A stretch of 64,000 bases of DNA, taken from NCBI RefSeq assembly GCF_000001735.4, contig NC_003074.8, forward strand, positions 11,532,101 through 11,596,100, in the 5' to 3' direction. Every line of letters starts with the position of its first letter. Position 1 is the first letter of the stretch. This document shows, in pieces, positions 1-64,000 of the stretch. The notes below the pieces were generated by a model that saw nothing but the letters and a program-made list of their open reading frames with translations, was not told where the DNA came from and did no database searches. The translations under genes and the position numbers were made by a program. The stretch comes from Arabidopsis thaliana. Its lineage: Eukaryota; Streptophyta; Magnoliopsida; Brassicales; Brassicaceae.

Positions 1-704
1 ATCTCTTTAGCCGGAGGAAGCGTTAAGGTTCTTGCATAGTCTTTCTCCTCTGAGATATACGAAGAGAGCTGAAAGATCTTTTGCTCGAGTCCGGCCGGAA
101 CATTGATGACCGTACGATCTAAAACCGTAGGTAGATCAAAATCTTGAGGTGTGGTTCCGTGTTTACATATATGAGCCCAAGATTTATGAAACTTTGACGC
201 AGTTTTGCCGTCCATGACGACATGGTGAACTGTTGTTCCGATGGAGAAACCTTGGTTTGGAAAGAGAGTGATTTGTAGAGAAAGAAGAGACGCTGAGTCA
301 GAGGAAACTTGTAACTCGGGGACAAGAGGACGTAATTCAGTCTCCAGACGAAGTTCTTTGCTAGAGATATAAGAGAAGTCAGCTTCGGACTCGACCACTG
401 TGAGAGAGACAGTGTCTTTGGGGAAGATGACTATGTGTGGTTTAGGATCTTGGGGGTTCCATTTGAGGTGACCGGAGAGTGGGAGGAAGTGGGAGAGGAC
501 GAGGGAGAGGGATTGTTCGAGTTTGGGGAGGATGGAAGAGAAGAAGGAGTCACGAGATGACTCGGTGAGTTTGTAGAAGGTAACTCGCTCTATGGGATTG
601 AGTTTTAGCCATAGTAAATCAAAGAAAGTGAGTGGGAGAACGAGTGGTTCGACTGAGTTAGTTACAAGGCTGACTCGAGAGATCTTGATCACGTTTAAGG
701 CCAT
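1..704 (-). CDS. BAHD acyltransferase, N-terminal part, runs off the left edge (phenolic glucoside malonyltransferase-like)
   Basis: The reading frame starts at the ATG complementary to 702-704 (MALNVIKISRVS) and stays open to base 1, so the C-terminal half lies outside the window. The catalytic HxxxD motif is visible as HHVVMDG around residue 160. N-terminal motifs such as LPLTFFDLLWLKLNP and VERVTFYKL-type sequence are those of the anthocyanin/phenolic glucoside malonyltransferase clade (PMAT1, PMAT2, 5MAT). These cytosolic enzymes move malonyl from malonyl-CoA to sugar hydroxyls. No stop or frameshift is seen in the visible 234 codons, so this may be the functional member of the cluster. 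Two more copies on the same strand (8.7-18.2 and 22.5-23.9 kb) are broken. The substrate is inferred from family only. Confidence 0.88.
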   Translation of the reverse strand, partial: MALNVIKISRVSLVTNSVEPLVLPLTFFDLLWLKLNPIERVTFYKLTESSRDSFFSSILPKLEQSLSLVLSHFLPLSGHLKWNPQDPKPHIVIFPKDTVSLTVVESEADFSYISSKELRLETELRPLVPELQVSSDSASLLSLQITLFPNQGFSIGTTVHHVVMDGKTASKFHKSWAHICKHGTTPQDFDLPTVLDRTVINVPAGLEQKIFQLSSYISEEKDYARTLTLPPAKE

Positions 705-2588
705 CGTTGACGGAGACAATCTCACTTGGACTCTTTTTTTTCAGACAGTTTTCAAACAGACTACTGTTTTGGTGTGCCAAATAAACATCTATTCACTTAA
801 TTATCAAAAGCATGGGAATAAAATATGACAATCCCACTACCATATGAAAGATGCTTTTGGTAGGTAAAGATGTTTTTTAGTTATATCATACTGCATTTCA
901 AAACAAAATGATGCAAAAAAAATTCCTTAGACCTCAATGATTAAAAGTTTTAGGTGATTACAATGTTATGAGATTTTCCATTACCTAAACCCATCAAATT
1001 CCCTTTGAATACAATTTTTCACTAGAATATGTGCGCATAACTTTTATTTTCCTCTTTGTTTCGTTTTCAACTAAAACTAATGCTTTGAAGCTTTTAAAAA
1101 TGAGAAAAATGTCAGAAAAAATTCCCAGTTGTGCAAAAGTATTGAAAAACAAAATCTTCACCTTACTAGGTGATGAAATATATAATCAACTTTCGTTCAT
1201 TTCTAATTAAATCATTAAATTTTGTTGGTTTCTTAGTTTAATAGTGAAATTTAGCACTTTGCCAAAATAGTCAATTAGTCATCATGAATTTGACTAACGA
1301 AATAAATTAACATAATTAAGTCTCGGCTGAAAATCTTAATAAGTGAACGTAGATTTCAACAGAGACGTAACACTGTTAATTTATTTCGTCATGCAAGCTT
1401 AACGACGTGACTATTTTGGAAAACTGAACAAAAGTTTACGATTAAAATGAGAAGTCAACAAAACTTTACGATTTAACTGAAAAATCAGCAAAAATTGATT
1501 ATATATTCCATTGAAGCCAAAGTTGGGGATTTCTTTCAACATTTTTTCACAGTTCAAGATTTTTCCGACATTTTTCTTTTTAAAAATAGGGAAATTTCTT
1601 TTTGTTTTTCTATCATAAAATATAGGATAGTTGCACTGAACCAGCATAAAAATTAAATAATATGCCATCAAACCATAATTTTTTTAATAACTATTAAAAA
1701 TTTGTGACTCTTTCACAGCTTTCACAGCAGTAGCAACAATGTTTTACATAAAATATACCAAAAATACATACTATGTATAATATATTTTGAGAACCCATAA
1801 TTATTTCCTCTAAAAAAATTTCTTCAAATTTGTTAAAAAGTTTTAAGAGATTTACAACATTTGAATATACAAAACATTTTTAATAGTTATAAATATCTTT
1901 TCATTTAATTTATATATATATATATATATATTATGTATATAATATTTAAGAATCTGTTATGATAGTGTTTAACAAGAGAAAACAATTATTTATTTATTTT
2001 TAGTGAATTATTATGACTAATGTAGATAAAAGGAATTTTTTAATTTTGGCGGAAAAAAGCTTTCAAAATATTTAGTTCAAACAAATATATAGATTTGTAG
2101 CAGTATAAAATGATTTGCGTGATTGTTGTTAAAAGCTAACAACCGTAACCGCCTACAAAACATAATGTTTGCTGGTAATTGGCGAAAAACCAATCAAGCA
2201 AATTTAAAACATGAAAAAAACAAAATCATACATTAAACAGTGGAAATTGGAGAGATTTGAACTAAAAAAAAAAAAATACATTCCCCATCAAAATTAGAAC
2301 TGACACCTCCACAATTATTAAACTATCCAAACTTTAAAATATATCTCGACTAAGAGAAATCAAAACCTCTTCATCGATATTCTCTTTCAGGCCTCCTCCG
2401 GAAATGATCACCTCTTATATCTATACTAAGTTTTCTTCATACTAAAAAGTACATATTGTCTTGCATCATAAGATGATCTTCTTAAAGAGACAAGTGCATA
2501 TTCACTCGTTCAAGTTAGTAGAAATCCGACTTTTCTTCTTGGGATGGAATAGAACACAATCTCTCTTAATAATTCATTCAGATTTATG
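705..2588. other. AT-rich intergenic stretch upstream of the first BAHD gene
   Basis: No coding potential is seen. Bases 775-870 resemble the region upstream of the second BAHD copy at 18245-18320 (shared words such as aattatcaaaagcat and gaaagatgct), so this is part of the ancestral duplicated promoter. An uninterrupted TA microsatellite lies near 1911-1931. Confidence 0.6.
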
Positions 2589-3172
2589 GTTTTCGGTAGG
2601 GATGTTAAAGATGGGTAAAAGTCCAGTGGGAACCCGAAACCCGCTTAAAATTTAAAGCCTAAAGATCAATGTATTGTTAAAAATAAAGTAGGCTCAAAAC
2701 GAGCGGATCTTATTTACGTAGAGTTGTATGTGGGCTTTACCCTGTCGGGTTATGGATATCCATGGACTTTTTTCCTTCTAAACTTAATGTACTAAAACGA
2801 CATCATTTTTTCTCTCCTAAAATCCCTAAATCCCCAAATTTGGTTTCTCTACGTGTTCTTCTTCTCTACCAATTTTAATTCCTAAATTTGATTCATCTCT
2901 ATCACTCTCTCTCTTCAATTTGATTTGTGATAAACCCTAGTCTCTAGGCTCCGAAGCTCACTCTCGCCTCTCTAGGATAAAAAAACAGAGAAGAAACTCA
3001 GAAACAGAGCATTTGGGAGGAAGAAAACGGACCCAATTCCCTTTGACCCACCGGTTACAAGAGTAGTCATACCTTGAAGACTCCACCTGTTAATATCCAT
3101 TGTTGTGTTGTGTGTGTTACGACACTTAGTCACTATAGCCACAAGTATAATCAGTTAGAATGATAAGTTTAA

Positions 3173-3744
3173 CTAGAATCTAACCCGTGGTACACCACGG
3201 AGCAAATATTTTATTTATATATATAATAATATTAAATTTTACCGTTTTATATTTAGTATTAAAGTTATATTATTTTCTATTAATAGTATAATTAAAAAAA
3301 TTAGTGATGATAAAAAAATAAAATAAATATTTAACATGTGTTATATCAATCCAAACCCGTCTCCTTGTATTTCATATCAATCTAAACCCGTCCTGTTATA
3401 CTTCTCGTCTCATGATATTTTAATTTTTATGTTTAAATATTAATAATGTTTCATAAAATTAAAATATATCAATAATATTCTTTAAAAATAATAATTGTTT
3501 TTGACTTTAATGTAATGACATTCTTTATAAATTCTTACTTTACTTCAAAAATACTTCAAAAAGGTACTACAAAAGTACTTCAAAAAGGTACTTCAAAATT
3601 TTTAATATATATAATGTTATGTTTTGGTAAAAATTATTATAAATAAAGATTTAGTTTAATCATAATTTGGGATTGATATACAATACTTGTGTTTTTGACT
3701 ATCTATTTTTTATTCTAATAACCTAAATTTAGACATTTTGTTAA
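3173..3744 (-). mobile_element. Helitron remnant, 3' end on the minus strand
   Basis: Complemented, the sequence ends in a hairpin (CCGTGG/CCACGG arms, 3185-3200) followed a few bases later by CTAG, with a host T next. This is the standard Helitron 3' end. The 5' end was not found; the body is interrupted at 3745 by another Helitron. Confidence 0.55.
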
Positions 3745-5789
3745 TCCTACTATATTATTTGGGAAGTACATTTTAAATGTAACCTTAATTTTTGTAAGTA
3801 ATTACATAGGTATGCCATTAGAAATAAAATTTTAAAGAGTATCTCTTTAAGGATTAAAAAGTCAAATACTAGTTTAATTAATTAAATTTAATTAAAAAAC
3901 GAAATACATTATTAATTTCCAAAAATAATAACCAATCAAAATCAACATATAAGATTTGATATCTAAATTTTAATTAATTTAATTTAATTAGAAAAACGAA
4001 ATACATTATTAATTTCCAAAAAAGTAACCAATTAAAATCAACAAATTATATTTGATATCTAAATTATCATATTAATTTTTTATTAATTATTATAGTTCAT
4101 TTCTCATCTTTATATGATTCTATTTTTGCGGAAAAATAATATCATCATTATAAAAAAATAATTAGAGTTTTTTCCCATATGTCATAATTTGAATTTTTAA
4201 AAACAAATATAAACTGTTCAATACATAAAAAAATATTATAACGGATAAAAAATAGATTTAAGAAAATTTTCTACTGAGTAACGGGTCATAATTTGAAATA
4301 TTTATATTCAATTTCATACATATTATATTGAAAATTTATAATCTTATATACTACAATAATTAATAACATATTAGATGTGATTCAATTTTTAATACAAGTT
4401 GAAAATCCTAGAATTGCATGTTTAGATCGATATTAATACAAGATGGTATACTACAGGTGAAACTCTTAAATTAACAATCAAACTACAAGTGTATAATCTT
4501 AAACACTAAACAATATAGATAATATCAACAAAACATATACAACTCACAGTTTACTATACATTTAAAATCAAATAAAATAATATCAAATATTTTTAAATCA
4601 TCTTTATAATAAAAAAATTTAGTTTAACTAAAATATATACCGCAGGTTAATATCTAGATTATAGGGCTTATTGGATCTAAAGACGGATCATCAAAGATTT
4701 CTTAAACTGAAGCAAAATATATTGAATATTCAAATATCTATCTGTTACCAAATTATAAACAAATAAGTCAATTTAATATTTTATATACGAAATCAATTAA
4801 ATCTTAATCACATAAAAATTAGCACAAAAAAGTATTCATCAATTAAAAAAATATCAAATCTCTGTGTTATATAAGTTTTGATACTATATTCGAATAAAGT
4901 GTAATATACCTTTTCAATTTGTATTCTTTAACTAACTTAAGCTAACTAATATATTTGCTAATCTTATACCTATCAAAACCGACTATCGTTTCTTATCTCT
5001 ATAGTATTTTTGCAAGACTTTTTTGGTGGATTTGGATAAAAGTGCATTCGGGTCATATGGTACATTCTCCTATTAAATAAATATGGTGCACTCCTATGTT
5101 ATTATCTAAAATATTTACATTCTAATTCAGAGTCATATCATTAATAAAATTAATATTAATAAAATTAATATTAACAAAATAAATAGCTTTTTGGCAAGAC
5201 GGATTTGGAGGGACGGATTTTTGAATCAACATTAATAAAAAAGTAAAATATAATTAATCCATCGTTTTAATACGGGTTAGATCTTTAATTTATTATTTTT
5301 TAAGACCACTAATATTAAACATATCAAATCATCCTAATTTAGAAAAGATTATATAAAACCAAAAATGTAATGTGGTATGTATAATGTTACTATATATAAA
5401 ATTAAACTATAGATATAAATGTATTAGAGAATGATACAATTTGCAAAACTTTTCTATATAAAAAATTATTCTTAAATTTTAAAAATTACTATTTTAAAAA
5501 AAAATCACGGGACGGTAAAAAAATTACAGAACGAGTTCTATTTTGGAATTGGGTTATATGGTGGATGTATTTGAATCAATATTTATAAAATTTTAAAATA
5601 TTATTAATATGCTGTTTTAATAGGGGTTAAAACTTCAGTTTTTTAACAATTATCTCATGGATTCGTGGTATACCGTTACTTAATAACAATTATAAACTGT
5701 ATAATATAAATATTTTATAAAAGTAAAATTTGCAAGTTTTAATATATACTACTTTTAAAAAAAAAATCATCCCACGGGTTACAATCTAG
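3745..5789 (+). mobile_element. Helitron, plus strand
   Basis: The 5' end TCCTACTATATTATTTGGGA follows an A, and the 3' end is CCCACGGGTTACAATCTAG at 5771-5789. The 3' stem-loop is degenerate. The body is noncoding, so the copy is non-autonomous. It abuts the next Helitron without a spacer. Confidence 0.55.
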
Positions 5790-7368
5790 TCTATATTATT
5801 AATTGGGAAGCATTGTGTGATTGAAGGGTAGTTTATAACTAATTAAATAAATTTTTTACATAGGTAATATAGTAATTTAACAACTAATCCAAAACACATT
5901 AATGAGTTTAATAGGCTAACAAATAGTATGGATCTTTTAACACACACGCAAAATAATTCAAAAATAGAATTCATGTTTGAATTGATTCGACTAATTGTAT
6001 TTGACTACCTTGCGCACCCAACTTTATTGTTCTTCATGGATGTACTTTGAAAAATATGCATAGATAATCATATATTATTTATATAAATTTGTGTTTGAAC
6101 TATATAATATAAATCGTATATAGTTACAATATGATACGTACAAACATATATATGCAATATGGTTCAGTTCATATGGTCACATGGAAGCTCAACTAATATA
6201 ATTATAGAAATCTGTTTCGAATTAGATTAGTTTGTTATATAAATTATACGGAGCATTTTGAATTAGATTTGTTTGTTATATAAATTATAAAAATCTGTAT
6301 AAATCTAAACTAATATATATGGTAATCATTTAATGCTCAATAATATCCTATTCGTTTGTTGTAAATTCTAACAACACGGAGAATATTGTAGCAACATGAA
6401 TAATCATTTAATATTTCTAACAATTATCATAACTCTAAAATTTTGGATCATTCTGAAAGTAAAAAACCACACACACGTTTTGAACAATCTCTTTTTACTA
6501 ATACCATTGCTTATACAAAAATGAATGTACTTGCTTTGGTCACAGACCTTGCTAACGTAAAGCCTTTCAAAATCGAATGGAAAAATCCAAGTTAAGATTT
6601 TGTATTCATGGACTTAATACACGGAATACTCAGAAGAAACCATGGAAATGATCCTACCTGATAAAAATGTAAGTATTGATTTTCGTTTAAATCTAGGTTA
6701 TATCAGGATTGTATCTTTTATATTATTAACACAATTGTATTTCACTAATTTACTAATTTACAGGGAACTTTGATACATGCTACTATTAAGAAACAACATA
6801 TGAGAGCACGCAAAACCAAACTATTTATATAAATAAAACACTAATAAATGATGCAAAAATTGTTAAACTTTAAATAACTAAAATTTCTATTCAAATTTTA
6901 AAACTAAGAAACAGAAAATAAACGTGTAAACCAAAGTAATTTTAAGAACAAAAGAAAAATTTCCAATGAAATATTACTATTATGATATCTCTGCTACTAT
7001 ATAATTCACTAACCCAAAATAAAATAAAATCTTAACTAAAAGTTTTTGCAAAAAATATTGTTTTTACATTACCTTCCATACATCTTATTTTCAAATATTA
7101 TGATAACTGATAAATTTATGATATATATACTATTATATAATTCACTAACACAAAAAAATTAATACAAACTTTTATCAAAACCATATGATAATACTTATAA
7201 CTCGCATATTGTGCGGTTCACAACATTAGCTATTGTATCATAAATAACAATTATACACTTTTCTATGCACATTATAATTTATATATTACAATATCTTTCA
7301 CTAAAAAATTATTCCAATACATTTCTTAAAATACGAAACCCCGCACGTACGTGCGGGTCAGAATCTAG
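5790..7368 (+). mobile_element. Helitron, plus strand, with perfect 3' hairpin
   Basis: It starts with TCTATATTATTAATTGGGAA and ends with an 18-bp palindrome (CCCGCACGTACGTGCGGG, 7340-7357), then TCAGAATCTAG and a host T. These are textbook Arabidopsis ATREP-type Helitron ends. No Rep/helicase reading frame is present in its 1.58 kb, so it is non-autonomous. Confidence 0.75.
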
Positions 7369-8669
7369 TATTATTTGAATCAGCAATATCAACTTAATAC
7401 ATGTACAATTTATTTATGCCAAAAAAAAAAACAAAATTATTTTGTACAATTGCAAATTTAAAACGAAAAATATGGATTGAGATAATTTGGGTTTCAATTT
7501 TTTATTACGTAATTAAATTTTTAATGAAAATATTAAAGCATATATTGTAATATAAGATTTGATTCATTTTATTAACTGAAAATAAATGATTTAAAACAAA
7601 AAATCAGGGTGATTAATGCTAATTGGAAAGATTTAAATGTTTTTGTGATTTTTTTTTTAGTTTCCTAAACTTTAGTAACATAATAGATTTTATATTTAGA
7701 TTTAAAAATAAGTTTAGTAAAACAATAAATGTCGATGGCATGCCATTATAAATCAGTGTCAGGATTTATTTATTAAAGTGGCTGCAAAAATGTATATGTA
7801 GATGACGCTAAATATAAATATATTCAGAAAATACAGAAAATGAATACAATTTAAAATATATCTCTATATAATTCGAGTACTTACAGATAGTTTCAAAACA
7901 CATGGATTTTTGGGATTTTACCCACAAGTTCTAAAATCCATTCGAGTTTTTTTAAAATTTGAGATTTTTATGGGTGGGTTCAATTTGGGTTAGGGCTGGA
8001 CTGTTTTTTTTTACCACGACAACATCCCTAGCTTCCGGAGATGTCACTAAACTTCATGTCCAATTCTGGTGGAAACTTTAGTGAAAATTGGTGGAAACTT
8101 GGGCTAATGGGTACAAAGAAGAAAGTCTCATGAATCAAATCAAGACTGTATTGAATAAATTATTTATCCGAAACGGGTCTAGATCATATTATTTCACATC
8201 TTACTGTAATGATTGACTTTAAAGAATATAGATCAAAAACCTATAGTATCACACACATAATACTCCAAAATCATTTAAAAATAAAACCAAAGGAATGTTA
8301 TTTTTATTTATAGAAATTCTAATAAATCACCAAAAATTTATAGAATTCACATAAATCCCACCAATCTAAAATCCACAAAATCTTTGAATCACTCTTTCAA
8401 TACAAAGTGTGTATTACACATAACTTTTTCAACTTTACATTCAAAATATACACCTAACTACTTTACCAAAATCTTTAAAACACAAATATATGACATACAA
8501 TGATACAAATATAACGGATAAATCTGCATTAAATTCTTTGCTTGGACTTTGGATTTTTTTTCATGCCCCATCGAATGAATTCAAGATACAGATTTTTCCT
8601 TTTAACAACTGAACTCACTTATTTAGAAGACGATACAATGTAATGATCATTTAAATCCAGATTTAACTT
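7369..8669. other. Noncoding: right part of the hAT element, then 3' flank of the second BAHD copy
   Basis: 7369-8030 is AT-rich and ends in the hAT right terminus. 8031-8669 is unique-looking AT-rich DNA up to the stop codon of the BAHD C-terminal half. No gene is seen. Confidence 0.55.
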
Positions 8670-9184
8670 TCAATTGTCAAATCCATTACTAAATAAAGAA
8701 AGGAAAACAATCATCTCACATCTCTTCAAAGAGACCCCAATCTCATCCCTCCTCGCTGACATAGAAAAGCTATTGTTCTTGTAAAGAGACATAACATCAG
8801 TATTAACTGGTCTTCCCCACCCAAAATCCGCCCCATATATCCCAAACTGGTTCGACCCGGTAACAGTCAATACTTTTGTACCAACCTTCATGTTTTTAGT
8901 TCCTTCCTCGTACACCTCCCAAACTGACTCAAGACTTCGTGAACCCAAACCTTTGACCGAATCACTTAAAATCTCAACACCGTTGACGAATCCATCTTCT
9001 CCCAAAAAGGTCGTCGCTTCATATCCATTAAAATCAATTGGTAAAACACAATTCCCAAAATATGTTAAAGGAACCGGTGGATCTAACCGGTTTCTAAAAT
9101 CAGCAGCATAAATAAACCGAATCGGTCTATCCACACTGCCCCATGCGCCTTAATCACACAAGTCAACACATAAGTGTACGTGAC

Positions 9185-9908
9185 GAATGATCATTTCTTG
9201 TGTCCTTTTTTGGGACAACTAATCTGCAAAACCACTTTAGAGTCTTCATATCCCCTTTGAGTTAATGATTTGTGTTAAGACGAATTTATCCCTGTAATTT
9301 ATTTTGAATGAATAATTAGAATAATTAATAGAAAACATTTTGAAAAAAAAAAAAACGGAAAAAGAAAAAAAAAAAGCTCGAGCACGAGCTCGACTTCTTC
9401 TTCGGGATTCTTCCTCCGGCGAGCTCCGGCAAGCTCCGGCGAGCCGCATTGTCGTTTTTCTCCTCCTGCAAGCTGCATCAATCTACTAAGTCCAGGTATG
9501 AAGAGAGCTTCAAAAGCTTTGAATTACATATTTTGAGGATTTTGAGATTCAATCCAATTAGATTTGGGTTATTGTGTTTTAGCACCTATATTAGAAGTTT
9601 AAGTATAGATTTAGGCTTCATTTGGTCTGTTAATGGGTAAGCAATTGATTTCACATGCTGATTCATACTAAATTGAACTCAAATCGAATATTTGTTCTTG
9701 TCGCGAAAATAATACTGGTCGAACTAGCTATAGTAGTACCGTAATTTATATAGATAGTATGTTTTAATAGCACCAATATTACTTAAACACGTAGTATTTC
9801 ATATATGTAATAGTATTACTCACACATGTAATATTTCAGAATTAGTACTAGTATTACTGTAAATGTACTAGAATCGGTAATACTAGTAATATTGACTGAG
9901 TATGTGTA
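9185..9908. other. Left terminal and leader region of the VANDAL element
   Basis: This 0.72-kb noncoding region contains the left terminus and the probable promoter of the transposase gene. It ends in a cluster of AGTATTAC motifs just before the transposase start (annotated separately). A G/A-rich stretch lies at 9340-9440. Confidence 0.6.
9811..9885. promoter_or_regulatory. Cluster of YAGTATTAY motifs ahead of the transposase
   Basis: Exact matches: TAGTATTAC at 9811-9819 and 9849-9857, and the complement GTAATACTA at 9877-9885. Several one-mismatch relatives (gtagtattt, ctagtaata, gtaatattt) lie between 9709 and 9895. I recall YAGTATTAY as the motif bound by VANC21 in A. thaliana VANDAL21; binding here is inferred. 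Confidence 0.6.
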
Positions 9909-10355
9909 TTGTTTTGGCAGGTTACAATGAAAGAGAACATGATCATATATTTTAAATTCCAAGGTCGCATGTATAATGTGATGATGAAGAGATTAAGGGA
10001 GAAGATTACTCTCTCAGTGTTAGAAGATAGGATAATGACGAAGCTTGGATTAGATGCAAATAAGGTAAAATTGCATATGAGGTACAATCCACGGTTGTTC
10101 GGAGTAGAGGAAGAAATGAACGTTTGTGATGATGAGGATGTCTTTGTTTATGTAACATCCGCAAAAAATAATCGGAGAAGTGTTTTGGTTGTGGAGGAGA
10201 TCTCTAAACCGCCCGAGCCGGGGCAATTGCCCGAGCAATTGTCTAGAGTTGGTAAAAGTTCTGTTGGTAAGAACTATACGGAGTTGAATTCAGAGGAGGA
10301 TGAAATGAGAGTGGATGATGGTGCACTCATCGTCTTATTAGAAGAGGAACAAGGA

Positions 10356-10472
10356 ACTCAACATCAACTTGAGGCAATAGTGGAGGATCACGGGACTCAA
10401 TATTAACTTGAGGCAATAGTGGAGGATCACGGAACTCAACATCAACTTGAGGCAATAGTGGAGGATCACGGG
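10356..10472 (+). repeat. 39-bp (13-codon) tandem repeat, three copies, in the transposase linker
   Basis: Three successive 39-bp units encode EAIVEDHGTQ-type peptides. They start at 10356, 10395 and 10434. One copy holds a stop (TATTAA where the others read CATCAA). The repeat is acidic and lies between the N-terminal domain and the zinc-binding region. Confidence 0.85.
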
Positions 10473-11137
10473 ACTCAAGAAGATGAAACACGCTATGATG
10501 AGTCTATGGATAATTCTGATAGGGGGGAACAGTATGTTGAGTCGCCACCTGCTGTAGAACCGGGTATGTTTAAAAAAGAATGGGAAGACGGAATTGGGTT
10601 GACCTTACGTCAAGAATTTCCAAACAAGGCGGCATTGCACGAGGTGGTGGATTGAGCTGCATTTGCTAACAGTTTTGGTTATGTGATTAAGAAGTCGGAT
10701 AAGGAGCGCTATGTCCTAAAGTGTGCCAAAGAGAGCTGTTCTTGGCGTTTACGAGCGTCCAATATCAGTAATACTGATATATTCTCGATTAGAAGGTACA
10801 ATAAGATGCATAGTTGCACTCGGCTAAGTAAAGGTAGTAGTAGGCTCAGGAAAAAAAACGCAACCCACAATTAGTCGCAGCTCTCCTTCATGATCATTTT
10901 CCGGGATAGTTGGAAACTCCGGTTCCAAGAATTATCATGGAGCTAGTTCAGACGAAGTTAGGTGTGAAAGTATCATACTCGACAGCGCTAAGGGGGAAAT
11001 ATCATGCGATTTATGATTTAAAAGGTACCCCGGAAGAAAGCTACAAGGATATCAATTGTTATTTATACATGTTGAAGAAGGTAAATGATGGTACAGTTAC
11101 TTATCTGAAATTGGATGAGAATGATAAATTTCAGTAC

Positions 11138-11269
11138 GTATTTGTAGCTTTGGGAGCTAGCATTGAAGGTTTTAGAGTGATGAGGAAAGTTTTAATTGTG
11201 GACGTATTCGTAGCTTTGGGAGCTAGCATTGAAGGTTTTAGAGTGATGAGGAAAGTTTTAATTGTGGAT
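11138..11269 (+). repeat. 66-bp in-frame duplication at the transposase catalytic core
   Basis: Bases 11138-11203 and 11204-11269 are identical but for one transition. The duplication repeats 22 codons (VFVALGASIEGFRVMRKV...), so the strand leading to the first catalytic Asp is present twice. Near-identity means the duplication is recent. Confidence 0.92.
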
Positions 11270-12360
11270 GCAACACATTTGAAGAACGGATATGGCGGAG
11301 TGCTAGTGTTTGCCTCGGCTCAAGATCCTAACCGTCACCATTACATCATAACGTTTGCCGTACTCGACAGTGAGAATGATGCTAGTTGGGAGTGGTTTTT
11401 CGAGAAGCTAAAAACGGTTGTACCCGATACTTAAGAATTGGTTTTCATGACGGATAGAAATGCAAGCCTCATAAAGGCCATACGGAACGTGTATACCGCG
11501 GCTCATCACGGGTATTGTATTTGGCATTTGTCCCAAAATGTGAAAGGTCATGTTACTCACACCAACCGAGACGTACTCGCATGGAAGTTTCAGGAGTTAA
11601 GTCGGGTCTACGTCGTGGCGGACTTCAACCGAGCGTATGACGGGTTTAAGTTGAGATATCCTAAGGCGACCAAGTATTTGGAGGATACAACCGTGAAAGA
11701 AAAATGGACAAGGTGTTGTTTTCCCGGAGAAAGATACAACTTAGACACAAGCAATTGTGTGGAATCTTTGAACAATGTGTTTAAAAACGCAAGGAAATAC
11801 TCGTTAATACCAATGCTTGATGCGATCATCAAAAAAATCTCCGTTTGGTTTAATGAACATCGGATGGAAGCCGCGTCTGGATCTTTAGAAAATAAGATGG
11901 TGCCTTTGGTCGAGAATTATTTGCATGATTTGTGGGTTTTTGCCGAGAATATGTAGTCACATGCGACAAAGGAATAGATTATACGGTGAGCTTGCTTTTG
12001 AAAACTTGCAGTTGCAAGGTTTTCGATATCCAAAAATATCCTTGTATTCATGCATTAGCCGCTTTCATTAACATTATGGATGATGAAGATCGGAGAAGAG
12101 GTTTGGAGTTACATGATTTGGTTACAAAATATTATTGGGCGGAGTTGTGGGTATTGGCCTATTATAGGACTATTTATCTTGTTCCGGATAGGTCGCAGTG
12201 GGAAATACCAGATGAAGTAAAGGCGTTGAAGATAGTTCCGCTGTCTAAAAAACCGAAGAAAGGAAGGAAAAATATGCTAAGGTTTCCATCAACCGGGGAA
12301 AAGCAGCCAAAACGACAAAGGACGCAAAACAAAAGGCGTCCAAGGCAATCGTGTCAATGA

Positions 12361-13256
12361 TTATTATTTGGGAATACGCCTATCTGAGTTTTTTACTTTG
12401 TTTCTGCAGTGATTTGTTGTTTTTATGGTATGGACTTACTATGTAATACTGTATTTCCCCTTTCTGTAATACTATGTCTGTTTCTATTGTTTTTTTGTAA
12501 TATTGGTTATAACAAGTAATATCATGTCTGTTTCTGTCGAATTTGTGGTCATATTAGTACTACTGGTAATACTAAGTTGGTGTTATGGAGTTCGAATTTG
12601 TTTACCTCAAAACTCAATGAAAATGAATACAGTGAGTTATAAACAGATAAAAATGTATTATTAATCATTTATACTTAATTAAGTTAGAAATTTTAATATT
12701 AAATCGTTTTAACTTATTTTTAGTAGACTCAATACAACATATCCCTTATACTTTTAAGCTCACTTTTAATATTATCACCAACTTAAAATGAAAAATTCAC
12801 ATTGCTACATATATTTAATTTATAATTGCACAAAATATTTAAACCTCTATATTTATAAAGTTCAATCTAGTGTACTACTAAATAAACAAATTGTAAATAT
12901 AGGAAATACTGCTAAACATGAAAAACATGGAAAGTAATACTATTTGAGAAATTGGCACTACCAAAACCTTAGAAAATACTATGCTGTAAAAAGGCTGCGC
13001 ACATGTCAAAAATCTCCAAAAAACGGCGCACACGTGGGGAATTAATTTTTTTGGTTTTCCCCCAAAATTTTTGGCGCCTAACAAATTTTGAGATTCCCTC
13101 CAAAACCAAAAATTTCACTTTTTTCTTTTTCCTCTTTCTTTTTCGATCTTTTCTTACAACTTTCTTTCATCTCTCATCTCTCTTCTCCCACATCTCTCAT
13201 CTCTCTCTTCGACTCGAATTCTCTCACATCTCTCATCTTTCTTTCATCTTTCTACC
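12361..13256. promoter_or_regulatory. Intergenic region of the VANDAL element with AGTATTAC motifs
   Basis: This stretch separates the transposase from the GRF-zinc-finger gene. Complement-form motifs RTAATACTR occur exactly at 12443-12451, 12466-12474, 12566-12574 and 12934-12942, with near-matches around 12495-12520 and 12905. 13080-13256 is a T/C-rich leader ahead of the ATG at 13257. Confidence 0.65.
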
Positions 13257-13832
13257 ATGGATAGACTGTGTGAGAGAGACCCCTACTACGATGATATGAA
13301 AGTGGCGAAGAGAGCCATTGAGCAAATGGAAATGGTTGCGATGATGGAAGGGATTCCTAAGTTTTGTCCATGCGGTGGTAGCATTGTCGACACTCGAAAG
13401 GATGAAAAGAGATACTATCAATGCGAGAAGTTTAAGGTATGTTGATGTAGAGCACAAGTTTTTCAAGTTTGTGTAGATCTAGATCTAGATATATTTGGTA
13501 TTTCAGAGTATTTCCCGTTATGGTAATACTGCCTAGAACAAGTAATACTGCACAAGTTTTTCTAGGTTTTGTAGATCTAGATCTATATTTGATAAATATT
13601 TGGTACTTTGTAGGATGATAGAACTGATTGTATGCACATCCGTAAACTTTGGGATAAGGCTATGGAAGAAGAGGTGAGTAGCTTAAGGGAGAGTGTTGAT
13701 TACAATCGGAAGAAAGTTCTAAGTCATGAGTATCTCATAGAAGAAATGCAAAAAGAATTGAAAGCCCACCGTGCAGAGATTGTGAACGTGAGCAAAGTGT
13801 TATTCCGTAATCCTATGGCTCCAAAGAAGTAA
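13257..13832 (+). CDS. Small GRF-type zinc-finger protein of the VANDAL element (VANB position)
   Basis: Two exons, 13257-13436 and 13614-13832, join in frame through a GTATGT...TAG intron and give 132 residues with no defect. The N-terminal half has the GRF-like pattern: IPKFCPCGGSIVDTRK, YYQCEKF, then CMHIRKLWDKAMEEEV after the junction. The rest is a predicted coiled coil (SLRESVDYNRKKVLS... EEMQKELKAH). It resembles small Arabidopsis proteins annotated as GRF zinc-finger (At4g04775 type). Its place between transposase and DUF1985 gene corresponds to the second VANDAL gene; its role is unknown to me. The intron carries two exact motif copies (13523, 13542). It could bind nucleic acid; this is family inference. 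Confidence 0.78.
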
Positions 13833-13965
13833 TGTGTTATCCTATTGTTCCTTAATCTTATTGTTAATTTGCTTGTAAGACTTTCCCTATGCTTTGTAAG
13901 ACTTTCTGTATGCTTTGTAAGACTTTCCCTTCGATTGTAAGACTTCTCTTTGATTGGTAATACTA
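13523..13965. promoter_or_regulatory. YAGTATTAY motifs in the intron and downstream of the GRF-zinc-finger gene
   Basis: Complement-form exact matches: GTAATACTG at 13523-13531 and 13542-13550 (inside the intron) and GTAATACTA at 13957-13965 (between the two converging genes). Related words (ggtatttcccg, ggtattac) continue to about 14350. Confidence 0.6.
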
Positions 13966-14169
13966 TGGTTGTTCAGTTTGATATTTCCAGTATATCTCTT
14001 AGTAGTAATAGCACGAGGTATTTCCCGTATTTCAGTTAACAATATCATAAAACATCCTAATACATTAATTGAATACAAACATAGTTTTACGAGTACTTGC
14101 GAAATCCTAAAACAAAGTCAAAGTACAAGAAATCAAAATACAAATCCGGAGAAGTTACACGAATAGTTT

Positions 14170-16966
14170 TCACACGTTACTAGACTTTGCACGGGTTGAA
14201 CGGGTCACTCGTTTGGGCACAACAGGAGCAGCCGCATTTTCCTTAATTGTTGATTCCTCCTCATCTGGTGGGTTCTGAGACATCTACATTGTTAATTTAG
14301 TTAAACCTTGGTATTACGCGATATTACCAATTATGGAACAGTATATCCGGTATTACCCAGATTTACCTTGGCTTTCATCTCATCCATAAATGCTTCGAAC
14401 GTTGCTTGTTTTTCCTCTATTTCCATAAGCACCAACAAAGCTTCATTCAGCTTATCATTGATGGAATGGAGCTTCTCCATTACATCAACTAACGTCGGGT
14501 CTCCCGGTCCAACAGCTGTGGGAACTTCCTCTTCATTTGGGGCTTCCATTCGTGCCTGCACATCCTCGTTGTACACCTCCTCAAATCTAATTTCACGCCC
14601 TTGACCAAGACGCTTCATCCAACTATCAACTACAACATCGTGCTTATCAACATCATCCTCTACTCCCGTGATTTCAGCCAAAAGAGGTACTTCTTCAGCC
14701 TTCTCTCTAATTATACTCTCAATGACCTATGGAAATAATAGACAATGAAATATTAGAAAGAAATAAAATCATATTTGCTCAAGGAATAATAGGAAATACT
14801 AACCTCAGTTGTTCCGAGTACATGGTTGATTTGCTCAAGGGTAAATCCTTTCATCTCGATCCTCTTGAAATTCACCTTGCACATCCTTTGACAACCGGCA
14901 TGTGCACCCTCTTTTTCTTCTATGAATCTTTCCCTAAGTGATGGAATGGCTTCAAATGCTAAAAACTACACAAACCACATGAAATTTAATTGTTAGCTTC
15001 AATTACGAAAATGTAACAAGGATAAAACATGTGACTTACCTCAAGCGGCACACAGAATCCGGGAACAGGCCATGGTGACTGAGTGTTCGGGACGACACCG
15101 TTAAAATGATCCAATTTGTGTGAGATCGATTTTAACATGTACTCAAATGAATATCTCCCCGATGGAAATATCTTACAAAACGTAAGATCACTTGCAGACC
15201 TCACACAGAAATCATCAATTGGACTAGCCCTTTCTCCGGTCTTAGTAGGCATGACAATGATGCTAGTTAGAAAATAGAGGGCCGCCATCCGCAACCTATC
15301 CTTTGATCTAGCCGGTTCCATCTCCATTAGCTTGGTTTTCACGTCTTCACGTCTAATTACCCCGGTTTTGAAGTACCTGTTGGCGAAGTTCATATTACCA
15401 GCACTCTGATAACTAGCTGGATAGGCCTTGCAGTTGAAACCAGAGATCAAAGCATGCTCCCTAATACCATAGCGGATGGGAACTCCATTAACAACGAACC
15501 AAACCTCCTTCTTCTTCTCAATAGATGCCGTTCGAAGAAAAAGCATCCACATCCGCATTAACTTGTGGGTATATCCGGAAGGCAGGTGGTAGATGTGCTT
15601 GAAACTCGGATGCTCCATAAAATAATTCTTCTCAACATGCGTTAGAGGATGTTCCAAGTCAGCGAAGGTCTTCAACACCTCCGAGATATAACACCTCGTT
15701 GCTAACTTCATCTTCTTGGGATACTCCGACACCGGGAAGTACATACCAAGTGGCTGCATTGCCATCGCTTCCTCCATATCCTGAAAGAAACAAACATTCA
15801 TTCATATATCACTCAATTGTAAATAGTACTGCCACAGTATTACTCTGTATTTCCAAAAGTATTCCCCGAAATTACCAGTATTACACAAATCCTACTATTC
15901 ATATATCACTCAATTGTAAATAGTACTGCCACAGTATTACTCTGAATTTCTCAGAAGTATTCCCCGTAATTACCAGTATTACACAGATACTCCTATTTTA
16001 CTATGTAGTATTTCTCAAAGTTACTAGTACTAACTATCGATAAATCACAATTGTAGTATTACTCTAAGGTATTACCCACATCCGCCAATATTACCTAAAT
16101 ATCAACATAGCATTTCCCAATGTTACTAGTACTGTCCACAGTTCACAATTGCATTATTACCCAATTAGATCGGTATTACGAAATGGAATACTTACCACAT
16201 TTGCGATGTCCTCGTCTATGGTCCTCTCCTCCCCGGATTTTTCCACTATCACGTCCTCGTCTCTCTCGTCCTCGTGTCCCTCATCCTCCACGGACTTTTC
16301 CACATTGACGTCCTCGTCGCTCTCAGAGCTCCTCTCCTCCTCCTCCTCGATAACGGTTAGGCCGTCATCTTGTCTCTCCGCCTCTTCCACGGGATTAGCA
16401 CACGCGAGTTCTTTGTTTGTCTCCGTCTCCTCTGAATCGGAATCGGAGCCCAAGGTTCGGCTACTACTCCCTGATTCTTCTTCTTCACTTGCTTCTTCTT
16501 TTCATTTTCATCTTCCACCTCATCAGTTTGCATATTCTCTTGAATTTCTTCAGCAGGAATATGCTTCAGAGCATCATAAAACGTAGAATCATCAAGCATC
16601 GGGCTCTCCGTCGTTGGAGCCGTCGTTGGAGCCGTTGTCGTTGGAGCCGCTGTCGTTGGAGCCGCATTGGTTGCCATCGCCGTCGCAGTCGTTTGTGTTG
16701 GCGACTGCTCCTCAGCCGGCACTTTCTCTTTATCTTTCTTCGCCGGCGCCTGAACCTTCGCTTTCTTCGCCGGCGCCTGAACCTTCGCTTTCTTCGACGG
16801 CGCCTGAACCTTCGCTTTCTTCGCCGGCACCTTCTCCTTCACTTTCTCCGCCGGCGCCTTCCTTCACTTTCTCCGCCGGTGCCTTAACTTTCTCTGTCTT
16901 CGCCGGCGCCGACGCTTCTATCTCATTTCTTTTCCCTTGACCTCCTCCACGCGTCTTAGGCGGCAT
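14170..16966 (-). CDS. DUF1985 protein resembling VANC anti-silencing factor
   Basis: Exons on the minus strand: first exon to 16196, then 15040-15780, 14804-14965, 14367-14726 and 14170-14283. All four introns have GT-AG ends and keep phase. Starting at the internal ATG at 16453 (MGSDSDSEE) gives an uninterrupted protein of about 544 residues. The DUF1985 core (GVPIRYGIREHALISGFNC) is in the second exon; a coiled coil (LHSINDKLNEALLVLMEIEE) and a basic tail (KRVTRSTRAK) follow. Upstream, a start at 16966 would add a Lys/Ala/Pro repeat (KKAKVQAP units) and an acidic region, but two frame changes separate it. From memory, VANC proteins of VANDAL elements carry this domain, bind YAGTATTAY-type motifs in their own element and remove DNA methylation. 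That activity is inferred. Motif clusters lie in its introns. Confidence 0.75.
15835..16062. promoter_or_regulatory. Dense YAGTATTAY cluster in intron 1 of the DUF1985 gene
   Basis: Exact plus-strand matches: CAGTATTAC at 15835-15843, 15876-15884, 15932-15940 and 15974-15982, and TAGTATTAC at 16054-16062. The first four come from a roughly 97-bp tandem duplication (caattgtaaatagtactgcc recurs). Five sites in 228 bp is the densest cluster of the element. Confidence 0.7.
16730..16870 (-). repeat. Short tandem repeat encoding KKAKVQAP-type units
   Basis: About six imperfect units of 24-27 bp (gcgccggcgaagaaagcgaag on the minus strand) encode Lys/Ala/Pro-rich peptide at the N-terminal end of the DUF1985 gene. 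One unit is out of register, which breaks the frame from the 16966 start. Confidence 0.7.
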
Positions 16967-18199
16967 GACTGATTTCGAATCGGAAATAGAACGGAAATAC
17001 TGGTGAAAGGAAGAAGAACGATCGATTGAATTTAAAGAAATAGGGAATGTTGCGGTTAATTTCAGCGGTTACTAAGGAGAAGAAGAAGAAAAATCAAAAA
17101 CGGTTGTAATGAGAAAAAGAATGAAATTCGAATTGGGAAATCCCTGGAAATATTAGAGTTTTTCTTATTTGATTTTCAAATAAAGAGTAAAGGTGGTTCG
17201 GGTGGTTTGGTTCGGAAACGAACCATGATTTTTCTGGTAATTAATAGGTTCGGATGGGGATATACTAGTAATATCCATATATTTCGAATTAAAAAAAAAA
17301 AAAATTATTTCTGTTTTTTACAAGGATTTTTTGGCTTCCTCTTTGCAAAAAAGGGACTGGCCAGATGATTTTTCGTACGTGACTACAAACGTTGATAGAA
17401 GAAGATCGGACCAAGTTGACTCGTTCTTGGCTTGTTCTTTAAGTTTCTTGATGTTCGCTTCACTCAACTCGAGCGTGACCCGAACCACGTTGATGTTCTC
17501 TTTAGCGGGAGGCAGCATTAAATTTCTTGCATTGACTTTCTCCTTTGAGAGATATGGCAAGAGTTGAAAGAGTTTTGGTTCGAGTCCGGCCGGAACATTG
17601 ATGACCGTACGATCTAAAACCATAGGTAGATCAAAATCTTGTGGTATGTTCCCGTGTTTACATATATGAGCCCAAGCTTTGTAAAACTTGGACGCTGTTT
17701 TGCCGTCCATGACGACATGGTGAACTATGGTTCCAATGGAAAAGCCTTGGTTTGGGAAAAAAGTGATTTGTATAGACAGAATCGATGCTGAGTCAGAGGA
17801 AACTTGTAACTCGGGGACAAGAGGACGTAATTCAGCCTCCAGACGAAGTTCTTTGCTAGAGATATAAGAGAAGTCAGCTTCGGACTCGACCACTGTGAGA
17901 GAGACAGTGTCTTTGGGGAAGATGACTATGTGTGGTTTAGGATCTTGGGGGTTCCATTTGAGGTAACCGGATAGTGGGAGAAAGTGTGAGAGGAAGAGGG
18001 AGAGGGATTATTCGAGCTTGGGTTGGATCGAGGAGAAGAAGGAGTCACGAGATGACTCGGTGAGTTTGTAGAAGGTGACTCTCTCTGTGGGATAAAGTTT
18101 TAGCCAAAGTAAATCAAAGAAAGTGAGTGGAAGAACGAGTAGTTCGACTGAGTTAGTTGCAGGGCTCACTCGAGCGATCTAGATCACGTTTAAGGCCAT

Positions 18200-18322
18200 C
18201 GTTGACGGAGACAATCTATCTTGGGCAGTCTTCGAACAGACGAGTGTTTGGTGTGTGCCAAAGTAAAACTTTATTCACCAATTATCAAAAGCATATGAAA
18301 GATGCTCAGGGTAGGTAAAGCC
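18200..18322 (-). promoter_or_regulatory. Remnant of the promoter of the split BAHD gene
   Basis: Similarity to the upstream region of the first BAHD gene (about 720-870) ends abruptly where a CACTA terminus begins at 18323, so only about 120 bp of the original promoter is left next to the start codon. Confidence 0.5.
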
Positions 18323-18700
18323 CACTACAGGAAAATTGAGTATTCTTAGCGGTCGAATAAGCTATCTAACGAGATGATAGCGGAGTAGAAAGCGCTATAT
18401 CTTCGTCCATGATAATAGGTCGATGACTTCTAATAGCAGTTTTAAGTAGTGCTATATTTTGATTATATATTATAGCGTGTTCTTTTTGCAATTTAATATT
18501 ATTTAATAATGATTATATTTTGTTATTAATTATTAAATAACAGTATTTAATATATGCAATTTAATAAATTGGAATAACATTTATAATATGCAATTTATTC
18601 AATTAAAATAGCATTTATATATATGCAATTTATTCCACTAAAATAGCTTTTGTATTATCATTATTTCGGTTTGTTATATTTGTAATTATATATTATTTTA
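18323..18700. mobile_element. Solo CACTA (En/Spm) terminus
   Basis: CACTACAGGAAAATTGAG at 18323 matches the ends of the CACTA element at 37492-45557 (CACTACAGGAAAAT). It is followed by the same kind of subterminal words (gatagcgg, agcgctat). No partner terminus was found before the next Helitron end, so the right limit is approximate and the copy is truncated. Confidence 0.55.
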
Positions 18701-18863
18701 ATTTATGAGGTTTTTTGGATAAATTGAGTATTGACATATAAATATATTATATTTTATTACATTATATGAAATCATAACACAAAAACAATATATTACAAAG
18801 TATATACAAATTTTTTTTAAAAAAAAGTAAAAGTACATATATTAGTAGAAACTCTTATATGAA

Positions 18864-19750
18864 CTAGATGAGTACCCGCACTACGTGCGGGCTTATGTAG
18901 TTTACGACTCTTAAAGTTATTTTTATTCAATATTAAATTATCTATTCCTATAAAATTGAGAGACTACCACATAAACCTTGTGTAGAAATGTAACACATCA
19001 ACAAGGTTAACATAAACCTTGTGTAGAAATGTAACACATCAACAAGATTAGCATCTGTTCTTTTGATGCTTCCGGCCTTTGACATCTTTGTCCGTTGTTT
19101 TATTTTTAACCTATCCAATTCGTGTTATAAATCCAGTGTTTTGTGTAATTTGAAATTTAGATGTTTAGGCAAATAGAATACCTTGAAGAGCAAGCCTTCC
19201 CACCGTTATATTCTCCTTTGCCGCATCACCATCGTCAGGATTGTCACCATTGCTCTCGTCCTTGGTCATGATATATTAATAATTAATCAATAGATAAATA
19301 TACCTCAGTTTCTTCTCCTCCATCTACATGTAGCACATGTTAATGATTGTAGTTGATTTTGTTCTTGCAATCTGAAAAAAGAAAACATATGAATATATGA
19401 TGTTAGTTTACTCTTACAATCCCAAGAAATAATTTAAAAGAGATTGAAAAGTAAGACATGCATGTATTTATAATTTTATATGGGAGCTAATTAAATATTT
19501 ACGTTATGTAACATATAAGTGGATATGATTAGAAGTTTAAAAGTTATTAAAAATTAAAATGAAATTAATACCAATAAGTTGTATACATCATGCTCTTGGG
19601 GAAGTTTGGATAAGAATAGTTGGGTATTTGAAACGTCCAAATATTATTCATGAATCATGAATAGTTGAGTACTTCGTAAATGCATAATCGTGGATATGAG
19701 ATTTTATGTAGATTAAATCCTGGCTTTACTTAGAGCTGATTAATTATTTA
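18864..19750 (-). mobile_element. Helitron 3' end on the minus strand (5' limit uncertain)
   Basis: CTAG at 18864-18867 preceded by A, then a perfect hairpin CCCGCACTACGTGCGGG (18875-18891), is a Helitron 3' end read on the minus strand. A TCAGCTCTAAG-like start near 19739 after complementing is a weak 5' candidate. The body is noncoding. Confidence 0.5.
18971..19052. repeat. 41-bp tandem duplication
   Basis: ataaaccttgtgtagaaatg and the following bases recur 41 bp later with one change. The repeat lies inside the presumed Helitron body. Confidence 0.85.
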
Positions 19751-21540
19751 TTTGTTTATTTTAATAGGTACACGTGGCGAGCTATTAGATGCTGACGTGT
19801 CAAGCAGATGGAGAAAGATAGCCTCCTTTCATATATATGATTCATCTTGTAAACCTCACTGTAAACATGACACCAATTTTCGCTGCATCCAACACACACA
19901 AAGCCTTTATCCTGCAAACACCAAATTCTCATTAACACTGATAATAGGTTTTTAAGATCAATTAATCCTAAAGCACTATCATGTTGTTGTAGTACTGAAG
20001 GTTGTCAATTCAAATGGGTATGATGCTAACAATCAAGATGTGATCAGAAGTCACTAAGTCAAGCCAAGCAATAACAGGTTTTGGTGTGTTCTAGCAGTCC
20101 TAAGTGAACATGCAGAAAACAGAAAATCAAATAGAAACAGTAAAACACTCGACCAACACAGCTCTTTGCAGAGCACTGGGTGAGGTCGAGTAACAGACAG
20201 AAAGTATAACACAGATACTCGACTGCACAGTCTGTTGCCAGACAACTGGGTGGTCGAGTATGAGGTCGAGTAACAAGAAAGAATTGTAGAAATTAAGCAA
20301 CAAATGACAAGATGCAGTAAACAACAGTAAAGTAAACAAAGAATTCAATCAGATAAAGAATTCCCGAGGATGGGGTAATTGAGTAGTTTCGTTTCCTCAG
20401 TTTACAAGTGATTGTCATGCTCAATAAATTGTCCCTAGACAACAAGTTCATTAACCAAATCTAAGTGCCACCGCAACAGAGACCCTCAAGTTAACCTAGT
20501 CCCAGACTCAATCACCATTGACGAGAGCTAACCTAACATGCATTACGAATCAACAAGTTAAAGCCAAAACGCTCTCTGCATCCAATACCTTGGTACATGG
20601 CCACGAATCTCTGGAATTAGTGGTTCAGACATTTCATCGAACACCTTTTGGGCGCGGAGATGTCTGGGCTCAAATTCCAGTTGATCAGAAAGCAATAAGC
20701 ATTAAGAACAACTAATCCAGAAGGGATCTATCAATCAATACTCAACCACCTAGCATACTAAGAATTCTACACTTACTCTAACCCATCCTCAGAAACCTAT
20801 TCACTACTCAGACATCATAGCAGAAAGCATAAACGTTGAACAAGTTGAAAACATGATAACAACAGTGTAACAACAGGATGATAACAGAATGAACAACAGT
20901 AAACTAAAATCAAGAACAAATACTGAATACTTAATAGATAAAGAGAAATCCGGATTACAAAAGGTCTAGAACACAGTGTCTGCAGAATAAAACTAGATAA
21001 AAACTTGTTTGCGAAAATGTGAAGTACATGCTACTTATAGCCAAATATTCTGAAACCCTAATACTTAAAACGACGCAGTATTGGGACGGATTAAGAACTG
21101 TACTCGACCCATGTGGTCGAGTGGGAGGTCGAGTGAATAGCTGGAGTCTTCTTTTCTTCCTTGTTCTCGAGTGTTTGGTTGAGTACGGAATGAAGAAGAC
21201 TCTGAAGCTTGCCAGCGAGTGTGTAGTCGAATGGTGGTGATGGTGATACTCGACTTCCTGGTAGAGTGATGTGGTCGAGTGATGATCAGGTAATGGAGGT
21301 GAAGACACTCGACCTCGGGGTCGAGTGATGTGATCGAGTGGTGGTAAGGTGATGGAGATGAAGACACTCGACCTCGTGGTCGAGTGGTGAGGTGAAGTGG
21401 TGATGTCCTCTACTCGACCAGGGGGTCGAGTGGTCTGCTGAGGTTGTGAATCGTCTACTCGACCTAGGGGTCGAGTGGTTTTGCATGATCAGGTCCGCTT
21501 CTTCCAATTAGCTCGTCAACAACTCCGAATCACCTGAAAA
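19751..21540. repeat. Noncoding repeat-derived block rich in GGTCGAGT
   Basis: No gene is seen. ACTCGACC or GGTCGAGT occurs many times: two pairs at 20146-20270, two at 21100-21135, then a tandem run at 21245-21480 in units of about 55-65 bp. In the run each unit has an inverted pair (CACTCGACCT n GGTCGAGTG) that could form a hairpin. The surrounding text resembles the noncoding parts of long retroelements, but no terminal repeats were found, so the origin is open. Confidence 0.5.
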
Positions 21541-22089
21541 CAACACAAATATGCAACATGCATGCAAAACTATCCTAAACATGCAAAGTGATGACAAATG
21601 ATGAGAAATGATATAAAATAGTGATGATATGATGCTAAAGTGATGACAAATGGATGCTCAAAACATGCAAAATACACACTTATCAAACACCTCACATCAA
21701 TTTCTTAAAGTACCAATTCTACTTAATCTAGACATTTGCGCCAATTCAAATTACAGAAATATATAATTCTCAGATCCCACTAGGCACTAGTTATGGCCTC
21801 AGACAAATCCAAGTAACATAATGTTGTAAATCTTTGTTTTCATATTTCTCATTGTCTTACACAACATCACTACCACATTTAATTAACAAAAAAAATTTAT
21901 AGAAGAAAATAAGACAACAACTCTTTAACCACTACACAACCATTCCCACTAGACTTACTTAACTCTTAAACTTAGTTTAGTCTTTACTTAAAAAAATAAA
22001 ATACAAATTGATGCAAAAGAAAACCAAAGAAAACAGATTGCTTGTCAAACAAGCAAAACAAATTTTGATGAAAATAACTGAAGAGCTTG
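21541..22089. other. AT-rich noncoding stretch
   Basis: Short degenerate repeats of atgatgaca type occur at 21590-21660. Nothing else recognisable was seen. Confidence 0.4.
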
Positions 22090-22097
22090 AGAGGAAG

Positions 22098-22519
22098 TTT
22101 TTTTTTTCTCACTTAAAGATTTTCATTATATAATACATCGGAGAAATATATTTTTGGGATGCGTTTTTGAAATACAAAAGCCGGGGCAAAACAAAAATAT
22201 CTCCGAAAGATAAAGCCCGATACACCGGAAACAGAAGGAAATATACTAAAGTCAAAAAGAAAAGCTCTCGAAATCATTAGAAAAGTCGGAGGAGAACAAT
22301 AACTGCGGGATTAAGAGCTTAAAGGTCAAAGTCTAGAAAACCCACAATCGCGGAATTTAGAGCTCAAAGGTCTCGAACATACCTAGCAATCTCAAATATG
22401 AGTCTCCTTCTTAGATTTGAGTATAGCATGTTGATTTCGGATGAGTAAGATTCAAAGAAACTAGCTCAATACACACAATTGGACAAGCAAAAGCCACAAA
22501 TAATCATTCAATTGTAAAT
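22098..22519 (-). mobile_element. Possible LINE 3'-UTR fragment
   Basis: A run of T at 22098-22108 on the plus strand would be a poly(A) tail on the minus strand, preceded by sequence like the 3' ends of the two LINEs at 26645 and 43216 (short stem of adenine/thymine words just before the tail). No coding part is present. It lies just 3' of the third BAHD copy. Confidence 0.3.
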
Positions 22520-23872
22520 TTAGAATCTTGACACCATTGACAAACCCATATTCCCACAAAAATGCCATCGAAAAACATTCATCTCACATTTCTTCAAACA
22601 TATACTAATCTCCACACCACCTATTTCATCCCTCCTCGCTGACATAGAAAACTCACCGTTTTGGTAAAGAGACATCATTTAAGTGTTAACCGGTCTTCCC
22701 CACCCAAAATCCAATCCATATAACCAATATTGGTTTGACCCGGTAACAGTTAATACTTGTGTACCCAACTTCATGTGTTTAGTTCCTTCTTCGTACACTT
22801 CCCACAATGACTCAACACGTCGTGAACCCAAACTTTTGATGGAATCACTTAGAATCTCCACGCCATTCACAAACCCATCTTCTCCCAAAATGTATGTCAA
22901 TTGGTAAGACACAATTCCCAAAGTATGTCAAAGGAACCGGAGGGTCTAAACGGTTTCTAAAATCAGCAGCGTACATAAACCGAATTGGTCTATCTACATT
23001 GCCTCCACGCGCCTTAACCACACAAGTCAACACATAAGCATACTTGACTACAAACGTTGACAAGTAAAGATCAGACCGAGTTGACTCATTCTTGGTTCGT
23101 TCTTTAAGTTTCTTGATATTTTCTTGAGACAGCTGGAGCGTGACCCGGACAAGGTCGTCGTCAATCTCTTTAGCGGAAGGAGACTTTAAGGTTCTTGTGT
23201 CGTTGTCTACGTCTCCTGATAGATACGACAGGAGTTGCAAGATCTTAAATTCGAGTCCGACAGAAACATTGATCACCGTACGATCCGAATGTGTAGGTAA
23301 AACAAAACCTTGTGGTATGGTTCCGTATTTACATATATGAGCCCAAGATTTGTGAAAATTTGTTGAGGTTTTGCCGTCCATGATGACATGATGGGTTGTG
23401 AGCCCAAGAGAGAAGCCTTGGTTTGGGAAGAGAGTGATTTGTAGAGCAAGAATAGATGAAGAGTTAGAGGAAGTTTCTAACGTAGGGATAAGAGAACGTA
23501 ACTTGCTCTCGAGACGAGGCTCTTTGCCGGAGAGTCTTGAGAAGTCAGCGTCGGACTCAACCACAGTGAAGAGACAGTGTCTTGTGGGAAGATGATGACA
23601 TGTGGCTTAGGATCTTGTGGATCCCATTTGATGTGACCAGAGAGTGGGAGGAAGTTAGTGAGGGCAAGGGAGAGAGATTGCTCGAGCTTTGGGAGGATTG
23701 TGGAGAAGAAAGAGTCGTGAGATGATGACTCAGAGAGTTTGTAAAAGGTGACTCGCTCGATGGGATGGTGTTTTAGCCAAAGTAAATCGAAGAAAGTGAG
23801 TGGGAGGAAGAGCGGGGTGACTGAGTTAGTTGCATGGCTGACTCGGGAGATCTTGATCATGTTAAGAGCCAT
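22520..23872 (-). pseudogene. BAHD acyltransferase pseudogene, third tandem copy
   Basis: The copy starts at the ATG complementary to 23870-23872 (MALNMIKISRVSHATNS) and reaches a TAA at 22520-22522. HHVIMDG (HxxxD) and DFGWG are both present, so the fold residues survive. Three lesions are seen against the sister copies: a one-base loss near 23572 in the DTVSLTVVE segment, a 20-bp loss near 22895 after NCVLPID, and a stop directly after the GRPVNT motif. It is more diverged from the first copy than the split copy is. A short transcript could exist but no full enzyme. Confidence 0.9.
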
Positions 23873-24157
23873 CGTTGATGGAGACAATTTCACTTGGACT
23901 CAATTTCAGGTATTTGTTTCAAAACAAAATTTCACCTTAGCCTTCTATCTCAGTTTTTCTTTTAGAAAGTGGCAAAGTGGGCTGGGCCAATCAGGTTTTA
24001 GCCATTTGGGCTTAAGTGGACGAATATACCCTCCAATAAGAAATGAAACGAGGCGGTTTTCTTTGTTTTTCTGTTTATGAAAATAATATTTAAACTTTAA
24101 AATAAATCAAAAACAAGTTAATAATTTTAAAACTACCAAAAAAAAATAAAAGAAAAT
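23873..24157. other. Upstream region of the third BAHD copy
   Basis: Noncoding. It holds TGGGCT/TGGGC-type words (23970-24015) but no clear gene. Confidence 0.4.
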
Positions 24158-24660
24158 CAAAAACTCTTTTCGAAGACGCAGAACAATTCTGACGAAACTT
24201 AAACCCATATTGAAAGTGAAATTTCGATTGAGGCTCTCTTCGAGTTCAAGTCGTTGCTTAAGTGGAGGAAATTTTGATCGAGTTCGTGTTAAAGTGTCTA
24301 ACAATAAGAGGATTTTTGGGTTTCTCAATTCACTGTTTATAGAAGAACTCAAATGGCAGAGATGAAGAAGAGTAGTCGGCGACGAGGAGTTTCCGAATTT
24401 AGTGTCGAAGACGCAAAATCAAAAACTGTTTTGAAGACGCAGAACAATTCCGACGAAACTTAAACCCAGATCGAAAGTGAAATTTCGATTGAGGCTCTGT
24501 TCGAATTCGAGTCGTTGCTTAAGTGGAGGAAATTTTGATCGAGTTCGTGTTAAAGTGTCTAACAATAAGAGGATTTTCGGGTTTCTCGATTCACTTTTTA
24601 TAGAAGTACTCAAATGGCGGAGATGAAGTAGATTAGTCGGCGGCGAGGAGTTTCCAAAGT
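24158..24660 (+). repeat. About 262-bp tandem duplication, leader of a DUF1985-gene fragment
   Basis: The stretch aaaactcttttcgaagacgc near 24158 and what follows recurs from about 24421 (aaaactgttttgaagacgc) with scattered differences. It ends at gcgaggagtttcc just before the ATG at 24663, so it duplicates a leader or promoter. Confidence 0.8.
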
Positions 24661-24662
24661 TA

Positions 24663-25285
24663 ATGTCATCGGCGGCGACGACAAATATGGGTAAGTTTGC
24701 CCTAACTTCGTTTGGGAATGTTTTGATACAAAATTTAGGTTAATTTTAGAGATTTCAAATCAGAAAATTTCAATTGACAAAGGGTTTTTAGTGTTTCCGC
24801 TAAAAACAGTAGATTGAGTATAAAATTTACGGTGTACGTGTATATGAATATCAAGTTTATGTTTAGTTTGTATTTGGATATAGTGTACGTCTTAAGAACT
24901 TCATCGTATTTTTCAACTTTCAGGAAGTACTTCTAAGGATCCTGGTGAATTACCACAGAGGTTGTTTGCACTCGACCACTACCCAACCAAGGCTAAGATA
25001 AATGCGTACTCTAAACCGGAGTACCTTAGTCATCTAGCATATGCGCTTAAGGGAATACCAGAAATAACGTTCCTTCTAGAGTCTCCATTTAGGGACCTAT
25101 TTAGGATCCCTGTTAACAAGCCATCTTTTTCTGGTAAACTTGTTCTTGGGTTAATATGCCGTCAGTTAGTTACAAAGAAATGATATGAGATGTAGATGGT
25201 ATTCGGTGATCATCCTATTAAGTTAGGATTAAGATAATGAGCACTTTTAACTGGTTTGGAATGTGGAACCTATCCTAAAAATATG
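24663..25285 (+). pseudogene. DUF1985 protein fragment (MULE/Ulp1-associated type), decayed
   Basis: Exon 1 is 24663-24690 (MSSAATTNMG) and exon 2 starts at 24924 after a GTAAGT...CAG intron. The protein reads through LPQRLFALDHYPTKAKINAY and PFRDLFRIPV into a DUF1985 core (VFGDHPIKLGLR, then ALLTGLECGTYP). Stops occur at 25182, at a former Trp codon shortly after, and as a pair within the core. It ends at about 25285, against the 3' end of the F-box pseudogene on the other strand. It differs from the DUF1985 gene at 14-17 kb and is probably left by a different MULE or a gene derived from one. Confidence 0.7.
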
Positions 25286-28200
25286 ACTTTGACTTGGTAC
25301 ATAGATGAAACTGCTAGATCCTTTGTAGCTTGCGATATTATGCTAGTATCCTTTCCCTCAATATCCACATGAACAAGTTCAATATGTTCAAAATCCTCCA
25401 GAAAACTCTTTAAGTGTTTCAACTCTTCAGCAGTTCCGCAATAAGCAAGAACATGCAACACCCTCACTTGGTTCAGAGGCATGGAGAAATCACCTGTGTA
25501 ACCATTCAGATCCTAAAAAAACATTAATCAAGAAGATTGATCAACCACACAATTTGTATATATATATTGATTCATAGATTTTTCTTACTGAATATATATA
25601 TATATACCTTGATGGTTAGATTTTCAAGCTTTGGAGAATGCTTAAGTACACATTTGCGAGCAATTACCAACCATCTTCATTCATAAGACCTAAAGATAAC
25701 TTAATTAGACTGTTGAACACAGTTAGACAATCTTCATAGAAGGAACAAATCAAACAAATCTTCTGAAAACAAAAACAAACTTTAAGACTGTCCCAAGATT
25801 TCTCAAAACGAAACAAGGAAAATTGCCGAGACGCAAAGAACTTACATCGACCGAACCAGGAGACAAATGAAGGATCTCAACATTAATTTCTTATCCCCAT
25901 AATGAGTTTCATTACATCTGCATCCGCAATGCCTGGTGGATCAAAATCCAGCGTGTAGCATGTCAGGAGTCCATATTAACTTGTGGATACTGACACAAGG
26001 AGAAACTAGAATAGTTGAGGTATACAAGATTTGGCAGGTCAAATGATAGGCTGCTATTAATAACACGACTTCGATAATAAACTGATAGTCTCTTGAGAGA
26101 CGGGCTCAATATGGTGTTGTTAGGTATTGTTGGTTTGCCTCTGATAAGGAGTGTGTTAAGGAATATTGTTAACACCTAAAGCACTCGGCAACCAACAAGA
26201 AGCGTGCAAAGCAAATCATCATGTTTATCGATAATCGTATCTATGTAGAGAAACTTAAGAGATGGAAGTGACACATATGAAGGAAGGTTTCTAAGAGGGA
26301 GCCTTAGTGACAGCTTAACAAGTGTTTTGCTTGCAAAGAGCTGGTGAGGCAAACATTATGCATCTCGATCTTTTATCCTTAGTTCAATTTCCAAAACACC
26401 ACGTTTTATGACATGAGAGATCCAACTGCCCACATAAGCCTTTTGCCTTTGATTCTCCTTTGGAACCTTACATTTTAGAGAGAATTTCTTGATCAGAAAG
26501 TCACATTGCTAAGTCAGAGTTCAATCCACAAAATTCTTGAAGCTATTATTCAAGAAAGAATCATCAAAATCGAGAGTATCCACCAAGCTAAACATATACC
26601 TCCACTTTTTTGAGAGGACAAATGTTGAAGCAGCTTGTTTTGTCTTTTTTTATGTATGAATGTTAAATTTATTCACCAAAAAAGACTGTTTTACAAAAAA
26701 TGCAACATCAAGCTGAACGTTTGAGAAGAAAAATTAAAGACGAACAACTGAAATATAGTTAATTCGGATGAGTATGGAACCAATATCGTAGCCCACCTTC
26801 GTAGGTAGGGGAGGCCAGCAAAGTACTAAGCTGGTTTCGAACATTTTTATCGACCATTTTTGCTAGCGTGTTGGGTGGAGTTGGTGGTTCCCCGTGTTTC
26901 CTCCCATTCCGTTCCCGCCATACACTATGGATGGATAACTGAAACACATATCGCAAGACAAAAAGATGGACCTTTGGAATTGGTAAAGTCGTAAGCATGG
27001 AAATCAGAGACTCCCAATGAGTTGTGTAGTGTTGTCCAAGCAAGTGCCGGGTGAAGGCGGACCAAACCTGAGTCGAATATGAACAAGAGAAAAAGAGATG
27101 GTCCCTTGTTTCGATATCCTCATGACACAAGACACAATTACCACTTACGGCAACATTCCAATTGAGCATTCTGTCACCAGTCGCTAAGCGATTACGAACT
27201 GCGATCCATGCTATGAAAGAGTACTTAGGTGTAGATTTGGGAAACCATACACCTTTGTACCATTCACATATTGTATATGTTGTCGTATCGCATGCCAAGT
27301 TTCTCTTCAGATGAAAACATTCTCGAAAGTGCCATTGTTTCTTTTTCAAAGAAAATTGTCCTTCCCAGAATGATGAGTAGGGCGTGAGTTTAGGACTCTA
27401 ATTCATCCTCAATCCGGTTGAGCAAAACAGACCTATGACGACGACGGTGCGCTGAGAGGCCTTCTGCAACTGAGCAAGTAAAGGAGATACCTAAATCAAT
27501 GCATCCACGAGGACCTAAAAGATCCGTCAACCTACCAAGAGAACACCAATAATCATACCAAAAGGAGGTATCTGAACCGCTATTTACCTCCAATCTTTGT
27601 AAAGATTTTGCCTTGTCTCGATACTTTAGAATTTTTCTCCACATCCAAGAACCAATACTTGTAGATCCGTTTACCGGCCATAAGGATTTTGATCGTAACA
27701 GAGTTGCTCTGACCCAGAGAGAATCTTTGGTAGAGACGAGTCGCCAAATAAGCTTCAGTAAAACAGTGTTCGTTTCAGATAGCGACCTTAGCCCCATCCC
27801 CCCCCCCTTGAGAGGAGACTTTCAAGTTCCTTTATGCACTTACTAGGCAACCTGAAGACTGAGAGCCAGAAGCTTGTGATGCTCGATAGAACCGAATTTA
27901 GCAGTTGTAAGCGACCCGCAAACGATAAAAACCGATCTGTCAAAGAAGCGATTCTAGATCGTATTTTCTCAAGAAGTGGGAGATAGTCGGAACGTGTCAT
28001 ACTTTTTGTGAGAAGCGGGAGACCAAGATACTTGACCGGAAGTGTTCCCGCAACAAAAGGAAATTGGTGAAGCAGATTATCTATACGCTGAGGTGAGCAA
28101 CCTGCCATAAACAACGTCGATTTCTCTAAGCTGATTTATAGACCCGAAAATCCTGGAAAGTTCCCAAAGACCTGTAGTAATGCTGCTATGGATCGAGCAC

Positions 28201-28601
28201 TACCATCTGAAAAAACCAAACTGTCGTCCGCAAAACACAAATGACTGCATGAGTCCCATGTTTTTAAACCAAGGATGGTACCCAATATCATTATCCCTAG
28301 CCGCTTTGTCAAGCATTTTAGACAGAACATTCATACAAATGACGATGAAATAAGGTGAGAGGGAGCAGCCTTGTCTCAACCCTCATTTGCTTTGGAAGTA
28401 ACCTGCCAATTCTTCCATTGACTTGAACCGAAAAAGATGCAGTACCAATACAGAGTTCAATCCATCGAACAAAAACCAGCGGGAGATAATAACCTTTTAG
28501 AACCGTGAGAAGAAAAGGTCATTGGACCGAGTCAAAAGCCTTTGATATATCAATCTTTAATGCACACCTTGCGGAGATTGATTCCTTATATCATAAGGAT
28601 A

Positions 28602-29230
28602 CACTACAAGAAAACAGGTGATTGACGACCTACAAGTCAGTCGTTTAGTAGTCGTAACTAAAGCTAATACGACTAATTTGCGACTAATGACTGTAGTCAT
28701 TAATCCATAGTCGCTAAAAACACTAGTCGTTAATTAGTCGTTGGTCAACGACAATAATACGACAACTGACTAAACAGTGAAAAATCGTCGTTACGTAGTC
28801 GTACTATGTCGGCGACTAATTGACGACTATCCTACGATTATTTGTACTGTACAGAGCGTGTGAGAACATGTAGTCGTTTCGTAGTCGTTAATTGTGTACG
28901 ACGACATTACGACGATGTTGCGATGAAATATTCTAAACCTTGGGTATGTTTCCAATTGTCGTAAAATAGTCGTAAATATGTTTACGACTATTCGACGACT
29001 CTTTGACGATTAAAAGTACTTTACCAAGGATTTGAAAGTTTTTGTCATAACATAGTCGTATAAGTATATACGACTATTGGACGTCTGTTTTACGATTCTT
29101 TTATGACTAATTTGTTTAGTCTTATGATTGTCGTAAAGTTATGTGACTAATTGACGACTATTCAGCGACTATAGTGCTACTTATTTACTACTTTTTTGCG
29201 ACTAATAGTTTGGTCCGAATAAAGATTTGG
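28602..29230. repeat. CACTA subterminal repeats, left side
   Basis: About 600 bp with some thirty copies, in both orientations, of a motif near TAGTCGT (agtcgtaa, cgactaa, gacgact). The same motif fills the right end (36990-37413), which is how CACTA transposases recognise both ends. Confidence 0.8.
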
Positions 29231-29413
29231 TCATCAGGTGATGGGTTTCTTGTTTGTTCTTGTTTATTCATCGATTGTTCTTGTTTGTTATTGATATGCT
29301 ATACAATATGAAAACACTGCTTATATATTGAAAATCAAGTTCAAAACATAAAATTATCTTGTTCAAACATACAACTTATTGAAAGATACAACTAGTGTTT
29401 GGAAACCTAAATT

Positions 29414-31992
29414 CTATGGATCATTAGATGGGGGAGTAATTGGGATACGCTCTGTGGATGTGGAAGAGTGTGTGGCAATGAAGTCCAAGAACTGCGGATC
29501 GGTTTGGCGGAGATACTTCTCGACTAAGGACAAGTGCTCGAGCTTGTCCTTTTGCTTAGCTGTGACTCGGGCTGTCTCGGCTTCTCGGGCAGCAATCTCA
29601 GCATCTCGCTTTTCGTTATATGCAGCCTGTTCTTCAATTTGCCGCTGAGCTTCCTGCAGCCGTTCTTCTAAGGCTTTAAAGGTTGAGTCTCCGGGGAGTT
29701 GGCGGTTGGCACTGCCTAGAGTTTCTTTAAGACAGCCAAGTTCATAAGGATTGCCTCTTGCATCCTTTTCTGTGGACTGCAAGAAATAAAGAGGAAGATA
29801 ATTAGTGACAGATCCTAAATGTCTCTAAGACTCTGAAAAAGACAAAGAACATCTTACCTCGAGAAATATGGCTGCATACTCATCTAGTGTGAGATCCCGA
29901 GGACGTGAAGAGCCATCAGACACAGAAGAAGCAGCCGCCTCTAGTTCAGACAACTCTCTCACATTCTGCTCATACGCCAGAGCAATCTTCTCTGCCTTCT
30001 GATCAACATAAGTCCCATCCGACTTAGTGTGTGTTTGGATGAACACCTCACCAAGAGGGACAGGTCTTCCCATTTTTTCTTCCTGCAAACACAGATCACA
30101 AGCTTCATTACTATCAACAGACTAAACATCACACACAGTTAAACGAACATCACTAAAACACATGGGAAGATTGCAGAAACACTTACCAATTCATCTTGGA
30201 TTTCTTGGAAAGACTTTGGCCCAGAGTAGTGGACGTGAGGACCGAGACCGTTACGGTCAGAGAGACGAGCTTTGGAATATGTCTTACTCCTTTTTTGTGC
30301 CTCTTCAGTGTCCCAGTAGTCGCACATGGTTCCCCACAGAGTTTCTCCAATCCATGGAGGCTGCTCTCGAGTTCTCCTTGCGGTGCTAACCATGTCCTTC
30401 AAGCGCCTCTTAACGATCTCATTGAAGTAGTATTGGACTGTCCCTGTTATTAAGAGATCCCAGTGGTGAGTTTTCTACAAAAAAAGTGTGAAGTTAGTGA
30501 ACAAATGACAGATTAAATAGTACAGTCTAATGAAAGTTGGAGAAATACAAGAAGCTTACCGCAAACTCTAAAAACAATCTTTCTCTTTTATCCAATGGCA
30601 CACAGGACCAATTATAGTAGGGAGCATTGAACTTTTGAGTAAAAATCCATGTGATCTTTCTAACCAATTTAGATCCTCTGTCGCGAGTAAACCTCCAAAC
30701 ACATGCAACACAGACAGAAAGTAAACATGTTTAAAATCCAAAACACTACAACTACAGCAGACTATATAATTGAACAAAGGCAGATTCTACAAGATTCTAG
30801 ACAAGTATAAGCCGACAAGATCACACACAGAACACAATAGTCAACATAACAAGATCATAGACAGTAAAGAACAAGTATAGACAAGTATAGAACAAAGACA
30901 GATCCTCATTGTCAAAGCCGAAAACATGCTAAGTTCAACAATCAACAAATGTTCCACAATTATGTTCATGATTCACAACAGAACACAATAAAGAACTTAA
31001 CAAGATTATAGACAAGTATAGAACAAAGACAGATCCTCAATGTCAAAGCCGAAAACATGCTAAGTTCAATAATCAACAAATGTTCCACAATTATGTTCAT
31101 GATTCACAACAGAACACAATAAAGAACTTAACAAGATTATAGACAAGTATAGAACAAAGACAGATCCTCAATGTCAAAGCCGAAAACATGCTAAGTTCAA
31201 CAATCAACAAATGTTCCACAATTATGTTCATGATTCACCACAGAACACAATAAATAACCTAACAAGATTATAGACAAAGTGAAGAACTTAACAAGATTAC
31301 ACACGAGTTTAGAACAAAGGCAGATTCTACTATGTTACACAAACCCTAACAAACATCCAATTCCAACAAAGGCAGATTCTACTATGTTACACAAACCCTA
31401 ACAAGCCATTCTACAGACCATAACACGAGTTACACTACACAGGCTAAGAACACTAGAATAAAATAGAGGAAGAGAACATACCACTCGGTTTTAGGTTTGG
31501 GAATTGGAGACAAGACACAACACCACTAGATGGGGTAGAGAGTGTCGATTGCAGAGCCAACGCCGAGTCTTCTTGTAGCTCCGACAACGTCCCAGGAACT
31601 TCCTCTTGGAAGTTGTTCCCTTGAGACGACGGGTGGCTGTTTGCTGGAGCGTCTGAATCTCGCGACTGAGGAGGAGTTTGCTGAGGTGGCGCTGTTGGCG
31701 GCGGAGTGTAGTGGACCTCTTCAGATAGAGGCGGAGGAGCTTGATGTTGTGGTTGAGTCGTTGAGTTCTGGAAGAGTTGCAGAGGCGGTGGATAGTTGCG
31801 GACGTGGGGTGCAGACGTTGAAGGTCCATGTTGTTGAGCCGGCTCCGTCGCAGGAACTTGAACCGCCAGCGCCGGAGTGAAGTTGTATTGGGGAGGAAGA
31901 TTTGCAGGTCTTGATCCGCCGGCGCCGGCTCTCTGAGTGACGTTCGGCGTCGTCTTACGCTTCCGGGAGCCACCTCGACCGGCGATAGGCAT
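29414..31992 (-). CDS. TNPA-like CACTA protein (Transposase_24 family)
   Basis: Five exons: 31482-31992, 30560-30675, 30187-30474, 29858-30082 and 29414-29776. The lengths sum to 1503 bases, 500 codons plus stop, with GT-AG introns and no defect. The N-terminal exon is Pro/Gln-rich. The conserved plant-transposon core follows (ITWIFTQKFNAPYYNWSCVP, LKDMVSTARRTREQPPW, GPHVHYSGPKSFQEIQDEL, PLGEVFIQTHTKSDGTYVD). A long coiled coil (EERLQEAQRQIEEQAAYNEK) precedes the acidic tail. TNPA-type proteins bind subterminal repeats and bring the two ends together. The first intron (30676-31481) holds a 131-bp triplicated repeat. Its upstream region contains six 80-bp repeats. Confidence 0.85.
30870..31262 (-). 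repeat. 131-bp tandem repeat, three copies, in TNPA-like intron 1
   Basis: The word gatcctca(t/a)tgtcaaagccg recurs at 30901, 31032 and 31163, so the unit is 131 bp. Copies are almost identical. A shorter echo (gaacaaaggcagattctac) follows to 31400. Confidence 0.9.
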
Positions 31993-32052
31993 GATAGTGA
32001 GCCAAATGAAGAGATTGAAGAGAAAAAGAAGAAGACGACGAAGCAGATCGAA

Positions 32053-32360
32053 GAGGTTGAAGGTGAGAGATCGAAGAAGATCGATCGATCTTAGCAGAAG
32101 AAGAAGAAGATCGATCTAGAAGGAGAAAGGATTGATCTTAGAAAGAGTTCTGGGGATTAGGGTTTTCGAGACGAAGAAGAAGAAGAAGAGGAGGTTGGAT
32201 CGAATAGGTTTAAGGTGAGAAATCGAAGAAGATCGATTGATCTTAGCAGAAGAAGAAGAAGATCGATCTAGAAGGAGAAAGGATCGATCTTAGAAAGAGA
32301 ATTGGGGATTAGGGTTTTCGAGACGAAGAAAAAGAAGAAGAAGAAGAAATGGCTAAGTGT
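32053..32360 (-). repeat. 154-bp tandem duplication in the TNPA-like leader
   Basis: Units begin at 32053 and 32207 and share gaagaagatcgat and ggattagggttttcgag. Each carries one TTAGGGTTT telo-box word (about 32157 and 32306); a third lies at about 32386. Confidence 0.8.
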
Positions 32361-32404
32361 TTGGCTCGAAGAGAAATGACTCGATTTAGGGTTTTCAACA
32401 CAAT

Positions 32405-32935
32405 AGAAGTCGCATAATAGTCGCATAATTGTCGCATATTCATTTGGGTTTGGGCCTCGAAATTTTGAAGCCCAACTAATCAAAAAAGTATCGTTGAATA
32501 GTCGTAATTTTGTCGCCAATTATACTGGGTTTGGGTTTCAAAATTTCAAAGCCCAACAAATCAAAACTTGTCGGAACATAGTCGCATCTTTGTCATAAAA
32601 TATTACTGGGTTTGGGCTTCAACATTTAGAAGCCCAAAATACCAAACATCTGTCGGCCAATAGTCGCAATATTGTCGCCGATAATAATGGGTTTAGGCCC
32701 CGAAATTAAGAAGCCCACAAAACAAACTTGTCTCGGTATTTAGTCGCAATATAGACGCCTATACTAATGGGTTTGGGCCTCGAAATTTTAAAGCCCAACA
32801 TATCAAACAGGTGTCGCATAATAGTCGTCGTTTTGTCGCCGGTTTTAATGGGTTTGGATTTCAACGTTTAGAAGCCCAATAAAACTTATCTTCGTCGCTC
32901 ATTAGTCGCATAATAGTCACTTTTAAATTGATATA
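32405..32935 (-). promoter_or_regulatory. Six 80-bp repeats upstream of the TNPA-like gene
   Basis: The anchor gggtttgggc (or a close variant) falls at 32448, 32527, 32608, 32689, 32769 and 32849, a period of 79-81 bp. Each unit has an imperfect inverted pair TTGGGC...GCCCAA and one or two AGTCGCAT/TAGTCGT words like those at the element ends. TGGGCY is the site II motif bound by TCP factors in promoters active in dividing cells; its use here is inferred. Confidence 0.7.
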
Positions 32936-33042
32936 ATTATAAATGTGAAGAAATATTTGTATATCATAAAAAAGTTCAATGATATTATGAAACAAAATTC
33001 ATTCTAATATTTATTCAAATAATTATACATATATTAACACAG

Positions 33043-36000
33043 TTATACATCTTCATCTTCTACTTCATCTTCGTCCGAGGACGATAAATTACATCGGAAT
33101 TCGTCTTCTGGTTCAGCATCCCCGACATCGTAATTAAGGATTATTGGGTTTAAGTTGGCTACCGGAGTTTCAAGAACAGGATCTTCAATTATAGTGAGCA
33201 AAACATCATCATCATTTTCTGTTTGCAAAAGAGTTGGATCATTGTTTTCATATTCTCCAGAAATGTTTCCCCTCGGATTGACTTTTAGAACATTGAGCCA
33301 AATGTTCTTTGGTTTCTTCATATATGGATACGGAATATAACAAACTTGATCTGCTTGAGATCCTGTATACATATATCAAAGATAGATTATTAATAATTAA
33401 AAAAAAAACGTATTTTGGACTTAAGAATAATTACGTACCAAGAATAAATGGCTCGTATTTATTGTATTTCCTCGTAGATAGAATGTCTACAACGCCACTA
33501 TGGCTTCGTCGAGTGCCTCTCCCGATCTTTGGGTCATACCACTTACACTTAAAAAGTGTGATCCTCAAATTGACGATACCCTCATACTCGAGTTCTATAA
33601 TATCAGTTAAGATACCGTAGAAATCCGCTTCATCAGATGAATCAGCGTAATTTTCACCTTTAACACAGACCCCATAGTTACATGTCTTTCGTCCAGCGCC
33701 GTGATTTTGCGTATGAAACAAATATCCTCTTGTGAAATACATTGGCCAAGTTTTAACCTTGTTCAAAGGTCCTTGCACAATCTCTTGAACCCAAGTAGGA
33801 AATGGAGAAGTAGTGTTCCAGTATGTTACCTACATAATAGATAAACAATATCAATTAGTATATATTAAATGATCACCTTTCGAATGAACCAAAATTGATA
33901 TAGACTTACATATTCTTTAACCCATAAATGATATTCTTCCGCTCTTCTCGCGTAGAGTTCTTTTTTGGGCAAGCATGGATATTTGGCAGAAAGATAATCT
34001 TCGAACATACTATATTTACAAACGAGGAAAATTATCAAAGTGATCTTAGTAAAAATTTACAAACAACGAGTGATTAAAAATACCTCTCAAATGGTTTAAA
34101 ATAGTCACAATTTCTTAAAACATATGCATGTGCGCTTTGGTAGTCTTTCTCTGAAAGCCAATCTACATGCATTTCACCACTTGGACGGCCGACGTGCATA
34201 AATATATTAGGTACTCCAGGGACATGATATACAGGAACTTTACCTTCATTGAATCTTGTTAACCTGATCCATGTAAGTGAATTAATATCGAAGAATATCT
34301 AATCGTTAAATAATTAAATATATTTACCTTGATTTTGTTTGAATATGATCGGCAAAGTAGTGCTCTGAAAAATAAGCAATCTCGTCATTGATATATGACT
34401 CAACAATTGAACCTGCAGCATATCTTTTGTTCTTTGCTTTTCCTTTCAACTTTTTGAAAAACCTCTCGAATGGGTACATCCACCTATATTGGACTGGGCC
34501 ACCCAATTCAGCTTCGTATGGGAGATGGATAGGTAAGTGTTCCATAACATCAAAAAATGATGGTGGAAAGATCCTTTCCAAATTACAGATGATTAAAACT
34601 ATGTTCTGTTTGAGAATTTGAACGCGACTTGTCTGTAAAGTTCTCGAACATAGATCTCGGAAAAATGCTCCAATTCCTAAAATATATGTGCAAGTTAAAT
34701 GATTAGATTAAAAAAATGTTGGAAAAAAATATAGTAAGTATATATTGTACCTGATAGTGCAAGGTGGACATTCCGGTCAAGCAGTTCAGCAAAGATAAAT
34801 GGAAGTAGTCGCTCCATAAATACATGACAATCATGACTTTTCATGCCTGAAAACTTTTCATTATCCAGATCTATACAACTAGCCAAATCTGAAGAATAAC
34901 CATCTGGAAATCTAATATAATATTTCACACATTGTAATAAACTCTGTTTGGCTTCTTCTGTCAATGTATACGCTAGAAATGGAGCTTTGCCACTACTATC
35001 AATATGTAAGCCTGGGCGTGAACAAAATTTCTCAATATCCAATCTTGACATGATATTATCTTTTGATTTACCCTTAACTCTCATGAGAGTGTTCATGATG
35101 TTGTCAAGAAAATTCTTCTCTGTATGCATCACATCAATATTATGTCGAAGATTGAGGTCTTTCCAGTAAGACAACTCCCACAAGATGCTTTCCTTGTGCC
35201 AATTATGTTTCTTCCCATAGCCTCGCATCTTCTTTTCATGACCGTTCCCACCAACATCCTTCGTTTTTGGTGGATTTACACTAGCCAACCTCTCGTAATA
35301 AACTTGCTCCCCTGTCAAAGACTCAGGTGGATATTCGCTAGAAGCATCTCTTCCTTTCAGAAAGTCTTTTCTGTTCCTACGGGATGGATGACCATGAGGA
35401 AAAAATCTACGGTGACAATCAAACCAGCATGTCTTCCGTCCATTGGGTAGATAAAAAGACTTTGTACTTTCCATGCAAACAGGACAAGACAATTTACCAT
35501 GAGTAGTCCATCCTGATAACATGCTATACGCCGGAAAGTCGCTAATCGTCCACAGTAGTACTGCTTTTAGATTAAAATTCTGACTCAATGAAACATCGTA
35601 CGCATCGACTCCAGTAGACCACAACTCTTTTAACTCCTCAATAAGAGGTTGGAGGAAGACATCAAGACTAGCTCGAGGATGATTTGGACCAGAATTCAGA
35701 ATGGTAAGAAATAAGTACTCTGTATTCATGCACATACCAGGGGGTAAATTATAAAGAGTTAGGATCACAGGCCACAATGAATGATTACGAGACATGCCAA
35801 ATGGATTGAACCCATCAGTACACAACCCGAGATAAACGTTACGGGGTTCTTCCGCAAACTGGGGATGTAACCCTAGGAAATATCTCCACTCTGCTGCATC
35901 TGAAGGATGATTCATTTCTCCCTCCTTTGATTGGTGCTCAGCATGCCATCGCATTGCCGCTGCTGTCTTATGGCTCTGATACATTCTCTTCAACCGGTCC

Positions 36001-36887
36001 CCAATAGGTAGATACCACATACGACTATATGGTACTTTGGTTCTTCGACGGTCGTCCTTAGGCTTCCATCTTTTCGCACAACAAAATCGACATTGATCTT
36101 CTTTTTCGTCTTCTTTCCAAAATAGCATACAATTGTTCTGACAAACATCAATCGTATGATATGGAAGTCCTAAATTGCGCATTAACTTCTCGGTCTGGTA
36201 ATGTGAAGTGGTTGTCTGGTTTCCTTCTGGTAAAAAATCTGTAAACATTTCGCAAACGGAGTCCACCAACTTTTCACTCATATTATACTCCGCCTTGTTG
36301 TGCATGAGTCGAGATGCTAAGGATAATTGCGACTGCCCTTCACGACAACCATTGTACAAAGGATTATTTGCACCTTCTAACAAGTCGTAGAACTTATTTG
36401 AATGGTTACGGACCGGTTCTTCCACATTCTGATAACTATCATCATGACGATAGTTATCATCATACCCCACATTAAAATTAAATGCATCGTTCACCATATC
36501 CACATATGGATCTTCTACAATATTACCCACTTCTTCATGATTCTCACTAAAATAAGTCCTATTCGTGTAACTCGTTCCTATATCCATATTCATTTCTTCT
36601 CCATGCTTATACCAAACATAATAATCAGGCATAAATCCATGACTAAACAAATGACTACTAACTCTTCTACCCGAGATGATGTGTTTTTCATTCTTGCATA
36701 CACTACAAGGACAATGAAATTTACCTCGACTACTCTGTACTATTGGCTGACTATTAGCGAATGTCATGAATTGCTCAACTCCTGCGACGTATTCGGCTGA
36801 CAAATTCCCCGTCACTTCATCAAATCTCTTGTACATCCAATCTCGATAGAAACCGCCAGTACCGCCATAATTGTAGTTTCCCGCCAT
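33043..36887 (-). CDS. TNPD-like CACTA transposase (tnp2 family)
   Basis: Six exons: 34751-36887, 34328-34676, 34084-34263, 33910-34009, 33439-33829 and 33043-33362. They sum to 3477 bases, 1158 codons plus stop, all junctions GT-AG and in phase. The N-terminus has a Transpos_assoc region with paired Cys (CPCSVCKNEKHI). The tnp2 catalytic domain follows (NNCMLFWKEDEKEDQCRFC, GLCTDGFNPFGMSRNHSLWP, RHNIDVMHTEKNFLDNIMNT). DUF4218 (LPIHLPYEAELGGPVQYRWM) and DUF4216 (CVKGENYADSSDEADFYGIL) regions close it. The tail is acidic. No stop or frameshift was found. With the TNPA-like gene it makes this a candidate autonomous element. Confidence 0.9.
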
Positions 36888-36989
36888 TATACAATAAAGT
36901 AACTAATATTTTTTTTTCTCTTTGATGTTGTTGTTGTTTTGATTTGTTGGTGAAAGAAGAGTTGCGTGAACGTTTATTATATAGGCCAA

Positions 36990-37413
36990 TTTTTGTGACT
37001 AATTTACGACTACAACTAAATAATTAGGTGTACCTACTTACCAATGTGAAACACGTTTTCCATCTACTTTATACGACTATGGTGCGACGTTTCTACGACT
37101 ACAGGCTGACTAAGACGTCTAATCGTCCTGTAGTCGCCAAATTAGCGACTAAATAAAATAGACGGTAGAATAGTCGTTAATTAGCGACTAAGCAACGACA
37201 AAATTATCCCTTCAATAATATAATCGTCAAATAGTCGTTACTTGCCGACTCTTTGCCGACTGCATACGATAGTCGTAAAACAACGACTATGTAACTACAA
37301 TTTTTCGTGTTGTCGCATGCGAGTCGTAAATCCGTCGTCAAATAGTCGTATAATGTTACGACTACGTTTGTTGTCGCTGATTGTAGTCGTCGTTTACCTG
37401 TTTTCTTGTAGTG
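36990..37413. repeat. CACTA subterminal repeats, right side
   Basis: About 420 bp dense in TAGTCGT and ACGACTA words in both orientations, mirror of the left side. It lies just upstream of the TNPD-like start and likely contains the element's main promoter, as in Spm. Confidence 0.8.
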
Positions 37414-37879
37414 ATAATCCTTAACTAGTTCCGAGGCTAACAACAAATTCTCCATTATAAGCCGATCTTTGATGAATACAGACTGGTTATTCACTACAGG
37501 AAAATGGGTTTTTAATAGCACAGAAATATAGCGTTTTATGTCAATATGCTATCATTGATAGAAGGATAAAATAAAGATAACGTCTCCAAAAATGAAATGC
37601 TATGATAGCTTTACTCACTAAAAATTATTTTCACGTGTTAAGTAAAAAAAAGGTTAAGTCCACATTCAGTCTTCTCTCTCACTGTTCAACTCGACAATTC
37701 CTCTCTCTCACTGTTCTTCAAAAAAATTTCTTTCAATCGTCGAATTGTTCTGTCTGTTTTTCAAAACGATTATTGTTCTGTCTCTTTTCCAAAATGGTTA
37801 TTGTTCTTCGGTAGCTCATAGCTCGATTGGTCTTCGATAATTCACTCTCTCACAAAGCCCAGAAATATCTGATAAAGGT

Positions 37880-38170
37880 ATTTTAATCTGTTCAATTCAA
37901 TATCTGATAGAGGTTTGATTTCAATTTTGATTTCATTTCAATTTGGGGATTTTGATTTGGGGATTTTAGGGGTTTTAGGGTTTCGTTTCGATTTGGGGAT
38001 TTTAGGGTTTTGTTTTGATTTTAGGGATTTCGATTTAGGGATTTCGATTAAGTGATTAATTGTTTTTCGTTTTGGTTTATTTTAATTTTAGGTCCTCGTT
38101 TCAATTTGGGGATTTCGATTTTAGGGTTCTTTAGTTAGATTTAGATTTGGTTTTCAATTTGGGGATTTCG
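37880..38170 (+). promoter_or_regulatory. Leader with repeated GGGGATTTTAGGGTTT-type words
   Basis: Words such as atttggggatttt and ttttagggttt recur about eight times in 290 bp ahead of the TNPD-like start at 38375. Several include the telo-box-like TTTAGGGTTT, also found before the genes of the first CACTA. Confidence 0.5.
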
Positions 38171-38374
38171 TGTTTTGGCTTTTAGTTTGATGAAAACTAA
38201 TAGTCATTTTCTTTATGCAGATTATTGTTTCAGAATCTACAAGAGCTTAAGAGGTAGCAGATTCTTATCTATTTCTATATTTTTTGGTTTATTTGTTGTG
38301 AGATGAGTGTTTGATAAATGAAATTATTGTCACGCATGTCTGAGTAATCCGTGGTTGAGCTCTGGTGTTATAAC

Positions 38375-41300
38375 ATGGAAAAGGCTTGGGTATGGCTTCC
38401 AAGGTATGAATTTTCTGGTTATCAATTAGCTAGTGTTTTATTTCAACTTTGTTTCTTCTTATTGATATTTTGCCTTGTTTATTTACATGAAGGGCTAGCA
38501 TTGAATATGAGAAAGGTGCTACCGTTTTTGTGAATGAATCAGCACAAAAATTGGGTAATCCTGAAGAATTATTGTGTCCATGCATTGACTGTCGGAATGT
38601 TTGCCATCATCTATTAGAAATCGTGTTAGAGCATCTGGTGATTAGAGGGATGGATGAGAAATATAAGATTAAGGCATGTTGGAATAACCATGGAGAGAGA
38701 AGGGAACATAACATGGCTAGTGTTGAATCTTCAGAGAATGATGCTTATGACTTGATTAGGACTGCATTTTTCAGTGGTGGAGAAAAGCAGCAAATTCAGA
38801 ATGACAATGATGCTTATGATGAAGAACTAAGCAAAGAAGAAGCTGAGTTTAGAGAGAAGTTATTGGAAGCTGAAACTCCTCTATACTTGACAAGTTCTAA
38901 GTATACCAAGGTGGTTGCAATAATGGCTCTCTATCGCATCAAGGTGAAAAGTGGTATGTCTGAAAACTATTTTGATCAGTTGCTTACAGTTGTTCACGAT
39001 ATGCTTCCTGTGGAGAATGTTCTTCCCAAGTCAACTGCTGAGATAAAGAAGTTCTTGAAGGTTTTCGGTTTTGGTTACGATATGATTCATGCCTGTAAGA
39101 ATGACTACATTCTTTATCGTAAGCAGTATGAGGAGTTAGTTAGCTGCCCGCGATGTAGTGCTTCACGATGGGAGAAGGATAACCACACAGGAGAAGAAAA
39201 TAAAGGGGTTCCAGCAGAAGTCTTAAGATATTTCCCTATCAAGGACAGATTCAAGAGACTTTTCAGATCGAAAAGGATTACTGAAGAGTTGCGGTGGCAT
39301 TCCAGCAATGGTAGTGTAGATGGGACAATGAGACACCCAGTTGACTCGCTCACTTGGGAAAAAGTGAAGGAGAAATGGCCTGAGTTTGATGGTGATCCTA
39401 GGAACCTTCGTTTATGCCTTTCTACAGATGGGATGAACCCATTCTCAATGCAGAATACTAAGTACAGTGTATGGCCAGTTATGTTAGTTAACTATAACAA
39501 GGCTCCTACCAAGTGTATGAAGTCAGAGAACATCATGTTGACCATGCTCATCCCTGGACCAACAGCCCCCAGTAACAACATCGACGTCTACTTACAACCT
39601 TTGGTAGATGATTTACTTGATCTGTGGAATGATGGTATTCAAGTTTATGACTCCTTTATGTAAGAGACTTTTACACTTAGAGCAATGTTACTTTGGACTA
39701 TCAGTGACTATCCGGCTTTAGGGACTCTCGCTGGTTGTAAGGTCAAAGGGAAACAAGCATGTAATGTCTGTGGTAAAGATACACCACATAGGTGGTTGAA
39801 GTTTAGTCGGAAACATGTTTACTTAGGCAATAGAAAGCGTCTCCGACCTGGGCATCCTTATAGACGTCGAAAAGCTTGGTTTAATAACACGGTTGAGAAT
39901 GGAACTACAAATAGAATTCATAGTGGAGTTGATATTCTAGAGACATTAAAGGACTTTCGCAATGATTTTGGGAGACCGCTGGATAAGAGAAGTAAGAGAA
40001 GCAGAACTGATTTGGATGAAGAGGGTGTTAATTCAGATGAAGAAGCAGAAGAAGATAGTGATAAGTGGCGTTGGAAGAAACGTTCTATCTTGTTTGACTT
40101 ACCATATTGGAAGGTTAGTGTGTCTTCTAAACTGTATTACAAGTATATGTAGTATGGATTTGTCTAACTTTGATTTTTTCATTGCTCAGGATATGCCTGT
40201 GAGACACAATATAGATGTGATGCATGTGGAAAAGAACATATCTGATGCAATGTTGTCAACTTTGATGCAAAGTGTTAAATCAAAAGACGGTTTGAAATCA
40301 CGAAAGGATTTAGAAGACATAGGGATTAGAAAACACTTATATGCAATCACACGTGGAAAGAGAACTTACCTGCCTCCTGCCGCTTATTGGCTATCAAAGT
40401 TAGAGAAGAAGTTGTTCTGCAATAGGTTAGCAAAATTTAGGGGTCCTGACGGATATTGTGCTAATATCTCAAACTGTGTATCAGTTGAGCCTCTTGGAAT
40501 TGGTGGGTTAAAATCACATGATCATCACGTCCTTATGCAGAATCTACTTTCAGTTGCTTTGAGAGGCTTGTTGCTCAGAGGACCTCGAGTTGTTGTCGCT
40601 CGTTTATGCTTTTACTTCAATAGATTATGTCAGCGTGTGATTGATCCAGAGAAAATACTAGCCTTAGAGTCTGAAGTTGTGGATACAATGTGTCAACTAG
40701 AACGGTTCTTTCCTCCTTCCATGTTTGACATAATGTTTCACCTGCCCATACATCTAGGGAGGGAAGCACGAATGGGTGGGCCAGTACATTTTCGCTCGAT
40801 GTACCCATTTGAGAGGTACTTCTACTTCTAACTCTCTAATTATGTGATATGTTGTTAGTTAGCTTTATTGAAATCTTCAGACTCTAAGGCTAGTATTTTC
40901 TCTTATGATGTAGGTACATGAAAAAATTGAAATCTTATGTTAAGAACTATGCAAGACCAGAAGCGTGTATTGCAGAGGGCTATTTGGCTGGAGAATGTGT
41001 TGCATTTTGCACAGAGTTCCTACGCAACTCGTTACCATATGAAGAATCAGTTAATCGCAATGAAGATATTGAGACAAATGAGAATGTGCTTGGAGGTCGT
41101 CCATTATATAAGGGTACAAATGTTACACTAATAGAGAAAGAAAGAGAGATAACACATCGATATGTTCTAATGAACATGGCTGTGACTGAACCTTATATTG
41201 AGTAAGAGCACTGAATCTCCTGTATATATCTTTATTCATCGAGTATGATCTTTACATTAAGTTTTGTCTTTTTTCAGTATGCATTTGGAAGAATTACAAG

Positions 41301-42069
41301 AATTTGATGATAGTTGTGCAAGAAACGAAACTCTAGTGTTCAAGTTACACAACAAAAGATTTGCAAAGTGGATTAAAAATAAGGTATGAGTTCATCACTT
41401 ACAAATATGATATTGTTTCTCTGTAATGATGTATTGAGTATTGTCTGTTTTTATTAGATCCCTTCAAACTCAAAGGATCATTCAATGAAGCTAAGGCGGA
41501 TAGCACTTGGACCAAGACTAATTGCTCAGACTTACAAGGGGTTTATCGTAAATGGGCATAGGTTCCACACCGATGATGTAAAGCGAAAGACTCAGAATAG
41601 TGGAGTCACATATGAAGCCTTTAGTATGCGTAGATCAAGTGCACGTGATAGTAGGCACCAAGCTGACATAGTTACATATTATGGAGTCATAAAGGAGATT
41701 TTATTGCTTGACTACCATATGTTCCAAATACCTATTTTCAAGTGCAATTGGGCCCATAAAGGTCATGGTGTGAGAGAAGAAGAAGGATTCACGCTTGTGA
41801 ACCTCCACTTGAGCCAAGCAGCATTTGTAAAAGATCCTTACATTATGCCATCCCAAGCGAGACAAGTGTTTTACTCTAGAGAGGATGATTTGAGTCAGTG
41901 GTATGTGGTAATGAGAGCGCCACCAAGAGGTTATCATGAGTTAGAGACTGAAGAGGAGTTTAATAGTGCACCATTTTCAGTCCAACCAATTGATGATTCA
42001 GGAAATCAATCTGATGATGACAGTTTTTGTGCTAGGGCAGATTGTGAAGGGGTTACAGTAGTGGATTAA
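38375..42069 (+). pseudogene. TNPD-like CACTA transposase with one stop
   Basis: Exons 38375-38403, 38493-40113, 40190-40815, 40914-41201, 41278-41383 and 41458-42069 total 3282 bases in perfect phase, 1093 codons. The only lesion seen is a TAA at 39661-39663 between VYDSFM and ETFTLRAMLLWT. Domains are Transpos_assoc (MEKAWVWLPR, LCPCIDCRNVCHH), the tnp2 core (CLSTDGMNPFSMQNTKYSVW, RHNIDVMHVEKNISDAML), DUF4218 (LPIHLGREARMGGPVHFRSM) and DUF4216 (VTYYGVIKEILLLDY). The lesion must be young. Read-through or a sister copy would be needed for activity; neither is shown. Confidence 0.88.
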
Positions 42070-42136
42070 TGTATGATTTATTGTTAAGAATACATGTTTA
42101 ACTTTGGAGATTTGATGGTTTTTCAGGTTATCTGAA

Positions 42137-45018
42137 ATGGCTAAGAAAGGTGAACTGAACCCACGCCGTAGTAAGCGTCAAAAGGGACTAGATGCGAGTC
42201 CTGTCATATCATCCTTGAAGAAGAAAAAGAAGCAACAAAAGGAAGTGCTTATTCCTGTGATAGAAGAAAGCAGCAAGGAGACGACTTTTAATGATGAAGA
42301 TGGAGTTCAAGTAGAGTTTGAGGAAGTAACCCAAGCTTCTCGTGGTGCTGATTCATTGGATAAAAATGAAGAAGCTGATGACCAAGAAGTTGAGAGAACA
42401 GACCCTATTGAAGAAGATTTGGAGCCTCCTGCTCAAGAAGAAGATTTTGGCCAGCCTTCCACTGAAAGGCTTACAACTGCGACTGCTGAAACATCAACAC
42501 AAGTGTCAGTGACCAAGAAAAACAGACTAAGAGGACCCACAAAGCTGCGAAGAGTGGCCAAAAGTGCACAAGACAAAGTTGATGTCGAATTTACAGAATT
42601 GGGAGAATTTGTGGGATCTGGTTCAGTTAAACTTTCATCATTTCTTGGAGCACTTGTGAGAGAGTACGTCCCTATTATTCTGGATGATTGGAGGCAGCTA
42701 GATGATATAATAAGGGACACACTATGCGAGGAAATTCAGGTAAGTGTATTGATCATCTTATTACATTTACTTGAAAAACTAATTAAGTAAAGAATAGTGA
42801 TTTTCTATACATTTGTATACTAATGTAGGGGAGGTTCAATGTGGACCAAGAATTGCAAAGAAGAGAAATTTTCAAACATATGGGTTGTTTGTTTAGGGCT
42901 TCTAAATCCAACCTTCTGGCGAAAGTGAGAGTTGCTAAATGGTTTTAATCATAGGAAGTAAGAGATAAAGTCTCAGATACACCACATTCAATTCTTTTAC
43001 TTGTAGAAAAAAGAGAGTTCAGACCCCTCGCAGGTGACAAGGAGTAAAGTTTGGGTTGCAGGACACACGCATTCTGATGGAAGACCAGTCAAGGCCGAAT
43101 TTGTCGAGACCATTGTAAGTAATATCTAATTTCTTGTGGTTTACTCTGATATTATCTAAAGCTAGCTACTTATACCTGTTTGATTACATATTTGAATGCA
43201 GGAAAAAATAAAATCTTTTTTTTGAAAGAATGTAAAATTGTATTCAGTCAAAAACCTTTTTACAAAAGATGTAACAGTGTGTGTAAAAGTTTAGAATATA
43301 AGCTGAAGATACAATAGCTGAAAGAAAAGACTAGAGAGGTTGTAGAGGATGAAGGGGTCGAGTGGAGAACCAAAGCTGCAGGCAAGTGTTGTAGCTGTGA
43401 TCTCCTGTATCTCGGATTGAGCTGATTCGATTACGAACTGTTTTGTCAATGAGCTTGATGAGCCTATTCGGTGGTGAGCTAAGTTCACCATGACGTCTAG
43501 CATTCCTTTCTCGCCAAATGTGGTAGATTGTGGCTTGAAAGGATTGTAGATTGTGGAAAAAATAAAATCAATAGAGAGTGAAATGGATTTCACATCCACT
43601 AGTGTTAAAGAAGATGTTGTGACTCAAGTACTAGGAAAAGACAAACCTGGGAGAGTTAGAGGGTTGGGCAGAGGGGCTACATTAACCTAGCTGGCATTTT
43701 TGCAAGTTAGAGACTCACATGTGCATAAATTTGAAGCTACTCAAGAACTATTATTGAGCAAGGTTGAAGACTTACAGAATGTTGTTAAAAAAATGGCTAG
43801 TAATAAGGTATGTACTCAGACGCCCTTGTTTACTGTTATGATCTATGTTAGTTAACTTCTATGTGATATTTTAGTCTTCTAACAATTTTATTTCTCAGCC
43901 ACCTTGTGATACTCAATCCAGATCTGAAGCAACCAATTTTACAGTAGGCGTCAAATGTCAAATTCTTGATTTGGAATCTGAAGATGATATTGTTATTGCT
44001 GAAGGAGAGTTGTGTTCTACTGAACCAGCATATAAGATTCGTCGTGTACCACTAGGACCTAACGCAGCTGCTATTGTAGTCAAAACGGTATTTGATAAAC
44101 AAGCTTCTGTTTGGAGGCCTATACCAAACATCGTCTTCATTGGACAAGCGTTGGGAGCCAAAATTGCATGGCCAGAGAATAAGTTGATTTTGGACAATGA
44201 TGACTTCACAAGTTGGAGCACAACTGCAAACAAGAACATTGATGATGCATATACGGTAATTGTTTAGAGGCTTGTTATCAACTTATCCAAATTATAGAAA
44301 CTTACTCTTTAGCTAGGTTGGTAATACATTTGCCTGAAATGTAGGAACAAGAGAGGGTTCGTATTATTGATTGGACTGTGGATGAGGTTTATGCTGAAGG
44401 TAAACTGTGTTCAATTGATCCAAATGAACTCTTGAACGAAGTACCTATTGGTCGCAATTAATGCAATTGTGGAGATTGATTTGGTGGTTAAAGAAAGTGC
44501 CTTTTTGTGGAGACCAATTGCTGAGATGTCAGTCATGGGTGATGCACTTAATAAGAAAATCGTTTGGGCTTAGCCAAAGATACAGTTTGTTAATAACGCA
44601 ATGCCGCCTTCTTAAAAAGTAACAAGATCAACACGTTCGGTAAGATTCAAGAACCTTTATTTTGTAGTATGATTTGATTTGTTGTTCATATACTGGAATT
44701 CTGATGGATATACTTTTGAATTTTCAATTGTTAGAATGGTAGTATCAACACTAGTAGCAGTAAAGGTGAAAAGAAGAAATGTTTATTGTTAGATATCGAT
44801 AAAACTGAGAAGGTAGTTGCAACTGGTCGAGTTTCTTCAACAAATCCAGAAGATTTAGTACATTTCGAACGCCTAGGATTGAATGCTAGCATCGTGTGGG
44901 TAGAATCTGAGAAGATTGGAGATGCTAAATTCTGGAGACCAAATTCTGAGATTATGTGCATTGGCGATGCAGTAGGCCTTACTGTACCTTGGCCTAATGA
45001 TAGACTCATTTTGATATG
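42137..45018 (+). pseudogene. TNPA-like CACTA protein gene with three tandem C-terminal modules, decayed
   Basis: The first exon, 42137-42738, is basic then acidic (MAKKGELNPRRSKRQKG). The conserved core is spread over later exons (GRFNVDQELQRREIFKHMG; KVWVAGHTHSDGRPVKAEF). A coiled coil (LLSKVEDLQNVVKKMASNK) follows. Then come three homologous segments of about 80 residues: 43950-44200, 44370-44590 and 44785-45018. Each has a G(E/K/R)(L/V)(C/S)S start and ends in a (W/F)RP...G(D/Q)A(L/V)G...(W)P(E/N) pattern, like the DUF8039 module of Transposase_24 proteins. Stops and a frame change hit the middle module and the region near 42945. A LINE fragment is inserted at 43216. Confidence 0.7.
43216..43554 (-). 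mobile_element. 5'-truncated LINE inside the second CACTA
   Basis: The 339-bp insert is flanked by a perfect 15-bp repeat GGAAAAAATAAAATC (43201-43215 and 43555-43569). On the minus strand it encodes the C-terminal end of an L1-type protein (IYHIWRERNARRHGELSSP, ISSIRDTGDHSYNTCLQLW) with no stop before its natural end, then oligo(A). It is related to but distinct from the LINE at 26645-45577. It splits an exon of the TNPA-like gene. Confidence 0.9.
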
Positions 45019-45239
45019 ATCTATGTTATGCATGTGTTTGTTTGATACTGCTGTGAACTTGGGTTATTGACAGATTTGATATTGTGTAATATTGTGTAAT
45101 ATTGATGTGAACTTGTTGTATGATTGACAATATTAATTAAAAGTTGATTTATGGTTTTCTTACATTATATTGATATTGATTATATATGTAAACAACAACA
45201 TAAATGAAAGCAGACAATGATTTTGTGACATGCTTAAAT

Positions 45240-45557
45240 TAAATTTATAAATAGCATATAATAAACGCTGTTATAATTTAAACAATAACACAACATACCC
45301 GCTATTATATTAAAAACAATAGCAGATGATATGCGCTATTGTACACAAAACAATAACATAAAACACCCGCTATTATAATGTACACTATAACAAATGATAT
45401 CCGCTATTGTATTAACACTTTTAATAGCGTCGCTAAAAACCGCTATGAAAACTTGGCAAGCTATCGTAGCGGGCGATAACATATCGTTTTTATTTTCGCT
45501 ATAGTAACGATAAATAGCGTTTTTCGTCTTCTATTAAAAACCTATTTTCCTGTAGTG
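45240..45557. repeat. Subterminal repeats of the second CACTA
   Basis: At least a dozen copies of CGCTATT/AATAGCG or one-mismatch forms in both orientations, ending in CCTATTTTCCTGTAGTG. Confidence 0.8.
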
Positions 45558-45660
45558 ATTGCAACTTATTGCATCTCTGTTTTGTCGAAAGTGAGGACAA
45601 TATTTTTCCAAGAATTTCATCTGTAAGACAACTTATAGCTTGTGTCAAATCTTTTGGCAT

Positions 45661-46367
45661 CCATTGCCTGAAACATGAAGTGATGGGTCCTGTGATTCAA
45701 CTACTAGATTAACCAACCGAAAGCGATTGCTCTAGAAAGTTGAATACTTCTATAAATACCCTATAGAAGAAACTCAAAACTGCTTGAATAGTAAAGAACG
45801 TGGGCAATTATAATAACTAGAGAAGGAACAAATATGAAAGTTCTATTGATATAGAGAGACTGAGAGAGAGACGAACTGTTCCTGTGGAGGACGTCGAAGA
45901 GAGAGAGAGACGGAGAGAACGATGATTACCATAATTTAGGTTTAGGGTTTCCAAAAAAAAAATTAAACACTAATTCCAAAATGACAAGAGAAAAATCGTT
46001 TAAAAGAACTTGCTAATTATCAATATCCCATATGAAAAATTAATTGAACCTAATCAAACTAAATTAACCATACCATACGAATTGAACCAAAACGGTTCGA
46101 ACATACCTGAAATAATTTTGGTTAAAGTTCAATTTACTAGAATCGTATAACTCTAAGGGCACAATTATCAGAATCCCAGTCTCTACATATTCTCTTACAA
46201 GTATCTTCATATTAGTCACCTTGACTACTCTACAGATTCGTGCATTAATGTCTCTTTCACGTTAAAAAAATCTTGGGAAAAGAAAGCAAAAGAGTAATTT
46301 TGACCGTCTAGCTCTCTAGTCTCTATATAACCCCAATCGTTAACAGAATGAAGATAAACTTAAAAAC
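45661..46367. other. Intergenic region between the F-box and BTB genes
   Basis: Divergent promoter region: the F-box gene goes left, the BTB gene right. Bases 45840-45915 are GA-rich (gagagagagacggagagaac). A TATATAA word at 46323-46329 lies 39 bp ahead of the BTB start and is a plausible TATA box region. No gene is seen. Confidence 0.5.
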
Positions 46368-48862
46368 ATGGCATCACAAACCAACAAAGAGCTTTTCGTG
46401 GGTGGACTTGCAAGGATTTTGAAAGAACAGCGACAAGTCGATGTCCGGCTGAAGGCAGGGGACAGCGATCAGAAGGGTGTATCTATATCTGCTCATAAGC
46501 TTGTTCTGGTCTCTTCCTCTTTCCTTATTATTTTTTCATCATCATATGATTCTTAAAAAAACATTTACGAAACGTTCTTTACTCGTACTGAATTTCATTG
46601 TGAATGTTATGGAATGTTTTATAGTCTGCAAGATCTGAGGTGTTTAAGATGATATTGGAAACAGAAGAGATCAAGGCTACAACTACGCTAGACACAATCA
46701 CTCTCTCAGAGCTAAAACACACAGAGTTAGTGGCTTTGGTTGAGTGATAAGTACCAAAATGGCTTATCAAGATATGTAACAGAAAGAGATGAGATAATAG
46801 AAGAAATAGGTTGAGATGCAGAAGAATTTCAGAGAAGGAGAAGGAAGATGAAGAAGATAAACATTCTTAAGATTATAATCAATAAGTGTTTTTCAATGAC
46901 TAAAGAAGAGTTTAAATAAAAGACATTACTAAAGTAAACATGCCAAACACTAAGCCTTATAAAAACCCATAAGGCCCAACTCCTGAACCTATCAATACTC
47001 CCTCCTTTGAGAGTCACCTTGTCCTCAAGGTGGAAGAAAGTGAATTCCTTGGACGAGTGTCCTAACTTCGGTTGAGCCTACAGCTGCAACCTTCTTTTTG
47101 ACACTTGATTCCCACTTATCAACCATCTCCTCAACATGCATTTGTGTAACCTCTTTACCGAATTCAATCATTAGCCTTGAAACCACAGTTTTAAAAGGAT
47201 GATACAATCCCACAACTTCAAACGGTTCTGCAGTCCTTACCTCCTTTGATATGACCGCCTCTTTAGTCTGTTATGTGTGCACCTTTAACACACACGGAGC
47301 GGGTTTGGTCTTTCTCACTCTTGGTTGACATGTTCCGCGTACTTCCAGCTACAACTTCACTGTGTTTCACCCCGGGTTGCCCAAAAAATGATTTCTCATC
47401 GTCATTCTCTTTAGTATCCTTCTAAGGTTCCAACCATGAAACTTCTTCCAAGTGTTCTGGACTTAGCTTCAACTCTTGACTTTCAACGCTCTTAACATGT
47501 CCACCTTGTATTTCCTTAGCGATTCCTCCACATGTAACCTTACTCTCTCCTTTTAAAGTTACCTTGTCCTCAAGGTAGGAAACAACAAGCATTTCCCCAT
47601 CGTTATTTCTCTGTTCTTCAATATCCTCTTGCTCATTTTCACTCTTCATCTTTACTTTTGTAGTAACTTGCTCAAGTTCTTCGTGCTCAGCACAAAGAGT
47701 GATCCATTGTTGGTTGTGGCTGAAAGAGAAATCTTGATTCTGCCAATTAACCATTGTCTCTCCCAGTTTTGAGAGCCACTCATAACCAAGAATCACATCC
47801 ACATCAGTCTTGGCCAAGTCTAGCAGAAGGAAATTCTCAGTGATTTCAACTTCTTGAACCCATAATCTAATTCCGAGACAAGTTCCTACGCTTTGTATGC
47901 ACTGCCTTTGTCCCAATAAAACTGAAGCTTGGTTTGTAATACTCGTGGGTAGTTTGAGACTGAAGGCTAACTCAACTAAGATAAAATTGTCGGTTGCTCC
48001 AGAATCTATAGCTACAACGACCTTATGATCTAATATGAAGCCATAGAATCTCATACCTTTGTTCCTGGTTAAATCTATCACTAGTTGCTCCATTCCCTGT
48101 CTCAAGGTATAACTATCCTGCTCTAATTCTTCCAGCTCATTTATAACTCCTTTTTTCTTCTTTACCACATCCAGCTTAGCTTGTACCAGGGTAAGGCTCA
48201 TCAGCTCCGCCTGTCTTGATTGGTAGCTGTTCTCAATGACGACACAATTCCAGAATTTATGAGATTATTACTTTCTTCTAACCATTGTGTTGTATCCATC
48301 ATTTGTACAATCCCATTCGGTTTCAATTCTCGAACTGCAGTTTGCAAACTAGGTTGCAACCCTTGTAAGAACATCTCCTCGAAGCCTTGTCCTGGTAAGG
48401 TAACTGAGCGAAGACAAAGAGCTTCAAACCTTTCTCTGTAATCACGCACTGATCCTTCTTGTTGTATTCCCGAATAATGAGGTTGATGATTTAACTTCAT
48501 TGTCGTCTTTGTCTCTCGGCCCATCATACACTTAAATTCCTTCCAGCTTGTAGGTGAATTCTTTTTCCAGAGATGCTTTATCCATTGCCTAGTCTCTCCT
48601 TCCAAGTTAGCATAAACAATTTGTAACCTCTCATGCTCCGAAATTTTATTCTCACCAAAATAATTCTCAAAGTTATTTAGACAGCTTCTTAGGTTTTTTC
48701 CGTGAAAAGCAACGAGGCTCTGTACTAGCTGAAAGTCCTCAGTCCACGGCTCAGTTCCAGACCAACGTCACCACGGACAGCTGCATCACACCTCAAGCTC
48801 CGTTAAAGGCAAAAGGGGATGGGATTCTACCCTTACCGCTGCTGGCAGTACCGATCCAAACA

Positions 48863-51800
48863 ATGGATCCGTCTCAGACATCATACGGGTTTAGCCAGAA
48901 CACCGGTCAGCTAGGATCTCCGGGTAACAACACTGGGTCACCTGGAAGAAGGTCAGATCTATCACAGTATGAAGGACAGAGCCCAGATGACTGGTTATTC
49001 AGAATGGAGAAGAGTTTTCTGCAGAACCAGACCTTGGAACATCAAAAGTTGGAGGTAGCTATAACGTGTTTAGTTTCGGTAACAGCTTTAAATTGGTTGA
49101 GAGGTGTGCTAATGAGAGGATTGTTCAAAGATTGTAATGATTTTAAGAAAAAAGTTCGAAAATGATTTGGACACAGTCGTTGCGGGTCTGTTGTGTGGCA
49201 GTTGTTGAACATCAGACAGAAAGGCTCAGTGGAGGAATTTAGAGAACGGTTTGAAGAATTAATAGTTGAGGTGCCACACATTACTAACGATCTTTTGGAA
49301 GGAATTTTCTTAAAGGGAATGAGGAAAAATATAAGAGACCAAGTGATGCGTACACGTCCCTCTAGCATATATGAGATTGTGGAGACAGCATGCCTCATAG
49401 AAGAGCAAGAGCAGGAGAAGACGTCTTTCCACTCAAATTACAACTCGAAATCCGTTAGTAGAACAAATTCAGCTCCGGTGCTTCATCGAAGCAACAACAA
49501 TAGCCCTATCAAGACACAGGATATCATTCAAGCTAGGAGGTCATTTGATGGGGTAAGAGATAACAGGAAACCGGATCAGAGGAACAACGCATGCTACACG
49601 TGTGGAGACCGCTATTTTCCAGGACACCGCTGTAAAAATCAGAAGCTCAAATGTTTGGAGTTGGTCGCAACAAGCGAGGCGGGACAGTTACTGGAGGAGG
49701 AAGACGAATCTGAGAGTGAAGAAGAACCGGAACCTAAGGTGGAAGGACAGACAATGATGCATCTTTCGTTGAGTTCAATGGCTGGCCTTACTAATGAAAA
49801 GTCTATGAGGATGAAAGGATGGATAGCAGGTCAGGAAGTGATCGTGTTGATTGATTCAGGAGCAACTAGTAACTTCATTTCTGAAGAAGTTGCTCAGCGG
49901 TGCTCACTAACAGTCACACCAACAAGTGATTTTGGAGTAGCAGTTGGTAATGGTCAGATTATTTCAGGACAAGGCAAAGTTAAGGATGTGCAGCTACACA
50001 TTCAAGGGGTGGATATTAAGGAGGAGTTTTTTCTGTTTGCTTTGGGAACCACAGATATAGTGCTGGGGTACTCGTGGTTAGCTACCTTGGGAGATACAAG
50101 GATCAATTGGGGGCGCCACACTCTGAAATTCAAGGTCAACGAAGAATGGGTGACACTAGTGGGAGACCCAGCCCTCTTGAGACAACAGATATCTCTTCAT
50201 GCATTGGAAAAAACAGTGAGAAAAGGTGACACATGAGGCGGAAGGAAACAACAGTTTGGGGGTTCAGAAACTTATCAAGGATTACAAGAAGGTTTTCCAG
50301 TTACCACAAAGGTTACCTCCATCAAGGAATAGAGAGCATTCCATCACCTTACAACTAGGAAGCTCACCGATCAAGGCTAGACCATATCGGTATTCATTCG
50401 CACAAAAGAATGAAATGGAGAAGTTGATCAGAGAGATGCTAGCAGCTGAGATAATCAGACCTAGTATCAGCCCATTCTCAAGTCCTGTACTATTGGTCAA
50501 GAAGAAAGACGGAGGCTGGAGATTTTGCGTGGACTACAGGGCATTGAGCAAGGCTACCGTTCCGGACTGATATCCAATCCCAGTGATCGAGGAACTGCTG
50601 GATGAGCTACACAGAGCCACGATGTTCTCCAAATTGGACCTTAAATCGGGGTACCATCAGATACGAATGAAGGCTGCAGATGTGGAGAAGACAGCTTTCT
50701 GTACTCATGAGGGTCATTACGAGTTCTTGGTCATGCCGTTTGATTTGACCAATGCACCGGCCACCTTTCAGTCAGTAATGAATGAGTTGTTTCGAACCTA
50801 CCTGCGTCAATTTGTTCTAGTGTTCTTTGACGACATTCTGGTTTATAGCTCAGACGAAGAGACCCACCTTAAACATCTAGAAGCGGTTCTCCAAATTCTA
50901 CTTCAGAATAAGTTATATGCCAATGAAAAGAAATGTCACTTTGGAAGCACCAGAATCTCTTACTTGGGTCACATGGTAACAGGGAAAGGTGTGTCTGCGG
51001 ATCCAGCTAAAATTGAAGCTATGGTGAACTGGCCTCAACCAAAGAACATAACTGAGCTGAGGGGGTTCCTGGGACACACTGACTACTACAGAAGGTTTGT
51101 AGCAGGTTATGGGAAGATAGCCAAACCCTTAACAGAATTGCTTAAAAAGGGTAAGTTTGAATGGTCTGAAGCAGCTAATAAAGCTTATGAGACACTTAAA
51201 GGAGCAGTTATCCAGTTGCCAACCTTAGCATTGCTAGACTTTGCAAAGCCTTTTGTGATTGAAACGGATGCTTCAGGGACGGGAATCGGGGTTGTGCTAT
51301 CACAAGATAAACGTCCCATAGCGTTTATTAGCCAGGGGTTCTCTAGTAAGGGCAGAATTAAGTCAGTTTACGAGAGAGAGCTGTTGGCCATTGTCTTTGT
51401 AGTGGACAAGTGGAAACACTATCTAGCAAGCAAGAAGGTGATTATAAGGACAGATCAGAGGAGTCTCAAACATCTGCTTAACCAGAAAGCTGTGTCAGCT
51501 ATACAGCAGAGATGGGCATCCAAACTTGTCAGTTTGGATTATGAAATTGAGTACAAACCAGGCGCAGAAAATCGTGTAGCAGACGCTTTGTCCCGACGTC
51601 CAGTCACAGAGCAGGTGATGAACATGTTGTTGCTGGCTCCAGCTACTCTGCACAAGATTGAATTACAAGATCAAGTACAAGGCGACCCTAGCCTCAACCT
51701 CATCAGAGAAAAGCTTTTAAGTGGACAAGAGTCTGAAAAAGGATACAGTTTGGTGGTTGGCACCTTACATAAAGATGGTAGGATAATGATTCCAACAAAT

Positions 51801-53190
51801 TCTCCTTTTATTCCAAAGTTGTTGGAAAGGTTCCACACTAGTCCCATTGGGGGTCATGAAGGGGTGCTCAAGACACTCAAGAGATTGGCGAGTGAAGTTT
51901 ATTGGAAGGGAATGAGGAGAGACGTGGTAGAGTTCCTCAGAGGCTGTCAAGTGTGTCAACAAAATAAGTACTCAACCTTGTCACCAGCGGGTCTTCTCAC
52001 ACCGCTACCCATTCCTACTAAGGTATGGTCGAACATTAGCCTTGATTTTATTGATGGGTTACCAAAGTCTGAAGGCTATGATGTGGTGTTAGTAGTGGTA
52101 GATAGGCTTAGTAATTATGATCACTTTGTACCGCTGAAGCATCCTTACACAGCCAAGTCTATAGCAGATATTTTCCTTCATGAAATAGTCAGACTTCATG
52201 GGTTTCCTGAGAGTATGGTCTCAGATAGGGATAAAATCTTTATCATCAATTTCTGGTCTTCTCTGTTCAAATCACACGGAACATCCCTGGATAAGAGTAC
52301 ATCATATCACCCTCAGACAGATGGCCATACAAAAGTTCTGAATCGTTGCTTAGAGACGTATATTCGTTGCTTTGTTAATGGGAAACCAAAGACTTGGGCT
52401 AAGTGGCTAATGTAGGCTGAATACTGGTATAACACATCGTTCCACTCTGCGATTAAGATGACTCCATTTCAGGCTCTGTATGGGAGAGAACCTCCCAAAC
52501 TCTTGCGATTCGGTGATGTACCCACTGCTAACGCCGGCGTTGAAGAGTTGCTGCAAGAAAGAGACTGACTGGTCACTATGCTGAGAGAGAATCTACAAGC
52601 AGCCCAAGCTCGAATGCAGAAGTCAGCTAACAAGCATAGAAGAGAATTGGAATTCTCAGTGGGAACTTGGGTCTATTTAAAACTCAGGCCGTATAGACAG
52701 CTTTCTGTAGCTCAACGACGTAATGAGAAGCTATCGCCAAGGTTCTTTGGTCCGTATAAGATTCTGGAACGCATAGGAGCAATGGCATATAAGCTGCAGC
52801 TACCAACTGAAAGTTCTATTCATCATGTGTTCCACATATCCCAACTGAGACAGGCGCTTCCAGGTTCAGCACAAGCTCAACCCCTTCGCGATTATGACTT
52901 CTAACTTGGAGTGGGCAACAGAACCAGAAGAGGTAATGGAGATCAGAGAGGGCAACACAACAGAAGATACTAAGCTCTTGATTAAGTGGAAGGGTATGCC
53001 AGAGTGTGAGAATACATGGGAACCAATGACGGGCATCACGCAACAATTTCCAGATTCTCACCTTGAGGACAAAGTGGCTTTGTTACGGGGGAGTATTGGT
53101 AAGGCAGCAACTCAAGCAATGGAGTCAGCAAGAGAAGTCAGAATTCCAAGGAAGAGAGTACCAAAGAAGGTTTATGATCCTAGTGGCTGA
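48863..53190 (+). mobile_element. Ty3 gag-pol fossil with chromodomain, nested in the previous element
   Basis: On the plus strand, opposite to the surrounding element, this fragment shows gag with a zinc knuckle (CYTCGDRYFPGHRC), aspartic protease (DSGATSNFI), reverse transcriptase (FFDDILVYS), RNase H, integrase with an HHCC-type zinc region, and a C-terminal chromodomain-like segment. It is thus a chromovirus-type Ty3 copy. It is broken in about half a dozen places and has no recognised 5' LTR. Confidence 0.82.
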
Positions 53191-53502
53191 AATGAAGCTA
53201 AAGGAAGTCAAGGAAATACTCTGTACCATCCAGAGGCTTTGACAATGTCTTTGACAATGTCAAAGAATAAGAATGCCTATAGTTTTCTTATTTAACTTTG
53301 TGTCATTTAAGTGTTGTTGTGAGTGAGTGGTTGTAGTTTCTGTAGGGGAACTACTACTTAAGCGGAACTCTATTTTAGGGTTATATTCATCAATGAATTA
53401 ATCAACTTTCCTTATTACTCTTCTCTCTTATCTTACTCGACTTCTATCCTATACTTCTTCTTCCTTTTCTACTTCTATTCTCTGTTTTCCTTCTTGATAA
53501 GT

Positions 53503-53740
53503 TCACGCTTATCAATTGGCTTAGTGTTTGGCCTGTTTACTTTAGTAATGTCTTTTATTTAAACTCTTCTTTAGTCATTGAAAAACACTTATCGATTAAG
53601 AACAAGAAATGTTTATCTTCTTCATCTTCTCTCTTCTTCTTCCTGCCTTTCTCTGAACTCTTCTGAATCTCATCTCTATTTCTTCTGTATCTCACCTCAT
53701 TTCTGTTACTTCACTTGATAAGCCATTTTGGTACTTGATA
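53503..53740 (+). repeat. LTR-like copy in inverted orientation
   Basis: This segment is the approximate reverse complement of the flanking LTRs (shared ggcttagtgtttggcctgtt and gccattttggtacttgata). It lies between the Ty3 gag-pol fossil and the gag leader of the outer element and marks a nested or rearranged insertion. Confidence 0.75.
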
Positions 53741-54710
53741 ATCCAGAATCGAAATTCTTCTGCTGGTGAAACACACGCCAAGTGTTCGACAAAACGCCCA
53801 GGCGAGATTTCTGCATTTTTCCTTGGTGTGGGTTCAGATTTGGTCGTGAGACCTTGAGGCAGCTCGTGATGTTCTTGTTTCCTCTTCTCAGGTGGTTCTT
53901 CAGTTGCATTCACCGGAAAAAGCGTAGCAAAAATTTCACGAATCCCTTTTCGATACTCCTCTTGTTGAGCTTCAAGCCTTTGGACGATGGAATCTAGCTT
54001 TTCCTCCACCTTTTCAACAAATCGATCGAGTGTTGCTTCTAGATCAGAGATTGTGGCGGCTTGATTGGTTTGAGCAGCTTGAGTAGTCTTGAGTTCAACT
54101 CTCAATGAAAGCACCAATTGATAAGTACCAAAATGGCTTATCAAGATATGTAACAGAAAGAGATGAGATAATAGAAGAAATAGGTTGAGATGCAGAAGAA
54201 TTTCAGAAAAGGAAAGGAAGGAGAAAGAAGATGAAGAAGATAAACATTCTTAAGATTATAATCGATAAGTGTTTTTCAATGACTAAAGAAGAGTTTAAAT
54301 AAAAGACATTACTAAAGTAAACAGGCCAAACACTAAGCCTTATAAAAACCCATATATAAGGCCCAACTTCTGAACCTATCATTGAGTTCATCTACAGTTC
54401 CGGATCTAGGCTTTCTACGAAAGGGAGGCAACACGTTAGGTCACTCTATCTTGCAGCCGATAAATATGAGATTCCGCATCTACGTGACCTATGCAGAATC
54501 CAACTTATAAAATCTCGTATTCCTTCTAATGCTCTTAACGTCCTTAAGCTTGCTCAAATCCCTTTTGACAAAGACCTCAATGATGCCACCTTGGATTATA
54601 TCAAAACCAATATAAGTACAATTTCTAGCTCTGATGAGTTCAAGGTTTTCGTTGTCAATCACTCAAATCTTACCGTGGAGATAGTGAAAGGTTCTTTGGG
54701 ACAGGGGTAG

Positions 54711-55141
54711 ATCGTGTACTATATGTGGGAACTATTGCCAGTTGTGCACTAGATCGTGTAATAATCTATTTCACATCGATGAAACTGAAAAAAAAAAAAG
54801 ATACAAATATAAACAGATTGCTTGTCATACAAATGTTGGCGAAAATAGTAGAAGAACTCGTGAAAAAGCTTTTTATAGATATTTGTAAATTTTTTATTTT
54901 GCAAGCTTAAAGGGGTGCTCATATTTACAAGTGTTACATATGTAAAGAGAAGAGGGTAACTAAAAGATGGGATTTAATTGGGACTTTAGTACGGTCTATA
55001 TTACCATTAGTGTCTCACCTTTTTCTTAAGTCTTGGAAAATGAAGTAAATCAAAAGTCATTTTGACTGCCGTCAATGGGGTTTACTTTCCTCTCTATATA
55101 TCTGACCATCGTTTTCTAAATCAAACTCAAGTTATCTTATA
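54711..55141. other. Spacer between two BTB copies
   Basis: AT-rich, no gene seen. 54960-55140 resembles a promoter of the BTB fragment that starts at 55142 (TATATATC at 55096). Confidence 0.4.
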
Positions 55142-55218
55142 ATGGCAATGGTGTTTAATGAACAATGGCAAGTCGATATACGGCTCAAGGAAGGTTGCAA
55201 CAAAAAGGGTGCGCAATG
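55142..55218 (+). pseudogene. N-terminal fragment of a second BTB gene
   Basis: MAMVFNEQWQVDIRLKEGCN aligns with the start of the upstream BTB gene (LKEQRQVDVRLKAGDSDQKG). The similarity stops at a transposable element beginning at 55222. No continuation was seen on the other side. Confidence 0.7.
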
Positions 55219-55221
55219 TTA

Positions 55222-56220
55222 AACCCTGTTCATTTCTCAATTTGACAGATCCATCCAACTGATCCATTCAACATGTCTATCTGGATGATTCATTCGACTC
55301 TTGTTCGTTTTATTTTTAGTCGGTTCATTTGACTGGACCATCCGAATGAGATGTTGTTCGTTTGCTTATCTCTATCTTCATCCAAATGATTTGTAATAAT
55401 ACAAATACCTAAAATACCCATGTTTTCATCTAATTATATTTTTATTATTACTTGTAAACATATTAATTTTATTTCTTAATCCAAAATATATTTAAAAGTA
55501 AATAAATTTCAAATAATAGTTTTTTTATATTTATAAATTTATTTTACGTTTTTGACGGGAAAACGTGATTTTACGGTTTTGACGAGACAACTCAATTTTA
55601 TGGTTTTGGCGGAAAACAAAAGTTAACGTTTTTGGCGGAAAAACGTGATTTTACGTTTTTCGCGAGAAAACATGATTTTACGGTTTTGGCGAGAAAACGT
55701 GATTTTTGCGGTTTTGGCGGGAAAACGTGATTTTGTGGTTTTGACGAAAAAACGTGATTTTGCGGTTTTGACGGAAAAACATGATTTTGCGGTTTTGGCG
55801 GAAAAACAGAATTTTACGGTTTTGGCGGGAAAACATGATTTTACGGTTTTCGAGGAAAACGGAATTTTACGTTTTAACGGAAAAATTCGACATTGCGGTT
55901 TTAGCAAAAAAAATTTTATAAAAAAATAATAATTTTAAAATAAGATTTAAGTTTATTTGTTTTTTTTTATCTAAAAATACATCTAAATAATCAATTGAAA
56001 TAATTATGGTATTTTTGTCATTTGTTGTTTTTGACTGAATCATCTCCATCCAAATGATCCAATTTAGTTCAGCCAATTGAGTTTCAAAATTAAGCCTAAA
56101 TTTTCAAACTCCTCCAAATGAATCATTTGGATGGATTATCTGAATGAACCGTTTTTGGCACCAAACGAACATCAAAACTCATACCAGATGATCCATCTGA
56201 CTGATGAAACGAACATGGCC
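55222..56220. mobile_element. Probable Tourist-like (PIF/Harbinger) non-autonomous element, 1 kb
   Basis: Flanked by TTA on both sides (55219-55221 and 56221-56223). The ends are imperfect inverted repeats: left AACCCTGTTCATTTC, right (complement) GGCCATGTTCGTTTC, then CAGATccATC against CAGATggATCA. The three-base TTA duplication and the GTTCGTTT core fit Tourist-like elements. No transposase gene is present. The centre is a minisatellite. Confidence 0.55.
55545..55905. repeat. 27-bp minisatellite, about thirteen units
   Basis: Units follow ggaaaacgtgattttacggttttggc with small changes. Because 27 is a multiple of three, both strands remain open for about 94 codons with a nine-residue period; this is a by-product of the repeat and no evidence of a gene. 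Confidence 0.85.
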
Positions 56221-56223
56221 TTA

Positions 56224-56537
56224 ATTGTTTTTGCAACCTCAACAACATAATTCGTATCATTTATAGTTTATGAAGCCTAAACTAAACCAGAATTGATCCT
56301 TCTGTTTAAACTAGTCACAATGAAAATCAAATGCATCATCTTTTTTTTAGTTAATAATCAGTAAAATATTTGCTAATATATGTCTTCTCCAAATGTTTAA
56401 AAAGTCTCTATCCAATATAAACCATAAGAAAATTTAGATGTCTAAAGTTACAATTGAAATAAATTCCATTGTTTAAAAAGTAAAAACTAACACCAACAAC
56501 CAGAATAAAGATATGAAATACAAGTTTTAATAATAAA
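56224..56537. repeat. 0.31-kb direct repeat, copy 1
   Basis: Bases 56224-56537 recur at 57181-57492 with about one substitution and a small indel. Copy 1 ends exactly where a Helitron 3' end begins. Confidence 0.93.
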
Positions 56538-57180
56538 CTAGATTTTATCCCGCGGTACACCGCGGTGACAATTTATCTTTTTAAAGTTAGTATAATTTTT
56601 CTTTTGCAAATTGTATCTATCTATAATATATTTTTATTTTATAGTTTACAATTGTTATTAAGTAACGTCCTGCCAAACCCATCCCGCCAAACCCGTCCCG
56701 TAAAAAAACTATTTATTTATATTAATGTTGATCTTATTTATGATATGTTTATAAATCATTGTCTAAATATTTTTGTCGATGCGGAACGTTGAACCCACAC
56801 ATTTTTTGCTAATAGGATAATATATGTTCATTTTTAAAATTTTGAATCATATATTATATAATGATGTTAAAAAATTGTAATATATCAAACTTTTTATAAG
56901 TTTAAATATTAATAATGTTTTATAAATTTTAAATATATAAATAATAATATTTAAAAAATTAATATTTTTGCTTATAAGGTAATGACATAATAACTCTAAA
57001 AGCAAGGATTTAGAATATTTAAATCTTTAATTAAATATTTTCATTAATAAATAATTAATGTCAGTGACATGACATTGTAAATAAGTTCAAATACAAAATT
57101 TATTTATTTAAACAAAAAACGTTTAGTAAGAATAATATTTATTTAACAAAAAACTTTGTTTTAAAATATTGTTAACAAAT
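56538..57180 (-). mobile_element. Helitron 3'-end fragment between two direct repeats
   Basis: CTAG (56538-56541) preceded by A, then the hairpin CCGCGG/CCGCGG (56550-56565), is a minus-strand Helitron 3' end. The other side, at 57180, has no Helitron 5' start (no TC on the minus strand) but runs straight into the second copy of the flanking repeat, with ATTGTT at the joint. Confidence 0.65.
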
Positions 57181-57492
57181 ATTGTTTTTGCAACCTCAAC
57201 AACATAATTCGTATCATTTATAGTTTATGAAGCCTAAACTAAACGAATTGATCCTTCTGTTTAAACTAGTCACAATGAAAATCAAATGCATCATCTTTTT
57301 TTTAGTTAATAATCAGTAAAATATTTGCTAATATATGTCTTCTCCAAATGTTTAAAAAGTCTATATCCAATATAAACCATAAGAAAATTTAGATGTCTAA
57401 AGTTACAATTGAAATAAATTCCATTGTTTAAAAAGTAAAAACTAACACCAACAACCAGAATAAAGATATGAAATACAAGTTTTAATAATAAA
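57181..57492. repeat. 0.31-kb direct repeat, copy 2
   Basis: Second copy of 56224-56537, followed by taatcaactac, the likely original flank, and lying about 180 bp past the stop codon of the HAD-like gene. Confidence 0.93.
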
Positions 57493-57674
57493 TAATCAAC
57501 TACACAAGAAAAAAATGCAACTACTTGTGGTTATACAACTTATAAAATAAAACACCAACACATTTGTAACAACAACATCAGAACATCACGTTGTTTTAGT
57601 TAATCTTTCTATATCTTCCTTTACGTTTGTTATCCCCCAAACTCTACAAAAAATCTTGCAGCTTCCTCAGTTTT

Positions 57675-59733
57675 CTACCGTATGATGTTCCTTAATCTGT
57701 ACGTTTGAGAAGATATACGTAGCATACGAATGATCTCTCTGTAAAACTCCCACGATTCGCTTACTTCCGTAATAGCTTCTTGCCCGAAAGGGTTTTTCTT
57801 GATGAAATCTTGAACGTTTTCCGCTTCTACCAACTTCTCAAGATGAAGTCTCAAATCACCACCATTACCTAGTTTACAATGAAGCAGAACAAAAATTGTG
57901 ATTCTTCATACTCACTTAATCGTTACCAAACCCCGCAAACTTGTAACTGAATTAGATGTTTACCTAAAGATGTATCTGTCTTGTTCTGATGATTGTATGA
58001 ATGAGGGAATATTGCTGTATATGGCTGTAACATTCAGATGGTTTATTCAAAACTTTAAAATATCGATGACGATAAGGTAAAAGAATTGTTGTATAAATGA
58101 CACGAGGAAGATGGGAAGACATCGCAAAATAGCTTACCGGGTTAAGCAAAGCCTTGTAAGGAGAATCGTCTAGCAAAACCGTGTTGGTTTCGTTGTAATC
58201 ACCCATTTTCCAAGGAAGTCTTGGATCGTGTTTCTCCCAAAGCCGGTTTAGATCCTTGAACACCACATATTTGTACCTATTTTCAAGCGAACCAACACTG
58301 GTTGTAGCACAATAAGACATGTCCTGCAAAAAGTAAATCCCCGAAAAATCGATATTTACTAGTTTCAAAAAAGGAAGAGTGCATGGCAAGAACCACCTTA
58401 CCCAACAAAACAACAGCTTACTCTTCAAATCACCAAGCAAGAACTCAGTGATTCTTACAACATTATTCCTGCAAGCAAACAAAACTTATATCGATTATTC
58501 ACACAGATATGGAAGTAACAATGATATGATCTTATATATAATAAGAGTAACGTCTTACTGTTTTCTCGATGACCAGATACCAACTTCAAACTTGTCAAAG
58601 CAGAATCTCAAAAACTCATCACAAAAAGGTCTCTTGAAAACTGTCATAACCAAAAAAAAATGCAAACTAATATAAGTAACAATGTGGTCTCACAAATAAC
58701 AATGAACAAAAAGAAACTTACTTGCTCTTCTTCCAATATTAATATCCGCTGGAACATCCTTGAGAGGAGTAACTATATCAGCAAGCAACCCATTAAGATC
58801 AAGAACAAGAAGTTTTTTCCTTAACACCAATGAATTTACCCCGCTGATTCCACCAAAAACAACACAAGAATCGTTGTTCTCTACCACTGAAACTTCATCA
58901 CTACTCATAACAGCCGATATAACCGAACCTTCTTCATTCTTTTCTATGGTTTCATCACCCGAAACAACACAAGAATCGTTGTTCTTTACCACTGGAACTT
59001 CATCATTACTCGTAACAGCCGATATAACAGAACCTTCTTTATTCTTTTCTATCGTTTCCTCACCCGAAACAACACAAGAATCGTTGTTCTTTACCACTGG
59101 AACTTCATCACTACTCGTAACAGCCAATATAACACAACCTTCTTCGTTCTTTTCTACGGTTTCATCACCCGAAACAACACAAGAATCGTTGTTCTTTACC
59201 ACTGGAACTTCATCATTACTCGTAACAGCCGATATAACAGAACCTTCTTTATTCTTTTCTATCGTTTCCTCACCCGAAACAACACAAGAATCGTTGTTCT
59301 TTACCACTGGAACTTCATCACTACTCGTAACAGCCAATATAACACAACCTTCTTCGTTCTTTTCTACGGTTTCATCACCCGAAACAACACAAGAATCGTT
59401 GTTCTTTACCACTGGAACTTCATCACTACTCGTAACAGCCGATATAACAGAACCTTCTTCCTTCTTTTCTACGTTTTCGTCACCCGAAACAACATGTTTT
59501 CGATCAACCAAGCTCGATACCGAAACTTCTTCTTTCTTTCTCTCATTAGATTCAACGTCAACACAAGTCTCTTTCTTATCTTCCATATCTAACAAACAAA
59601 CTTCTTCATTCCCTTTAACCACGGTTTCGTTTAGCGGCAACATTGAAACCTCGTGACAATTTTCGACCTTATCAATCAATTTAGCTTTCTTAATCAGAGG
59701 TTCCTCTTCAACAGAATGTTCAATTGCTCTCAT
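57675..59733 (-). CDS. HAD-superfamily (NIF/FCP1-like) protein with six 35-residue repeats
   Basis: Six exons: 58722-59733, 58559-58640, 58402-58468, 58138-58323, 57964-58024 and 57675-57868. They sum to 1602 bases, 533 codons plus stop, every junction GT-AG and in phase. The N-terminal third is acidic with six 35-residue repeats (residues 83-292). The HAD domain follows: motif I LLVLDLNGLLAD (Asp312, with Asn at the position that is Asp in active FCP1-type phosphatases), later FEVGIWSSRK and the motif IV VLLDDSPYKALLNP. It resembles A. thaliana At3g29760. The Asn raises doubt about phosphatase activity, though it may be normal in this subfamily. It is the only complete intact host gene in the window. 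Confidence 0.9.
58858..59487 (-). repeat. 105-bp tandem repeat, six copies, coding
   Basis: Six units encode SGDETVEKNEEG...NNDSCVV variants of 35 residues. Units 2-3 and 4-5 are almost identical pairs (CVILAVTSSDEV with SVISAVTSNDEV), so a 210-bp dimer was duplicated last. All units keep the frame. Confidence 0.93.
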
Positions 59734-60512
59734 ACTAAACTCGAAAAACTCAGAATTTGCATCACTAACTTACTTCAATCCAATCTGTTGAAGAAGAAAG
59801 TATAACAAATTCAAAGAGAGAAAATCAAAATCAAGAACAATTAAATGATTCTTTAGTTTTAACTTTTAACAATAACAACTGATTAATTAAGATAATGCAA
59901 AGTTAAATCACAATTAACGTGTAATAAGCAAAAATCTAAGACTTTGTAATAACAAAGATGATCTGACTTAAAAGCATTTATCAAAACAGTAGTTCGTACA
60001 TATATGTCCGTATCATTACACAAGTGATCGATCTGGATTTTGTATCCCGTACAAATTTCTCCGGAACAATTACAGTAAAGAAACTTACAGATGAATTTGG
60101 AGAGGAAGAACAAAAGTCGGAGACAGAGAGAATTCCAAATGTTGACCTTTCCCCAGAGAATTTGGAGTGGAAGAGAATTTAAGGATCTGAGAGGAGATGA
60201 AATGACAGCGTTTTGATGTCGTTTGGTGTTCCCAAGGATTTTTTTGCAGAGAGACAAGAAAGAAGTTTAGTGGCTTAGACGTGACTTGGTGGGGTCTTTA
60301 GATCTCTCGTGTTGTCAAGTTTTCGGGTCGGGTCTTCGGAGCTGGTTCGCTCGGGTCGGTTAATTTAATTCTATAAACAGTTTCTATGCTAATTAATTGT
60401 TTTACTTAGACTTAGACCCAGTAAAGCCCATATACATTACGGTAAAAGTCCAATTTCGATCCAACTTTGGTAGCATGTAGATTTCAATCCAAACTAAACA
60501 TTTTTACAAATA
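59734..60512 (-). promoter_or_regulatory. 5' region of the HAD-like gene with a leader intron
   Basis: A probable 5'-UTR intron runs from 60088 (GTAAGT on the minus strand) to 59785 (TTCTTCAACAG), leaving a short second leader exon before the ATG. The first leader exon lies near 60090-60200. Farther right is the promoter; no other gene is seen. Confidence 0.6.
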
Positions 60513-61112
60513 CTAGAGCAAAACCCGCGTCAAACCGCGGATGTTTTTTTTTAAAATATGATTTTGTTAAGTTGTATGTAGGTATTGAATATTATTTATC
60601 ATAATTCATGATATATATAGAATAAAAGGATTCATTAGAAAATAATTGTGAACACAATGCATTTATTGATTTTTTTAGTAAGACCGATATAGTCTTTATA
60701 AGTTTTGGAAGCTAATTTTTGCTTTACGAACATTTATTTAGAAAAATCATTAAAAAAAAAATGTGAAAAGTGTTTAAAATCACCATGTATTAATTCTGGT
60801 AAGATTAAAGCTATTTTAACGAAAATGTCATACTTATGTGTCGTTCTCTCAGAACTTTTCAATCTATTTAATTAAACATCTAAATTTTATTAGGATATTT
60901 ATAGATTTTACCATTAGTCTTACTTCTGATTTTTTTCTCCAATTAATTTATACTTTTGAATTTATTCAATGATATTAAAACAAAAATAGATTAATGTATG
61001 CAATTAAAATATACAAATCTATACAGAAAAAAATATTTAACGTTTCTTTGTATCTATTAATATAACAAAATATATATATCATAGAACATAATAAACATAA
61101 ACATTAGTAAAA
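60513..61112 (-). mobile_element. Helitron 3' end on the minus strand, body uncertain
   Basis: CTAG at 60513-60516 preceded by A, then a hairpin with CCGCG and CGCGG arms (60524-60541), read on the minus strand. The body to about 61112 is AT-rich and noncoding. Its 5' end was not identified. Confidence 0.5.
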
Positions 61113-61326
61113 CCATCCATTCGGGTTCTATATTTGTTCAAAGAAAATGCTTAGCTAATTTCATACGTCTAACTAAATTTTTTTTTCTTTTTACAATTTT
61201 TCGATCTTCCCATTCATTCCCCGTAGGTCCTTCTTCTCCTAATTGTTTCCATTCTACCAACAAATTTTCTATAATAATTTGCAAATCTAAATTGGCTAAT
61301 TGTTCTCGGATAGCACCCGCCCCAGT
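61113..61326 (-). pseudogene. Nuclear insertion of plastid rpoC1 (NUPT fragment)
   Basis: Complemented, the sequence reads [20 protein letters not shown], then [39 protein letters not shown] and, after a stop, TNIEPEWMVL. This is the beta'-subunit of plastid RNA polymerase (rpoC1), residues about 190-260 of the plastid protein, with several substitutions and one stop. The match ends near 61113 on one side. On the other it ends at ccccagt (ACTGGGG on the coding strand), exactly where a hAT element begins. It is nonfunctional in the nucleus. Confidence 0.85.
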
Positions 61327-63265
61327 CAGTGGCGGAGCCAGAACAATGACTCACTGGGGTCAAAAAAAAATTAAACGAAACGATAAACTTTACTATAAAC
61401 ATAACAATGTCATTATAAATAAAAACTCTAAAGATGAACTCTACGTTCACTCATATCTTGGAATCGTTTTATCACCTATTCGTTTGTAACAGTGTTAAGT
61501 ACTTGCTTTTCAATAAAACAAACAAGACAATCACTTAAGAACACATCACCGATACGGTTACGCAATGTAGTCTTCACAAAATTCATCGCGGAAAAACATC
61601 TTTCGACAGTTGCCGTTGCAACAGGAAGAATCAAAGATAGCTTTAGAAGATGATATACCAAAGGATGTGAAAGATGCTTTCTTGTCTCTACCATCACACG
61701 AGCAAGATCACCAAGACGCTTTAAATCTGTAAACCTTTCATCGTTTTTCACATTATCAAGGTAGATCTCAAGTTGATGATCAAGAGATCTACGCTCCACA
61801 AAACTAAAGTCATCTGGATAAAACTAGGTCAATCTCACGAGCATGGACTTATCAAACTGACGAAAAGAATCTATCGGACTCAAAGATGACATGCAAATAA
61901 GTAGTTCAGAATTCAACTCATCAAAGCGGTCATTAAACTCTTGAAGTTGCATATCTAAGACAGTGTAGAAACAATCCACCTTATAGTGATGCAAGTTGGT
62001 TATACCGGTCTTTTTCCTTGGTCTTCTAGAATCAACAAATTCTTCCTCCATTTTAAGCATTCCAATGTTAGTTTTCTCGCTAAAAGAACTAACTTCAGCC
62101 ATAAAAGCATCCCATCCATCGTCTCTAACCTTTTGCAACTGACATTTAGTAGTTTTCACCAATGAAATAGCATTTAAGATATCTTGATCTTTTCTTTGCC
62201 AAGCCTTTGATAAGCTATCACTGAGTCCCATAACAAGCAACATCAACTCCAGATAGAAAACAAAATCAAAGGTGTGAAAATACTTGAGAATACCATATGC
62301 TTGTTGTCTTTTGGTGGTGTCGGTGCCTTCATCCTGGATATACTCGAGAACTATAACTATAGATGAAAACAACTCCTCAAGACGCAACAAAGTCTTATAA
62401 TGTGAACCCCAACGAGTATTTCCAGGTCTTTGAAGGGAAAGTTCTTGGTTCAACCTAGTTCCTGTCTTAATTTCACCATTGCTAATCTTTTCTTCCACTT
62501 TTTGCCGATCGATTTCCCGGATCTTATCTTTTCTTTTGCAAAAAGCTCCAACAACATTTAGCAAAACAGAAATCATATAAAAAAACTCTCCAACTTCAAC
62601 ATGTTTTTTTGCAACTGCCATGACAACCAATTGTAGTTGATGAGCGAAGCAATGCACATAATATGCAGAGCTATTTTCTTTCAAAATCAATGATCTCAGT
62701 CCATTGAACTTTCCTTTCATGTTGCTAGCTCCATCGTATCCCTTCCCTCTCAGCTTTTTCAAACTCAATCCATATTTAGCAAACAAAGAATCAATAGCAC
62801 TTTTCAGAGATAAAGAAGATGTCTCTTGCACATGAATAACACCAATAAATCTTTCTTTAACTACCCCATACTTATCAACGAAGCGAAAAACTACTGCCAT
62901 TTGCTCTTTATCTGAAGCATCAGCCGATTCATCTACAAGCAAGCCAAAGACATCATTATCCATTTCTTCAATAATAGATCTAGTTACCTCTTCTGAAAAG
63001 CAATGGACAATATCTTTTTGAATTGGTGGAGATGTCATCTGGTTATTTTTAGGAGCATTTTTCAACACAACTTTCTTTACAACTTCATTCTGACCAGCTA
63101 TATACTTCAAAAGCTCTAAAAAATTACCCTTATTTGTTGACTCTTCTGATTCATCATGACCACGAAATGGTAATCCTTGATGTAACAAGTGTCGAGAAAC
63201 ATCAATGGAAGCATTCAACCGGATTCGATAATCATTCTTCACAACATTGGTTTGCTTATGGAGAG
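61327..63265 (-). mobile_element. hAT element, copy 1, inserted in the rpoC1 fragment
   Basis: The left terminus CAGTGGCGGAGCCAGAA is a common plant hAT end. The preceding 8 bp are gccccagt. The element runs to 63265, where a second copy of the same family interrupts it; the rest lies beyond the window. It encodes a DUF4371/hAT transposase on the minus strand. Confidence 0.85.
61476..63265 (-). pseudogene. hAT transposase (DUF4371 plus hAT dimerisation domain), interrupted
   Basis: The minus-strand frame reads RIRLNASIDVSRHLLHQGLP, LLVDESADASDKEQMAVVFR (first catalytic Asp region), KGYDGASNMKGKFNGL, YYVHCFAHQLQLVVMAVAKK and PGNTRWGSHYKTLLRLEELF. It ends in the dimerisation motif LSLILPVATATVERCFSAMN. 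A single stop (TAG at 61824-61826, where the sister copy has Glu) splits it before FYPDDFSF. The N-terminal part is cut off at 63265 by copy 2. Such genes are often annotated in Arabidopsis as TTF-type zinc-finger proteins with a hAT dimerisation domain. Confidence 0.88.
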
Positions 63266-64000
63266 CAGTGGCGGAGCCAGAACAATGACTCACTGGGGTC
63301 AAAAAAAAATTAAACGAAACGATAAACTTTACTATAAACATAAAAATGTCATTACAAATAAAAACTCTAAAGATGAACTCTACGTTCACTCATATCTTGG
63401 AATCGTTTTATCACCGATTCGTTTGTAACAGTGTTAAGTACTTGCTTTTCAATAAAACAAACAAGACAATCACTTAAGAACACATCACCGAAACGGTTAC
63501 GCAATGTAGTCTTCACAAAATTCATCGCGGAAAAACATCTTACGACAGTTGCCGTTGCAACAGGAAGAATCAAAGATAGCTTTAGAAGACGATATACCAA
63601 AGGATGTGAAAGATGCTTTCTTGTCTCTACCATCACACGAGCAAGATCACCAAGATGCTCTAAATCTGTAAACCTTTCATCGTTTTTCACATTATCAAGG
63701 TAGATCTCAAGTTGATGATCAAGAGATCTACGCTCCACAAAACTAAAGTCATCTGGATAAAACTCGGTCAATCTCACGAGCATGGACTTATCAAACTGAC
63801 GAAAAGAATCTATCGGACTCAAAGATGACATGCAAATAAGTAGTTCAGAATTCAACTCATCAAAGCAGTCATTAAACTCTTGAAGTTGCATATCTAAGAC
63901 AGTGTAGAAACAATCCACCTTATAGTGATGCAAGTTGGTTATACCGGTCTTTTTCCTTGGTCTTCTAGAATCAACAAATTCTTCCTCCATTTTAAGCATT
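63266..64000 (-). mobile_element. hAT element, copy 2, nested in copy 1 (cut by the window edge)
   Basis: It begins with the same CAGTGGCGGAGCCAGAA and matches 61327-62060 with about ten differences over 735 bp. The 8 bp before it are atggagag; the partner duplication would be outside the window. Because it stands inside copy 1's gene, copy 1 is the older. Confidence 0.85.
63367..64000 (-). CDS. hAT transposase C-terminal part of copy 2 (partial)
   Basis: The frame is open from the right edge through TGITNLHHYKVDCFYTVLDM and VRLTEFYPDDFSFVERRSLD to the dimerisation region and ends MSERRVHL at 63367. It lacks the stop found in copy 1. In the conserved (E)RCFSAMNF motif it has Val (ATVVRCFS) where copy 1 has Glu. 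From memory, this Glu is the third catalytic acid in hAT transposases, so copy 2 may be inactive despite its open frame. Confidence 0.8.
   Translation of the reverse strand, partial: MLKMEEEFVDSRRPRKKTGITNLHHYKVDCFYTVLDMQLQEFNDCFDELNSELLICMSSLSPIDSFRQFDKSMLVRLTEFYPDDFSFVERRSLDHQLEIYLDNVKNDERFTDLEHLGDLARVMVETRKHLSHPLVYRLLKLSLILPVATATVVRCFSAMNFVKTTLRNRFGDVFLSDCLVCFIEKQVLNTVTNESVIKRFQDMSERRVHL

Follow-up and report, generated by a model that had tools for sequence, protein, structure and literature searches.

A degenerate VANDAL21 copy on Arabidopsis thaliana chromosome 3 with broken VANA and VANC genes and persisting YAGTATTAY arrays, very probably a target in trans of VANC21

In the window (the whole stretch of 64,000 nucleotides of Arabidopsis thaliana chromosome 3 that was analysed, C3:11532101-11596100), we detected a Mutator-like element of 8,190 bp that is a copy of VANDAL21. 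It contains three genes, VANA, VANB and VANC, and is flanked by a target-site duplication. Positions below are those of the window.

9185-17374, no strand: whole VANDAL21 copy (8,190 bp; C3:11541285-11549474), delimited by target-site duplication and homology to the chromosome-2 and other copies
9176-9184, no strand: left target-site duplication, GTACGTGAC
17375-17383, no strand: right target-site duplication, GTACGTGAC
9927-12360, plus strand: VANA transposase relic, broken relative to the chromosome-2 copy
11136-11268, plus strand: 66-bp tandem duplication in VANA
13257-13436, plus strand: VANB exon 1, open
13614-13832, plus strand: VANB exon 2, open
16196-16966, minus strand: VANC exon 1, broken
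15040-15780, minus strand: VANC exon 2 with DUF1985, open
14804-14965, minus strand: VANC exon 3, open
14367-14726, minus strand: VANC exon 4 with DUF287, open
14170-14283, minus strand: VANC exon 5 with the stop codon, open

The duplication is 9 bp long, as is typical of Mutator-like elements, and perfect at both flanks, which makes the ends given in the original prediction (9185-17374) exact. Nucleotide similarity to a copy on chromosome 2 (C2:10001480-10009652) runs along the whole element, with DNA identities of 95.7-98.6% over VANA, VANB and VANC exons 2-4. A genome search, whose counts are lower bounds, recovered at least seven further long copies that are also homologous along the element. 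From its position, we take the chromosome-2 copy to be Hiun (AT2TE42810), the autonomous VANDAL21. AT2TE42810 is named as VANDAL21, Hiun, in PMC10398659. The gene order VANA, VANB, VANC and the combination of DUF1985 and DUF287 in VANC, both features of the family, are present here as in Hiun. The homology along the element bears out the earlier guess of VANDAL21, and the element is an ordinary member of that family.

VANA had been described as a MURA-like transposase. Mutator-type domains are indeed present in its pieces (Pfam Plant_all_beta, MULE, Transposase_mut and SWIM), but the frame is broken, which had been missed. Relative to the chromosome-2 copy we found four stops by DNA alignment, or five by tblastn, together with two frame changes. 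VANA here consists of six open pieces of at least 70 codons, whereas the chromosome-2 VANA is one frame of 784 codons from the ATG. The open transposase frame that marks an autonomous transposon is absent from the window copy. The 66-bp tandem duplication, a further difference from Hiun, was not found in any of the eight other long copies.

The middle gene has two exons, and its structure matches VANB of the chromosome-2 copy. A GRF-zinc-finger protein had been assigned to this part of the element; the two-exon gene gave no Pfam match to zf-GRF at E up to 1, and the assignment was not confirmed.

The third gene is the VANC-like gene of the original prediction. Pfam DUF1985 was found in exon 2, as had been claimed, and DUF287 in exon 4; the DUF1985 exon shows 95% amino-acid identity to the corresponding exon of the chromosome-2 copy, the closest match seen. 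DUF1985 and DUF287 are the two domains named for VANC (PMC5735166). The VANC model of the chromosome-2 copy has five exons, GT-AG introns and a spliced frame of 704 codons. Compared with this model, whose exons were derived from the chromosome-2 sequence and not from transcripts, exon 1 of the window copy has a 25-bp insertion at about 16860 that resembles a tandem duplication and a 1-bp deletion at about 16490-16500, both of which could also be seen by eye in the sequences. Because these two changes break exon 1, VANC is predicted to stop after 78 codons from its ATG. They also put the middle of the exon, which contains the variable lysine/alanine repeats, in the wrong frame. This break, like that of VANA, had been overlooked in the original prediction. 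The window copy does not have the open frame across all VANC exons that characterises a functional VANC21, and judged from these lesions its own VANC is probably inactive. A self-contained anti-silencing system, as had been suggested for this element, was rejected for the window copy, since VANC exon 1 and the transposase are both broken.

Could a shorter VANC still do the work? Exons 2-5 are open, their splice sites are kept, and the second codon of exon 2 is an ATG, from which an N-terminally shortened protein with DUF1985 and DUF287 might be made that is still functional and restores a self-contained unit. To be made, such a protein would require another promoter or start site, and the repeats lost from the frame in exon 1 weigh against it. 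The variable tandem-repeat regions of VANC have been speculated to set its specificity (PMC5735166). We regard a functional short VANC as very unlikely.

The motif YAGTATTAY lies at 17 places in the element.

9709-9885, mixed strands (9709 minus, 9811 plus, 9849 plus, 9877 minus): four YAGTATTAY sites upstream of VANA
10768-10776, minus strand: site within VANA coding sequence that Hiun, the chromosome-2 copy, lacks
12443-12942, minus strand (12443, 12466, 12566, 12934): four sites between VANA and VANB
13523-13550, minus strand: two sites in the VANB intron
13957-13965, minus strand: site between VANB and VANC
15835-16062, plus strand (15835, 15876, 15932, 15974, 16054): five sites in VANC intron 1

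At least fourteen exact matches had been predicted, all in noncoding parts; 16 of the 17 counted are noncoding, and the remaining one (10768-10776) falls in the VANA coding region. The orientation of the sites is mixed upstream of VANA, minus for the seven that follow VANA and plus for the five in VANC intron 1. The first four sites of this intron lie within a two-unit direct repeat (approximately 15800-15997) with a spacing of 97 bp. Sixteen sites are of the C type, ending in C, and YAGTATTAT occurs once in the whole element. Every one of the element's 17 AGTATTA cores is flanked by a pyrimidine on either side.

The density of the motif inside the element is far higher than outside, in agreement with the original prediction. 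The window contains 18 YAGTATTAY, of which a single one lies in the 55,810 bases beyond the element (Fisher P = 1e-14 for inside versus outside). In 100 shuffles of the window the motif occurred 2.81 times on average and never more than 11 times; when the element alone was dinucleotide-shuffled 2,000 times, the mean was 0.32 and the maximum 4, against 17 observed, and outside the element one was observed against a mean of 2.9 in 200 shuffles. Chance as the source of the motif density was rejected on these counts. Genome-wide we found 5,445 YAGTATTAY in 119.66 Mb (7 contigs), or 0.046 per kb, and the 2.08 per kb of the element is 46-fold above this average. The motif is not enriched in the genome as a whole, since the same pattern in backwards order occurs more often (6,841 versus 5,445). 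The backwards pattern was absent from each of the 12 stretches tested, the element among them.

The VANDAL21 family, its VANC gene, the motif and the arrangement of gene plus sites are already published (PMC5735166). Binding of YAGTATTAY by VANC21 was demonstrated there in vivo and in vitro (ChIP-seq and EMSA, 2017), and VANC21 was reported to strip methylation from VANDAL21 copies generally (PMC5735166). The same source suggests that motif density matters and notes that the sites often lie within evolving tandem repeats (PMC5735166). RNA-directed DNA methylation (RdDM) targets these noncoding regions and re-methylates them (PMC10398659). Identifiers beginning with AT3TE or AT3G are absent from the main text of PMC5735166 and PMC10398659, which, supplements aside, appears to hold no statement on the window copy.

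Comparison with the other long copies placed the window copy among its relatives. The eight others have 11-18 YAGTATTAY each, mostly ending in C and in similar regions and orientations; the window copy has 17 and Hiun 16, in the same regions, and only the window copy of these two has a site in VANA coding sequence. VANA and VANC are broken in the window copy, and both genes are open in only one of the nine long copies compared, namely the chromosome-2 copy (Hiun). In each of the seven other non-Hiun copies, VANA as well as VANC is affected by stops, frame changes or absent exons. Among these seven, VANC is least damaged in the copy at 13.96 Mb on C5, where exon 4 contains a single stop and exon 1 lacks a match to its first 10 residues.

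We found no retention of sites above background in the window copy, which keeps 13 of the 16 Hiun sites against 0.73 for GC-matched noncoding background (P = 0.33). This agrees with an explanation in which tandem repeats grew in AT-rich noncoding DNA and produced the motif run as a by-product, with no binding role here. The eight comparisons with Hiun gave P values of 0.33 (window copy), 0.21, 0.40, 0.16, 0.0015, 0.22, 0.036 and 0.012, all nominal and, the copies being related, not independent. Retention exceeds background at P < 0.05 in three of them, the window copy not among the three, and this weighs against a mere by-product, as do the pyrimidine flanks kept in all 17 cores and the demonstrated binding of the motif by VANC21 (PMC5735166). 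We consider it very unlikely that the motif run is such a by-product with no binding role.

DUF1985-like exons are also found in other elements of the genome, which raises the question of whether the element could belong elsewhere, to a VANDAL6-type family, to a subgroup of VANDAL21 with T-type sites (YAGTATTAT) or to Ulp1-type MULEs. Against 95% for the chromosome-2 copy, the DUF1985 exon is 54-58% identical to loci L045, L046 and L049-L052, 46% to L055 and L056, which are both without the motif, and 38-41% to L057-L066. The first of these groups resembles the window copy in having a related VANC together with YAGTATTAY sites; its loci hold 1-4 YAGTATTAT and 0-4 YAGTATTAC each, the former within the 3.7-3.8 kb that surround the exon, a stretch in which the window copy has none. 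These T-type-bearing loci are probably VANDAL21_2 of PMC5735166. YAGTATTAY is absent from all 12 loci L057-L068, and nine loci (L057-L059 and L061-L066) hold four to eight AGTTGTMC. L057, with an exon 41% identical to that of the window copy, is presumably AT4G09370, the VANC6 gene of VANDAL6, as its position indicates. VANDAL6 resembles the window copy in having a DUF1985 VANC gene and targets in noncoding repeats, but the motif of its VANC6 is AGTTGTMC (PMC5735166).

With regard to the Ulp1-type MULEs, no Ulp1 (C48) peptidase domain was found in the VANC exons scanned, which were exon 2 (E up to 0.001) and, at E up to 1, exons 3 and 4 together with the final portion of exon 1. In a tree of the DUF1985 exon with 27 rows (three of the 30 loci, L048, L053 and L054, left out for short matches), a branch with 100/99 support separates the seven VANDAL21 rows from the others, with the bootstrap not quite settled and the VANDAL21 row L047 on a long branch. 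The proposed grouping of the DUF1985 protein with VANC, and not with Ulp1-type proteins, is supported in part, by the 95% identity, the position in this tree, which was composed without Ulp1-type rows, and the lack of an Ulp1 domain in the scanned exons. Taken with the C-type ending of 16 of the 17 sites and the motifs of the more distant loci, these data make membership of another family extremely unlikely.

The pattern originally noticed is real and is characteristic of an anti-silencing family already in print. Given the broken VANA and VANC and the published action of VANC21 on VANDAL21 copies, the window copy is most likely a target in trans only. It is very probably a degenerate, formerly autonomous VANDAL21 in which the YAGTATTAY arrays persist and serve as a trans target of Hiun's VANC21. 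On this reading, the element would once have encoded a transposase (VANA), VANB and an anti-silencing VANC; VANA and VANC would since have been broken, while the VANC21-binding arrays in the noncoding parts remained. Intact VANC21 expressed from Hiun on chromosome 2 would bind these arrays in trans, and DNA methylation would be removed at the window copy as a result; where Hiun's VANC21 is missing, the window copy would stay silenced. We infer this response by analogy with the VANDAL21 copies already described. The window copy would then represent a natural target-only element, and such copies may be useful as controls that separate the effects of VANC in cis from those in trans. Broken VANDAL21 copies that, like the window copy, lack a working VANC but retain its binding arrays might also act as modulators in trans, by titrating VANC21 or by providing small RNAs or shortened VANC that help the host to re-silence Hiun, which we think unlikely.

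The VANDAL21 element at 9185-17374 splits a BAHD acyltransferase gene, and Pfam Transferase matches were detected by domain search on either flank. This host gene is itself a pseudogene:

8670-9184 and 17375-18199, minus strand: BAHD acyltransferase pseudogene, split by the VANDAL21 element (Pfam Transferase, joined flanks)

With the flanks joined, its frame is interrupted by two stops close to the N-terminus and shifts directly beyond the insertion site. Relatives with an open frame are located on chromosome 3 at C3:11531977, 11528156, 11466385 and 11399445, and the insertion therefore sits within a BAHD cluster.

YAGTATTAY sites are described as mainly noncoding in one study (PMC5735166). 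We found one in the coding sequence of the transposase gene VANA:

10768-10776: YAGTATTAY site in the VANA coding sequence

This site is C-type (YAGTATTAC) in five of the nine long copies, including the window element, T-type (YAGTATTAT) in one, and absent in three of the nine, among them the autonomous copy Hiun. A second word, GTATTTCC, is over-represented in the noncoding parts of the element, with 9 occurrences in the element versus 4 in the 55.8 kb outside. Among the eight further long copies, seven carry 6-11 each and one has 1; five VANDAL21-like loci bearing the T-type motif have 1-2 apiece, and the count is 0 in five more distant DUF1985 loci (L055-L058, L060). This word may be a variant site or a site for another factor.

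Besides the VANDAL21 element, transposon remains span 34695-52415:

34695-36902, minus strand: tnp2-type transposase piece (Transposase_21, CACTA-like)
38491-39663, plus strand: tnp2-type transposase piece (Transposase_21, CACTA-like)
49166-52415, plus strand: retrotransposon pieces (gag-protease and reverse transcriptase)

Further along lies a long reading frame:

61824-63389, minus strand: reading frame of 521 codons that contains DUF4371

It is probably the remnant of a hAT-type transposase, a group with which DUF4371 is associated. Finally, a tandem array of a 105-bp unit (58857-59494; 6.1 copies, 93% matches) has long open frames on both strands.
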